Part shown: positions 1 to 64,000 of the stretch, piece by piece
How positions within the stretch are numbered: position 1 is the first letter of the stretch
Layout: each line of letters opens with the position of its first letter
Source of the DNA: Owenia fusiformis
Lineage: Eukaryota > Annelida > Polychaeta > Sabellida > Oweniidae
Direction: 5' to 3'
DNA: 64,000 nt
NCBI GenBank assembly: GCA_903813345.2
Contig: CAIIXF020000011.1
Coordinates: forward strand, 29,318,166 to 29,382,165
Notes under the pieces: generated by a model
What the model saw: only the letters and a program-made list of their open reading frames with translations
Told to the model about the DNA's origin: nothing
Databases searched by the model: none
Program-made: the position numbers and the translations under genes

Positions 1-2039
1 AATGCAGGTGAAATTGAGTGACCTTCCATGAGCTCACTGGCATCAATTGTCCAGTCAGTCAGTTTTGTTTGTGTAGCTACTAAATCCTCATTGCAGTCTA
101 GAATACATAGAGCATTTTCCACACATCGCCACAGCGGCATAGTTACGAGTTTACCCATCAGTCCCATTGCCCTCACTATTGCTAAGATTTCTGGTGTCTT
201 GACATCAACTAAGATGGATTTGAGGAGCTGATTAGGTTGAGAAAAACTATCACAAAATTCACAGATGTCATCTTGATGGTAAATTAACGCACCTGCGTTT
301 TTGTACAAAATATTTATTCTAGAGCCAATTATTGGAATAAACTTGTTCCTCTTGCCCTTTTCTTCTAGAAATGATTCCCAATAGGCTGCCACTCCGGCAG
401 TTTGGCTACCTCTTGCGGTGAAAGCTTTCGCACTAGTCACAACCAGTCGTTGGGCTCCAAACTCATCACCAGGGAACTGATGGGGATTTTTCCCTGTAAT
501 GATGGTGGCCTCAAATTCCTTTAAAGGTTTGGTAGCACATTCACTACTTAGGTTCTGCACTAAGTGCATCTTGCAAAAAGTATTGATGATTTCTTTAATC
601 TGTTCTTTTTCGGCTTCAGATTTATCATTCCAATCGGGAAGAACAGTTGGGATAATGTCATTTTTGAGATCTTGCAATTTAGAGTTAAACTGATGACAGC
701 CTGGGCCTTGGTCAGACTGAGTTGCGGAAAAAGAGCATATGATTTTATTTTTCAATGTTTCAACTTCCTCAGGATTATTAGTTAAAGTTTGAGCTAGTTG
801 TGTTGTCAAGATTCTAACTTCCTCCATCGCTGCTGTGGCTGTACCGTAGACATTTTCTGTTAGCCCTACAGATAGAGTATGGGATGAACCAGCTGGAGTG
901 ATTCCTTGAGTTAGGTAGTGCCTATGATACTTTGTAGTGCCATCCGTATGCAAAGTGTTACCTTGCACTTCTGGAGTTGGTTTAAGAATCTCCACAGCTA
1001 CATGTTGCTGTGCCACGTGTCGGGCCTCAATCATCAGCCTGCTTACGAGGGATTGACTTGGTACTTTCTCGGGGCATTTTCCAGTCATATTTTGTAAGAC
1101 TATTTTCAACACTTTCCCCACTTGATTCATGGATACTCCACAATCAGTTACCAGCATAAATACAGTTTCTCGGATGGCATCTGAATACCGGTTTCCTTCA
1201 AATGTTATGACTTCTTCAGATTGCATCATGTCATTGAGATACTCATTAATGGATTCTGAATATTGTAGTTGATTTTTGGTCTGGTTTAAAGATTTTTTAA
1301 CATCATTTAATTCACATTTTTGGGCTTCAATTTTTTTCTTGTACCTGTCTTTGGATTGGGAAATGTTCTTTTTCAGCTTTTTATTTTCTTCTATTATATC
1401 TGCTGATGGTACATGTACATTAGTTGTTGGTGGTTCATTGTTCTGTTTGAGATCTGTTATTGTTACCTGTAAATCTTTGATGGTGGTATCTCTTCTTTTC
1501 AATTTTTTATTTACATTTCTTATGTTCATTCCCGCTATCTTAACATTAGCTTGTTGAAGTCTTGTTGATGCTTTTTGATATTTTGATTCCATTTCCTTTA
1601 ATTCATTCTGTATTTCTAGAGTTTCGTTTTGATTGATTCTTAATGACAGAGAGAAGTCATTTGTAATCTCCTCAATCTCCTGGTCTTTTTCATTTTTTTC
1701 CTGAACTAAAGTTCCCTTTTCAATTTTCATCTGTGCTAGTTTACGTTTTAAACTCACATTTGATTCAACTGGTTGGCATCCAGATGGTACTGAGGAAAAT
1801 TCTTCACACAGAAAGGAATCTAACTCTTTTTGATTTTTGTTGCGTATAAGCTTATGGTACTTCATCATCATTCTTTTCAGCTTCACTATGACATACTTAT
1901 CATTCGATGAAACACTAGTTGGAAAGTCATGTTTTAGTTTGTTTACTGTGTCAGAGCCTAACCCATTTGCTTTAATGATATCAACTACTACTTTATTGGA
2001 CAAGTGTGTAGGGGCTAAGCTAGAACTGATAGATGCCAT
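1..2039 (-). CDS. Transposase-like (putative DDE/RNase H fold) protein, C-terminus cut by window edge
   Basis: An uninterrupted reading frame of 679 codons runs leftward from ATG at 2039 to the window edge, so the C-terminus is missing. Residues about 1-90 are a helical N-terminal region. About 95-290 is a long K/E/Q-rich coiled coil. The rest is a globular domain. That domain has LHTDGTTK (Asp366) and SDQGPGC (Asp443), then CKMH (Cys489, His492). The two aspartates in these contexts resemble the first acidic positions of DDE transposases, as in large uncharacterised transposon-related families of invertebrates; the third acidic residue would lie beyond the edge. The AG immediately before the ATG (2040-2041) is a good acceptor, and an upstream exon joins in frame but supplies no earlier Met before an in-frame stop. 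The frame is intact, so this is either a recent element or a domesticated gene. The transposase assignment is inference; the coding call is firm. Confidence 0.6.
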   Translation of the reverse strand, partial: MASISSSLAPTHLSNKVVVDIIKANGLGSDTVNKLKHDFPTSVSSNDKYVIVKLKRMMMKYHKLIRNKNQKELDSFLCEEFSSVPSGCQPVESNVSLKRKLAQMKIEKGTLVQEKNEKDQEIEEITNDFSLSLRINQNETLEIQNELKEMESKYQKASTRLQQANVKIAGMNIRNVNKKLKRRDTTIKDLQVTITDLKQNNEPPTTNVHVPSADIIEENKKLKKNISQSKDRYKKKIEAQKCELNDVKKSLNQTKNQLQYSESINEYLNDMMQSEEVITFEGNRYSDAIRETVFMLVTDCGVSMNQVGKVLKIVLQNMTGKCPEKVPSQSLVSRLMIEARHVAQQHVAVEILKPTPEVQGNTLHTDGTTKYHRHYLTQGITPAGSSHTLSVGLTENVYGTATAAMEEVRILTTQLAQTLTNNPEEVETLKNKIICSFSATQSDQGPGCHQFNSKLQDLKNDIIPTVLPDWNDKSEAEKEQIKEIINTFCKMHLVQNLSSECATKPLKEFEATIITGKNPHQFPGDEFGAQRLVVTSAKAFTARGSQTAGVAAYWESFLEEKGKRNKFIPIIGSRINILYKNAGALIYHQDDICEFCDSFSQPNQLLKSILVDVKTPEILAIVRAMGLMGKLVTMPLWRCVENALCILDCNEDLVATQTKLTDWTIDASELMEGHSISPA

Positions 2040-2315
2040 CTAAGAAATAAAAGTATTTCACTTCTTATACCTACTCTATCTAAATAAATTTCTTAAAATT
2101 CTTTATCAATCTCTTTCAATGAGAAGAGGTGGCAGACATTGCTATTTTAGCATTAATTGTTAATGGTTGAAAACACAGATCAATCAAATAATGTAGTTTT
2201 GTTTTCCAAATTGCTAACTCGTGTTATATTAACATTTAAATTGCATCTTGGTAAAAAGAAATGTTGATTCTATATTTTGTCTTATTAATATTGATAGATT
2301 TTATTAAACACTCAC

Positions 2316-2388
2316 CTTTCTAATACTTTGGAGATGCAGAGCAGCTGCCACTTGTTGAGATTGTGCATCAGTTGTTTTACAGCTACAT
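2316..2388 (-). other. Upstream exon of the transposase-like gene
   Basis: Read on the minus strand, a TTTTTATTACAG acceptor precedes this 73-base segment and GTGAGTG follows it. Its last codon ends in phase 0 and joins the ATG-containing exon that starts at 2039. The segment is open in that frame. A possible further 5' exon ends at 3097-3098 (ACTAG then GTGAGG). Extending the frame into that exon meets a stop before any Met, so both segments are probably 5' leader. Confidence 0.45.
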
Positions 2389-2449
2389 CTGTAATAAAAA
2401 GTCCAAACTCCCAATCATATGAGCTTTAATACAATAGGAATTAATTACA

Positions 2450-2873
2450 AGAAAATGGAAACTGAACAAGTTCAATTTCAGACTCCAGATGACAGATTTG
2501 AAAGAGCTGTTTCTAAGCTAAGTGATTAAAAAAAGAAGAAGACGTTTCGATAAATAACGACCAAGATAGTTGACAGAATGTTGAAAATGTAAGTTTTGAC
2601 TAGTTCTTGACCTTTGACCTAGATAAAAATTTGACTCAATTTCCCACCAAATAGATCAAGTACCTTAATTACCAATATAATTGTCTTGAATAGATGATAC
2701 CTTATAGTTGTTGAGAAAACGTGCTCAGTAAAATAATAATAATAGGAAGAAAGAATAAGAAGAAGAAAGAAAGAAAAGAGGCAAAAACAATAGACTCCAG
2801 ATTATCATCTGGAGTCTAATAATAAAGAAAAGAGGCAAAAACAATAGACTCCAGATTTTCATCTGGAGTCTAA
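2450..2873 (-). mobile_element. Short Helitron-like (HINE-like) element copy
   Basis: On the minus strand the copy begins with two tandem hairpins built from AGACTCCAGAT and its complement ATCTGGAGTCT, each followed by ATTGTTTTTGCC. About 330 bases follow, including GTCAAATTTTTATCTAGGTC. It ends with ATCTGGAGTCTGAAATTGAA and a short palindrome (TTGAACTTGTTCA). The same termini and left interior occur at 46018-53860, where a tandem repeat is inserted between them. This copy lacks that tandem repeat and is therefore a compact, about 420-bp version. It contains no coding capacity. The assignment to Helitron2-type elements is inferred from structure. Confidence 0.6.
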
Positions 2874-3252
2874 TAATTAGTCAATAAATAATGAAAAAGT
2901 AAAACTGATCAATTGAATGATATTCTCACAACTTTTCTTTGGACAATTTAGTTACACATATTATCACACTACTATCAAGTTATTAAATAAATGTATGTTA
3001 TCCAAGAAATAACCATCTTTAATAAGAGAACAAGCAAAAGTAAAACATCATGAAAAATCCAACAAAACATCAAAAAAGAAACCAGTTTCCTCACCTAGTC
3101 AAGTGTGAAAAGTGCTGACGTATAGATATGAATTTTTATCATTCAATATTCCAATAGCTTAGTATACCAATTAATAGGACACAAATGGATTCAATATTTT
3201 CATGATGTACATTTACACTTATTTATTTTTCTTTCAAAGAAATACTGAAGAA

Positions 3253-4300
3253 TTAACAACATAAGAAACCATGCTGCTGAAGAAATGAAACATCACGGTC
3301 AGGCTCAGAAATATAGGATAGAACACAATGTAAATGGTACACAAGAGAGCATTTGGGGCAAAAAATATAAAACTGTCCAGAAAATTCCGCAAGTAAAAGA
3401 GAAGAGTCTTCGAAATGTCGAAATAAGAAAGTTTCTGCTCCATCTGTCCCCACTTGACAAACTTGACAAGTCCACCTATTGTGAAATAGTGCTACATATG
3501 ACTGACTTTCAATGTCACTATCCTCACTAGAAGACATATCTGTTCCTGTAATTAAAATTAAATGTATTTCCAAAGTTAACCAAAACAATGATCTTACAAC
3601 TTTTTTATAGACCATCAAATGTGCGTTGAAGAAGTAATATGAACAAAATACTTACAATGGTGGAACAGCAAGCTAGGATGTACAGCTCCCAATTCCTGAA
3701 ATTTAAATGGAACAACATGTGAATGTACATATCATCATATATGAAGGGATGTACATGTATAATATAAGTCTCCATAATGTCAAGACAACTACTAGCTAAC
3801 AAATACTATAAATATTAGGCCTATCCTCAAATGTTTAGAAATCAACAATTACATGAATTTGAATCGTGAACTAGACACTTACTGTTGTCTGCTTTAATAA
3901 TAAAAAGAGACAACCGTATAATGACAATCAAACTCAGCAATTATATTCAACAACATTGTGACAATATATGCTTACCAGGGTTGACTAAATGCTGAGGTAT
4001 GGGGCAGGCCAGGCAGCGCAGTTCTTTACATTTAATACAAGGTATGCAGATATGTCTTTCCAACTCTATAGATTTTTCCTGAAATCAATTGTGAATTTCA
4101 TTTAGACACACGTATCTTTGTAATGTATACACCTGATGTACATGTACCATTGTACCAACCTGTACTCTACATACATTACATAGCTTTCTAGAATGTTTAC
4201 AATATGAAAAATAATGATAATGTCACAAAAAATGAGTAATTATATGACAAAAAATATATATACAACTCACCTTGAGCTGAATGTGCTTGAAATAATGCAT
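3253..4300 (-). CDS. Small PHD-like zinc-binding protein, three exons
   Basis: Minus-strand exons are placed at 4300-4271, 4078-3976 and 3545-3253, giving 141 residues. Joins are in phase (0, then 1), and the sites are CAAG|GTGAGT, TTTCAG|GAAA, CCTG|GTAAGC and TTACAG|GAAC. Exon 2 carries a cysteine cluster (CIPCIKC then CLAC). The last exon has an acidic stretch (SSSEDSDIES), then CQVC, CPKC, HLHC and a terminal CC. The spacing C-x2-C ... C-x2-C-x4-H-x2-C ... CC resembles a PHD-type cross-brace. The start is uncertain: a 5' segment at 4788-4731 has a good donor but joins out of frame, so it is probably non-coding leader. The neighbour 3' on the same strand is the transposase-like gene. No function can be named. 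Confidence 0.5.
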
Positions 4301-4792
4301 AATGCTGATATATGTAATCAATTTGACAAAACTGATTACAGTAATGTTTACTTCCGGATGGGCGATAATAAAGTAGTAAATTATCACTCAACTTGAAAAC
4401 TATTTTTTATGGAGATAAATCGGTAAATATGTGCATCAATTGCACATTCACACCATTGAAAGTTATTTAAGTCTATCAATTTTGAATGCGTGATCCACCA
4501 GAGATATGCGATTCAGCTGCTATTAGCATTCATTTGGAAATTGTAAGGATGAATCAAAAATTTTTGAACAATTTTCCCGCGAAAATGTCTATCCGCTTCA
4601 AAGCTTAAAATACTGTTAGCTAAGCTATTTATCATAAAAGTTAGAGCATTAAGACGTAGGAGAAAGACCATAGTATTACATTTGAATACAAGTATCACAT
4701 GTAATTGGTAAATTATAGGATAACTTACCGGATAATCTGCATAATTATTTTGACAAATCATTTTTCCAAAATCTAATATGGCGCCCAAGAAG

Positions 4793-4800
4793 TGACGTCA
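4793..4800. promoter_or_regulatory. CRE octamer upstream of the PHD-like gene
   Basis: A perfect palindromic CREB/ATF site (TGACGTCA) lies just 5' of the putative leader exon (4788-4731) of the minus-strand gene and next to ATGGCGCC. This is a plausible core promoter position; the binding itself is inferred. Confidence 0.4.
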
Positions 4801-6465
4801 CGACAAGCCAGAAAGCAGTTTTGGGAATTTTCAATGTGTGAGTAGTTTTTGAATCGAATTCCGGGAGCGGTTAAGCGCTTTCATAAGATAATTTTTGCAG
4901 GAAATTATCAACATTGTATTCAATTATATTAATCTGGGTGATGCTTTTTGTAAATGCGAATAGGTTTCTTAAAAAATTGGAAAAACATGGAAAAATGGTC
5001 AAGTTTTGGCTTTCTTGAGCTCTACTGTCTTCCGAACTCTGTTAACCACCTGGAATCATCTCGTTTTATTTTCTCCTAGATATATATTATCGAATTAAAA
5101 AAACAGAATTAGCCTACCGTGTACAGTCTCTCCCGGAAAAACACATTTCAATCACTGCATTTTTAGCCTATTTACTTTTCGTGGTGCCATGACGTCACGC
5201 TCAAAAATACCAAAATGTTGCAGAAAATCCATTATAATGTCAAAAATATATAATTAACATAACTCAAAACATGTAAGTACACAAGGTTTATTATAACTCT
5301 TTATAATAAAACAGAGAAATGGAATGGGGGTTTATCAAATGTGATAAATAACAGCTTTGAAAAAATACGGAAATGATTTCCTCAAAATTGCCTCACAGCC
5401 GTAATATCCCTAGAACTTCTAGTTTGGCTTATAAAGTGTGTGGCCTCTTATATTTGGATGTTTCTCTGCCATGTTATTTTCAATAAGATTAACATGGCTG
5501 AAATTCTTCAAATTACAAGACGGCACAGGCTTATTGCACAAAAAACTAAAAAATCTGAAATATACAAATGTCATTCATGTACATTATGAATATACTTTTC
5601 CATATATTATTGCACAATGGTCTCCCAATTTCTTATTTTTGCCGTTCTACTGACGAAATGAAGCAGTGAAATGGACTCTATGTGACGTCACACCAATAAG
5701 ACGAAATACACGACAACAGTATCCATAAACTGATCGCAAAAGGTCAATTGGCGAGTAACAGAAAAATCATAATAAAAAAATAGATTCTGCTGTTGTCTTT
5801 GAGTTTTACAATGTAACCTCGTGGGTTTTATAATACATATTGCATACTGGTAACTAGTCACGTGGAGTGTTATATCATTTCCTTATTATTCATGATCAAC
5901 GTTTATAGTTGTCAGAAAAATCATGGGATGGAATGATTTGCTCACCATGGGCTTTCATGAGAAGCTTCACTCACAAACAACAACCCTAAAATTGAATGTC
6001 AAAGTACGAGATAATATCGAATAAAATGAACTACTTCGGACGTAATTGTGTGCTGCATATCAATATATAAGCATTAAATACAATATAAAATCAAAAGCTA
6101 TTTGGATGATACCTGTATTTCCACTTTCAATCTGAGCGAATTTTCATTTTTCACGCCAGCAGATCCAATATGGCGGTTTCCAATTCAAAACAAGCATCAA
6201 CAATTTTATATATATTTATTACAAGAATAGGATAAAAATCCTAGAATTTTTATTGATATACTGAAACAATGTTATTACTCGCAATTTTCTTGTCAAACAT
6301 AAACAAAATTCAGAAGAAAATGTATGAAAAGCAAAAAAACAAAGATGAAATAGTAATTTTATCCTCGTCACGAGCACTCTACAACTTCCGGTCAAAATTT
6401 TTTTTTTATTTTTTTACTGATTTTGCTGTTTTACGAGTTATTTCAGAACATAGAAGGCATATAAA
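4801..6465. other. Gene-free interval between divergent genes, with CRE octamers
   Basis: I see no supportable gene here. Two more perfect TGACGTCA octamers occur at 5190-5197 and 5683-5690. Short ATGGCGG (6171) and ACTTCCGG (6389) boxes lie on the COQ3 side, the latter an ETS-type core about 75 bases before the COQ3 start codon. The interval separates a leftward gene from rightward COQ3 and probably holds both promoters. Confidence 0.4.
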
Positions 6466-9400
6466 ATGTTTAATAAAAGCATGTTGATTAGAAGTCTCAC
6501 GAGAGGAAACTGTATTAAAATTTCTAATCTTGACGGTGTACGAACTCTCCATCCTAGATCAGAACCTTTTGACAAAATTGTGCATTGCAAGATCTGCTCT
6601 TACAGTCTATCACAGAGAACTAGAGGACAAAACAGGTTTGTTATCCATACTTATTTATACATCCCATTGCTAGTAATCCACTAGATGGAAACTCTATACC
6701 AGCGGTGTAAGGTGTAAATCTAACACTGCGCAGGCCATCCAACTGTCCCGCAATTTGCGTATTTGTCACACATTTGCTGGAAAATTTGAAGTCACTCCAG
6801 TTATTTTTGCGTGACAGAATATTCTGTCATGCAAATACGCATTTTACCTGATTATTGTCAAGCAAAAATATTTCTGGAGAAAAAAGTGATTGCCCTTTAG
6901 GAAATTAACGAACGCCGAAAAAAACGAATAGATTTCATTTGAACTTTTCACAGAGACCTTATATGTCACGAATTTTCATCGAAATATATCCTACCTACCC
7001 CCCTCCATTGACAGAGTTCCTGAATGCGAACTCAGCAAGCACGACAATTCTGAGTTGTCCAAAATTTTGTAAGTCACTCATGTTGGGTGTTCCCAAGTTG
7101 ACAGGCCTGACTACGCCAAAAAAATATTACTCAAATGTGTCGAATCTTCTGTATCAAAACACCTATTTTATGCTCGTAAAAACATCATTTTATGGGAATA
7201 CCTTTCTAATGTGCTTAAAATGTTCAAATGTTTTTCATCATATTTAAAGACGATTTTTTAAATCTTGACACAACTCATTCTTGTAATAAAGATGATTATC
7301 CTGAAAACTGGAGTATTGGTATGTTAAGCACCATTTACAAACAAGGTAGTCAATTTAATCCAGATAACTATAGAGGCATCAATGTGTTAGCTTGAATTGC
7401 AACGTATAAATTGTTCAAAAAAGATTTTAGAATTGAATTATATTTGAAATTAGATAATAAAAAGTATAGATTGGCGATAAGTAGATTTCGAATGAGTTCT
7501 CATCGATTGGCGATTGAGACTGGAAGACATGCAAAGCCAAAACCAAAACCTAGAGAGGAAAGATTATGCAATACCTGTAAACATATAGAGGATAAATGTC
7601 ATTTCCTTTTAACTTGTACAAAGAATGATGAGCATAGACAATTATTGTACACTAAGGCTCGTGAAATTCTAAGTAACTTTGACCTCAATAGTGAAAATTT
7701 ATTTGTCAATCTCATTTCAAGTAAAAACTTAACATTACAAAGACACATTTGAAAATTCATTTATCATTCATTTAAGAATTTGTAGTCAGAATGCAGGGTA
7801 TGTGCACCACACTTTAAATGTAACCTTGTCCTTTCATCATGATGTATACTACCTTTATTTTGGGTTTTTGTATATCTCGTATATATTTTTGTACTTTTGC
7901 CTTAGTTAGTATTTGTAGTTTAGATATTTAGTTTTTTCATAATTATGACTAATGTAATCATGTTATGATACAAGATGTCAATAAAAGTTATATATTGGCA
8001 ATGTTTTTGACTCAGTGATTCATAATAGATTAGTCTTTAATGCTGAAACAATTAACTTACAAGTTACAAGATCCAATTCAAGGTGCCTTTAAGAAAAATA
8101 GCAGGACCACATACAATCTTTTTATTTTTCAAACAATAAAAAACAAATTTAAAAGACATAAGAAAATCCTTTATACATGTGTAATTGACTTTAAGAAAGC
8201 GTTTGACTATATTGATCGTGATGTTTTACTTTTTAAATTATGCAAATCAGGAATACATCCCTCGAGTAAAATATTTACTATAATAAAAAGCATGTATTCA
8301 AAATCAAAAGCTTGTCTGAAATTTAGAGCTGGTATAACATCAACATTTAATACTGAGGTAGGAATTATGCAAGGTAGTGTGCTCAGTACTTATTTATTTA
8401 ATCACTTCTTAGATGATCTGACTGAATTTCTACCAAATGACTGCGGTGTACGGATTCAGGGTGAGATGATCAATCACTTTTTGTGGGCAGACGATTTGAA
8501 ACTAATCTCAACCACTGCCGAGGGTCTTCAAAGACAACTCAATGCTTTATTTAATTTCTGCAAAAGTTATAGAATGATAGTTAATACAATAAAAACAAAA
8601 GTTCTCTTGTATAATACAAAGAAAATAGATACTTTCTTTCACTTCAATGGCCAAAAAATAGAATGTGTTACTGAATATAAATATCTTGGGTGTATCCAAA
8701 CTACCGATAATAAATCTGACAAAAATATTAAACATCTAATTGGTAAATCAAGAAAGGCAATTTTTAAAATAAAAAGCCAATATAAGAAATTTGGTGATGT
8801 ACCAGTCAATGTAGCTTTACATATTTTTGACACCCTAGTAACACCCATTCTTACATATGGGTGTGAGATATGGCAAACAGAAAAACATATAAATGATCTT
8901 GAAATGGTGCACTTGAGATTTATTAAATCAATTCTCGGAGTAAAAAGACAAACTGCCAGTCCAGCAATTTATGGAGACTTAGGCCGTTTTCCAATTTCTG
9001 TAAAATTTGAGACTGCATTAATAAAATACTGGATAAGAATCCTCCAACTCCCCCCAACAAATATACTCCATAAAGCATATTCCTATGAAAAGGAAATGCA
9101 CGAATTAGGTTTTCAAACTTGGGCTACAAAAGTTTATGATATTTTATGTAAAACTAATATGACAAAACACTGGGAGGATCAAGATAATTTAGAAAGTAAA
9201 GAAATGGTACCATTCAATGTTGAAAAAACCTTGAGGAGTAACTTTGTTGATAAATGGAAAACTGATATTAATCACAACTTCCCTATACTTCGCACATATA
9301 ACACCTTTAAGAATGACTTTTCCTTGGATACTTATACAAAACTTGATAATAGAAAATATAGAGAATCAATAGCCAGGTTTAGACTAAGCTCACACAAACT

Positions 9401-12400
9401 TCGAATTGAAACAGGCCGCTATTCTAAACCTAAACCTATTCCAATAAATGATAGACTTTGCCTAACTTGTAAATCTGTAGAAGATGAAAAACATTTTTTT
9501 ATTAATTGTAAAAAACATGATGCACAAAGGAGTGTCCTTCTAGAAAAAATGAAAGAAATATTTGGACCCGATTTTCTAATCAATGAAACAAATTTTAAAA
9601 TGCTACTGTCTTCGCAAAATATTACTGTTCAAAGGCATATTGGCAAATATGTTTACCATTCTTTCCAAAATTTAGAGTAGACTACAATTACTGTGCTACA
9701 CTGCTAATATCTTCTTTTTTATCTTTTATGCATCTAGTTTTATAGAAAGCCTGTAGCCTCATACTAATAATTATATGTTACATGCATAAAGTTTAGTTAT
9801 AAATGTAGTCTAGCATTTGTGAATAGTGTAGTATTGTCTTGTGTCAAGACAGCCTAGTTTGTACATAGACTAATGTGTCATGTTTTGATACAAAATGTCA
9901 ATAAAAGAAATATATTCTCACTTTTCTTAATGCAAATACCCCCCTCCACAAAGGTCAAATCAAGGTCAATGTAACTTAGGGGGTGCCAAAAATTGCTATT
10001 TTTTTAAATTATAATCTATTATCTTTCAAATCATGGGCTTTCAATTAAAATGAAATAAAAACCCAGGTAATAACTTTTGTAGAACTGAAGTTATGTACTT
10101 TATGTACTTTCAAAGATAGCGCAGCATCACAAAAACTCATGGAACTCATGGAAAAATCAATGGAACGCATAATTGTATAATCAACAATTTCAAGTTGTTT
10201 TTGTCTTTAACATTCATAAGAAGTACTACCAATAACAATAAGTGATTTAGTAAGAAAATAGATAATTGCTGACTAATTATTATTCCATTATAATTTCGGT
10301 GATCCACTCAATTTTAAGGAAAAAAGAAAAGTCATCCTTCGAGGTTCTGACATTTTGTTACCGAAATGGTTCGTTTCTGTAACCAGCGTAATCGAGTGGA
10401 TCACTAGTGACCTAGGGGGATCTGACGATTCTGAGGTATTATTTCATCTCGATCATATGTTGGATATGTATATTCATCCCAAAGGCACTTTTATTTTCAG
10501 ATTCTACAGTTCATCATCACGCATTGAACATAAACAAAGGCCAATGGTCTCGCATGTGGATGACAATGAAATAAAAAAATTCAGTAAAATTGCTCAAACA
10601 TTTTGGAATCCTTCAGGAGAATATGAAGCATTACATTCAATGAACAATTTACGAGTGCCAATGATAAGAGACGGTTTAATTGAACAGTGTGAAATTAAAA
10701 ATGCAGTAGAGCCTCTTTCTGGGCTGACATTATTAGACGTTGGATGTGGAGGAGGAATACTTTCTGAGGTAAGAGACATTTTGTATTTTGAGTTTCATTA
10801 CACACGCCTTTAGCATTATTGATTCATTTCCCTTGCCTTAGTGCTAGGTAACCTTAAAAATTAATGATTATCCTGAAACACAGCCAGACCTGTTGGCATT
10901 AGTAGAAATTAGGCATGGCAAGGAATGATGAAACTGAGAGCCAGGAATATTGTAAAATTGTGACAATTTTCTTGAAACTTACTCTCAACTCTCCCATATC
11001 CCTTCTACTCCCCTTAAAAATTCAGCAAAAATATTTCATACTATTTCATAATTTTTGCTACATTTGTTGTAGGCATTAGGTCGGTTAGGAGCAACAGTGA
11101 TAGGCATTGATGCTACAGGGGACAACATCAACGTAGCCCAGCTCCATAAATCCTTTGACCCTGCATTGAGCCTCAATGTTAAATACATCAACTGTTCTGC
11201 AGAAGACCTCATTGCAACAGAGGAAGGACGGTTTGATGGTGTAATTGCGTCAGAGGTGGTTGAACATGTCAACGATCAGCCAGGGTTTATTGAAGCTTGC
11301 TGTAAATTAGTCAAGGTATAGTTTCGTCCTAAATAATACACACATTCTATTTATAATCAGATTTTTGGAACTTAAAAGGATGGCTGGGTGACAGGTGTAC
11401 TATTTAGTGTGAAAAATGATCAAAACTGAGGATGCTTATTTTTTATTACCAGTCACAATCTGCATTTTGAAATTATTTATATTAAGTTGTAAGAAAATTA
11501 TGTAAGTTTCAAACAAATAACTCATTAATTATTTCAATAATGCTCAAATTGTAAATTGTGAATTTAGCAATCTGGCACATCTCTGAACATCACATTTTTC
11601 CTGAACAAGGGATTAAATAGTGAGGCATTATTTGTAAACCCTGTTCCTCTCATGTTGCTATAGTGCAAAAATATAGAATATAAAATGCATTCTTTGGATA
11701 GTGTCAGTATTGAAATTTCCTACTTTACACACTGTCGGATCTAGAAGCTAACAAGGGGGGACCCACATTTCAAGTCAGGATAACAAATTTTGGGCCCCTA
11801 AAACCAAAAATTGGGCCCAAGAAAAATCAAGGTCCATATTTTGTTCATTTGGCCTTAAAATATTTTCTGGGCTCATGAGGCCCATGCCCCAGCCCCCCCC
11901 CCCCTCGATCTGCCAGTGTTACTTGTATTTCATTGTTGATTTTGAGATTAATTTTTTTATTTATGTGTTTTTAGCCGGGAGGATCATTATTTCTGACCAC
12001 TCTCAACAAAACATACTGGAGCTATGCAATTGGGATATTTGCTGCTGAAAATATTGCAAACTTGGTTCCTAAAGGCATGCATGAATGGGAGAAGTTTGTT
12101 TCTCCCCAAGATTTGCAGTTTCTGGTAGATAAGAGTGAGTTACATTTTTAGATAAATATTTATTATCCCCATATACATCTATGATTTTATCTTATTTCTA
12201 TTTATTTAGAATTACACTTTTGTATCAGTGGCACCTTTTTACAAGTGTGTCTTCACAGTAAAACACAATATAATTATCCCATCGAACGAAGTTCGGAGGG
12301 ATATAGGGAACGCCTCCATCCGTCCGTCCATCCGTCCGTCCGTCCGTCCGTCCGTACGTACGTACATCCGTACGTACGTACGTACATCCGTACGTACGTA

Positions 12401-15400
12401 CGTCCGTCTGTCCGTCCGTTGACCCGATTTTGTTCATATTTTGTACACATATACCCTATGGGGGTAGAAGTTCTGCTCGAAAGCCGATTTTCAAAATGGC
12501 CGCTCATTTAAAAATGGCGGCCATTTTAGTGCCGATTTTACAGTAATTTAGGTGCAATATGTAAAATTGTAATAGCAATATGTTTTTAATGTAAAAAAAT
12601 TATAAAGGACATTGATAAAGCTAGAAATGTAGATATTAAAGAAGAAGATGGCAGCCATCTTGAAAAATGGTGGCCTTTACTCGTTATTCTACGATTTTTG
12701 CTGTAACTCAAGTAGTGGAGCGATTTTGTTCATATTTGGTATGTGAATACTATAAGCAGGGCTCACTGTCTAATGACACTTTTGTTAGGAGGTGGCCATT
12801 TTGAAAAATGGCTGCCATTTCGAAAAATGGCCGCCATTTTAACATATTTTACTATAACTCGATAAGTAGTGGAGCGATTTTGTTCATACTTGGTTTGCAA
12901 ATACTATAAACGTGGCACACTGTCTAATGACACTTTTGGTAGAAGGGGCCATTTTGAAAAATAGCCGCCATTTTAACATATTTTACTATAACTCGAAAAG
13001 TGGTGGAGCGATTTAGTTCATATTTGGTATGTGAATGCTATAAGCATGGTACACTGTCTACTGACACTTTTGGTAGAAGGCGGCCATTTTGAAAAATGGC
13101 CACCATTTTAAAGTATTTTACTATAACTCGAAAAGTTTTGGAGTGATTTTGTTCATATTTGGTATGTGAATACTATAAAAAAAAGCATATTACTTCCTCT
13201 GATGACAACTTGGCTAGTGAGCAACCATTTTGAAAGTGGTGGCCTTTCTTATGTGTGTTATTCTATGATATTTGCTATATATTTCGTTTGTAAAAATGCC
13301 AGCCATTTCTGTTCGATGGGATTCGCTACGCTTTGGCGTTGCCGTTGTTCTGGTTAAGATTGAATCCTGCAGATCTTAAAAAAGTTGCACTAAAAGCTAA
13401 TATAACTGGTATGTTTCCATGTTTCAAATGCTGCAACTAAATCTTGTCCCCCAGGCAAAGGGAATTAGGTTTTGAATATCTATAATCTTATAATCGATAG
13501 GATTAACAAATGTAGCTTCTGGGACGAGATCAAACGACTTTGACATATTCTTGACCCAACCTATTTTGTAATTTAACAATCAACCCCAGTTACCATATTT
13601 AAGCAGATATCAGACAAATTCATAAAAACATTGTTTTGATCGATAAAATCACATAATTCTTCTAAATGATCTTCAAATGCTTACTATGATTTTTATTAGT
13701 AATGTTTTGACTTCCCCGATTCAAAAAAAAAACATTATCACCATGATTTCAGGATTTACTCGACTCGAAAATTCACTTCCGGTTCATCTTAATAAAGATG
13801 AACTGGAAGTTTTCATGAACAACTTTCAATCCTCAGTCTAAATATGGCTTTCCAAGGTTCAATAGACAACTTTGAATGGATCTTCATGCATAGTTTGAAA
13901 ATAGAATCATCAGAGAAGATTTTAAACCATGAAATGGACTCTAAAGCCAGAAGAAAATTTTTTGAACAATTTTATCGGCTCAGAAGTACAGTGTGGCTTT
14001 AACATTCAAAGCCCTGAATTCCTGTCAATTTTGAGCTTTTTCATTGTGAGGTGAAACTTTTGTTTAACAAAATTGTATATTTCATATTTATACTTCAGGT
14101 GTTCTTTCATAAATGTTAATATTTCTGTTGAAGGTTCTCTTCTTTTTGCATTCCGTGCTGTATTTAATCTGGTTCTGTTTGCGTTAAATTGTCCAATATC
14201 TTTAAAGAAAGATGGTAGTAGTTTTTCCATAGCTAACAGTGTAAGATCATATTCTTCCATTATACCAACAAGCATGTAATATTTTTCAATATTATATTTT
14301 GCTTTAGGAATTCCATATGTCATATTTGAGCATTGATCATGATGGCCACAAAACCATTCAACATAACTAGTCGGTTTATTCAACGTGTTTAAGAAACATT
14401 TTTCATCCAGGGCAGAACTATTCATATTTTCCATGATGCATTCCTCAAATGTCTGTTTTTTGTGCTCTTTGAAGAATTTTTCTCGTTTACTTTCATCTTC
14501 TTTGTTCCCCATTCTTTGAAACATATAATAATACCATGATATAGTTTGCTCAAGTGGCTCCCTAAGAATGTTGAAATAAATTGGTTGCTTGTATCCAAAC
14601 GTTTCAAAGTCAACAAAATATATATGGCGATCAAAAACACATTGTTTTGCAGTAACCTTATGAAATGTGAATGATTTGACAAAAGTTCGAAGATCTTCAT
14701 GTGATAGTTTTGGTTTCCAATATATTGTAGATTGTATGTGCTTAAATTTTCTTCGAAGTCTCCTTAGAAAATATATCATAGTGGAGGAGCCACATTTTGG
14801 CATTCTGTTATATAAGACCAACTGTCTATTGGCTTTTGAATATATTCCAAAATGATCCACATATTCTTGATTGTCATGTTCTACATTTTCTTGGAATTCA
14901 TGATCCAAAGATTCTTGGTTACCATGGTTTTCCTGTTTTCTTGCATACATATCTTCTTGTTTTTTCTGATCACTATTACCTGGGTTATGATTAATGTCAT
15001 CCACATTTCCTTTGTTAAAATTATCAACATTTTCTTGTATATCATGATCAGCGGTTTCTTGGTTAATATCATCCATATTTCCTTGGTTAAAATGATCAGC
15101 ATTTTCTTGTTTAACATGATCCACATTATCATTGTTATCACGATCAACAGTTTCTAGGTTATTATGTTCAAAATTTTCTTGCTTAATATGATCCACATTA
15201 TTTTGGCTATCATGATCAGCAGTTTCTAAGTTAATGTGATCCAGATTTTCATGTTTAACGTGATCCTTCTTAGCATGGTCATCATGGTCAACAGTTTCTT
15301 CATCAATATGATCCACATGTTCTTGTTCAACATACTTTACATTATCATGGTTATCACGATTAACAGTTCCTTGGTTTTCTCGATACACATTTTCTTGGTT

Positions 15401-17183
15401 ATCATAATCCACATTTTCTTGTTTATCATGATCAATATTTTTTGGGTCACGTTGATCCTGTTGGTTACTGTTGTTTTCTTGGTTTTTAGTATCCAAATCT
15501 CCTTGGTTATAATAATCCACATTATCTTTATTGATGTCCTCGTGTCTTGAGTTATCTTGATTCATATTTTGTTCATGATCCAAATGTTCCTGTTTAATGT
15601 TATCTTCCATGTCTTGATTATTATGGTAAGTCTTCATTTTGTTGTATTGTCCTACAATAGTTTTATTATTTTGTGTGTGCCTTGACGGTTGAATTTTGCC
15701 ATTGTTTGCATACAAGTAAAAGATAACAATGACTTCAAGAATGAATATGTATAAAGGACATCTCATTCGTCCATTTATCATGATGAAGTTGGTATTTAAT
15801 TATTCTCAATTGATAGAATTCATACAATATAGTTAAACATTTTCTCCACGTTCAAAATGTGATAAATCTCTGCTTTGACTAGAAATAACATAAATATTGC
15901 CTGGTTTGATTACAATAGTAAGTATAGATGCGTTTTAATGCCTATTACCTTCTTTATGGATAGACAAAATGGACATTTGTTTAGAGGCCACTCATAATGT
16001 CCGTTTGATGACAATTGATTTATTTCACACAAGCAATGTCAGTTTATGCCTTAGGTTAGTATAGTGTATTGTATTTTATTTTTGACAATTGTTTTCCTTC
16101 GCAAAAGCTGTATCAGGTTATGCTTTATTGTATTGTTTTGTATTTTTGTTACTACCATATTTTGGCGAGCAATACCTCACCGGTATATTCAGTACAGTGG
16201 AACAGGTAAAGTGGAACACCTCTAGAAGTGGAACACCTCAGTTAGTAGAATGCTCTTCCCAAGACCAAATTACTTATTGTAGAATAAACCTTTATAAGTG
16301 GAACACCTTTGTTAGTGGAACACTTTTCAAAATCCCATGACAAACTTATGTTAAATGAACCTCTATAATTGGAACACCTTCCATGTGGTGTTCTGCATTG
16401 TTTTGCATTTTCACTGCTCCACTCGGTTAGGCTGTTACTGAAACTGATCATTTTTGTAACAAAATGTCGGAACTTCGAAAGTACGATTTTTCTTTTTTCC
16501 TTATTTCACTAGTTATAGGCAGAATTCCCACGATATTTTTATCACAAATGTGTGTCAGTATCATATGTCTTAGAAAATGTACATGTTTGTGAACAAATAG
16601 TTCAGAAAACAACAGAATTGATAATTTAACCTCAATTTTGTTCCGTAAACGCAACTTCAAAAAGAAAAATCAGACCTTCAAGGTTCTGACATTTTGTTAC
16701 AGAAACGACTGTTTTGGTAACCAGCGTAATTGAGTGGAGTACCAGTAATTTTATCAAATAATAAGGTTCAATGGTATCTTTAGTCTTCATCAAATGTTGT
16801 TTCTTATACTCTTCATTTCAAGATTGGACATTTAATCATTAACAAAAACCAAAATTTGATTAAAAATGAAAGAACATTTTTGTAATCACCAATGTTTAAA
16901 AAATTCAAGAAAAGGCAAGAAGTTTTAAACTGTTCAAATCCAAAGTATGCAATTCTTCTTTCATTTCCTCAATGTTTTGAATTTAAATATTTTTTGCATA
17001 ACTTCTTTTTCAGATGGGTTCACAACGAGGCTAGTTCACGGAATGTTTTACAATCCCATTACAACACACTGGAGTTGGATTAAAGATACCAGCATAAACT
17101 ATGCCCTCCATGCAGTAAAACATGATATTACCTCCACTACAACACCAGAGTCAGAGACTTCATCGTCAGAGAAAGAAACATAG
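6466..17183 (+). CDS. COQ3: Ubiquinone biosynthesis O-methyltransferase, mitochondrial
   Basis: SAM-dependent methyltransferase carrying out both O-methylations of ubiquinone synthesis at the matrix side of the mitochondrial inner membrane. Five exons are read: 6466-6635, 10501-10768, 11073-11315, 11975-12134 and 17014-17183. All have GT/AG borders and matching phases and give 336 residues. Exon 1 encodes a basic N-terminus (MFNKSMLIRSL) suited to a mitochondrial presequence; it was accepted because its phase-2 end joins exon 2 in frame. Domain evidence: LHSMNNLRVPMIRD, SAM motif I LLDVGCGGGILSE (residues 134-146), the acidic residue of VIGID (about 159), SEVVEHV (about 206-212), PGGSLFLTT, and NPITTHW near the end, all as in COQ3. 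The protein ends in a Ser/Thr/Glu tail. Intron 1 (3.9 kb) holds LINE fragments. Intron 4 (4.9 kb) holds a complete gene on the other strand. Confidence 0.95.
6757..7112 (-). repeat. Dispersed repeat family A, copy 1
   Basis: The minus strand reads GCCTGTCAACTTGGGAACAC, then ATGAGTGACTT, a G-rich GGAGGGGGGTAGGTAGG, then GTGACATATA, and ends GCAAATGTGTGACAAATACG. The same blocks in the same order occur at 63531-64000 (plus), and a shorter version at 27083-27250 (plus). There is no coding capacity and the class is unknown. It lies in COQ3 intron 1. Confidence 0.65.
7120..7985 (+). mobile_element. LINE fragment, internally deleted
   Basis: About 7285-7395 translates to the pre-catalytic part of a non-LTR reverse transcriptase (PENWSIGMLSTIYKQG, then PDNYRGINVL) and stops. 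The reading at 7411-7752 then resumes at the C-terminal region, with a C-x2-C-x7-H-x4-C cluster (CNTCKHIEDKCHFLLTC). This matches the end of the neighbouring ORF at 8040-9680. The catalytic middle is missing. The 3' end carries ATGTCAATAAAAG at about 7976-7988, also shared with the neighbour. It is a dead copy. Confidence 0.8.
7990..9912 (+). mobile_element. LINE fragment, 5'-truncated, with 3' tail
   Basis: This second copy is head to tail with the previous one. It starts within the RT domain (7996 onward reads like FDSVIHNRL, then shifts frame) and runs through the long ORF at 8040-9680. It ends with a 3' UTR whose last bases (GATACAAAATGTCAATAAAAG) match the first copy's end. No poly-A or TSD is evident. 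Confidence 0.8.
8040..9680 (+). CDS. Non-LTR (LINE) reverse transcriptase, 5'-truncated ORF
   Basis: The 546-residue frame lacks the endonuclease and the first RT motifs. RT motif A is YTCVIDFKKAFDYIDRD (catalytic Asp50). Motif B is QGSVLSTYLFN (111-121), with Tyr where most LINEs have Pro. Motif C is LWADDLKLIS (Asp151, Asp152). The thumb region follows, with YKYLGCIQT. The C-terminal cysteine cluster is C474-x2-C477-x7-H485-x4-C490. The ATG is merely the first Met after the truncation, not a native start. The clade is not resolved by eye. The ORF is intact to its stop, which suggests a fairly recent insertion in COQ3 intron 1. Confidence 0.85.
   Translation: MLKQLTYKLQDPIQGAFKKNSRTTYNLFIFQTIKNKFKRHKKILYTCVIDFKKAFDYIDRDVLLFKLCKSGIHPSSKIFTIIKSMYSKSKACLKFRAGITSTFNTEVGIMQGSVLSTYLFNHFLDDLTEFLPNDCGVRIQGEMINHFLWADDLKLISTTAEGLQRQLNALFNFCKSYRMIVNTIKTKVLLYNTKKIDTFFHFNGQKIECVTEYKYLGCIQTTDNKSDKNIKHLIGKSRKAIFKIKSQYKKFGDVPVNVALHIFDTLVTPILTYGCEIWQTEKHINDLEMVHLRFIKSILGVKRQTASPAIYGDLGRFPISVKFETALIKYWIRILQLPPTNILHKAYSYEKEMHELGFQTWATKVYDILCKTNMTKHWEDQDNLESKEMVPFNVEKTLRSNFVDKWKTDINHNFPILRTYNTFKNDFSLDTYTKLDNRKYRESIARFRLSSHKLRIETGRYSKPKPIPINDRLCLTCKSVEDEKHFFINCKKHDAQRSVLLEKMKEIFGPDFLINETNFKMLLSSQNITVQRHIGKYVYHSFQNLE
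10299..10404. mobile_element. MITE family B, short copy beside COQ3 exon 2
   Basis: The ends are inverted: GTGATCCACTCAATT at the left and the complement of GTGATCCACTCGATTACGCT at the right. The right half (GTTCTGACATTTTGTTAC, CCAGCGTAAT) is nearly identical to 16664-16746. It ends about 100 bases before the COQ3 exon 2 acceptor. Confidence 0.6.
11730..11918. mobile_element. MITE with CACTGGCGGATC-type inverted ends, copy 1
   Basis: The left end is CACTGTCGGATCTAG and the right end is the complement of CACTGGCAGATC. The interior is rich in TTGGGCCC and AAAATTTTGGGCCC blocks and contains a C13 run. Related copies lie at 43533-43821 and 43867-44090. No clean target duplication was found. It lies in COQ3 intron 3, so exon reading is not affected. 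Confidence 0.55.
12278..13320. mobile_element. TIR element with internal about 128-bp tandem repeats
   Basis: Perfect 10-base inverted ends CCCATCGAAC (12278-12287) and GTTCGATGGG (13311-13320) enclose a CCGT/ACGT microsatellite and then four to five degenerate units of about 128 bases. Each unit has GGAGCGATTTTGTTCATA, TTTGGTATGTGAATACTATA, ACACTGTCTAATGACACTTT and a symmetric AAAATGGCCGCCATTTT core. There is no coding potential. A related right end and interior occur at 21123-21597. It lies in COQ3 intron 4. Confidence 0.65.
12317..12421. repeat. CCGT / ACGT tetranucleotide microsatellite
   Basis: Runs of CCGT pass into ACGT with occasional CATC interruptions. The overlapping open frames on both strands are a product of the repeat and are not genes. 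Confidence 0.9.
14006..15781 (-). CDS. Uronyl/heparan-sulfate 2-O-sulfotransferase-like protein with repetitive stalk
   Basis: A single-exon gene of 591 codons, wholly inside COQ3 intron 4 on the opposite strand. It is a type II Golgi protein: short basic tail, membrane anchor at about residues 9-25 (PLYIFILEVIVIFYLYA), a stalk at about 55-308, then the catalytic domain (about 315-591). The stalk is an N/D/H/Q/E-rich array of 8-residue-like repeats of the type QENVDHDN. In the catalytic domain, RMPKCGSST (328-334 for PKCGSST) is the PAPS 5'-phosphosulfate loop. DRHIYFVDF supplies a candidate catalytic His386. NILREPLEQTISWYYY holds the 3'-phosphate-binding Arg407 and Ser415. The C-terminal pattern (LVGIMEE, FVKQKFHL) is that of UST/HS2ST (Sulfotransfer_2 family). 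It would move sulfate from PAPS to uronic acid in glycosaminoglycans. Lack of introns and nesting suggest a retrocopy or an intronless paralogue; the substrate is inferred. Confidence 0.85.
   Translation of the reverse strand: MINGRMRCPLYIFILEVIVIFYLYANNGKIQPSRHTQNNKTIVGQYNKMKTYHNNQDMEDNIKQEHLDHEQNMNQDNSRHEDINKDNVDYYNQGDLDTKNQENNSNQQDQRDPKNIDHDKQENVDYDNQENVYRENQGTVNRDNHDNVKYVEQEHVDHIDEETVDHDDHAKKDHVKHENLDHINLETADHDSQNNVDHIKQENFEHNNLETVDRDNNDNVDHVKQENADHFNQGNMDDINQETADHDIQENVDNFNKGNVDDINHNPGNSDQKKQEDMYARKQENHGNQESLDHEFQENVEHDNQEYVDHFGIYSKANRQLVLYNRMPKCGSSTMIYFLRRLRRKFKHIQSTIYWKPKLSHEDLRTFVKSFTFHKVTAKQCVFDRHIYFVDFETFGYKQPIYFNILREPLEQTISWYYYMFQRMGNKEDESKREKFFKEHKKQTFEECIMENMNSSALDEKCFLNTLNKPTSYVEWFCGHHDQCSNMTYGIPKAKYNIEKYYMLVGIMEEYDLTLLAMEKLLPSFFKDIGQFNANRTRLNTARNAKRREPSTEILTFMKEHLKYKYEIYNFVKQKFHLTMKKLKIDRNSGL
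14860..15620 (-). repeat. Coding minisatellite (about 24-bp units) in the sulfotransferase stalk
   Basis: The stretch repeats variants of an 8-codon unit (QEN-V-DHDN and relatives) about thirty times without breaking frame. On the plus strand it appears as repeated TTTCTTG...ATGATC words, giving false open frames. Units are diverged, so the array is not very recent. Confidence 0.75.
16195..16410. mobile_element. Degenerate mariner/pogo-like MITE fragment
   Basis: Contains repeated AGTGGAACACCT words (16208, 16226, 16297, 16313) after TACAGTGGAACAGG, the terminal motif style of pogo/Tigger-related MITEs also seen at 53918 and 57507. The right end is not clear. Confidence 0.4.
16412..16746. 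mobile_element. MITE family B, long copy with about 80-bp inverted ends
   Basis: The left arm (from CACTGCTCCACTCGG through TGTAACAAAATGTCGGAAC to about 16495) is the approximate inverse of the right arm (16664-16746: GGTTCTGACATTTTGTTACA ... CCAGCGTAATTGAGTGGAGT). It is a foldback element in COQ3 intron 4. The short copy at 10299-10404 shares the right arm. Confidence 0.6.
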
Positions 17184-17377
17184 CATTTTTCGATATCATA
17201 ATTTTTTTCCAGTATTTATTGGATGAAATACAATTAACAAAATGTAATGTCAATTGCCCTAAGACATTACAGACACATTCACTTACACATTGAATACACA
17301 TTGAATACACATTGAAAATCAGATTTAAGAGACAAGTTGATGAATGTGATATAGGAAATATCATAATCGGCAGTTTC

Positions 17378-17599
17378 TTATGTATTTGACCGACTGGGTG
17401 CTGAGAATTTCAAATAATCTTGCACCTGCTGAAAAAATCTAATGGCACCCTGTTGAAAACTGGAAACATTATGAAACATTGACTTATCTTCACTAGTTTT
17501 GGACATTTGTGCATCAAAATTAAATTGGGATATTTGGAATGTTTTATCCAACTGAGAAAATATTTTGAGGAGAACATTGGTGGTTTTTCTCCAGGCCAT
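17378..17599 (-). CDS. Small hypothetical protein, 73 residues
   Basis: Minus-strand ORF starting MAWRKTTNVLLKIFSQLDK. It is hydrophilic, predicted mainly helical, and has a coding-like composition. It lies tail to tail with COQ3: its stop is 195 bases from the COQ3 stop, and an AATAAA on the minus strand at about 17214-17219 can serve as its polyadenylation signal. I do not recognise the family. It may be a complete one-exon gene or the last exon of a longer one whose 5' exons I could not place. Confidence 0.4.
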   Translation of the reverse strand: MAWRKTTNVLLKIFSQLDKTFQISQFNFDAQMSKTSEDKSMFHNVSSFQQGAIRFFQQVQDYLKFSAPSRSNT

Positions 17600-18459
17600 A
17601 TCTTAATCAAGTTGACTTCAATTCACATAAGTAATTGATAAGTACATGTATACAACTTGATTTTACAATATGATGAAATTTAATAGTTTTGGTAATTATA
17701 CTGAGAGTGTAGGTAATGGGGAGTTTAAGGGTAACAGTTTAGTTGACAAGATGCAAGTAGAAATAATCTTGATTTACCTCATTAAATATTTAAGATTTAG
17801 CCAAAATGACATCTTATGTAAAATCTACATGTAAAATTGTATCTAGAAATGTGGTGTTAAAAATTGTTTATCAACTTTGCTTTGATTTCCTATACTATTC
17901 CTAAAATGAACTGTCTGAAATCCCAATTCAAGTTCTTACCAACCCTGAGTTCTGAATTGTAATTCTAAATAATATCCACCTTCACTATATTCAATTCATC
18001 ATTCTGCAATTTTTCTTGAAAACAAGCATCATCAAAATACTTGTTTTATGTGACTCAGATGTTAAAATTAATTAAAATAACCAAGTGCCACTTTAAACCT
18101 GAATGATGACATTAAGGAAGACAATCTGTTTTAACTACAATGCTATTTAACATGTATTTTATGACTTTGATATTGTTAATAATATGGTAAATACATGTAT
18201 ATGTTAAATATAAAATCATGTGTTAAACTTGTTTTCATGAAAACTGTTTTATGTTCAAGTAACTTCTTAGTTATCTGGGACGGGTAATTATTAGCAGAGA
18301 TCAAGTATTCAGAAAGCACCATCCTTGGCCCAATTCATTGCATTACATTACATGAGCTGCTATGAAAGCAGTGAAGGACCGATCTTGAATGATGAAAAGC
18401 ACCCACTAAGAGCTATTTTGGATATGTTTATGCAAATGCCTATTTTGAATTAAAAGATG
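17600..18459. other. Gene-free interval
   Basis: AT-rich sequence with no supportable gene, repeat or RNA. Confidence 0.5.
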
Positions 18460-18711
18460 CTAAGACAAATGTCCTGAATCAGGATATAACAATATTTTTG
18501 CCAATGTCAAAAAAAACAAATGGGGTATCTTTCTAAAAATAAGTGTTTGCAATTCCTCGATTTGTAAATGTTCAAATATCTTAAGAATTATCTCACATGG
18601 TTTCAAGTCCCAAGTTCCATTATACTTGCTATAAATATTAAAATTGAAACTGAAACATCTCAAACAGAACTTTTCAAAATCTACATTGATACTGTATTTT
18701 GTAGATCTCAT
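18460..18711 (-). CDS. Weak F-box-like ORF, 83 residues
   Basis: The minus-strand frame includes WDLKPCEIILKIFEHL, which resembles the start of an F-box (L-P-x-E-I-L-x-x-I-F-x-x-L). The expected Pro is displaced and the rest is short and hydrophobic. No splice partners or homologous domain downstream were found. It could be a pseudogene fragment or chance. Confidence 0.2.
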   Translation of the reverse strand: MRSTKYSINVDFEKFCLRCFSFNFNIYSKYNGTWDLKPCEIILKIFEHLQIEELQTLIFRKIPHLFFLTLAKILLYPDSGHLS

Positions 18712-18902
18712 GGCTGCTTTTCTGTTTAAAAGGTGAATCTTAGAATGATGAACTTTTTAACATTGCATTTCCAATTAACTAACATCTATTAAAGAAACAT
18801 TTTGAATGGAAGTGGCAGGGAAAAGGAAATATGACGTTTGAATACTGCCTCTTGTTTTTTGGTACAAAACCCAATGTTGCCCATGTTAGTTTATTAAATA
18901 TA

Positions 18903-18987
18903 TGCATTATGATTTGCCTACCTTAAGAACAAAGTAATATTTCAACATGTGCATTATGATTTGCCTTCCTTAAGAACAAAGTAATAG
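18903..18987. repeat. Short direct duplication beside the tRNA cluster
   Basis: Two near-identical 35-base blocks (GCATTATGATTTGCCT, then CTTAAGAACAAAGTAATA) lie about 49 bases apart, just before the first tRNA gene. Confidence 0.7.
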
Positions 18988-19001
18988 TGATATAAAATTA
19001 T

Positions 19002-19073
19002 AGGTTCTACCGAGATTTGAACTCGGATCGCTGGATTCAAAGTCCAGAGTGCTAACCATTACACCATAGAACC
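19002..19073 (-). tRNA. tRNA-Gln (UUG)
   Basis: The minus strand folds as a 72-base cloverleaf. The acceptor is GGTTCTA paired with TAGAACC plus discriminator T. The anticodon arm CTGGA/TCCAG has loop CTTTGAA, giving anticodon TTG. The D-arm TGGTGTAATGGTTAGCA and T-arm CCGAGTTCAAATCTCGG give good A and B boxes. There is no intron. Confidence 0.97.
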
Positions 19074-19329
19074 ATTGATGCTCTGTGTTTGAAATGAAGA
19101 TTGATATCACACTGTTCCAAATAAACACCTGGGGTTAAAACAAAAGTGACATATTACAAAATGCCTCTTGATCTCCACTTCCCGAATTGTAAGCCTACAC
19201 ATTTTTAGAACAAATATGAGTTATTTTACTATGTGTAGCATAATAAATGTTATTTTTTATTTATGACTGATTTATTTGAAATGATTGAGTAAATCCATTT
19301 GCAACTAACTTATCAAATTTGATATCAAA

Positions 19330-19401
19330 GGTTCTATGGTGTAATGGTTAGCACTCAGGACTCTGAATCCTGCGATCCGAGTTCAAATCTCGGTAGAACC
19401 T
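19330..19401 (+). tRNA. tRNA-Gln (CUG)
   Basis: The same body as the neighbouring tRNA-Gln genes, but the anticodon stem is CAGGA/TCCTG with loop CTCTGAA, giving anticodon CTG. It is 72 bases long including discriminator T. It is the only one of the four on the plus strand. Confidence 0.97.
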
Positions 19402-19783
19402 TATATTATTATCTTTTTATGAATAAAAGGTTAAGCAGCACATGAAATAAATATTCAGGATGAAAAATAATGATAAATCATTTTGAGTTTCATTATTTTC
19501 ATTAACCGTGACAATTAAATATTGATTTTATTTCACATGCTTGAGACAAAACCTTTACAGAAAATGCTACTGTGATTGATTGGAAAATTCAGAAAACAAA
19601 TAAAAATTTTGTTGTGGGATGAGTATGTGTATTCTGAAAATAAGTGCCAATAATGAAATTAACATATACATGTACAGGGAAAAGGGAATATTGATAGAAA
19701 ATATTGATTGTTACTAAAACTCTTTGAATATAAATGAGAACAGCTGAAGATGAATTTGTTTCAGGATTACGAAAAAGATACTT

Positions 19784-19855
19784 AGGTTCTACCGAGATTT
19801 GAACTCGGATCGCAGGATTCAGAGTCCTGAGTGCTAACCATTACACCATAGAACC
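19784..19855 (-). tRNA. tRNA-Gln (CUG)
   Basis: The minus-strand copy is identical in sequence to the plus-strand gene at 19330, with anticodon CTG and intact arms. Confidence 0.97.
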
Positions 19856-20191
19856 ATATTTACATTATTATCTAACCTTCAAAGTACAGTTATAAACTAG
19901 ATCACTCCTTTAATTATAGCAAATGTTTCAGTTTTATTGAACATTCAGTTTTACTTGGTATTTAAATAATACTGGTGAGGCCATGCTCTGAAGCATCAAC
20001 ATTCACACTTTTTATTATCTTATTGATGAATTACCATCAAGTTATTCTTCAATAGTGTCATGATGTAGTTAAAAATAGAAAATTTAGATAAAATGAGTGA
20101 CACAATTTAAAAATCAATTATTTGAACATATGGTTGATTGATTGAAATAATTCACCATGTGAACTCAAAATGATAGAAATCACAAAATAGT

Positions 20192-20263
20192 AGGTTCTAC
20201 CGAGATTTGAACTCGGATCGCTGGATTCAAAGTCCAGAGTGCTAACCATTACACCATAGAACC
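20192..20263 (-). tRNA. tRNA-Gln (UUG)
   Basis: The minus-strand copy matches the gene at 19002 over its whole length, with anticodon TTG. It is the last of the cluster. Confidence 0.97.
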
Positions 20264-20977
20264 CTGGTTGAGGCAGGCAATTGTGTATTTACATTTGAGG
20301 CCAGGTGTGATTAAACTACTTATAAATAGTTGTCGGCTGGTTCAAATTATCCATGAGTAAATTCATGTGGTTTTGTTTCATTTCTTGTATAAAAGATGGC
20401 AGTACAAGTTGCATTGACCAAGAATTGGAATATTGTACATGGACACTGTATTGCCAACTGAATTTTAAAGTCAGATGGACGTTCATTATTGGCTATGCTG
20501 CATTCTTGTTGGTTGAGAAATTCAATTAGAGCATGGACATGTTTGATGATAGGTCATTCAATATGGTGAAATTCAGCACGAGATGGACACTTTGGTTTAT
20601 CAAAAACATAGAAGATGAATATACTTTATATGTTATATTTCAGTCAGTTTACTGTTTTCAAGAAACATCTAGAATGAATATGGGATAACAATTTTCAAGT
20701 TTATCTTTGTTCCTTAGTTTACTTACTTATTTTACTCATTGAAATAGGCAGTGAGGAATGTCTTCATTTACATCTTTAACAACAAACATTGGCCTTTGAC
20801 ATTTTAAAAGTGCAGGCAATGGCAAATAAATACACTCTATTATACAATGACAGAGGCTCATGTGATGTAAATATAGTATCAATCAGTACACAAGAATTCA
20901 AAACAATTCAATTCAACCAGAATTGAGAAAGCAATCAAAATTTAATGGTTGGTTTTTCTGGGTCACCCTGTATTTAT

Positions 20978-21122
20978 TAAGGTAGGTTTAATGGACTGAG
21001 TAAACTGACCCACTGACTTGAGATATTTTACTGGTATTCTACACAAACAGGTGTAAAATGACTCCACAAGGTCTACCTTATCTAGCACAGAAGCAAGCAG
21101 ATATAACACTCACTTGAGATTT
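20978..21122. repeat. Left copy of a 143-bp direct duplication
   Basis: AAGGTAGGTTTAATGGACTG ... CAAGCAGATATAACACTCAC is repeated with about 10% difference at 21598-21740. The two copies bracket a diverged element at 21123-21597. Confidence 0.75.
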
Positions 21123-21597
21123 TAAAAATGGCAAATATAAGGAGATACGATTCAGAAGAAATTTCAAAGGCATCAGCTGAATTTCAAAGTGGCCACCACT
21201 TTTCAATAAAAAATGTAATCTTTGGTAACTCAAATACCAGTGGACAGATTTAGTTCAAATTTTATATACTGATGTCTAGAGATAAAGGAGCTCTGCTCGA
21301 GAAGAAATTTTCAAGATGGCCGCTATTTATCAAAATCTCAGCCATTTTTACCAGTTGAAGGATTTGGATCAAATTTGATATGCTGATGCCTAAGGACATA
21401 GGAGCTCTGCTCAAGAAGAAATTTTAAAGGTGGCAGCTGAATTTCAAAATGGCCACCATGTTTCATAAAAAACATAATCTTTGATAACTCAAATACCAGT
21501 GGATGGATTGGATTCAAATTTTATATGGCCGCTATTTCTCAAAACATGTTTTGTTCGGTGGGATTTGCTACTCTGTGGAGTTGCTGTTTTTATAGTT
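21123..21597. repeat. Diverged relative of the 12278-13320 TIR element
   Basis: Shares AAGATGGCCGCTATTT, GGAGCTCTGCTCGAGAAG and a right end TTGTTCGGTGGGATTTGCTA, which parallels GTTCGATGGGATTCGCTACG at 13311. It contains three internal units of about 150 bases (CTCAAATACCAGTGGA). No coding potential. Confidence 0.55.
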
Positions 21598-21740
21598 AAG
21601 GTAGGTTTAGTGGAATGAGTAAACTGACTCATTGACTTGGGATATTTCACTGGTATTGTACACAAAAAGGTCTAAAATCATTCCACAAGGTCTACCTTAA
21701 ACAGCACAGAGGCAAGCAGATACAACACTCACTTGAATTT
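21598..21740. repeat. Right copy of the 143-bp direct duplication
   Basis: See the left copy at 20978; the order and orientation are the same. The sequence from here to 22595 shows no gene; it is presumably 3' flank of WDR48. Confidence 0.75.
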
Positions 21741-22595
21741 TTGAAATGGTGAGTACCCCTCAAAAACAATTTCCATCCACTTGGAAATATTTTTGGAAAA
21801 GATAAAAATATTGGTGATCCATTGACACCATGACAGTGGCAAGCCACATTACTGAAGGTGTATTACTACCTATCACAATGTTTTCTTTCACTGCACTGTA
21901 TTGTGCAATAACAGCTCTCAATGTTTTCAACTTCTCTCTTTCCTACACATACTCTTCCCTCACATCCCTAGTCCCATACTTTGATAATTGTCATATCTAA
22001 TGACTGAACATGTAGTCTACAACATTGAGGATTATTTCACAATCTGCCATATACAAAGAATAGAAAATCACAATAAAAAGACTATTTGTTAGAACCTATT
22101 GGTCATTTTTGTCTGACCTCATGAGCATACAACAAGTCTCTGAAGTAGTTGCTCATAATTTTTGATGATATTTTCATTAACATTTCCATTTCCATTGCAT
22201 CCCTTGTACTATTGTGGGTGTAGGAGTTTGTGTTCAAATAGTTTAATTTCACATAACCTTGTAAATACAATCCTCAGATATATAATACTGATGCCACTGT
22301 AGCCAGCATTCCAATATGGTGGGTGAGATTTTGTTCACATGGTTTTACATAGGCATTCTAATGTTATACAAGCACCATCCTTTGCAACATGTGCAACATA
22401 CAAGGGGACACTTTATATGCAGTCTAAGTTACTTATTGTTAAGGTTTTCATCCTCTCTTTTCGTTGTTCATTTATATCTTGTCCATGTTCATGTCTATCT
22501 TTTCCTTGATCATTTATTTCTTTTCCTTGTTCAGTCCTATCTGCTCTGACTAATCAGCATTCAAACCCTCTACTCATTTGAAACAGTATCTTTAG

Positions 22596-25500
22596 TTATT
22601 TATTATTAAGGGGTCTGTAATGCAGTGTCAAATCACCTCCTTGTTTCCAGATAAAATGTTTTACTGTGCGCAAGTCCATATTTGGATCCAATACCTGTAA
22701 ACAAATAAATAAAGACTTAAACTAAAGCATCATATTAAAGAAATGTATCAATTTTCACAAAGCATATTATTAACTGGTTTGTAAACAAAGCACCCCCTCA
22801 TCCGGCCCATTTTACCTATGGCCAGGCCAGTGGCCATGATTTGCCAAGGGGGACTTCACTTTTTGAAAAATTCCAGAGGGGGTTCACTTGTAACAACATT
22901 GGTCCAAAAATTGCCAAAACCACTTAAATAGTGCTCAAAATGCTGAAAAACTGCATGATCTTGAAAGATTTTTTGACCAGGGGGGGTTCGCTCAAACCCA
23001 TCGAACCCCCCCCCCCCCCCCCCCCCCCCGGCTACGGGCCTGTATGGCTATGACTTACATGTATGAATATAAATGAATAAAGATAGAATGAATAACAAAT
23101 ATAATAATCCATTGTACTTTTTAGAGCTCTCTTAGGTGTTTTTGAAATATTTAACAAACTCGTCTTTTACATTTTAGAGAGACATATTATAAGTATCCAT
23201 GAATTGTATTAATTTGTGCATTCTATGGACAATAGTGTTCTGAGGCATGGCTATCATAGCTGTTTGCAGGATTAACAGCCAATTTTGAGAAAATATTGCA
23301 CTAATAATATGGTTCCGAAAATTGTTCATCAACTTTGAAAATTTAATTTTTTTTGAAAATGTGACTTCTAGTTCGGGTTAATTCCCCATAGACCCCATAT
23401 TACAAAATCACAAAAAGTGAAATATCTTTTCTTGTATTGGACAGATAACATTTTCGTTAACTGGACATATTCTAATTTGCATAACTATTAGATACATAAG
23501 GGTGATATGATAAATGAACCACTAAAACAGATGCAATTTAAGTCAAGGGGAACTTTCTAGTATAACTGCCATGTTATCTGACCCGAACGAGCCACCTGGT
23601 GATGAAACTGGTAACTACCTACTCGCATCTACGTTATTGGTGCAGTTTTGCAGAGATATGTAGAAACTTGTAAAACTTAATCAACTCCATAATATGATGT
23701 AAAACATATGGTGGTAAGATATCCATGATAAGCTGTTGATGGGAGGATATGATCATTCAAATACCATGTGGTATAAGGATTTAGGGCTCATTGAAACCTA
23801 CCTGGTCGTTACATAGAAGTTCTACTTTTTCCTCAGCAATGGAGTGCTGATCATCATCTTTATCTGTTTCAGATTTCTCAGTCGCAGTTGAGTTCCCTGT
23901 GGCAGTCTGGGAACCTGTCTCTGACCCTTGACCTATGACCTTTTCATACACATGTTCAATGACCTTTCTTACTTGCAGCATATCACTTGCAGAGAGACGA
24001 TCCCTGGAAATGGAAAACATAATATATCTTCATAATATGCAGAGTTTACAAGGGTACCAAGTTTCATGCAATGTCCAGTAATGCTGATGTAGGCCCCATG
24101 CCTATCATACCTGTATATCTATGTGTACTAGACATTGAAATAATCTATATCTAGTATATAATCATTAAAATAAGAATTGGTTCACATCATCAATCTGAAT
24201 TACTAGCTATTTTACTACAAGTATATTATATTCTACTATTGCATAAGTATGAAGGGCCACACAGACCACACATGAACCTTCTAAAACACATACAACTAAA
24301 AGCCTAATAATATGAGAACTAATAATAATATCCTGACAAAGATCATGTTTTTGAGTTTGAAAATCATGTGTTATGCAGATGCAGATGCAGATGCAGATGC
24401 AGATGTTATCATGCAGATAACAGTAGATAAAACTTTCAAAAAGTTACTTTTTCAATGATTTAGTTCCACAGCTTGAGTGAGGTTGGAGGAAAAAGGGTAT
24501 TTTATTGAACTTTGGGACATTCCTCTCGACTGTTATGTCCACTACCCATGATGGTACAGTTTCATTTAAGAGGATTTGCTCAGTTTCACCACCAGCATCA
24601 CGACAGAGGAGTCGGAATAAAGTTCTACCACCTAAATGGTAAATACACATGATGAGAAAAGGTTAACATGAATTGCAATGTAGCATGAACACTAAGATCT
24701 TTGACAATACATATGTATTTTATTATGAACCAGGTACATGTAATTATCACTGATTGGAATCAAAAGCTTAGTTCGCCATTGATTGAGCATTCTATTTTTC
24801 ATAAAAACACTAAGAAAATTTCACAACTTATTTCTTGATTTCAGAGTATGATACTCTGGTGCCGTTTTTAAAAGCTTTTACTCCTAGCATTATTGGACTC
24901 CAAATAGAAGTGATGGTCCAGTGGAGTAGTTTTTTTTTGGTATATTGAGTCAAAAAGATTTTTTTGACTTTTCTTGAAAAATAGCATGCTCCACCAAAGC
25001 GGACAAATCTTCAATTCCAACCCATGATGATTTAAAATAGTTTAACAACATCTTATTTATTCTATTTTGATAAAACGAATTGTAATGTGGTATGTAAGCC
25101 TTAAGTGCCAAGCACTTTTGTAATGGAGTATCATTCTTACCTATCTCACTAAATATGACAGGAGTATGCCCAGGAATACTAAAATATCTATTCCCAGTTG
25201 ATGCAGATATTTGTCTCTCATTATCTGAGCCTCCATTGAGCTCATTAGCATCTGTTTCCTCTTCAAATTGTGTCCTCGGCCAATATTCTAGCAAAGCCTG
25301 AAGAAGTAGGCCACCAAAGTTCAATTTCGGATCACTAGAATCATTCGTTGAACACATCCCAACTTCCTTTGCCGAAACCCATGCTGCAAAAGCATCTGAT
25401 TCCTCTAAGTGTATTGTCAACAGTCCTGTCTTAAGGTCAACAGAGAACCAATTTGGAACATAGACTTGGGTGAATCTTTTCTTCGCCTCATCTTCCATGT

Positions 25501-26689
25501 TAACATTTCCACGATCTTCAACTTTTCTTGCAGTAAGAACATCCCATACTGCAACATTACTTTCTGTGTCTTTAGTCATAATATGTCTCTTGTCATTCAA
25601 AACAGTATACTGTCGGATACTGGCTCCACCTTTTATTGTAAATTCTGGTTGGGTTGAAGTTGGAGTTGTATCTTGGTTAACGTCAAAATCTCCCGAATGT
25701 CTTTGACTTTGTATCCTAATTGGCCAATTTTTAATTGTGGAATCAGTCGTTGCGACCCACAAAGATGGTGGTTCAGAATGTGTAAGCTCTAGTTTTAAAA
25801 TTGGTGCTTTTTCTTCGCAAATTAATGTCCTGTTTTCTGGGTTACGGATATCAATAGCCCACACACGATGGTCCCGTCCTCCACTGTATAAGGTTGTGAA
25901 TGTCTCATTGGCTGCCAGAGCCCAAACACCATCATCATGCACGCGCAAAGTTTGCACACAACGTTGTTGTCCTAGTGACCAAAATCTAATGGTTCCATCT
26001 GAACTCCCAGAAATACACTGTGTTCCCTCCCTATTCAAAACCAGGGCTTTAACATTATCACTATGTCCTTTCAATTTCATCAACTTCTGACAGGTTCTAG
26101 GGTCCCATACCCGCAGAACCTTCTCAGTGGACCCGGATACGATAACAGTGCCAGGCTGGTTCATTCCTAGGCTGTATATAGAGTCCTTGTTACCATTGAG
26201 TGATGATGTAGTGACTGTGTTATTTGAAGCTGTAAGAGCTGTTAGTGTGTTTACATCCCACAGGAATATAGCTCTGTCTAAACCAGCTGATGCGACCTGT
26301 TCACGATCTTTCGCATAGGCCAATGCTTTAACATAATCCTTATGTGTGCGTAATGTTGACATACAGAATCCTTTATGGGCATTCCATACTTTGACAGTTG
26401 TGTCACTAGAGGCAGATATAAGAGTTCTTCCCCCGCAACACAGCACAACATCATTGACCCAGTCAGTGTGGTGTTCCATAGATTGAATATACGGATCATT
26501 TGCATTTCTTGTGTTCCATATTCTCACGATAGAATCTCTACCAGCAGTGTAAAGCCGCTGCAACATTGGGTCAAACTTCAGTGAATTTACACCGGAACGG
26601 TGGGTCCTTTCAATTTCATCCCGAATGACATATGATACTTGCACCTTTTTACGTCCACTGCTGCTTGACTGACGAGAATGTTGAGCCAT
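22596..26689 (-). CDS. WDR48: WD repeat-containing protein 48 (USP1-associated factor 1)
   Basis: Activator of the deubiquitinases USP1, USP12 and USP46, acting in FANCD2/PCNA deubiquitination and endolysosomal sorting. Four coding exons are read on the minus strand: 26689-25141, 24631-24448, 24003-23802 and 22694-22596. Borders are GT/AG and phases match. They give 677 residues, the same length as the human protein. The N-terminal eight-bladed beta-propeller is clear ([58 protein letters not shown]). The middle ancillary region includes [19 protein letters not shown] and [13 protein letters not shown]. The C-terminal SUMO-like domains are intact ([51 protein letters not shown]). The ATG lies four bases inside an exon after TTTTCAG|AAAATGG, so an untranslated 5' exon is expected upstream. 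The gene is divergent from TMEM39, with 1.05 kb between start codons. Confidence 0.97.
22795..23040. repeat. Degenerate repeat ending in a C24 tract
   Basis: Reads GGCCAGTGGCCATGATTTGC, then GGGGGTTCGCTCAAACCCAT, followed by a run of about 24 C and GGCTACGGGCC. The style is that of the invertebrate CAGTGGCGTAGCC repeat families. It is inside WDR48 intron 3. Confidence 0.5.
24375..24404. repeat. GCAGAT hexanucleotide repeat, five units
   Basis: Five perfect tandem copies in WDR48 intron 2. The unit length is a multiple of three, but the repeat is not in an exon. Confidence 0.9.
24950..25140 (-). other. WDR48 read-through frame into intron 1
   Basis: If the donor at 25140-25139 is not used, the WDR48 frame continues for a further 62 codons and then stops (the last residues are EKSKKSF). 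The added tail includes [12 protein letters not shown] and a Trp-containing [16 protein letters not shown]. Use of this frame would remove the SUMO-like C-terminal domains. Whether it is ever expressed cannot be seen from DNA. Confidence 0.3.
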
Positions 26690-27742
26690 TTTCTGAAAAT
26701 ACAAAACAATAGGTCAGAAATTTAATAACTCAGATGTAAACAAGCAACAATCTGACAATTGCAGAGTTGCTTCTTCCACTTCTTTGGAATATGTTTGCAA
26801 CTGAACTTATGTCTTTTACTTGAACGGTGTAATTTGCAATGTTTTTTGTATCTGGAGCTAAATTTAAAAATATTTCAATAAATGAAAATGAGGCTGTAAC
26901 TTAGCCTGCCATACTTTTGTCGCACAAACGAAAGGACCACTTTAGTCACCAAAAATCATAATTTATCAACAAGGAGTCGAATGTTATGCTTGCTTTTCAA
27001 GACACTTAACTATAAAAAGGAGTTGTATGAGGGACTCAATATGGGTATTATTTTTCCAATTTCGGGCACCAATAGCACTAGCAGGCCTGTCAACTTGGGA
27101 ACACCCATGAGTGACTTACAAATGATGAACACCTTTCTTCAAAATATTTCGAGAAAAATGCATGACATATACGGTATCCGCGTGAAAAGTCCGATCGAAA
27201 TGCGTTCGTTTTTTTTGGCGTTCAGTTTTGTGCTGTATTGGCGATCACAGTGAAAAAAATGAAAAAATAGACACACTGTCACACAGGTGTAGTTATGCTA
27301 TGCAAAACCTAGCAAACTACGGGAACATTTTCTTAAACAAATTGCTAACGTTGTTATTATAAAATGCAATATAACAAACCTATCGAAGCCAGGCAGATAA
27401 ATCATGAAATGTTAAATTTCTGCCCATAAACTTTCCCTCTTTTGAAATGGCGGTGTAAATTTGGCGTTATGTTTTGCGCATGAAACATTTTAAATGTTTT
27501 ATTATCATATACTTATCAAACCTATTTCTCATGCTGGTAAAAATATTTGTATATGTAATTATGATTAGAACTACATCATATACTGTATGAAATTGGGTAT
27601 AACATATGCCTATTTGAACGCAAATTGAAATCTCATATCAACTTCCGGTTACAAAATATTGTAATATTTATTTTTGTTTCTCCATGATTTTTGGTATTCC
27701 AAGCAAACTAATTCCAATTTAGTAATGTGAACAAAAACAATT
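26690..27742. promoter_or_regulatory. Shared WDR48/TMEM39 divergent promoter interval
   Basis: The 1,053 bases between the two start codons should hold both promoters. ACTTCCGG (27641) is an ETS-type core about 100 bases before the TMEM39 ATG. AAATGGCGG (27445) is a YY1-like box. A copy of dispersed repeat family A sits at 27083-27250, so the promoter interval has been lengthened by an insertion. Confidence 0.45.
27083..27250 (+). repeat. Dispersed repeat family A, copy 2 (short)
   Basis: Contains GCCTGTCAACTTGGGAACAC, ATGAGTGACTTACAAA, then ATGACATATACGGTATCCGC and a GTTCGTTTTTTTTGGCGTTC block. The order matches 63531-64000. The distal half is missing. Confidence 0.6.
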
Positions 27743-30700
27743 ATGCCATCCGGACGTCGTGTATTGCCAAGGACACATGGAGTGTCGATAGGGGCAGTGA
27801 AAGACAAAGTAAAGGATGGCATAAATGGGTATATTTTTTTCTTGATTTCTTCACTGTTTTACTGGTTACACAGTGGTGTAGCCAGGAATTACCAAGTGGG
27901 GTTCTATTTTTTCACCAGCTGGGGGTTCGATTTATAAGGGAGATTCGCACAGCGGAAAAGGTTTCAGCGAACCAATCAAATTTCGGAATTTGACATTGGG
28001 GTTAGGGGAGATGGGTCAAACTTCGATTTATTGGGCTGATTATAAGTCAGTCAGGTACAATTAATTGCTATAAAAAGTAACACGGTATATTGTCAAGTGA
28101 ATATAAAGCTACAGTGGGGAACATAAAGAATTACAAAAGCTATGGAAATTACATGCTGTCGCACATGTAATAAATTCTTACCTCAGTGTATTCAGTGCTC
28201 TATTTTCTTTGTCCTAGTAAGTCCAGATATAGTGGAATTTGTGTCCATAATGACAAATAAAAACTTTAAAATTTGAAGTGGAATTCACATGTTAATGCCG
28301 ACTCTTCAAATGTTGAGGTGATTTTGGAGCCCGATTAAGCCGAAATGTGGATTGGCTCCCAGAAAGCAACATGACACGTGTCAGCTTTCAAAATGCCGTT
28401 CCGCCATTTGAAATCTGTCACGAGTAAATAAGGTTACCTGATGTTGCATTCTGTGAGTCAATCCTCCTTGGATCTCAAACACGGCGATTCATGAAAACAT
28501 TCGCTCGATTTGGTAGGAATTTATCCATCATTTGCTGGTATGAAGCTTTGGATTCATTTATTGTACTACTTAAAGTGAACTGGAATTATTTTTCTACCGC
28601 TTGGGAGAGTTTGAGACACGAAACTTAGAATTAAGCTCATTGTGACAACTTTTGATGGTTGAGGTTTATTAATGTCTCCGACTTTAGAGGAAGTAACAAA
28701 TAAACCCATTGGCCATTTTGAATGGTACTTCCTATGTAAACAAATAATTTTTGATCCCAAATTTTAACACATGTGCGTTATTAGTCTGAATATTTTCATT
28801 CAAAGTTTTCAAAGAAATTTCAGACTAGAGGATATATTCTACCATGAACCCCCTCTCGCTATAGCCATGTTACAGTCTTTACAGCATGGGCTTGAATTTC
28901 TGAAAATGTACAAAAGCCTGTATTCAGGTGTCATGGTAGTTAAAGGTGCAACAATAGAGGTGTTCCGATAGTTCAGAATGACAACAATATTCTCACCTCC
29001 CCTGTTGAAGAGCTCCAATTCCAGGAACAGATTTTTTACCCCCGGGTTTTTTCCCCATTGAAATATACTGAGTCAGATTTTGAATACATCATTTTAGCAT
29101 TATTTGACATTCCTCTTCATGGATATTTGCACAATCGATAAAAATATAGGTCCTTATGGCAATCTGCAAAGCGTTTTCAAGAATATTATTCGAAACTGTC
29201 AATAATCATGAAATGTTCTACGGTGACGTCACTGACCTTGTTCCCGGAAGCTGAGACTCGATGACTTGATATGAAAAGAAGCAAGTTCTCGTGTATATAA
29301 TGCGGGTTTGATGTCATGTTTATATATGTTTCGCTTATATCAATTGTGAGTGATGTAACTTGAAATTAGTATGACCTTTATCATCCCAACAATACGCAAA
29401 AACATGGTTTTAAGGTTGGGAGAATTTGGTTTAATCAACGGACCAATTAAAATTTGTCCCACTTAAAGTGATGCATTGTGGGAGATATTTATGTTAATGA
29501 CCATGTTTTCGTCTATCGCATATTAGTCTATTAGTGCAGAGGGGCAGTTCAACGATCATCGACCAGTGTCAAATTAAAATATATTTAAGTTCAGATATTT
29601 CATCAAGACTAAATATATTTTTATTATTTACAAAGAAACTCCCCGGATGAACATTATTTAAGCTGATATTCCTCGTGAAACATGGCAGATCTTAAAAATC
29701 TATAAGTAGGAGTCCCTTTATGGAAGCTTTGACCTGAATGTAAACTTCTTAATGCTGAAATTGATAGTTTATTAGAGGTGTCATGGATACCAGATTTTGT
29801 TCCGATCTGCAGAATTATGCCCTCGGAATGGAACACGGAACAAAAAGAATTTCGGTTCCGGAACAAGAACATTCTACCCTTTCACAACTTCTGGCCCTTG
29901 AATATCCACAAAACAGCATTTTTCTTTCAATGTTTTGAACGTAAGAGGTTCATTCTTTTTACTCCTTCTCTTTGAAGAGTTTTGACATGCTTTTCGCTAC
30001 CAAATAGACCAGATGATCAAATTATTTTAATCTAATACACACAGTCACTCTGTTCCAAACCGTTCCGAAATTGTTCCGTTCCGAAGCAAAATGTTCCGAA
30101 CCGTTCCGATCTTTTTTTGTTCTGTGACATCTCTATAGTTTATCTATGTATTTTAAGAAAGTAGGTATGTCTAAGAAGATGTTAAGTCAAATGTTGCCCT
30201 GAAAGCTCAGAAAAATGAATTTTCTCTCTACGGGCCTTGTTGCCCCTTTAAAAAGTAAGCAGCAAAACAATCTGGATTTTTTAAGTTTTTTGATCTAAGA
30301 TAACAGAGTTCTGTTTTGACATTCAATCAATTTTACCAGTCGCACATATCATTTATGTGACCAGGGTCACAATGGACATGGTTAAAATGACCCTAAGGCC
30401 AAAACATGATGAATATCTTTTTCAGCCCTCTAAAATGTGACTGAAAAATAATTCAGTTGTACTTTTGGAAAGGTCACCAAACAGACATTTCAGACATTTT
30501 TCCAATTTTCAATATTTATAGTATGAACCTCTCCGGTACTGTTGTACCATTAACACATATAATGCACATTAATTTATCCATTTCAGGAATGCTGACGATG
30601 CAAGTCCCATGGCCTCCTTAGTGGTGCACCCTAAACATGCACATATACCAGAAATACCATCGGAAAGTAATCTCACGTTTGAGGCATTGTTGTTTGTCTT

Positions 30701-33700
30701 CTCTGTAGTGTCAATGTGCATGCAGTATATCAGTATTTACAAGACTGTGTGGTGGTTGCCTCATTCACATGAAATATATGCCTTGGTAAGTGAAAGCAAT
30801 GTTAACATTTTCACTCGTGTCTGATCTCCTTGTAAGATGATAGATAAATTAGAATAGTAAAAGCTGTGTACAAAGAATGTTCTCTAGTCTCTATACTGGC
30901 TGAAACTGTGCCTTGTAGACTGGTAATCCTTACAGAGAGGGTCCATGTTTTGTATTGGCCTAATATGTTTCTGTTACATGTTTCTTTTTGATAAGCCTGA
31001 AAAGTAAACTCTCATTCAAGTTTTGTTCAAATTTGAATTTAACTGCATATTTCTTTGCTTACCATGGACAAAATATGGCTCAAATCCCCAAAACAAGACC
31101 AATTTAAGGGATAATGTCACAACTTTTTGCCCTCCCTCTTGAGGTCTGGCAACATCTTTTTTGAATAATAAAAAAATTAAAAAAATTGGTCAGAAGAATG
31201 TTCACAAGTTCACTAGTTGTGTATGTGTATATTTTATTGTACATATACATGTACTTCATTGCAAAATCACTTATTATTGTTATTTCAGAACTTTTACCTG
31301 ATCAACCCCTATCTTGTGATATTCCTAACTCTGTTGATGAGCAGGCGAGTTGTGTGGTGCTTTGTTAAAGAGGTAATGTCAATACATGTATATACCTGAA
31401 TAGCTATATGCTCTATGTGTTCTCTTTTAAAGGACCATTTTTGAAAGACACCATGTTTTGAAGTTTTCGAATTTAGAATATTGCAAGCTTAGATTAATTG
31501 CTGTTTTGGTGACTTCAATCTTTTTGTTTACTGGAACACCAATGAGATTATTTTTTTCTGAAAACAATCATTCTTTAGACCCTTCTTCCTTTTAAAATGT
31601 ATAACATCTCAATGCATACATATACATTTTTGTTGTTGCAGGTCTTTGGATCGAAGTCACATAATACATTTAACTATTGGATAGTTGAGACTGTTAAAGT
31701 ATGTGTGATTGCCTGTGTAACTGGACTTTTACTATGGAGTGGCTACCACACAATAATGGCCCACAAACTTTTATACTCTTTATATTTATGCTGCCCGTAA
31801 GTAGTTTCTTTTCAAATTAATGACGGACACATGATTTTATTCCATCCTCTGATTATGATATGTGATGTCACAATACAATGAATGATAAGAGATGTATATT
31901 TGAAAAAATTACTCCTAATTATGGTTCACATCTAACAACTTCCAGTACTATAAAATATTTAAGATTATTTTTCCAAAATAGTTGTTCTAAGAAATACTGA
32001 CATATGTTTTGTATGTATATATATAATTTCAGATTGGCAACCTATTTAATATTGTTCGGAGTGAGCATGCGGCCACTTTATGACAAATCCATGGTGTGGC
32101 CGACTCAAGTCTCGGAAAAACCACAAAGTCCTCGACATAAAACAAAAGATCCAGTAATATCTCACGTGTGTACCATGTCCCCAGAACTTATTCGTGAAGA
32201 AGTGGAGTTTTTTAAAAATGACTTTAACAACAGAATTAAGCAGGTGTTGTTTAATTCAATGCTGTGTGCATACTACATGGGATTCATACCTGTCTGTTTT
32301 GCACAGGTGAGATACTAGTAACATAAGATTAACATACATTAACATAATTACATCAATTCTTCAGTAGCAGGCAATAGCAGTCAAAATTCATTCATTATTT
32401 TGAGGAAAATACTTGTTTCTTTTTAACATTAATACCTTATACATATATAAGGGTTATGTACTGGGAGGTTTTGGATATGGGGTTTATTCAGAGGGAGATA
32501 TGCATATCTACCTGAGGGACTATAGGGACCGAAGGTAGATGTGCATATCTCACGAGGGATGAACCCAATATCCAAATCGACCATACATAACTGCTTTATC
32601 CTATACCAAGTAGAGTTTCCAGGGGCATATGGAAATTTCAATAGTACAAGGTGTAAAAATAAACAAATCATTCATATGCAAAGTCTTATTTATTGCATTA
32701 CCGGAAGCGGGAAGATATGCACCGGAAGCGGGAAGATATGCACCGAAGCGGGAGATATGGCGATACGGGATATATCTTACCAACTTATCTCCCTAAAACT
32801 CTACTTGGCATAGGATAAATGGATTTATTGCCAATACATTCAGGAATTATCTTATATCATATCTACTACTAGTATCTATTTTTTAGTCTTCAAGACTAAA
32901 ATAGAAATAGATAAAGGGGGGATTGGGGGTCTAGAAGCAAGACTACTTCTTTGTATGAAGTAAAATATGACAATTCAAACATACATTAAACAGTCCATGA
33001 TTTTTAATTGTAGAACACGCTATACTATGACGTCTGGTGGGTGACGCAACATATCTGCTTGATGTGGCTCTGTGCGTTCCTCATGTTTATGATTCACTTC
33101 TTGCCACCAAAGTACATAGACATGCTTCACAGGTAAAGTATTATTGAGTAATTCACTTTCACATATCAGAAAAACTGGTAAACACTGACTGGTCTTTTTT
33201 CACAGGAATTTTGAATTGTCTTCAGAGAATCTATGAGACCTGTAATCTTAGGATTGTTCAGGATACCATCAGTAGTCAAAAATGCCACTCATTATTTCTT
33301 AGGTTTACAATTTTTGGCAATATTCATGTACTTCTTGATGGAAGTAGGCTTGCAAATTATTGGGTCATGCTACTATATAGTATACTGATTAAGAAAATAA
33401 AACAGTGGAGGGGGGCAACATATTTGGCACATTTGAAAATGAATCCCTCTTTTATTTTTACTTTTCTTATTATTAGGTGTGCTTTACATTTGGGCCGCTG
33501 GCAGAAGGTGGAAGGACGCAATGCACATGTGCCATATCATGCGTAAGTTAACATCTTGTCAAAAGGAGGACGTTGTTAAAATCTTTTCCTGTATTTAACT
33601 GACATGAAACATTTAAACATAAGTGTAAAATTTCTTCACCTCATAACAAGAGTAAGTCTCAACTGTAAAACATGAAGTAAAAGTATTTAATTGTGTATTT

Positions 33701-36700
33701 TCATTTATAGTTAAGTTGACTTCAACTTTTCAAGTATAAAGGAAACCATAAAGAGCATGTGGTATTAATTCTGCAAACATTAACTTAATTAGACTATATT
33801 TGAAAATATGACATTTTGACTGTTTCAACATGACATAATATTTGATGAAATATATTTGGGTAGATGAATTTAACTACTTGTATTAATTTAAAGTTTTACA
33901 TATGACTGGTTGAACTGCTAGTTTGAACTACAATGACATTGATCTATTTTTCAGTTGGTCAGAGCTGCAAGTCTTCCATCAGGGAGTTGTAGTGAAACAT
34001 GTCAAGGGTTTATTTAAAGCTGAGGGTATTAACAACTCTGCATCCCCTGCAAATGGAATGCATACACGATTTTATGTGAGTATAATTTGAGTGAGAAAAC
34101 ATAATATTAGCAACACTTCTAACAATCCAGAAATGTATGGATCATATGATACTGGAAAAATGGCTAACAGCAGAAGTATGCATAATAGTCTAGTAGGAAG
34201 GTATGGTCCCCGTGCACCCGAAAGATGTATTTTTTTAATGTACATTTTTGTAATCCTAAAGGTCCATACTAAAGATTTTTGCATGTTCCCAGAATGAAAT
34301 ATTGTCCCATGGTATTCATTGGCGGCCATCTTGTCGGCCATCTTGAATTTTTGAAAAAGTTGATGTTAATTATCTCAAAGTACAATAACTTCCACCGTTT
34401 TGAGAATTGAAAGCTGTAAGTGGTACCAAAATGAAGCTATTATAGTATCCTATATTATCAGATGCAATAATTATGCAAATTGTCTCATTTGCATAAAATG
34501 TGACATCATCAATCATAATTCTTGCCTCTTTACAACGGTATCGCATTATACCTTTTTGCCTGAGTGATCAGTCTTAGTCATTCATGAACATAAATGAATT
34601 TAAATATATAGGTACATTAATTTTGAACATATATGCAATTGAAAGTTTTGAAAAAACATTGTCAGACACATGATTATGTTACTGAAAAGGGGCGTGGCAC
34701 TTCTTGAGAGAGAATTGATGTTAATCATTTCAAAGTACAATAACTTCCACAGTTTTGAGAGTTGAAAGTTGTTAATGGTACCAAACTGAAGGTATCACAA
34801 TATCCTACATTATAAGATACGATAATAATGTAAATTACCACATTTGCATAAAATATGACATCATCAATCATTATTTTTTCCCCTTTTCAACGGTAATGCA
34901 TATTGCCTTTTCCTCTGAGTGACCAGTCTTGGTCTCTCATGAATATATAAAATATATTAAATGTATACATTCATTTTGAACATATTTGCAATTGAAAGTT
35001 TGAACATATTTGCATTGAAAGTTTTAGAAAAACATTGTCAGAAATTAAGGTATGACCTTTCAAATGATTATTGTTCCGAAAAGGGGCGTGGATCTTGTTG
35101 AAAATCTGTAATGTTATTATATAGTCAATGTATCATCTGTAAAATACCCAGGGGTTCACTGAATACACAATTCTGTAGGGGTCCTAGGCTGAGCCCTCAG
35201 ATATTATTTGTTCCTATACCAATCTGTCGAATTTCAATGTGTTCCCATACCAACCAAAATAACGCCCAAAAGCCATACCAAATATCAAAAAATATAAGAC
35301 CAATGCTATACCAAATGTCCAAATATAGGACTAATGCCATTCCAAATATCCCAAAAATATAAGACCAAGAGAATGCAAAATGTCTAAAGCCCCTAGAAGG
35401 CAGAACTTTTAGGAAAATGATCCAAAAACAACCTCAAATTAAGGACATTTGTAAAAACTAGACCAATACCATACTATAAGTGAGAGGTAACATATTCTCC
35501 ATAACCATTCTTGTACCATGAAGTAGAAAAATCCAACCATTGTCATACCTCAAAAGTCATAATTTTGGGACACTCCCATTCCAGATCCTAAAATTTGGAT
35601 CCATTGCCATACCAAATGTTAAAAGAGGTACCCCCTGTCAAGGTTTATATACAGTGAACCCCCCGGATGTAAAATATAGCTATTGACTTTTAGAAAGTAG
35701 CCAAGTGATGTCCTTTAATCCTAGCTTGTTCAGAAGTTCTTGTTGGTCTATTTGGCAGACATTTAAATTTCAGCCAAAGATATTATAATCGGTATCGCTT
35801 TTGGACTAAGTACTAAACAGATACGAATGACCACATATCCCCATATCATTTTAGGATAGGCAATGAACTGAAATGGGTACCCATAGTATTTAGTTGTTAA
35901 AGCTATATAATTAACTCAATATGTATTAAGCCTCTACCTCAGTCCAATGTTTTATCCAAGACATCCGACTGGACTCTCAACTGACCTCTTCCAGAAACTC
36001 AGTGCTGAAGTCAAAACACAGTAGGACCATCATCTTCAATGAGCTCACAGTACCTTCAGAAGACGAGGGTTCTCACCAGGAAATTTTTAGACCCGGATTT
36101 TTAGCGGTATTGTGACTACTTCTCCCCCATTTCTGATCCTATAAGTATACTTTTCAACATACTTCTTAAGATTATCTTGCTATGTTAATCTCAATATTTA
36201 TTTCTAAAAGGTTTCTGACTTCCTATTATGAATTTTCTCAAGAGTTTTACCGCAAATAATGTGACAAAAATGTAAGATTAGACTCCGGAAAAAACACTTT
36301 AGACTCCGGAAGAGCTATTAGACTCTGGAGCAAGAGGGTTTTAAGACATCTCCGGTGCCAATAAGCCTAGTGAGAACCCTGAAGACCGACTAAAATATCT
36401 CATCAGCTTAAAAATCCAAGACCTATTAAGACAAGAGGGTGGTATGCAGTTATGCACCAAATAGAAGTGGGAGGCAGAGCCCAGCCTCTTCACTATGCTA
36501 CCTCTTGTCCAAGCTACAACGATTTCCATCCCAGATGCGAGGACAAGGAGTGAAGGAATTATCTAGTGAAAAGATCAGAGAGCTCCAACAGATGCTTCTT
36601 AAGAGATTACTTTATCTTAGTCATCCAAAGATTCTTCTTCCAAAGATAGAAACACTCAGGAAAAGAGAAGCGTAGGACCAGAAAGACATTCTTTGAAAAT

Positions 36701-39700
36701 CTCTATAGGCTCACATCAAACTTGTTAGGGAACCAAAGAGTGCCCATATGGCATGTACGAAGGATCAAGCAGAAGCAAATACTTTGGCAGCACAGAGTGA
36801 CCCAGATCGAGAGATGCCATTGGATAATTTTCCAATTGACATCCCACCAGATTCATCATCAAAACCATTTGACTAGTCAAATTTCAAGCTTGATGAGGTA
36901 AGAACAATCATCAAGAAGGCTCAGCCCCAGGTCCAACAGTTGTGACATACAGGGTGTACAAGAACTGCGGTGAGCTGTTAATACATCTATGGTGATTGCT
37001 AACAAGCATCCAGAACAAAAAAAATCTAGCAAGGACTTGGGCTTCGGCGGAAAGGTGCTTCATTCCAAAGGAGCTAAAATTTGAGGGACTGAACCAGTTC
37101 AGGTAGACATCATTATTGGATGCTGAGGAAAAGATCTTCTGGGCCATTGTTGTCAAGCCTCGCAGTTATTTCCTACTGGCCTGCCAAGCATTCAGAAAAG
37201 TGGTATCCCAAGACATCAAGGGTGCATATAGCACCAATAAGCCAACTTGTGAAGGAAGCCAAGAAAGAGAATCAGTAGTTTGGCTGGACCTAAGGACTAC
37301 CTAGTGTCCCTCACCAACTGATACTAGAGGTACAAGTTCACTTTCACGTACCAAAACCAACAGAATATATAAGCACAAATGCCAAAGGGAAGGGTGACTA
37401 AAAACTTTAAAGGAACCCAACAAGAAAAGCAAACTATAAGTGTAAATCTGTCATAAGAAAAGTAGACCCTATATATCCCAAAACCATGATCTAACGTGAA
37501 AAGAACATCCCCCTCCCCCTCCAATCGAGAACCAATATCACAATCCAGGACCAGAACACCAAGGTACATTTCATTCATACTGAAGTCATTACAATATGTT
37601 GAAGAAAAATTGAAAAAATTGATAGCCAATACTCATAACATCAAAAATAGTTGTAGATACTAGTAGTGTAGTCAATCTGACAATGGGACACACAGACACC
37701 TTAACGTTGCACAATACATTTGGCAATTATTCCACTAATTAGCAGAGTTCAGAGAAATGAATAGTGGCAGACTGCACTGTACCAGTAGTTCTCTTCAACA
37801 TCCATGAACCTACTGCTCAAGGCAGGGATGATGCAGTGTAAGGTTCCACAAGCAAATGAAGGTGCAAAACATCTACCATACAGAGCTTTCATGGATGACA
37901 TCACAGTTACATGTATGACCAGTTCAGTAGTGGGTACCAGATGGGTTCTATTAGCTATGGAAAGAATGAATGAATGGAAAGAAACTGGACTTGCATGAAG
38001 TTAAAAAAAACAACCAGGTCAAGAAGTATGGTTTTGGTTGATGACAAGCTTTCTCCAATGCAGTTCAAAATAAAGGGCAAGCAAATACCAACAGTGCAAG
38101 ATAAAATAATTAAATGTCTAGAGAAGAAATATGACAAAACCTTGCGTGGTTTGAACAATACAGCTGAAGTCTCAAGGGACCTGGACAAGTGGCTTAAAGC
38201 CATTGACTCAAGTCATATATCGAGGCGTTATGACATTACTCCCCAATTTCAATGACCTTTCCAGATTTACGACATTACCTGGGAACCCTCACTTCTCAGC
38301 ACTTCTTGAAATGGAATGACCTTTGGTCCATGAACCAAGGGGAGCTCAATTTCCTATTAAAAGCTTTCCCTGACCTGGTCTCAACTCCATCAAACCTCAG
38401 ACTTTGGGGCAAGGAAGAAACCGCCAACTGCCCCAAGTGCATGGCAACTGAATGACACATACATTAAATCATATACTCAGTATTTGGGTTACAGCTCCCA
38501 CTGATGGACAATACAGATGGCGTCATGATTGAAGCTGAGGATGCCCATATTTTGATGTGGGCCTATCTTCAATATCTATCTTGCGTTTCTTTGATCTGGG
38601 CATTATTAACCACTACCACTTCTAACATGTCTCATCGGATCGACTTTTGCATATGTGACAATAAAATAGCCTGACTTGTATTGTGCTGTCATATTGGAAT
38701 TACACTATCATAATGAACACTTCATGTACTTGTAAGCAGTGCACACAAGCTGCTAAATTTGGCCAACATTTCACCAATAAGCAACATTGGGCTCTATCTA
38801 CATGACTCTGCTAGAGCAGCTTCAGCCTCTGAAGTTGACATTAGTGTTTAGAAGTTAACATTTTGAACAAGAAGTGCCAACCTCCCCCCCCCCCCTTTTT
38901 CAGTTACATAATCGTGTGAAGTGTCAAGACTTAATTTCTTACAAAGTTTTTCCAAAATTTCATTTGCAAATGTGTTCAAAATTAATGTACCTATATATTT
39001 AAAATCATAAATGCTCATGAATAACCAAGACTGTTACCCAGAGGGAGAGATATTGGTCGTTACCATTGAAAAAAGTCAAAAATGATAGAGGTTGTCACAT
39101 ATTATGGGAAAATTTGCATAATTATTGCATTTTTTATAAGTATATTACATTAGCTCCATTTTGGTACCACTTACAGCTTTCAATTCTCAAAACTTTGGAA
39201 GTTATTGTACTTTGAAATGATTAAAATCAACTCTTTCTCAAGAAGTGCCACGCCCCTTTTCAGTAACATACTCATGTGAAGTGTTATTACTTAGTGTCTG
39301 ACAATATTTTTCCAAAACTTTCATTTGCAAATATGTTCAAAATTAATGTACCTATATATTTAAATTCATGTATGTTCTTGGATGACTAAGACTGGTTACC
39401 CAGGCAGCAAGGTATTGTGTGATACCGTTGTAAAGAGGCAAAAATTACGATTAATGATGTCACATTTTATGCAAATGAGACTATTTGCATAATTATTACA
39501 TCTTATAATATGGGATACTATAATAGCTTCATTTTGGTACCACTTACAGCTTTCAATTCTCAAAACTGTGGAAGTTATTGTACTTTGAGATAATTAACAT
39601 CGACTCTTTCAAAAATTCAAGATGGCCGACAAGATGGCCGCCAAAGGATACCATGGGACAATATTTCATTCTGGGAACATGCAGAAATCTTTAGTATGGA

Positions 39701-40249
39701 CCTTTAGGATTACAAAAATGTACATTAAAAAAATACATCTTTCGGGTGCATGGGAACCCCTCCTTCCTACCCGTCTATAACAAGCAGGACAAATAGATTA
39801 TATGAGGAAACACACATTTTGAGTAATCAACAGAGCAGGCCACAAGAGTTTGAAAATATATCATGATTTTGAAGGTGTCTTGTATTTGACCTTTGGTGTT
39901 AAACATGCTTTTAATTTCTTTTAATTGAAGATTGTAATAGAATTTTCTCAATGTTAGATCTACATTTTTTTCATTTTTTATGCATCTATTTATCCCTTAT
40001 TTTAAAACTTTTTTCCAGTTTATGTTTCACCAGCCTGTCCGACTTCTTAATTGGATGTTAATACTTACCTGGGCTCTGATTGGCTACCAGTTCTTCATGA
40101 TTGTGCAATTTACGGAATGGAGTCACGTTCTCTCACTCGCTTTTCTCTTATTCGCCACGTATTATGTGTTATTCAAACTAATGAGGGATAGAATGATTCT
40201 TGCCCGTGCATATAAGGAGGAAGAAGAACATCCAACCGGACAAAGTTGA
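27743..40249 (+). CDS. TMEM39: TMEM39 family multipass ER membrane protein
   Basis: ER membrane protein. Vertebrate TMEM39A and worm TMEM-39 act in COPII-dependent trafficking, of the PI4P phosphatase SAC1 and of procollagen respectively. Nine coding exons are read: 27743-27828, 30587-30785, 31289-31372, 31642-31796, 32033-32306, 33014-33132, 33477-33542, 33955-34075 and 40019-40249. All phases join, giving 444 residues (human TMEM39A has 488). The start MPSGRR is the family N-terminus. Family blocks: [32 protein letters not shown], the loop [77 protein letters not shown] and [18 protein letters not shown]. About eight membrane segments are visible. The single gene corresponds to both vertebrate A and B paralogues. 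The last intron (5.9 kb) carries a large insertion. Confidence 0.96.
27874..28010. repeat. CAGTGGTGTAGCCAGG repeat fragment
   Basis: Begins CAGTGGTGTAGCCAGGAATT and contains GGGGGTTCGATTTATAAG, the common invertebrate CAGTGGCGTAGCC style. The right end is unclear. It is in TMEM39 intron 1. Confidence 0.35.
29224..29231. promoter_or_regulatory. CRE octamer in TMEM39 intron 1
   Basis: A perfect TGACGTCA in context GGTGACGTCACTGACC. Possible intronic control site; function inferred only from motif. Confidence 0.3.
29773..30135. mobile_element. hAT-type MITE with perfect 8-bp target duplication
   Basis: Both flanks are TAGTTTAT (29765-29772 and 30136-30143). The ends are inverted: TAGAGGTGTCATG at the left and the complement of TAGAGATGTCACAG at the right. 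The interior repeats GTTCCG/CGGAAC words (GGTTCCGGAACAAG, AACCGTTCCGAAATTGTTCC). It is 363 bp, non-coding, in TMEM39 intron 1. Eight-base duplication and TAGAG ends fit hAT elements. Confidence 0.85.
32453..32591. mobile_element. Hairpin MITE family C, copy 1
   Basis: Inverted arms: GTTATGTACTGGGAGGTTTT and GATATGGGGTTTATTC at the left, and their diverged complements (GAACCCAATATCCAAATC, ACATAAC) at the right. The same arms occur at 41812-41941. It lies in TMEM39 intron 5 and directly abuts the next element. Confidence 0.6.
32595..32819. mobile_element. TIR element with 24-bp ends and internal GGAAGCGGGAAGATATG repeats
   Basis: Ends start TTTATCCTATACCAAGTAGA at the left and the complement of TTTATCCTATGCCAAGTAGA at the right, one mismatch in 24. 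Three tandem units of GGAAGCGGGAAGATATGCAC lie near the right end. No clear target duplication. It is 225 bp and non-coding. Confidence 0.7.
34190..35095. repeat. Left inverted arm of the TMEM39 intron 8 insertion
   Basis: Contains GCACCCGAAAGATGTATT, GGCGGCCATCTTGTCGGCCA, and then two tandem units of about 360 bases (TCAAAGTACAATAACTTCCA ... GGTACCAAAATGAAGC ... TTTGCATAAAATGTGACATC). Its reverse complement forms 38880-39785 with the units in mirror order. Confidence 0.85.
36430..38540 (+). pseudogene. Decayed LINE reverse transcriptase inside inverted arms
   Basis: Pieces in changing frames follow the order of a non-LTR RT family common in marine invertebrates. There is an arginine-rich N-terminal part, then [45 protein letters not shown], the YxDD-like FMDDITVT (about 37890), [14 protein letters not shown] and an IKGKQIPT block. 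After these come [25 protein letters not shown] and finally CPKC ... DGQYRWRHD. Many stops and shifts make it non-functional. It is on the same strand as TMEM39. Confidence 0.75.
38880..39785. repeat. Right inverted arm of the TMEM39 intron 8 insertion
   Basis: Mirror of the left arm: GATGTCACATTTTATGCAAA, GGTACCACTTACAGCTTTCA, CAAGATGGCCGACAAGATGG, then AATACATCTTTCGGGTGCAT at the outer end. It starts near a C13 tract. It ends about 230 bases before the exon 9 acceptor. Confidence 0.85.
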
Positions 40250-42208
40250 ACTGAGTGTGCTTGAAAGTGTTAATTTGAACAACACATAATATATAGTACC
40301 ACCTGACCACCAGAGACGATTCTTTACTTTCGTGGACTTAACACTAAGGTCTTTTCAGAAAGGACATGTGCACTGGACATGAAGGAAGGAAAACAATATT
40401 GCTGTATTTTGGACTTTATTTTACATTTTATTTTCTCTTTGGAAGGTTATCCCTGTGGTCTAAAATATGCATATGTGTAGCAATCTCATTGTGTGTCGGC
40501 CTCGTTCATTTTGTTACCACTTGCTCTATGACATCAAATGACAAGTGATAAAATGCAAAAAGGGTTTGTCTGTATGGTTAGAAGTATGATCAAAATAGCC
40601 CAATGTATCATAAACTTTGAAATCCCTTATGACAATAACATGAGTTTGAATTTTTATTTTGTTTAAGATGATTATCACACATAAAGTTGTTTTTTTATGT
40701 CACCACCAAAAAAGGTGACACAACTTTTTTATGAAGGCAGTTGGCATCCAGCAGTTGGCATTTGGCATCTTTAACAAACTGCTGGTCATGACATTTTGCA
40801 TGTTAAATGCCTTGTTATAAGTTACTTATATGTTCAAAGTTACTTATATGTTCATTCGTTCAAAGCCTAGAAAATAGTTGTTCAAACAAATATGGGTGTT
40901 AACATGTAAACCTATGAGGAAAACCACTGGTCCTTAACTTTTTTTGAGGAGTATATTATTAAATTCATCTCGCTAGTCAATATTCAACATGATAATATAT
41001 TGTATTTTTAATAGTAAAAACATATATGCATAGATATTGTATGATGTACATGTATCATTGTGTATGTACAGTGTATATTACATTATTGTCTTAAACTTTG
41101 GAATAAAAAGTTAAAAAGAAGTACATGTGTTAATGTTGCAGTATTCCCTGGTATTGAATTCATAATGTTGCTGGGTCAAGTTTAACACTACACTCCCTCA
41201 AGAGGAGAAACACCATTGTTCATGGCTGAACTCATAATTGCGCCTATACCTCTTCTGCATACTACCTTCATTTGTCACCAAATTATATATATATTTGTAT
41301 CTCATAATTGAGTGGATTTGGGGTAGGGAATATATTTCATATCTGAGGAGCTGGCAGGAGATATTGTATATGTCTTGCTCCAGACCAAATGCGGGCAGAA
41401 ATAATATATCCATCCCGGTGTAAAAGGAATTATGGTCCCCTGGGGATTATGGTCCCCTTTCCTTACGGCCCTTACTGGCCCTGACTATGTATAAATAATA
41501 AGGAAAATAATTGTGATTAGGTCACCATGTAAATCAATAGAAGGCAGGACCAAAATTTGATAGGCCCACCTACCCTTTTACACTGGTCCTGGGAATTTTT
41601 CAAAAGTTTTAAATTTAAAAAGTTTAAAAACTTTTTAAAAGTTTAAACGTTACAATTTCATTGTATTGAACTAAAGGAATATTTATTTACGAAAATGTTA
41701 AATATAACTTGTGCTTTTTTCGGGATGGGCCTGTCTTGTCATTTGAAAAAGTTGGAAAAGGTTATGTCTATCCCACACCCACCCAAGTATGAGATACACG
41801 GGTAATGCACGGTCGATTTTGGATATAGGGTATATCCCTTGGGAAATATTTATATCTCCCCTTGGTCCCTTCGTTTCCTCGGGGAGATGTAAATATATCG
41901 CTCAGGATATACCCCATATCCAAAACCTCCAAGTACATTACCCTTATATATAATTATGTCATTTGAAATATTTTCACAAAATTAGCTTCTAATGAATGAA
42001 ATTAATGTCACTTGACCAACCAGTGACAATTATATAGTGGCATGTGTCAGTCATATACCATTAAAAGGGAGTCCATCTTTACATGAAGATAGGTTCATCT
42101 TTGAATTTTGGGGTCCCCCCTCTTCATTCCCTCATCTAAATGAAATACTCAGAATATCAACCTTTGATGTTTCAGTGATACCCTCAAACCATTCAAACAG
42201 CCTTACAT
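40250..42208. other. TMEM39 3' flank and gene-free interval
   Basis: Probable 3' UTR with an AATAAA at about 41102. At 41413-41590 a weak inverted pair (GGTGTAAAAGG / CCTTTTACAC) suggests another small MITE. Otherwise no gene is visible. Confidence 0.45.
41812..41941. mobile_element. Hairpin MITE family C, copy 2
   Basis: Left arm GTAATGCACGGTCGATTTTG, GATATAGGGTATATCCC and ATATCTCCCC; the right arm is the near complement (GGGGAGATGTAAATATA, GATATACCCCATATCC, AGTACATTAC). Related to 32453-32591. Confidence 0.6.
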
Positions 42209-42235
42209 CATGGGCTTTCTAGTTGAAAGCCCATG
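42209..42235. repeat. Short perfect hairpin with 11-bp arms
   Basis: CATGGGCTTTC and GAAAGCCCATG flank a 5-base loop. Half-copies (ATCATGGGCTTTCAATTA) occur at 10031 and 44108, so the word belongs to a dispersed repeat. Confidence 0.6.
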
Positions 42236-42427
42236 CTTACATGTACATCACAAAAGTTTATCATAAAATCCATAGTTTGGCCCTTCACCTTTGCAATTAC
42301 TTCACATTTTAGCAAAAAGGCCATAATAAAAAGGTTCATAAAGTCTCTTTACACTTTACACAGACTTAGTATTGTAATTTTAAAAAGCAAAAAAGTAAAA
42401 AAGTATGGACAGTGCACTGGACACCAT

Positions 42428-42472
42428 TTATCCCGTTCCAGGACTATAGTCTATAGTCCTGGAACGGGATAA
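42428..42472. mobile_element. 45-bp perfect palindrome element with 8-bp target duplication
   Basis: Two perfect 22-base arms (starting TTATCCCGTTCC, ending GGAACGGGATAA) surround a single central T. The flanks are an exact 8-bp direct repeat, GACACCAT (42420-42427 and 42473-42480). This looks like a completed transposition of a minimal element. Confidence 0.85.
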
Positions 42473-43042
42473 GACACCATGTACCTCTTACCCATAAATA
42501 TGAGGCTGGCTAGATTTTTCTTATTTTGACATCTTTATCCATATCGTTTGCTTAAAAATGTCAAAAATAAGAAAAACGCAAATCAGGCTCACATGGGGGA
42601 AGTAGAGTTACTTCTTGGAGTAACCTGCAACCATATTTCTGTGCTTCTCATTCATCCAAGCCCCACTAAATAAAGAAATGTTTTTTGCTACTCAACTTTC
42701 AAACTTTCAGAAAGTTTTACATGGGCAACAAGATTAAGCATTATATATGGCGAAGTTTATCAAGTTTCTGCATTAGTTTCACTAATCAGATAAATTATAT
42801 GCGAGTTACATTTCATTTTTATTGTAATAATTCATGTACATTGTACATAATATTCAGTCTTATGATGATTTCATGTCATATGAAAAATATTAATCTTGTT
42901 GCCTATTGAAATTTGGTATGAGGATTTAGAAACCGTGCCTATCAACACGAAAAATCATGAGCTGTGAATATAGTAATATTTTGGAGGATATGCGGGGTTA
43001 GAATGAAGAAATTAAAGCACAAACAATAGCTGATATAACAGC

Positions 43043-46000
43043 ATGACGAATCTTCCCACCTTGTGTGAGATTGGGTTTGGGTCAAGTGAGTTTGACCTGA
43101 AAAAAGTTCCGTACAGGAGTTCGCTTGATGTTGTCAAACATGGCGGTTCAACTCAAAATGTGAATCTCATGAAAAATATTTCATCACAAGAGGCCAAGCC
43201 TGCAGTTGGGTTGGTGAGTGATAAAACAACCTCTGATCTCAAAGCTCTTATTTTAGATGTTATCTTGTTGTTCTTGTTGGTGTCTATGATAACCTATTGT
43301 TATTTTACATTTGTTTTTTAATTTGTTAGATCATTCAATTTCGTTATCAAAATCATGACAATAAAAGGACCTGTCACTTATCCCGTGCAAGGACTATGAC
43401 TATTACATAGTCCTGACACGGGATAACCTGTCACCTCATCTATCATCAACGTGAAAGTCTTACATGGGCAGCATTTATCGCATCCTACAACCCCAACTAC
43501 GTCTAAAGTGATGGTTTGATAAGGGCAGCATTCAGGGGCGGATCTGGGAACCAACAAGCAGGGCCCAAATTTCTGAGAAAAAACATTTTGCGCTCACGTG
43601 GAAAATAAGTGGGCCCAAATTTTGAGGCCCATTTTCTTCAAAATTTGACCTAAAATTAAAAAATAAGGCCTCAGAAGGCCCATTTATGACCAAAAAGGCC
43701 CACCCTTTAGGGCCTTAAGGACTTCTGTGGCTCAACATTTTTTTTGGGCCCAATTTTTCTTTTCTGAGCACACCCAAGGGGGGCCCGGGCCCCTGGGCCG
43801 CCCCTCCCAGATCCGCCAGTGGCATTATTAAACCTGTAGGGCATTGCTTTAAAAACCAATATGTGGCACTGGCGGATTAGGGGGGGGGGGGGGGGGGGCT
43901 GGGGGCCCGGGCCCCCCCTTGGGTGGGCCCAGAAAAAAAAAATTGGGCCCAAAAAAAATTTTGAGCCACAGAAGGCCTTTTTGGTCATTACTGGGCCTTT
44001 TAAGGCCATTTTGAAGAAAATGGGCCTCAAAATTTCAAAATTTTAGGGATTTTAGGGGCCCAAAAGAATAGACACAAAAGATTTTCCTTGGTCAAAATAT
44101 TTCCCATGATCATGGGCTTTCAATTAGAAGGCTATGCAACTCTGTGTTATAACATGAGACCTTCAAAATGAGCAGTTGACCAAAGAAGACATGTCGCTGT
44201 TATCTAAATAAATTGGTTCAGTGTCTGAAAGCAAATCTATACTACTCGTTTCCAATTTTTTTTGTTCATTACAAGCTTTTCTTTAATTGAGAGTGATGTA
44301 ATATTGTAAATTTAGTGGGCTTTAGTAGGGTAACCTTCCAAAAATCAGATTGTTAGGTGATTATCCAAGCAGTTGAACGAGCAAACCACATAATGACACA
44401 TTTATCGTGAGTATTTGTATACAAGATTTACCCTATTTATTCACTATAGCTCAAAATCTTAAATTAACACAGGAACAACCCAAGATTGTGTTTTAAAGTG
44501 ATGTGCAGGTTTAAACATTACATATCTGATTATTTCTAGAAAATATATTTTTCTGGTGCCAGTCATCTCATTTGCCATCAGCTAATATCTTTCAAATGAC
44601 AGGGGTTTCATTAGCAGCAAGCAACAGGCGATTTTCAACGGTTTAATGTTTTCACAAAATTGCCTTTGTTTCTAGGGACTTTTCGACTTTTTCATGTTAA
44701 ATTTATGACTCCCAATAATTTTGCCTGTTGTTTTCATAATTTAACCTGTTGGGTGAAATTCCAGTGAAACCCCTGAATGGATTTATGAACTGTATAATGA
44801 ATTTATATCACCATGTGGGGTTGATTTTTCAAATTACCATCACAATACCCCCATGAATGTGGGGTTGATTTTTCAAATCACCCCAAGTGATATTCCCAGC
44901 ATGCAAGTGGGCGTGGCACCCACCAGAGATTTTGAAATTAGGCTTGCAGCCATCTGAAAATCCATTTGTACCCACTTGAAAATGAGAAAAATAATGAAAA
45001 ATGGCATTTTTGACCAATTTTGGTCTGAATTATGGAAATTAGAATTTTGCACCCAGTTGAGAAAAAATCCTGGGAAGATCACTGACCAAGAAGTTGTTGG
45101 GGTGATTTGAAAAATCGACCCCACATTTTAATGGGGGTACATCACAACTACTTGTGTATTGAAATCAATTGCCTAATGTTTTACTTCAGGGTACCTATAT
45201 ACTGTAATTAATTCAGGCTTATCAATAACCTTTATTTTTCTAAATCCATTGACATACATGGGACATATTTGCCAGGAAGAACATGTATTATAAATTAGTT
45301 AACTGATATCAGATGAGGGGTCCTTAGGATATTATATAATGAATGATATTTCTCGAAAGAAAAGAGATCTAAGAAAATCAATTGCCATTATTTTTTTCCT
45401 TATATCATGGTCATGTGTGCCCCCTCCCCCAATAAGAGAAATTATGATTTAAAAGTAAACTTAGAATATTCAATATTTTTGCCTTAGAAAGTTACAAAGT
45501 TGACTTAACTCGACTTTTAAAAGTTTTCCAGGGGACTGAGCTCTCCATTAGTAGCACACCCCAGACAAATCCTTACATTGTGTGTACCCATAAAACATCT
45601 TAGATTGCTCATTTCTCTCTAAAGCCTAAATAGAATATCTGAGTTTATCGCATTGGTCTTCATTGATAAATTCTCCCTTTTCTTCGTTGCACAAAAGGGA
45701 AGTTCTTTGGAAGGATTAAATACTTGGTTACAAAGGAGTGATTGATTTGCAATGTCAACAGACATTATGGACTTTTCCGATATTGTACCTTAGATCCTCG
45801 ATCAATAAAGTTGGTATGAGGTTCTATAGACTACAGTGTATATTATAAAGGTAATAAAGAATCAGACAATGCTAAATAGTCTATCAATTATTTTTTCTGT
45901 TGCTAATGGGAGATTTAAGTGTTGTTATTTTTAGCAGAGGGTCGCCTAAAGATTATTGCCTAAAGCAATCAGCGAGTCTAGCAGAGAAGATTCATTGCCC

Positions 46001-49000
46001 CCTTTATCATTTCCAGTTTTTTATTAGACTCCAGATGAAATCTGGAGTCTATTGTTTTTGCCTGTGTTCTTATTAGACTCCAGATGTCAATCTGGAGTCT
46101 ATTGTTTTTGCCAGTATTCTTCTTATTATTCTTCTTATTTTTCTTTTTGAGTTTTTTCAATAACTATAGGGTATCCAGTAAAGACCATTATACAGTTTAT
46201 TTAGGTTCAGTATCTAGTTGGTGGGAAATTGGGTCAAATTTTTATCTAGGTCAAAGGTCAAGAACTAGGTCAAATTTTGCATTTTCAACATTCTATCAAT
46301 TATCTTCGTTGTTATTTATCGAAACAACTTTGTCTTTTTTTCATCATGTAGCTTAGAAACAGCCTTTTCATAAGTGTGCCATCAGATTTTTGATTTCTGT
46401 TACCGATTTTGAGATATGGCGTCCGGAAAGTAGGTCAAAACAAAAAGTTCTTCAAATTCAACATGTGAGTTATGAAATAAGTGTAGGATGATCTCAGGAA
46501 TCCGAATCTGCAAACCAAATTTCGATCCGACTTCTGGTTCGGAAGTTATGGCGTTTTGAAAACTCAAAAATCGCTAAATTTTGTGCCCATGTTAATTCAA
46601 TGGGAAAAAAGATTTTTTTGAAGTGAAAAATACGAAATATAGACTGAGTTCAGCTTAATTTAATGAAAGCCTCCAAAAGAAGGAGACCTCAAAAGCCATC
46701 TAGCTTCAGAATTTGGACACCAAAATTCCTAAGTCAAAATCTAGGTCAAATTCAAAGGTTTTCCTTATTTTTGCGATTCTGACACTACACTTCAATTATA
46801 TTCTTCGAAATTGTGTATACATGTAGCCAAGAGTGTGCTAATAGTGTTAGCCTTTTGCCGTCAGAAAGTATTTTGACCCACTTTTGAGATATGGTGTCCG
46901 AAAAGTAGGTCAAAATAAAAAGTTCTCCAAATTTAACGTATGAGTTATGAATTAGGGGTAGAATTTTGTCAGGAATCCGAATCTGCAAACCAAATTTCGA
47001 TCCGATCGGAAGTTATGGCGTGTCCGAAAAGTAGGTCAAAATAAAAAGTTTCCAAATTTAACGTATGAGTTATGAATTAGGGGTAGAATTTTGTCAGGAA
47101 TCCGAATCTTTAAATCAAAGGGGACATGCCATTAAGAGGCCATTCTCGGACTTAGTCATTTTTTTCAAAAGTGTGAAAATAAAAAACCTCATGAAAAGTT
47201 CTTAAAATATTCTGAATAACAAGTTGAATATATATATTTAATGATGGCACAAGTAAAAGTCTGAAAATTAACATGAAAGGAGGGGTTTTGACAGATGCAA
47301 AAGATGGTAGATTTGTGATTAAGAAATAGAGGTTTTTGCAGTAACAACACAATTACCTCAACGTTATCGGTTATGAGAGGCTGAGGACTAAACTTGACAT
47401 AATTTTCAATCTCAGATTATCAGTAGTATCTAACTTAAGCCGGACAGCCACTCAAAATGTATATGGAGCCCATAAGATACATTTTACTAAATTGAAGTCA
47501 CTATTTCTGTTCTTAGTTTCAGAGGATAGGAGGTACATGAACATGCTAAGTTTACCTAGATCACAAGCCTTACCACAAATATAAAGTATATAGGTATAGA
47601 GTTGATATGTGTGAGAACCTTAAACTGCCGATTTCATTTGGGATGAGACGTGTGATTCATGTGTATTTCTAACTTCTTCACATGTGCATGGATCTAAAAT
47701 TGTGGCAGCCATCTTGGATTTGTCATATATGTGGACATGGTTTTGGTTGTGCTGAATTTGTTTCAAAATAACATTTCTTGCATACCTTCGATAAGTGAGA
47801 TAGGCATTTGAAATTAAATACAGATAGCATACTTGACATTTAATGCAGTAAACAGTAATACAATTCATTCTTACATAATAATTGAGTCCAGACAAAAAGT
47901 TGTTATTGTGTTAGTTTAACTAGTATAGTTCAATATACAAGTTCACATTCATTCCATCCTCTTGTAGAAATGAATCTCATATTATTTCATCTCAAATATA
48001 GAACACAAAAAAAACAAAAAACAAGTTTCTATTAATTGCAAAAGTTAGCTTCCATGTCATGACTGGGTTTGGGTTCCGCTTCTAGAGAAAGAAGATTTTC
48101 CCTCTGGAAATATCGTATTGACCATTGCTATACACTCCATATTTAATCCTCCCTGTAAATAACATTAATATACAGTATACAAGTATATATGACATCGAGG
48201 ATCTGGGGTTTGTGTAATGTGAGACATGAGTTGCTACTTTTTGAATCTCATATTCAATATTCTTTCTTTAAACCCTCTTTAATATTTTTAGAGTGGTAAT
48301 TCAATCATTTACCTATTTGTTATTCTTTATCCCATAGTTGGGTAACATGAAAACATATTTATGATATTTTGCAAATGCGTGTAAAAAGTGATATTTGTGG
48401 AATACGGAAAATATTTCACAGATATCACCTTTTGCCAGGGATTTGAAAACTACCACCAATATGATGAGTTTTGTTACATAGTGATTTCACCAAAAATGGT
48501 ATATGATCTTTAAATGACTGTTCGTGAACATCAAAGCTCAAAATTCGCTGAAATTGTAATTTTATAAAGCACAAATGCTTTTTCTTCAATATGATATGCA
48601 TTATTATCAGATATCTTTGGGGGCTAAAAAGGGCCCTTAATGACACCCGTCCTTTCGATCCGACTTCCAGTTCGAAAGTTTTGAAATTCCGGAAAATTGA
48701 TCTGATGGTATCCTGATAGAAAGTCAAGAGTAGAGAAGAAAATATTGAAAAATTCATCCATCCATCCTTCCTATCTGATCCTATCCTTCCTATCTATCCT
48801 TCCTTCGTATCCTTTCCTTCCTATCCTTCCTATCCTCTCCTATCATATCCTTTCTTCCTATTCTGTTCTATCCTATCCTTCTTTCTTATTCTATCCTATC
48901 ATTCCTTCCCATTCTATCCTATCCTACCTTCCTATTTTATCCATCCATCTTATTCTGGATGACTCGGCTTATTTTAGGTGACTGGGCTTAAAAAAGTCTA

Positions 49001-52000
49001 GATCTGGAGTCTGAAATTGAACTTCGTTCAATTTCCAAAGTCTAGTTATTATTAGACTCCAGATGAAAATCTGGAGTCTATTGCTTTCGTCAGTTTTCTT
49101 TATTATTATTATTATTCTTTCAGAATCTTCCTCCTTCCCAGATTTCTCACCAACTAAAAGAATTTACTTTAAGCTGCTTACATGATCAACTAGGGGCAGT
49201 ACCTGGGATGATGGGAAATTAGGTCAAATTTTTATCTACGTCAAGGGTCAAGAACTAGGTCAAATCAAGGTCAAATCAACATTCTGTCAATTATCTTCGT
49301 TGTTGTTTGTCGTAACTACTTCATCTTAGTTTCTACATGTAGCTTAGAAAAAAACAAATCGAGAGTGTGCCATCCGTTTTTTGATTACTCTTAGCGATTT
49401 TGAGATATGGCGTCCTGAAAGTAGGTCATAACCAAAAAGTTCTCCAAATTTAACATATGAGCTATGAAATAAGGGTGGAATTTTCTCAGGAATCCGAATC
49501 TGCAAACCAAATTTTGATCCGACTTCCCGTTCGGAAGTTATGGCGTTTTGAAAGCTCAAAAATCGCTAAATTTGGTGCCAATGTTAAGTCAATGGGAAAA
49601 AAGATTTTTTTGAAGTGAAAAATACGAAATATAGACTGAGTTCAGCTAAATATAATGAAAGCTTTTAAAAGAAGGGGACCTCATAAGCCATCTAGCTTCA
49701 AAATTTGGACACCAAAATGCCTAGGTCAAAATCTAGGTCAAATTCAAAGTTTTTCCTTATTTTTGCGATTCTGACACAACAGATTAATTATATTCTTCGA
49801 AATTTTGTATACATGTAGCTAAGAGTCTGCTAATAGTGTTAGCCTTTTGCCGTCAGAAAGTATTTTGCCCCATTTTTGAGATATGGTGTCCGAAAAGTAG
49901 GTCAAAATAAAAAATTCTCAAAATTTCACGTTTGAGTTATGATTTAAGTATAGAATTTTCTCAGGAATCCGAATCTGCAAACCAAATTTCGATCCGACTT
50001 CCGGTTTGGAAGTTATGGTGTGTCCGAAAAGTAGGTCAAAATAAAAAGTTTCCAAATTTAACGTATGAGCTATGAATTAAGGATAGAATTTTCTCTGGAA
50101 TCCAAATCTGCAAACCAAATTTCGATCCGACTTCCGGTTCGGAAGTTATGGCGTTTTGAAAGCTCAAAAATCGCTAAATTTGGTGCCCCATGTTATGTCA
50201 ATGGGAAAAATATTTTTTTGAAGTGTAAAATACGAGATATAGACTAAGTACAGCTAAACATAATGGAAGCCCATAAAAGAAGGGGACCTCAAAAACTTCT
50301 AATTTTGAAAATTTGGACAACAAAATGCCTAGGTCAAAATCTAGGTCAAATTCAAAGCTTTTCCTTATTTTTGCGATTCTGACACTACACTTTAATTATA
50401 TTCTTCTAAATTGTGTATACATGTAGCCAAGAGTGTGCTAATAGTGTTAGCCTTTTGCCGTCAAAAAGTATTTTGACCCACTTTTGAGATATGGTGTCCC
50501 AAAAGTAGGTCAAAATAAAAAAATCTTCAAATGTAACGTATGAGTTATGAATAAGGGGTAGAATTTTATCAGGAATCCGAATCTGCAAATCAAATTTTGA
50601 TTCGACCTCCTGTTCGGAAGTTATGGTGTTTTGAAAGCTCAAAAATCGCTAAATTTGCTGCCCCATGTTATGTCAATGGGAAAAAAGATTTTTTTTGAAG
50701 TGTAAAATACGAGATATAGACTGAGTACAGCTTAATATAATAAAAGCCTATTAAAGAAGGGGACCTCGAAGGCTACTTAGCTCCAAAATTTGGACACCAA
50801 AATGCCTAGGTCAAAATCTAGGTCAAATTTATAGTTTTCCCTTATTTTTGCGATTCTGACACTATATTTAAATGATTTGCTTTAAAATTTTGTATAGAGG
50901 TTGCAAAGAGTATGCTAATAGTGTTAGCGTTTTGCCGTCAGAAAGTATTTTGACCCACTTTTGAGATATGGTGTCCGAAAAGTAGGCCAAAGTTAAAAGT
51001 TTTCCAAATTTAACGTATGAGTTATGAATTAAGGGTAGAATTTTCTCAGAAATCTAGATCTGCAAACCAAATTTCGATCCGACTACTTGTTCTGAAGTTA
51101 TGGCGTTTTGAAATCTCAAAAATCGCTAAATTTGGTGCCCAATGTTAAATCAATGGGACCGAATAATTTTTTGAAGTATAAAAATACGAGATATAGAATG
51201 AGTACAGCTAAACATAATGAAAGCCCATAGAAGAAGGGGACCTCAAAAGCTACTTTCCTTCAAAGTTTGGACACCAAAATACCTAGTTCAAAATCTAGGT
51301 CAAATTCATAGTTTTTTTTATTTTGCGATTCTGACACTACACTTCAATGATATTCTCCGAAATTTTGTAAACTTGTAGCAAAGAGTGTGCTCATAATGTT
51401 AACATTTTGCCGTCAATAAGTTTTTTGACCCACTTTTGAGATATGGTGTCCGAAATGTAGGTCAAAATAAAAAGTTCTCCAATTTTAAAGTATGAGTTAT
51501 GAATTAGGGGTAGAATCTCCTCAGGAATCTGGATCTGAAATTAAAATTGCAATCCGACCCCCGGTTTAGATTCTACGCCATTTTGAAGTTTGAAATTCGC
51601 ACTTGCCAGTATTCACGATGCAGATTGATCAAATATACTTTCAAAACTTCCTGCATACCCTACTTTACCTCTCTACCTACTCAGCTACTTATTTGACTAC
51701 TTACTCAATTACTTAATTAGTTATTACTTCCTTAGCAACTTACTCAGCTACTAACTCAGGTACTTACTCAGCTACTTACTCAGCTACCTACTCAGCTTTT
51801 TACTCAGTTACTTACTCAGCTACTTACTCAACTACTACTAAGGTACTTACTCAGCTAATTACTCAGTTACTTACTCAGCTCTTTACTGATCTATCTAGGT
51901 CAAATAAATCTGGAGTCTTAAATTGAACTTGTTCAATTTCACAAATCTAGTTCTTTTTCTTTTTTCTTTCTTTCTTTCTTTCTTCCTCCTAACAAATTTT

Positions 52001-55000
52001 CTCTCCAACAATAACATCTTACTTAAACCAACTTACATAATTAACTAAGGAATGTTTCTGGCTTTCTGGGAAATTAGGTCAAATTTTTATCTAGGTCAAA
52101 GGTCAAGAACTAGGTCAAATCCAGTACTTTGTCACTTTTTCCCATTATCTCGGTCGTCCTTCAATATTTTTGATCCGGGTTTTTTTCATTGTGTTCCTCA
52201 TAAAAAAGTAGAAAAGCTAGGGTCGATTTAGTTTTTTGGTATCTCAAACGGATTTCGAGATATCAGTGTCCGAAAACGAGGTCCAAAAAAAAGTTCTCCG
52301 AATCCAATGTCCAGGATATCAGTCTTATAGGAAATTTTCTCAGGATTCCGAATCTGAAAACCAAATTTCGATTTGACTTCTGGTTCAGAAGTTATGGCGT
52401 TTTGAAAATTCAAAAATCGCTAAATTTGGTGCCCCATGTTAATTCAATGGGAAAAAATATTTTTTTGAAGTGTAAAATACGAGATATAGACTAAGCACAG
52501 CTAAACATAATGGAAGCCCATAAAAGAAAGGGACCACAAGACCTTCTTTTCATAAAAATTTGGACACCAAAATGCCTAGGTCAAAATCTAGGTCAAATTC
52601 AAAGTTTTTCCTTATTTTTGCGATTCTGACACTACAGATTAATTATATTCTTCGAAATTTTTTATACATGTAGCCAAGAGTGTGCTAATAGTGTTAGCCT
52701 TTTGCCGTCAGAAAGTATTTTGACCCACTTTTGAGATATGGTGTCCGAAAAGTAGGTCAAACTAAAAAGTTCTCCAAATTTTACGTATGAGTTATGAATT
52801 AAGGGTAGAATTTTCAGGAATCCAAATCTGCAATCCAAATTTCAATCCGACTTTTGGTTCGGAAGTTATGTCGTTTTGAAAGCTCAAAAATCGCTAAATT
52901 TGGTGCCCCATGTTATGGCAATGGGAAAAAAAATTTTTTGAAGTGTAAAATACGAGATATAGACTAAGTACAGCTTTACATAATGAAAGCCTATAAAAGA
53001 AAGGGACCTCAAAAGCTAGCTAGCTTCACAATTTGGACACCAAAATGCCTAGGTCAAAATCTAGGTCAAATTTATAGTTTTAACTTATTTTTGCGATTCT
53101 GACACTACACTTTAATTATTTGCTTCAAAATTTTGGATACAGGTAGCAAAGAGTGTGCTAATAGTGTTAGCCTTTTGCCGTCAGAAAGTATTTTGACCCA
53201 CTTTTGAGATATAGTGTCCGAAAAGTAGGTCAACATGAACGTTTCTCCAAATTTAACGTATGAGTTATGAATTAAGGGTAGAATTTTCTCAGGAATCCGA
53301 ATCTGCAAATCAAATTTCAATCCGACACTCGGTTTGGAAGACTTGGGGTTTTGAAAAATTAAAAAATTGGTATTTTGATATCCCATGTTATGTCAATTAT
53401 CTTTGTCACTATTCGTCGTTATTCCTTTATCTTTCTTTCATCATGTAGCTTAAAGACAGTCCTTTCATTATTGTAACTGTCTTTTTTGATTACTCTTACC
53501 GATTTTGAGGAATGGCGTCCGGAAAGTAGGTCAACACAAAAAGTTCTCAAAATTTAATGTATGAGTTATGACACAAACGTAGAATTTTCTCAGAAATTCG
53601 AATCTGCAAACCAAATTTCGACCCAAATTCTGGTTAGATAGTTATAGTTGTTTGAAGTCTCGAAAAGTCGATATTATGATATCCCCATGTTAAGCCAATG
53701 GAGACGAAGATAACTTACTTAAGAGTTGTCTAAATGTCTGTATTCTAGATGACTTAGCTTATTCTGAATGGCTCAGCTTACAGTATTTTGGATGACTCAG
53801 CTTAAAAAAAGTTTTAAATCTGGAGTCTTAAATTGAACTTGTTCAATTTACATTTTTATTATTTAAATCAATCCAATACTGAATTTTCTTCTGTCTTTTC
53901 TGATATTGATGATTAAATACAGTGAAACCTGTTTAATCGGAACGCTACTGGACTGGCCAAAAGTGTTCGGATTAGCATGTGTTCACATTTCTCAACATGT
54001 GAGTATATAGGAGATTGGGACCATATACAATGTAAAATTGGGACCAAAAAAGTTTTCACATTGAGAGGTGTTCAGATATACAGGTTTCCCTATACATGTT
54101 TTTAAATAGAACTCATCATAAAGAAGTTTAAAAATGTGAAATAGCCAACATATCAAATTATAATGCAAACATAGATTATGATTTCAATTTAGTTGATTCT
54201 ATTGCTTTTCACATAACATATAATAGATAATTATGTACTGAAAATGATCACTTTCAGTAAAGTTTCAGTTTGTATGAAAAATTTCAACATTTCATGATTA
54301 TTGGGCTACTCAAGATTGGTTCTGAATAGGGCAACATACCAGTGATCTTCCCATGCAGCATCAGAATACCCAGGGTCTACATTCTGTTGAAAATCCCCAA
54401 ATTACCAGGCAACCTTTTCAATATCTGTTTGCACCCTACCAAAATTGAAATAGACGAAATATTATCATTTTTTACTAAAACACATGAAATAAGAATTTAG
54501 CACAGCATTGAGAAAAAATGGGAAGCTCTCTGAAATACCATGGCCAGCCCTGTATTATGATCTACATGTTGAAATAATATTTTATAATCTTACTTTTATT
54601 TTTCTTCAGAGCCCAAGGGATAGAATAAAGAGTGAGCTGGAATTAAGACGATTTAAAAGTGATCTTAGTTTAAATGACCTTGGTTACCATACCAACTGTC
54701 AGGTCCAGAACCTTCCCAGGACTGCCCTCAATATACGAGATGGGTCAAATGGTCTTAGTTACGATTCCCTGATGTCGTTATTCAAACTAGAGCGAGCCAG
54801 AACAGCACCTGCATTTCCACTTCATATTCCGAAAGAGCTTCCAATAATTCAGATATCTGATGATTATAATTTGCCGTTGGATGAAGAAAAATTAAAATGG
54901 ATCGACAAGCTTAATTGTTGGATGCCTGAAAAAGGGGTGAGTTTCACATTGCATTTCTTTCATTCTATTTGAATATCTTTAACTTAACTCTCCAAAGTAG

Positions 55001-57109
55001 AATACATTTTGGTCAGGTGTATGTATAGATTTGTAATGAACGTGATAGACATATTATTTAAACATTCAATAGTTTGGTTCATATAAATATGCAGATTTTT
55101 ACATCTCTACATGAAAAGTACAACAACATTGTTTGAAAGATGGCAGTACTATCGCTATTTTGTGGTGATTGCTCCAAGGAGACTTGAGACTTCACGTTTC
55201 AACTGAAGCCTATTTAGCTCCACCCCCAACATTCTCCATTCTAGAACCCGAGTAAACATTTTGGTGAATAGATGATCGGTGGATGAAAATAGTAATTTCA
55301 AAATAAGTTTTATTTGAAAAAGATAAAAAGATACATAAAAACAATCTTAATTTCCAATTCAAAATCTTTTTTTGAAAATTAAAAATAAACAGATTAAAAA
55401 ATAAAGCAAAGCTAGGGTGGACAATAGATACCATGAGTGCTTATAAAACACTTGAAACTACTCAGGATAAAATATTAAGCCAGAGTTCATGTTCTTTTTA
55501 ATCAATAAGGGTCAAGGAATGTACATGCACTTTATATGACTTTTGAGCTGACAGATGACAGTGTTATAGATACATTTTCACATGTTATCTTAATTTAATC
55601 TTAATGTCTTGAAATTGTTTTTGGTATTTCATCTAAAAAGAAACACATTGATGACTTGGTGTGTACAGACATTAAAACAATTACTTTTAATTGGTTGCCA
55701 TGGCTTGCAGAATGTGTATATCTTGTTCTACTTGAGGCAAGACATATTAAAGTATAATGTGTGTTAATTGGCAATAAAGGTATGCTATAAATCATCTTTA
55801 GAAAGTGTAACACTCCCGAATGTGAATAAAACATTATAGTGTTCTTGCTTTTATATGAACAAAGTGCGCAAAAGAGGGGAATAGATATGGTTAAATATTA
55901 ACAGAGTTTGGAAAATTATTCTAAAATGTACATATGAGAAAATAAGACAAATTAAACACATGTTCGAAAACAAAAACTCCTAATCAAGATAAGAACTCGA
56001 AGACATATGATGTGTTAACTGTTGAGCAAATGGATTTTCAAGGATAAGTAAAAAAGGATATTTTATTGGAGAAAATTAAGCTTGCTTGCTTATGACTTTG
56101 ATGAGTTTATCTATTACAGCATCTAATATTGACATTACTCATTGTGTGATGATAGGAAATTATCAAATAGTGTTGTTTGGTCTGTTATCTTAAGTCAGGG
56201 GATTAATTGGTGAAAGGAGTTGATTTAAGAGACAACCCATGGAAAAAATGCCACCACAACTACATTTATTTTGTAATAATCTCTGAAATAAATGACCACC
56301 AGATTTGCAGAGTTAAGCACAATTTTGACTTTTGAATCACATTTGCAGAACACTTTATTTTTTAATTTCTGAGTTTTCTACTTAATTTTAACTGCAGAAA
56401 TGTCGCCATTGTGGAATATTTAAGATGGGAATCATTATACAAATGGTAACAACCATAAAAATACTTTACTTCAGATTTTAGAATTGAATCCGCAAGTTAC
56501 ATTTAAAAAAGTTAAAAAGTTCACATTTCTATGCCCCACATAATGGATTACTGCATTGGATTTATAGCTGTTGGACAAACAAACATGGATGGGGAAGGAT
56601 GTTGTGACATATAAACAGAAATGAATGAAATACAAATTCTTTGGCTTTTATACGATACGGATCTTTTAGTATAATTTGTGATTTCCAAAACAAGATAATC
56701 ACAGAAATTTACATTGTAGTATGAAACAAAATTGATGATTGATGCCTTTGAGCATGATCCACATCAAATGAAGACCGTGTCATCTAAGGATAAAGCAGAG
56801 ATCAGTTAAAAAAAGAATAAATTCAGATTATCATCCAATGACTTTTTTACTGCAACATTATGACATCAGCATTATTTTGAAATCTCAATTATGACATCAC
56901 AGAAGAAAAAGTTTGAAGACTGGCAACATCCAGCACGCCCCGTCCCTCATCTTCCGGAAATTAATTTCTTAGTTGAGGGTTCAGGTTTCGGAATAAATGG
57001 ACTGGAGCTGCCATATATAAAGGATGGATATCTTATATATTCAGATGGGAGAAAAATAAAATTAGATAAACATCAACAAGATTTGATGGATTTTATTGAC
57101 CTAAATGAG
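43043..57109 (+). CDS. Partly resolved gene of unknown family (three exons seen)
   Basis: Three phase-0 exons join in one frame: 43043-43213 (MTNLPTLCEIGFGSSEFD ... AVGL, donor GTGAGT), 54610-54936 (TTTCTTCAG|AGC ... EKG, donor GTGAGT) and 56903-57109 (CAG|AAG ... DLNE, donor GTTTGT). They give 235 residues with no stop, so the gene continues to exons I could not place. The protein is soluble and hydrophilic, with RDRIKSELELRRFKSDLSL, FPLHIPKELPIIQISDDYNL and YIKDGYLIYSDGRKIKLD. I recognise no domain. The exon 3 acceptor has a poor pyrimidine tract; an ATG at 56891 in the same frame could instead start a separate gene. Intron 1 is 11.4 kb and contains the Helitron-like array. Confidence 0.5.
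43378..43426. mobile_element. 49-bp palindromic element with 8-bp target duplication
   Basis: Arms begin TTATCCCGTG and end CACGGGATAA, with GGACTATG ... CATAGTCC inside. The flanks are CCTGTCAC at 43370-43377 and 43427-43434. It is a second, diverged copy of the element at 42428. Confidence 0.85.
43533..43821. mobile_element. MITE with CAGTGGCGGATC-type ends, copy 2
   Basis: Left end CAGGGGCGGATCTGGGA; right end the complement of CACTGGCGGATCTGGGA. The interior is rich in AAGGCCCA and TTGGGCCCAA. The flanks share GCATT, a degenerate target duplication. Confidence 0.6.
43867..44090. repeat. MITE with CACTGGCGGATT end, copy 3 (partial)
   Basis: Starts CACTGGCGGATTAGGGG with a G18 tract, then GGGCCCGGGCCCCCC. 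Interior words (GGCCCAAAAAAAATT, AGGCCATTTTGAAGAAAATG) match copy 2 in inverse orientation. The right end is not resolved. Confidence 0.5.
44846..45139. mobile_element. 294-bp MITE with perfect 8-bp target duplication
   Basis: The flanks are CATCACAA at 44838-44845 and 45140-45147. Inverted ends of nearly 40 bases: TACCCCCATGAATGTGGGGT and TTTTTCAAATCACCCC at the left, with the complement at the right (GGGGTGATTTGAAAAAT, ATGGGGGTA). Part of the left end is repeated just outside at 44812-44837. Non-coding, in intron 1 of the unknown gene. Confidence 0.85.
47117..48650. mobile_element. Insertion within element A, putative non-autonomous DNA transposon
   Basis: Interrupts the repeat unit between AATCCGAATCT and TCGATCCGACTTCC. 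Edges are loosely inverted: AAAGGGGACATGCCATTAAG at the left and the complement of AAAGGACGGGTGTCATTAAG at the right. No ORF of note. Class unknown. Confidence 0.5.
48757..48960. repeat. CCTATCCTTC pyrimidine-rich satellite
   Basis: Irregular tandem repeats of TATCC, CCTTCC and CTATC between the last repeat unit and the 3' end of element A. Confidence 0.85.
49050..51952 (+). mobile_element. Helitron-like element B with five about 475-bp internal units
   Basis: Begins with the AGACTCCAGAT hairpin only four bases after CTAGT of element A, so the two are head to tail. GAGATATGG(C/T)GTCC marks recur near 49401, 49879, 50489, 50964 and 51440, spaced 475-478 except one 610 interval with an internal partial duplication at about 50010-50150. 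Each unit has TAGCCTTTTGCCGTCAGAAA, AAATCGCTAAATTTGGTGCC and TGCCTAGGTCAAAATCTAGG. It ends ATCTGGAGTCTTAAATTGAA, palindrome TTGAACTTGTTCAA, then ATCTAGT. Confidence 0.65.
51651..51895. repeat. CTACTTACTCAG 12-bp satellite
   Basis: About twenty imperfect copies of a 12-base unit, in the same relative position (before the 3' end) as the CCTATCC satellite in element A. Confidence 0.85.
51953..53858 (+). mobile_element. Helitron-like element C, lacking the 5' hairpin
   Basis: Starts directly after CTAGT of element B with TCTTTTTC and a TTTC run, then the shared left part (AATTAGGTCAAATTTTTATC). It continues with three to four units marked near 52257, 52733, 53206 and 53504. It ends ATCTGGAGTCTTAAATTGAA with the TTGAACTTGTTCAA palindrome. 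The 5' AGACTCCAGAT hairpin is absent, as if lost at the junction. Confidence 0.6.
53918..54094. mobile_element. mariner/pogo-like MITE with TA flanks
   Basis: The left end reads TACAGTGAAACCTGTTTAAT; the right end is the complement of TATAGGGAAACCTGTATATC. About 170 bp, with TA at both ends, typical of Tc1/mariner/pogo non-autonomous elements. Confidence 0.75.
55000..56890. other. Intron 2 of the unknown gene
   Basis: No coding sequence, RNA or recognisable repeat seen; AT-rich. Confidence 0.4.
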
Positions 57110-57506
57110 GTTTGTATATACATGTACAAGTATTTTAGATCGGTTTTCTCTCCAGAAATGTTCTCATTCTGGTGAAAGTATGACATTTCCTCAACATATT
57201 CCAAACTTATCAAAATCGTTTATAATTTTTTTTAATTCTCAACCTGGTTGATTTGAATTTTAATTGTTGAATTCAGTTTTTAGCTGAGTTAAGTTCTTCT
57301 GTTGGGGATGTTATAGGAAATGTTTTTCAAGAATATGTGAGAAAATTTGTATGCGAATACATCATTCTTTATGAGGCATTTAGACAACAAAATGTTGTGA
57401 TTACCTGTCATTAGAACCTCACAATCACTACCCAAGTAAGTAACAGCATGATATAAAACACAATGAGTCGTAAGGTAATCCATTTTCCTTCACAATAATG
57501 CACTGT

Positions 57507-57778
57507 TACAGTAAAACCTGTCTTAGTGAACACCTCTGAGTCTCTCTAGTGAACATCTGTCTCTGTTGGACACCCTTCCTCAGCACATACTCTACTATAT
57601 TGAACTCTGTATAAATTACCCACTCTCTCGTGAACATCTGTCTCTATTTTGACACCCTCCACACATACACTACTATATTCTGTATAAATTACCCTGTCTA
57701 TAGTGAACATGCATCTACTTACAGTGAACACATCTTTGTGCATGCATATAGGTGTTCACTATACACAGATTTTACTTT
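57507..57778. mobile_element. mariner/pogo-like MITE with internal duplication
   Basis: The left end is CAGTAAAACCTGTCTTAGTG; the right end is the complement of AGTAAAATCTGTGTATAGTG. Two to three internal units of about 85 bases share GTGAACATCTGTCTCT, GACACCC and ATTCTGTATAAATTACCC. Confidence 0.75.
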
Positions 57779-58021
57779 ATATGATAAACCTTGACATCTC
57801 AAAATTTCTCAGCAATCAGATGTTTCTGTTGAAATGAGTGTGTTGTGACGAGTGTTCTGTTATGACGAGTTTCAAAATTATCTTATATGTGAATTTTAGC
57901 AAGAAATCTTGCTTCTTTGTTTCACTTTTCCCTCAAGTGAACAAAGTCCGGATGTTAAATAATGTCATCTTTTGGGAGTTTGCTTTTTGCTTGTTGCTTT
58001 GGGATATTATGCGATCATGCG

Positions 58022-58108
58022 TGACGTCAGACATGTATCGCCCAAGTAACAACTATGAAACAAACAGTCTAGACTTCACTGTTTTAATTTTAACAGTTTA
58101 TGACGTCA
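58022..58108. promoter_or_regulatory. Pair of CRE octamers
   Basis: Perfect TGACGTCA at 58022-58029 and 58101-58108, 79 bases apart. No gene start is clearly associated. Confidence 0.3.
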
Positions 58109-58246
58109 AAGGCACATTTCCTTACCGATATGGTTTGATGCCCCTTTGATTTACAGTGTATCAGTATTCTTAAAACAATTCTGGTAATTAAACTCAATTG
58201 ATGTTTCTTTGTCATGATATAAACCACCAGAAAACATAAGAAATAT

Positions 58247-58444
58247 TTATTTACTATTACTACTGTTAGTTTCCAATGATTTTTGCTGTTTCCACGTAGT
58301 TGTTTCTTGGACTTGATGATTGGTGGGGGTCTTAATACCTTTGGGTGTCTCCTCTCCCTTTCTTGCATCTTCCCTTTTGTTTTCTTCCCTATTGAAGAAT
58401 GGCTTAGGAATATCATTTATATCCATTTTAGATATTGTCTTCAC
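58247..58444 (-). CDS. Small hydrophilic ORF of doubtful status
   Basis: Minus-strand frame of 65 codons starting MKTISKMDINDIPKPF, then a charged KREDARKGEETPKGIKTPT stretch. The composition is coding-like, but it overlaps another open frame. It could be a terminal exon of an undetected gene. Confidence 0.2.
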   Translation of the reverse strand: MKTISKMDINDIPKPFFNREENKREDARKGEETPKGIKTPTNHQVQETTTWKQQKSLETNSSNSK

Positions 58445-58650
58445 GAGTGAAGAAAAAATTTGAAAAAAGTTTTCAAAATTAAAAAAAATTGAAAAACAAA
58501 TCTAGACCATCGAATATCACTTTTGAAATCATCAAATATCATTTTTTAAGAAGTGATATTCAATGGTTTTGGGGATTTTCACCAAAATATGATATCTTGA
58601 ATGATCCACATATCAAATATATCTTCACCTGATATTCGATCCTTGTAACC

Positions 58651-58820
58651 ATGGGATAAGTAGAGATTATCCTATATGAGGTTCAGGATATTGGGATTAT
58701 CCCGAGGCTAATATAATATATTTGCCCGAGGGCCGCAGGTCCCGAGGGAAAATATATTATATTGGCCAAGGGATAATCCCAATATCCTGAACCGACTATA
58801 GGATAATATGTTTATCCCAT
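58651..58820. mobile_element. 170-bp hairpin MITE, ATGGGATAA ends
   Basis: Inverted arms of about 75 bases: ATGGGATAAGTAGAGATTAT and TTCAGGATATTGGGATTATC at the left, mirrored at the right (GGGATAATCCCAATATCC, TTTATCCCAT). The centre is GAGGGCCGCAGGTCCCGAGG. Its TTATCC ends recall the elements at 42428 and 32595. Confidence 0.7.
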
Positions 58821-59088
58821 ACCAATCTTGGTCATCTGGTTCACATTGTTCAATCGTGGAAATATTCTAGAATATTCATGTCTATTTTTGTTTTCTTGGC
58901 GTGGGCGGATTTTTCTGTTCTCTCAAATATTCCCACATTTATTTTCTCGAATTTTTTAAGTGGATGCTCCTTCCATTTTTTAAACCATCAAACAGATCCC
59001 GATTGTCTGTGTTTTCTCCATTGTCGTTTACAATCATTATGCGAACGTTACAAATTATGAACAAATATGCGAGCGGCGATTATGACGT

Positions 59089-59162
59089 AGCGGGCAGATA
59101 TAAAGGGCAGATATACTATATCTGCCTGCTCAGAGCGGGACGTAAAGCTATATCTGCCCGCT
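59089..59162. repeat. Short hairpin of GGGCAGATATA repeats
   Basis: Begins AGCGGGCAGATATA and ends TATATCTGCCCGCT, with a second GGGCAGATATA / TATATCTGCC pair inside. Confidence 0.7.
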
Positions 59163-60245
59163 GATGAAAATATAAGTTTTTACAAACCGGCTTTATGTAC
59201 CTGTAACCCGTCCAAGTATGGGATAATAAAATTTACTCCACACTTCTGTTGCAAGGCTTCATAAATTCACTAAACCTTATTGATGTTGTAGTTTGACTTT
59301 TAAATGTTAAAAAGATGGCATGTAAGTGATAGAATTAGCCTCAAATGGATCATATCTTACTCCAGTAAAATCTTGAAAAATAAATGAAAAAATTGCAACA
59401 CAATGTAAACCTAGTGTAATCAATAGCCATTGGTAAGTGAAACAACATTTCAAAAATCTAGAAAAATCTAAGCAGTGGAAGACTAAGAATTCAAGGGATG
59501 AAGATACCCCCCTTAATCACCCCCTAAATCTCAATGATATAACTTTAAAAAAATCTCATTCGGCTCTCATTACAAAATTGTAGTTCTTTTTTTTGGATAT
59601 GCATCAGAGACATATTAAAATTGAGAAATCTTTTCAACAGAAAATTAAAAATTGTCAGAAAATGTATTTTTGTGTATGTTTATACCCTACCTTGTATTAT
59701 GTTTTGGATCATGTTTCACTATATTTATGTATAACTCTATTATCAGGCTTAATGGTAACTTGTAAAAATTCATGCTAGCTGAACTAATGTCAAAGATTAG
59801 GCATGGTCAATATCAAAACTTGAGCTTAATAGGTTTGTCAGAAAAAAATGCTGAAAATATCATAAATGTGTTAATTTTTCAGGTTCAATTTTAGGGTCAG
59901 GATTAGCTTGACCTAATAAGTTTTGCATTTGAAGTGTATCAGCCGAATTTTTGTCTTATTATTGTACTATTGATGAGTACAATCCAATAGAACATGATTT
60001 TGTAGATGAATGGAACATGGGAAAGTGCATAAAAATGATTCTGACATAAATTGGGGGGGGGGACTATTTCAGCTTTTCGAATAACATGTCAAGATCATGG
60101 TTTGCTTCTGCAAGAATACAAATTGCCTTTTTATATTGAGAAATGAACTTCAAAAATACACAATACTCTTTTATATTTATACCATGACTAAATTATCAAT
60201 GCTTGAAAACTTTTCATTTTCCATGACAATGCAATTACACTGTAT

Positions 60246-61072
60246 CTAAATCAATATCATCAATTTTATTTGTGTTTGCACATTTTTCTTTTTTTTTATG
60301 TTTGTTATCAGGATGCTATCCACAAAATGTGCCTTGAGTCTGTCCTTCATGTAACGGCAACTGAAAGGCTCATTTCCTTCTAAATACTCATTCATTTTTT
60401 CCAATGTCTCCTCAATTGAAATTTGCTCATCTTCAGCTTGCTCTAGATATTTTACTACCATTTTAAAAGCATTCTCCCTTTCTTCTTCTTGTGGCCTTCC
60501 CACATTTTTAACCTTTGAACCACCCTGTTCAAAAATTCGCGGGACATCCCTCCCAGTTCTAAAGTTTGTGCTACATACTTGATGGTACACAGCATCTGCT
60601 GCTGGAAGGTCTGGACAAAAAAGCATCCGATCTTTTACTTCATCGCTACATGGCGAATTAAGTTGTCGCATATTTTTAAACATGTGGAACTATAGTCTAG
60701 GGTCATTATAGGGTTCAGTTTGAAATCAGTCTTTCTACCTTGATATGGGTCACCCTGTCCACAAAATAGGCAATTTGTCTTATAATTGAATTTGACTTCT
60801 TGAGATCTTAGATTTTTGGAATTTCTTTCTGTTGGTGCACTTAGTTTCCGTTTCAAAGCAGATATGGCATTAGTATTTGTATACTCTTTTCTACAATGGA
60901 CATGAACAACTTGCCCAACTGCTATAGTAAAGCTATCATTTCTAGCATTAATTGCCTTTTGTAAACCTGACATGCCCTTTTCACCCAGTTTTACAGTTGG
61001 CACAGTACTGTCAGAGAGTGTTTCATTACAAAGTATGCACTCATCATTATCCACATCCATCATCTCAGCCAT
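60246..61072 (-). pseudogene. Frameshifted zinc-ribbon-like, transposon-associated protein
   Basis: Two overlapping minus-strand frames (61072-60635 and 60683-60246, 145 residues each) read as consecutive parts of one protein. The first has CILCNE and VHVHCRKEY, a C-x2-C ... H-x3-C site, and then NCLFCGQGD. The second has CPDLPAADAVYHQVC, then VGRPQEEERENAFKMVV and an acidic helical block. This order is that of a large uncharacterised family expanded in cnidarian, mollusc and echinoderm genomes, often next to mobile DNA. A one-base class shift at about 60640-60685 breaks it. The frame ends early after KKKKNVQTQ, so the downstream domain is missing. Confidence 0.65.
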
Positions 61073-61446
61073 GATTATGATTTCTACTTAACTAGTACTT
61101 AACTAACTACTTAACTAATCTTGTATATCTTATCTACTCTAACTAAATTATGTTAACTATCTTAACTACACTAAACTATCTCAACTACATGTAATTCATA
61201 TTTTATCACATAACAGCAATTAGCTAATTGCTATGGATGGTTCCCTATGACTGAATAGCTATATGTGAATGAAGCAAGACTGTATGTACATTATTATATA
61301 TCTACCATTTACATGAGAATATACAAGTATATAATTGTCTCGATATAGGAGGTATAGTGCAATGTCACAATAGTAACACTAAGACAAAGAAAAAAAATCT
61401 TCAGCTATATATACAATAGACTGTGTATCAACACAATTACACAACC

Positions 61447-61676
61447 TTACCACAAAATGTGGACTTTGGGATACCGCACCACAAATGTAAACTTGGGGAT
61501 ACACACAACAAAATGTGGACTTGGGAATACCGCACCACAAAATGTGGACTTGGGAATACCGTACCACAAAATGTGGACTTGGGAATACCGCACCACAAAA
61601 TGTGGACTTGGGGATACCACACCACAAAATGTGGACTTGGGGATACCGCACCACTAAATGTGGACTTGGGGATTCA
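61447..61676. repeat. 29-bp minisatellite, eight units
   Basis: Unit ACCACAAAATGTGGACTTGG plus GAATACCGC. Units 3 to 7 differ by one or two bases and the outer ones more. Because 29 is not a multiple of three and the unit has no stop, open frames appear in several frames on both strands. There are no spacers, so it is not a CRISPR. Confidence 0.95.
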
Positions 61677-61839
61677 GCTTGGTTCTGGACAATTAAATCA
61701 AAATCATACCTGTGTCCAAATACAGCTAACCAACTTTTCAGCTCACCTACCAGCACAGCTTTTCAGCACTGCTTATCAGCTCATCACAGCTCAATCCGCA
61801 AGGCAAATGACATCTGACATTGAAGCATTACATGTATAA

Positions 61840-63530
61840 CTCAACCTACATAATGTAATTTATCTTTTCATAATCAATTTATTCCTAGGTATGCAGATTA
61901 AATTTGCAATCACATCAAGGATATTTTTGGTTAAATTGCAATATTTAAATAATGCTTGTAATTTGGTTATAATGGAATATCACATAGATAATGTTTATTA
62001 TTTTAATTATTTAATAATACTAGATGAAAATAAGGCATACAAAATAATCTAAGCCATGAATGCACATTATTCGACCAATTCAACATCCCACATGCCATGC
62101 TCATCCAGTATTATAAGTGTTTATAGAACACACGTACTATACTATTTGCGTTTATTATGCTCTGTTACTATGGCAACCAATCATGTTCAGACTCATTACA
62201 TTAAAGAATTACATCAGCATCCATGACCTCTATAAATATAACTGTGACTGATCCTGTAAAATGACATTTCTAGGAAATAATCACCAAAAAGTGCCACGCC
62301 CACTTTTGAGTGGATAGAGTGATGGTCACCTAATAAAATATAGTCCAGAGTCAAAGATATCATATAATTCATCAAATTAATCATGTTATCTTATTAAACA
62401 CTCCCCATATATGTTTTAAGGGTAACTTTATGTTCATTTCTAAATGATTGGAAGAGAAATGGCAACATCAGTTAGTATAGGAAGCTTCAAATTTACTGAA
62501 ATATTAAAGATTTTGAGCATTTAAGTTGTGTTGCTATGGTAACCAATTGACCAATTTATATCAAACTTGCTGTGACAACTGAACTATATTTAGGTGCATG
62601 ATCCCTGAAAATTTTATTGTGATTGCAGTTACATAACAGAAATTATTAATGTTTATCATAGTACCCCTTCATAAAATTACCCCAGGGGGTATAAATGGTG
62701 ATTTAAAGGTTTTCCACCTCTTAGATTTTTCTAGATTTTTGATATGTCATTTTACTTACCAATGGATATTGATTACACTAGGTTTACATTTTGTTGCAAT
62801 TTTTTCATTTATTTGTGAATATTTACAACGGTTTTACTGGGCTCTTGACAAACTAACACTGCAACCATTCATATTTTACATGTAATTAGCAAAATTTCAA
62901 ATAGCTAACTAAATTTGGGACCTTGGCAGAATAAATTCTGTTTTTTGAAGTAAAGTCAGCTCAAAAGCTTTGATAAAAATATTTTGCATGCAGAAATGAT
63001 AAAAAAATGATAGACGCACAACTATCAGAAGAAAAAACAACATGTACAAAGCAATTGATACCACAGACTTTTCTTCAGGTCCGTATTAATACATAGAATT
63101 ATTTTGAGGATACCCAAAATAAGGAAACATCCAAGAGCCTGTTAAGATTAAACACCATCTTCTCACACTCGGTTTTCCCTGTGTTTGACCGATGGGAGCC
63201 GAGTGAATGATGATGATTATACATGGACTTTCAAGAGAGATTTAGTAGTTAGTCTAATCTAGGACCCTTTCTTCATTCTGGGTCTAATAAATTCCAAATT
63301 CTTCAGAACAATGCATATTTTATCCTCTCATTAGTGTTTACATAGTATCCATTTTTTCTAAAACCTTTATAAAGTTCAAATTTCCTGGCATCTTTTCACT
63401 ATAAGTAGTATTTCCCACAAACTTAAGACTGGATATTTCTATGTACCTTAAGAAAAATGATTGTATTTTATCATAAATTGTGCAGGACTGTAAACCTGAT
63501 ATTGCCAAGCAAATAATTCATTAATTGAGA
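61840..63530. other. Gene-free interval
   Basis: AT-rich with no supportable gene or RNA. A CAACATCCCACATGCC stretch and a TGCCACGCCC word (62292) shared with the TMEM39 insertion arms are the only notable pieces. Confidence 0.4.
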
Positions 63531-64000
63531 CAGGGCTGTCAACTTGGGACCACCTAATATGAGTGACTTCAAAATGTTGGACACCTAAGTCCAAATCTGA
63601 ACACTTTTGTCCAAATTTTGAACACCTTTGGCCAACTTTTAAACACCTTTGGCCAAAGTTTGAGCACCTTTGCCAAACTTTGAACACCTCAAATTTTTTG
63701 CGCCCGCTACGCTCGCGTTATTGTCAACGGGGGGGGGGGGGGGGGGGGGTAGGTACGAAAAATTTCCAATGAACATGCGTGACACATACGGGATTCGCGT
63801 GACAAATCCGAACAAATTGCGTTCGGTTTTTTCCGACGTTCGTATTTTTACCGTATCGTCAACATATTTTGAAAAATTTTCTACAGAAATATTTTTGCGT
63901 GACAATTACCAGGTAAAATGCGTATTTGCGTGACATTTTCTGTCACGCAAAAAAAACTGGCGTGACTTCAAATTCTTCAGCAAATGTGTGACAAATACGC
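63531..64000 (+). repeat. Dispersed repeat family A, copy 3, running off the window
   Basis: GGGCTGTCAACTTGGGACCA, ATGAGTGACTTCAAAA, a G20 tract followed by TAGGTACG, GTGACACATACGGGATTCGC, then TTTTGCGTGACAATTACCAG and GCAAATGTGTGACAAATACG. It is the longest copy. It differs from copy 1 by a block of five tandem about 23-base units (AACACCTTTGGCCAAACTTT-like, 63587-63690). Confidence 0.7.

Follow-up and report, generated by a model that had tools for sequence, protein, structure and literature searches.

Two short palindromes in the stretch of DNA analysed here (the window; 64,000 bases, 34% G+C, without N) are each bordered by an exact 8-bp target site duplication, and we tentatively interpret them as excision footprints left at two independent insertion sites by one cut-and-paste transposon family that duplicates 8 bp of its target. 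This reading is based on the exactness of the duplications at both sites, which are unlike in sequence, on arms that are shared and centres that are not, on arm-derived duplications within those centres, and on the tiny size of the units. We consider transposon scars more likely here than the tiniest of mobile elements. A preliminary description of the same DNA had reported the two palindromes with their perfect 8-bp target duplications, with coordinates and sequences that were exact to the base, and the footprint reading is one that it did not raise.

Copy 1 is a 45-bp palindrome (42428-42472) whose 22-nt arms pair perfectly on either side of a single T, as had been described, and copy 2 is a 49-bp palindrome (43378-43426) with a 7-nt loop in which 19 of 21 arm pairs are complementary. 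All four arms have TTATCCCGTnnnAGGACTAT in common and can be written as the pattern TTATCCCGTNNNAGGACTAT: each begins with TTATCCCGT, continues with a triplet (TCC, TCC, GCA and GTC, respectively) and ends with AGGACTAT. Seventeen of the first 20 positions are therefore invariant, the three variable ones are adjacent (positions 10-12), and the two positions that follow the 20 differ. The centres are unlike, with AGTCT (5 nt) in copy 1 and GACTATTAC (9 nt) in copy 2, and across each of them runs a tandem duplication of arm sequence, 7 bp long in copy 1 (CTATAGT twice) and 6 bp long in copy 2 (GACTAT twice). For copy 2, an arm match of such length is found in 1.7% of random 9-mers, which makes it improbable for random filler. 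For copy 1, a match as long as AGTC is found in 21% of random 5-mers, which is weak alone and not significant, and its 7-bp tandem repeat is partly a consequence of the self-complementary end of the arm.

Table 1. Coordinates and composition of the two palindromes and their flanking duplications (positions in the window).
Feature	Positions	Strand	Remarks
Copy 1, left target site duplication	42420-42427		GACACCAT; 8/8 identical to 42473-42480
Copy 1, left terminal arm	42428-42447	+	first 20 nt, TTATCCCGT-TCC-AGGACTAT
Copy 1, centre	42448-42452		AGTCT, inside the 7-bp tandem duplication CTATAGT CTATAGT
Copy 1, right terminal arm	42453-42472	-	exact reverse complement of the left arm
Copy 1, right target site duplication	42473-42480		GACACCAT
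Copy 2, left target site duplication	43370-43377		CCTGTCAC; 8/8 identical to 43427-43434
Copy 2, left terminal arm	43378-43397	+	TTATCCCGT-GCA-AGGACTAT
Copy 2, centre	43398-43406		GACTATTAC; GACTAT is a tandem repeat of the arm's final six bases
Copy 2, right terminal arm	43407-43426	-	minus-strand reading TTATCCCGT-GTC-AGGACTAT
Copy 2, right target site duplication	43427-43434		CCTGTCAC

Upstream of the palindromes is a relative of TMEM39, with frames at 32001-32318 and 39941-40249 on the plus strand, and the two copies lie 2.2 and 3.1 kb past the end of the last of these frames (39941-40249). A gene for a WD-repeat protein occupies 24950-26713 on the minus strand. Judged by these genes, the host is probably an animal. 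Elsewhere in the window, four glutamine tRNA genes (anticodons TTG and CTG) are predicted within 1.3 kb, with both strands represented (19002-20264), and a LINE-like open frame of 548 aa has a reverse transcriptase domain (8034-9680). Tandem arrays with units of 133 and about 475 bp, several of which start with GTGTCCGAAAAGTAGGTCAAAATA, are seen at 49886-53365, with a similar stretch at 46869-46917.

With 100 dinucleotide shuffles of the whole window as the chance control, an exact 8-bp direct repeat around a unit of 20-150 bp with an exact 8-nt inverted repeat was found twice in the window, at the two palindromes, and not once in all the shuffles together. When 10-nt ends with at most one mismatch were accepted, copies 1 and 2 were again the two matches in the window, against a total of one in the 100 shuffles, and with 12-nt ends and at most two mismatches the same two copies stood against a total of two. 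The loosest setting (20-nt ends, at most four mismatches) gave 15 matches in the window and 25 in total in the 100 shuffles, and it is uninformative because 13 of the 15 were structures other than copies 1 and 2, 12 of them in two tandem arrays and one an AT-rich 21-mer. Tandem arrays with units of 133 and about 475 bp, several of which start with GTGTCCGAAAAGTAGGTCAAAATA, are seen at 49886-53365, with a similar stretch at 46869-46917.

Among 11 non-overlapping hairpins of the window (score at least 13, loop at most 15), an exact direct repeat of 2-12 bp was present at the edge of only copies 1 and 2, in both cases of 8 bp. The sequence TTATCCCG occurs five times on the two strands of the window, where 0.87 occurrences are expected by shuffling, and four of the five are the ends of copies 1 and 2. 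No further arm was found in the window within four mismatches of the 17 fixed positions, and at five to six mismatches the matches were scattered and chance-like. The fifth TTATCCCG is held by a 142-bp near-palindrome at 58666-58807 with the inner sequence GAGGGCCGCAGGTCCCGAGGG, and the marker repeat of this near-palindrome matched none of the viral contigs. A further palindrome, AGACTCCAGAT..ATCTGGAGTCT, was noticed by eye in tandem units at 2770-2877 and 46013-46125, which have opposite orientation and common flanking bases.

Copies 1 and 2 are two separate insertions. The 400-bp flanks of one copy match those of the other in a single 21-bp stretch (90% identity, E 2.5e-4) and in weaker short matches with E values of at least 0.13, so that hairpins inside a larger duplicated repeat, an alternative that the preliminary description had raised against itself, are disfavoured and were not borne out. 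The 21-bp stretch is a direct repeat at 42710-42730 and 43453-43473, 3' of each palindrome and at unequal distances from them. We also rejected a composite element of 999 bp with the palindromes as its ends, since the outer 8-mers differ (GACACCAT as against CCTGTCAC) and each palindrome has a duplication of its own. A transposase is the best explanation for insertions that each come with an exact 8-bp duplication, and two unlike target sequences that are both 8 bp long indicate, by established transposition chemistry, that this transposase staggers its target cuts by 8 bp.

The course of events that we propose would begin with the insertion of a longer element whose terminal repeats read TTATCCCGTnnnAGGACTAT, an event that would have created the 8-bp duplication; the duplication is observed, and the longer body is our supposition. 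The transposase would then have made a widely staggered cut some 20 nt inward of each end, so that terminal-repeat ends stayed on the flanks, in parallel to the 17-nt stagger known from the P-element transposase. Error-prone end joining may afterwards have sealed the broken ends, which are the same sequence inverted, and added a filler of a few bases copied from the arms; the observed central tandem duplications of 7 and 6 bp are of the kind that slipped or templated end joining can produce. What stayed behind would be, from one side to the other, target duplication, some 20 nt of terminal repeat, a short filler, another 20 nt or so of terminal repeat and target duplication, with the mobile body gone. 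In rice, filler was present in 58 of 94 putative DNA transposon excisions, with a mean of 13 bp (PMC4423477).

The closest parallel for such a course is offered by the P element, whose transposase cuts one strand 17 bp inside 31-bp terminal repeats with a stagger termed unusual and atypically long, inserts at sites 8 bp apart on the two strands, and leaves donor breaks whose repair proceeds through homologous recombination or end joining (PMC7776569). From this cut geometry we infer that both duplications and the terminal-repeat ends can stay behind. In Drosophila P, the 10-bp binding sites of the transposase are placed inward of the 31-bp repeats (PMC7776569), so a remnant consisting of terminal-repeat ends alone would be without binding sites. 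The palindromes resemble P-element excision (P superfamily, THAP9 transposases; PMC7776569) in the 8-bp duplication and, on the proposed course of events, in a long stagger that would leave terminal-repeat ends and in end-joining repair; they differ from it, and this counts against footprints, in their TTAT..ATAA ends, which are unlike the CA..TG termini of P, and in the roughly 20 nt of arm that are retained, compared with 17 in the P-element cut. We therefore liken the putative excision to that of P elements in its mode of action and do not claim membership in the P superfamily. Palindromic scars from P excision occur in flies. Among the titles and abstract openings of the literature found, mostly open-access, for P-element footprints with filler, none dealt with P-element footprints.

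Other observations also weigh against the footprint interpretation. In cell assays P excision was accompanied by flanking deletions, which were small when the fly transposase was used and larger with that of zebrafish (PMC10983969, preprint), and flanking DNA was deleted in 43 of the 94 rice excisions (PMC4423477), whereas both duplications are fully intact at both of our sites, which weakens the interpretation. An arm search of the 64-kb window that allowed up to four mismatches at the 17 fixed positions revealed no longer element with the ends of the palindromes, and two scars 0.95 kb apart without an intact copy nearby are somewhat unexpected.

The palindromes might instead be mobile themselves, as micro-MITEs that consist of little more than terminal repeats and are moved in trans with insertion at an 8-bp stagger, a possibility that we take seriously and hold to be less probable than footprints. 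The coincidence of exact 8-bp duplications with the borders of the tiny units speaks for it, as does the adjacency of the variable positions 10-12 (by arithmetic, a chance of 18 in 1140), which could form a spacer between two boxes contacted by protein; a transposase acting on such units would recognise a bipartite arm made of TTATCCCGT, the 3-nt spacer and AGGACTAT. There are precedents for small size in GC42 of yeast mitochondrial DNA, a 42-nt palindrome that is reported to proliferate rapidly and is flanked by short direct repeats (PMC4478555), and in Introner families, whose median lengths start from 30 nt (PMC9860276). GC42 differs from our palindromes in being mitochondrial and GC-rich, in having AG or ACT flanks instead of 8-bp duplications and in its mechanism; Introners, which are likewise very short and non-autonomous and in some cases have duplications and terminal repeats, are spliced introns, and the palindromes lie past the last recognised TMEM39 frame. 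At less than 50 nt, a family of this kind would fall under the floor of detectMITE and could be overlooked (PMC4726161). Against mobility, the 64-kb window holds no third copy, and the two copies seen have unlike centres and spacer triplets, for which two separate source elements would be needed. In a single mobile micro-family a common centre is to be expected, and the difference between the centres of copies 1 and 2 accordingly favours footprints. A duplex of 45 bp is far below the persistence length of DNA, so its ends should be hard to pair by looping, and a single transposase complex could probably not easily bring together ends that are 45 bp apart. The earlier proposal of tiny elements moved by a transposase is thus retained as far as separate insertions with 8-bp duplications are concerned, and the unshared centres of the two copies fit loss of a body better. 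We consider less likely than not, though well worth attention, the more far-reaching reading of an undescribed nuclear family of micro-transposons of 45-50 bp, in which each unit would comprise solely a pair of 20-nt transposase boxes (9 + 3 + 8 nt) with a short centre between them; served by an 8-bp-duplicating transposase, they would lie below the floor of a standard MITE finder and rank among the smallest nuclear mobile units.

Loss of the body could also have come about without a P-type cut, if a longer element, or else an element whose long inverted repeats form hairpins, had collapsed internally after insertion, by replication slippage or interrupted gap repair, with the outermost 20 nt or so of each end staying in place. 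The anatomy to be expected is alike, with intact duplications, shared arms and unrelated short centres, and internal deletion combined with faulty repair has been put forward as the origin of known non-autonomous P-derived units that carry 8-bp duplications (PMC1562414). These units, the P-MITEs of Anopheles gambiae, are non-autonomous and have, like the palindromes, both terminal repeats and perfect duplications of 8 bp, and unlike them contain about 100 bp of P ends and a central region, compared with about 20 nt per end and a centre of 5-9 nt here (PMC1562414). Such a collapse seems improbable to us, as random deletion should give unequal arms and the equal arms of about 20 nt in both copies are left unexplained by it. 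An even lower probability is given to an assembly or sequencing artefact, in which a longer palindromic element would have been collapsed at its hairpin in the record. Polymerases can skip strong hairpins, and the two palindromes have folding energies, computed as RNA, of -35 and -30 kcal/mol; however, two separate sites with equal arm length, unlike centres and clean borders, in a window that contains no N, make this explanation very improbable.

We assign the palindromes to no superfamily, since the termini of hAT, of Merlin and of P-type elements (CA..TG) are all absent from them. An 8-bp target site duplication, as found at both copies, is a trait of the P superfamily, of hAT and of Zisupton (KDZ). 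The ends of hAT elements begin YARNG, and the palindromes begin TTATC. Judged by zebrafish Pdre2 and Drosophila P, P superfamily termini are CA..TG, and the palindromes have TTAT..ATAA. Drosophila P begins CATG. Pdre2, a P-group element, has CATACC at its start and GGTATG at its end (PMC10983969, preprint), and Zisupton makes 8-bp target duplications (PMC12730594). As far as can be told from the present alleles alone, the anatomy of 20-nt arms, filler and both duplications is compatible with P-type long-stagger excision, although P assays give flanking deletions. The preliminary description had suggested a hAT- or P-like transposase: hAT is contradicted by the terminal motif, and P agrees with the 8-bp duplication and with the footprint anatomy and disagrees at the CA..TG termini. 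No transposase domain, THAP included, was detected by Pfam in the 24 frames that were scanned out of 58 open frames of at least 85 aa in the window, with an E-value cut-off of 0.001 or 0.1 depending on the scan, a result that also counts against footprints.

MITEs of the hAT superfamily share the 8-bp duplication, and their ends are given as CA in a rice table (PMC4423477), in contrast to TTATC here. Merlin elements have 8- or 9-bp duplications and terminal repeats from 24 bp upward, but 5'-GG ends (PMC8101967), and the palindromes start TTAT. The duplication length of MULEs, 8-10 bp, covers the 8 bp seen here, whereas their terminal repeats are typically longer than 100 bp and the whole palindromes measure 45 and 49 bp; this length is not absolute, being less than 60 bp in 2 of 14 mosquito families (PMC5225508). 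Cleavage by Muta1, a mosquito MULE, seems to take place outside the terminal repeats (PMC5225508), and cutting of that type would leave no arms such as these. Both palindromes have the terminal inverted repeat and target duplication of MITEs, and of the several similar copies typical of MITEs the window contains two, with unlike centres. Their size is below the 50-800 nt range of detectMITE (PMC4726161), which agrees with the earlier remark that they are smaller than usual MITEs. Four further candidates were rejected: KolobokP, rich in bivalves, whose solo units mainly have 3-5 bp duplications (PMC9587614); IS3EU, with a 6-bp duplication and TAYGG ends; Kyakuja, with a 7-bp duplication; and CMCT, with ends that are mostly CA..TG and duplications of 2-5 bp (the last three, PMC12730594).

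Two other elements of the window also have 8-bp direct repeats. A hAT-looking element of 363 bp at 29773-30135 (29765-30143 with its repeats) has ends resembling TAGAGGTGTC / TAGAGGTGTCA, with three mismatches in the first 13 positions, and is flanked by the exact 8-bp direct repeat TAGTTTAT. An element of 294 bp at 44838-45147 has TACCCCCATG ends, with two mismatches in the first 13, as well as inner inverted repeats and the exact 8-bp direct repeat CATCACAA.

Pattern searches of viral contigs and prokaryote genomes yielded no relative that combines paired ends with an 8-bp duplication. Among the viral contigs, which also serve as an outside control, none of 95 matches to TTATCCCG-N20-45-CGGGATAA was flanked by an 8-bp repeat, and exact repeats reached 4 bp at most; the arm with all 17 fixed bases had no match, and of the 14 matches with 15 fixed bases none had an inverted partner (at most four mismatches) in the surrounding stretch. 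None of the five arm matches in prokaryote genomes had an inverted partner in the surrounding stretch either. In the literature as searched, the only match in which TTATCCCGT co-occurred with a terminal inverted repeat was on barley Ac/Ds, and among the matches listed for shortest, smallest or palindromic elements, in titles and abstract openings of mostly open-access papers, a family of these palindromes is not described.

If the two palindromes are footprints, they would testify that a transposon was once active whose ends we could not match to any described family, and they would suggest that the long staggered cut of P elements works with other termini too. Counted across a whole genome, scars of this kind could then document excision. 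Should the palindromes instead be mobile micro-elements, a transposase would be able to move 45 bp, which would challenge how the two ends of an element are thought to get paired, and such elements would have been overlooked by MITE finders with a 50-nt floor.
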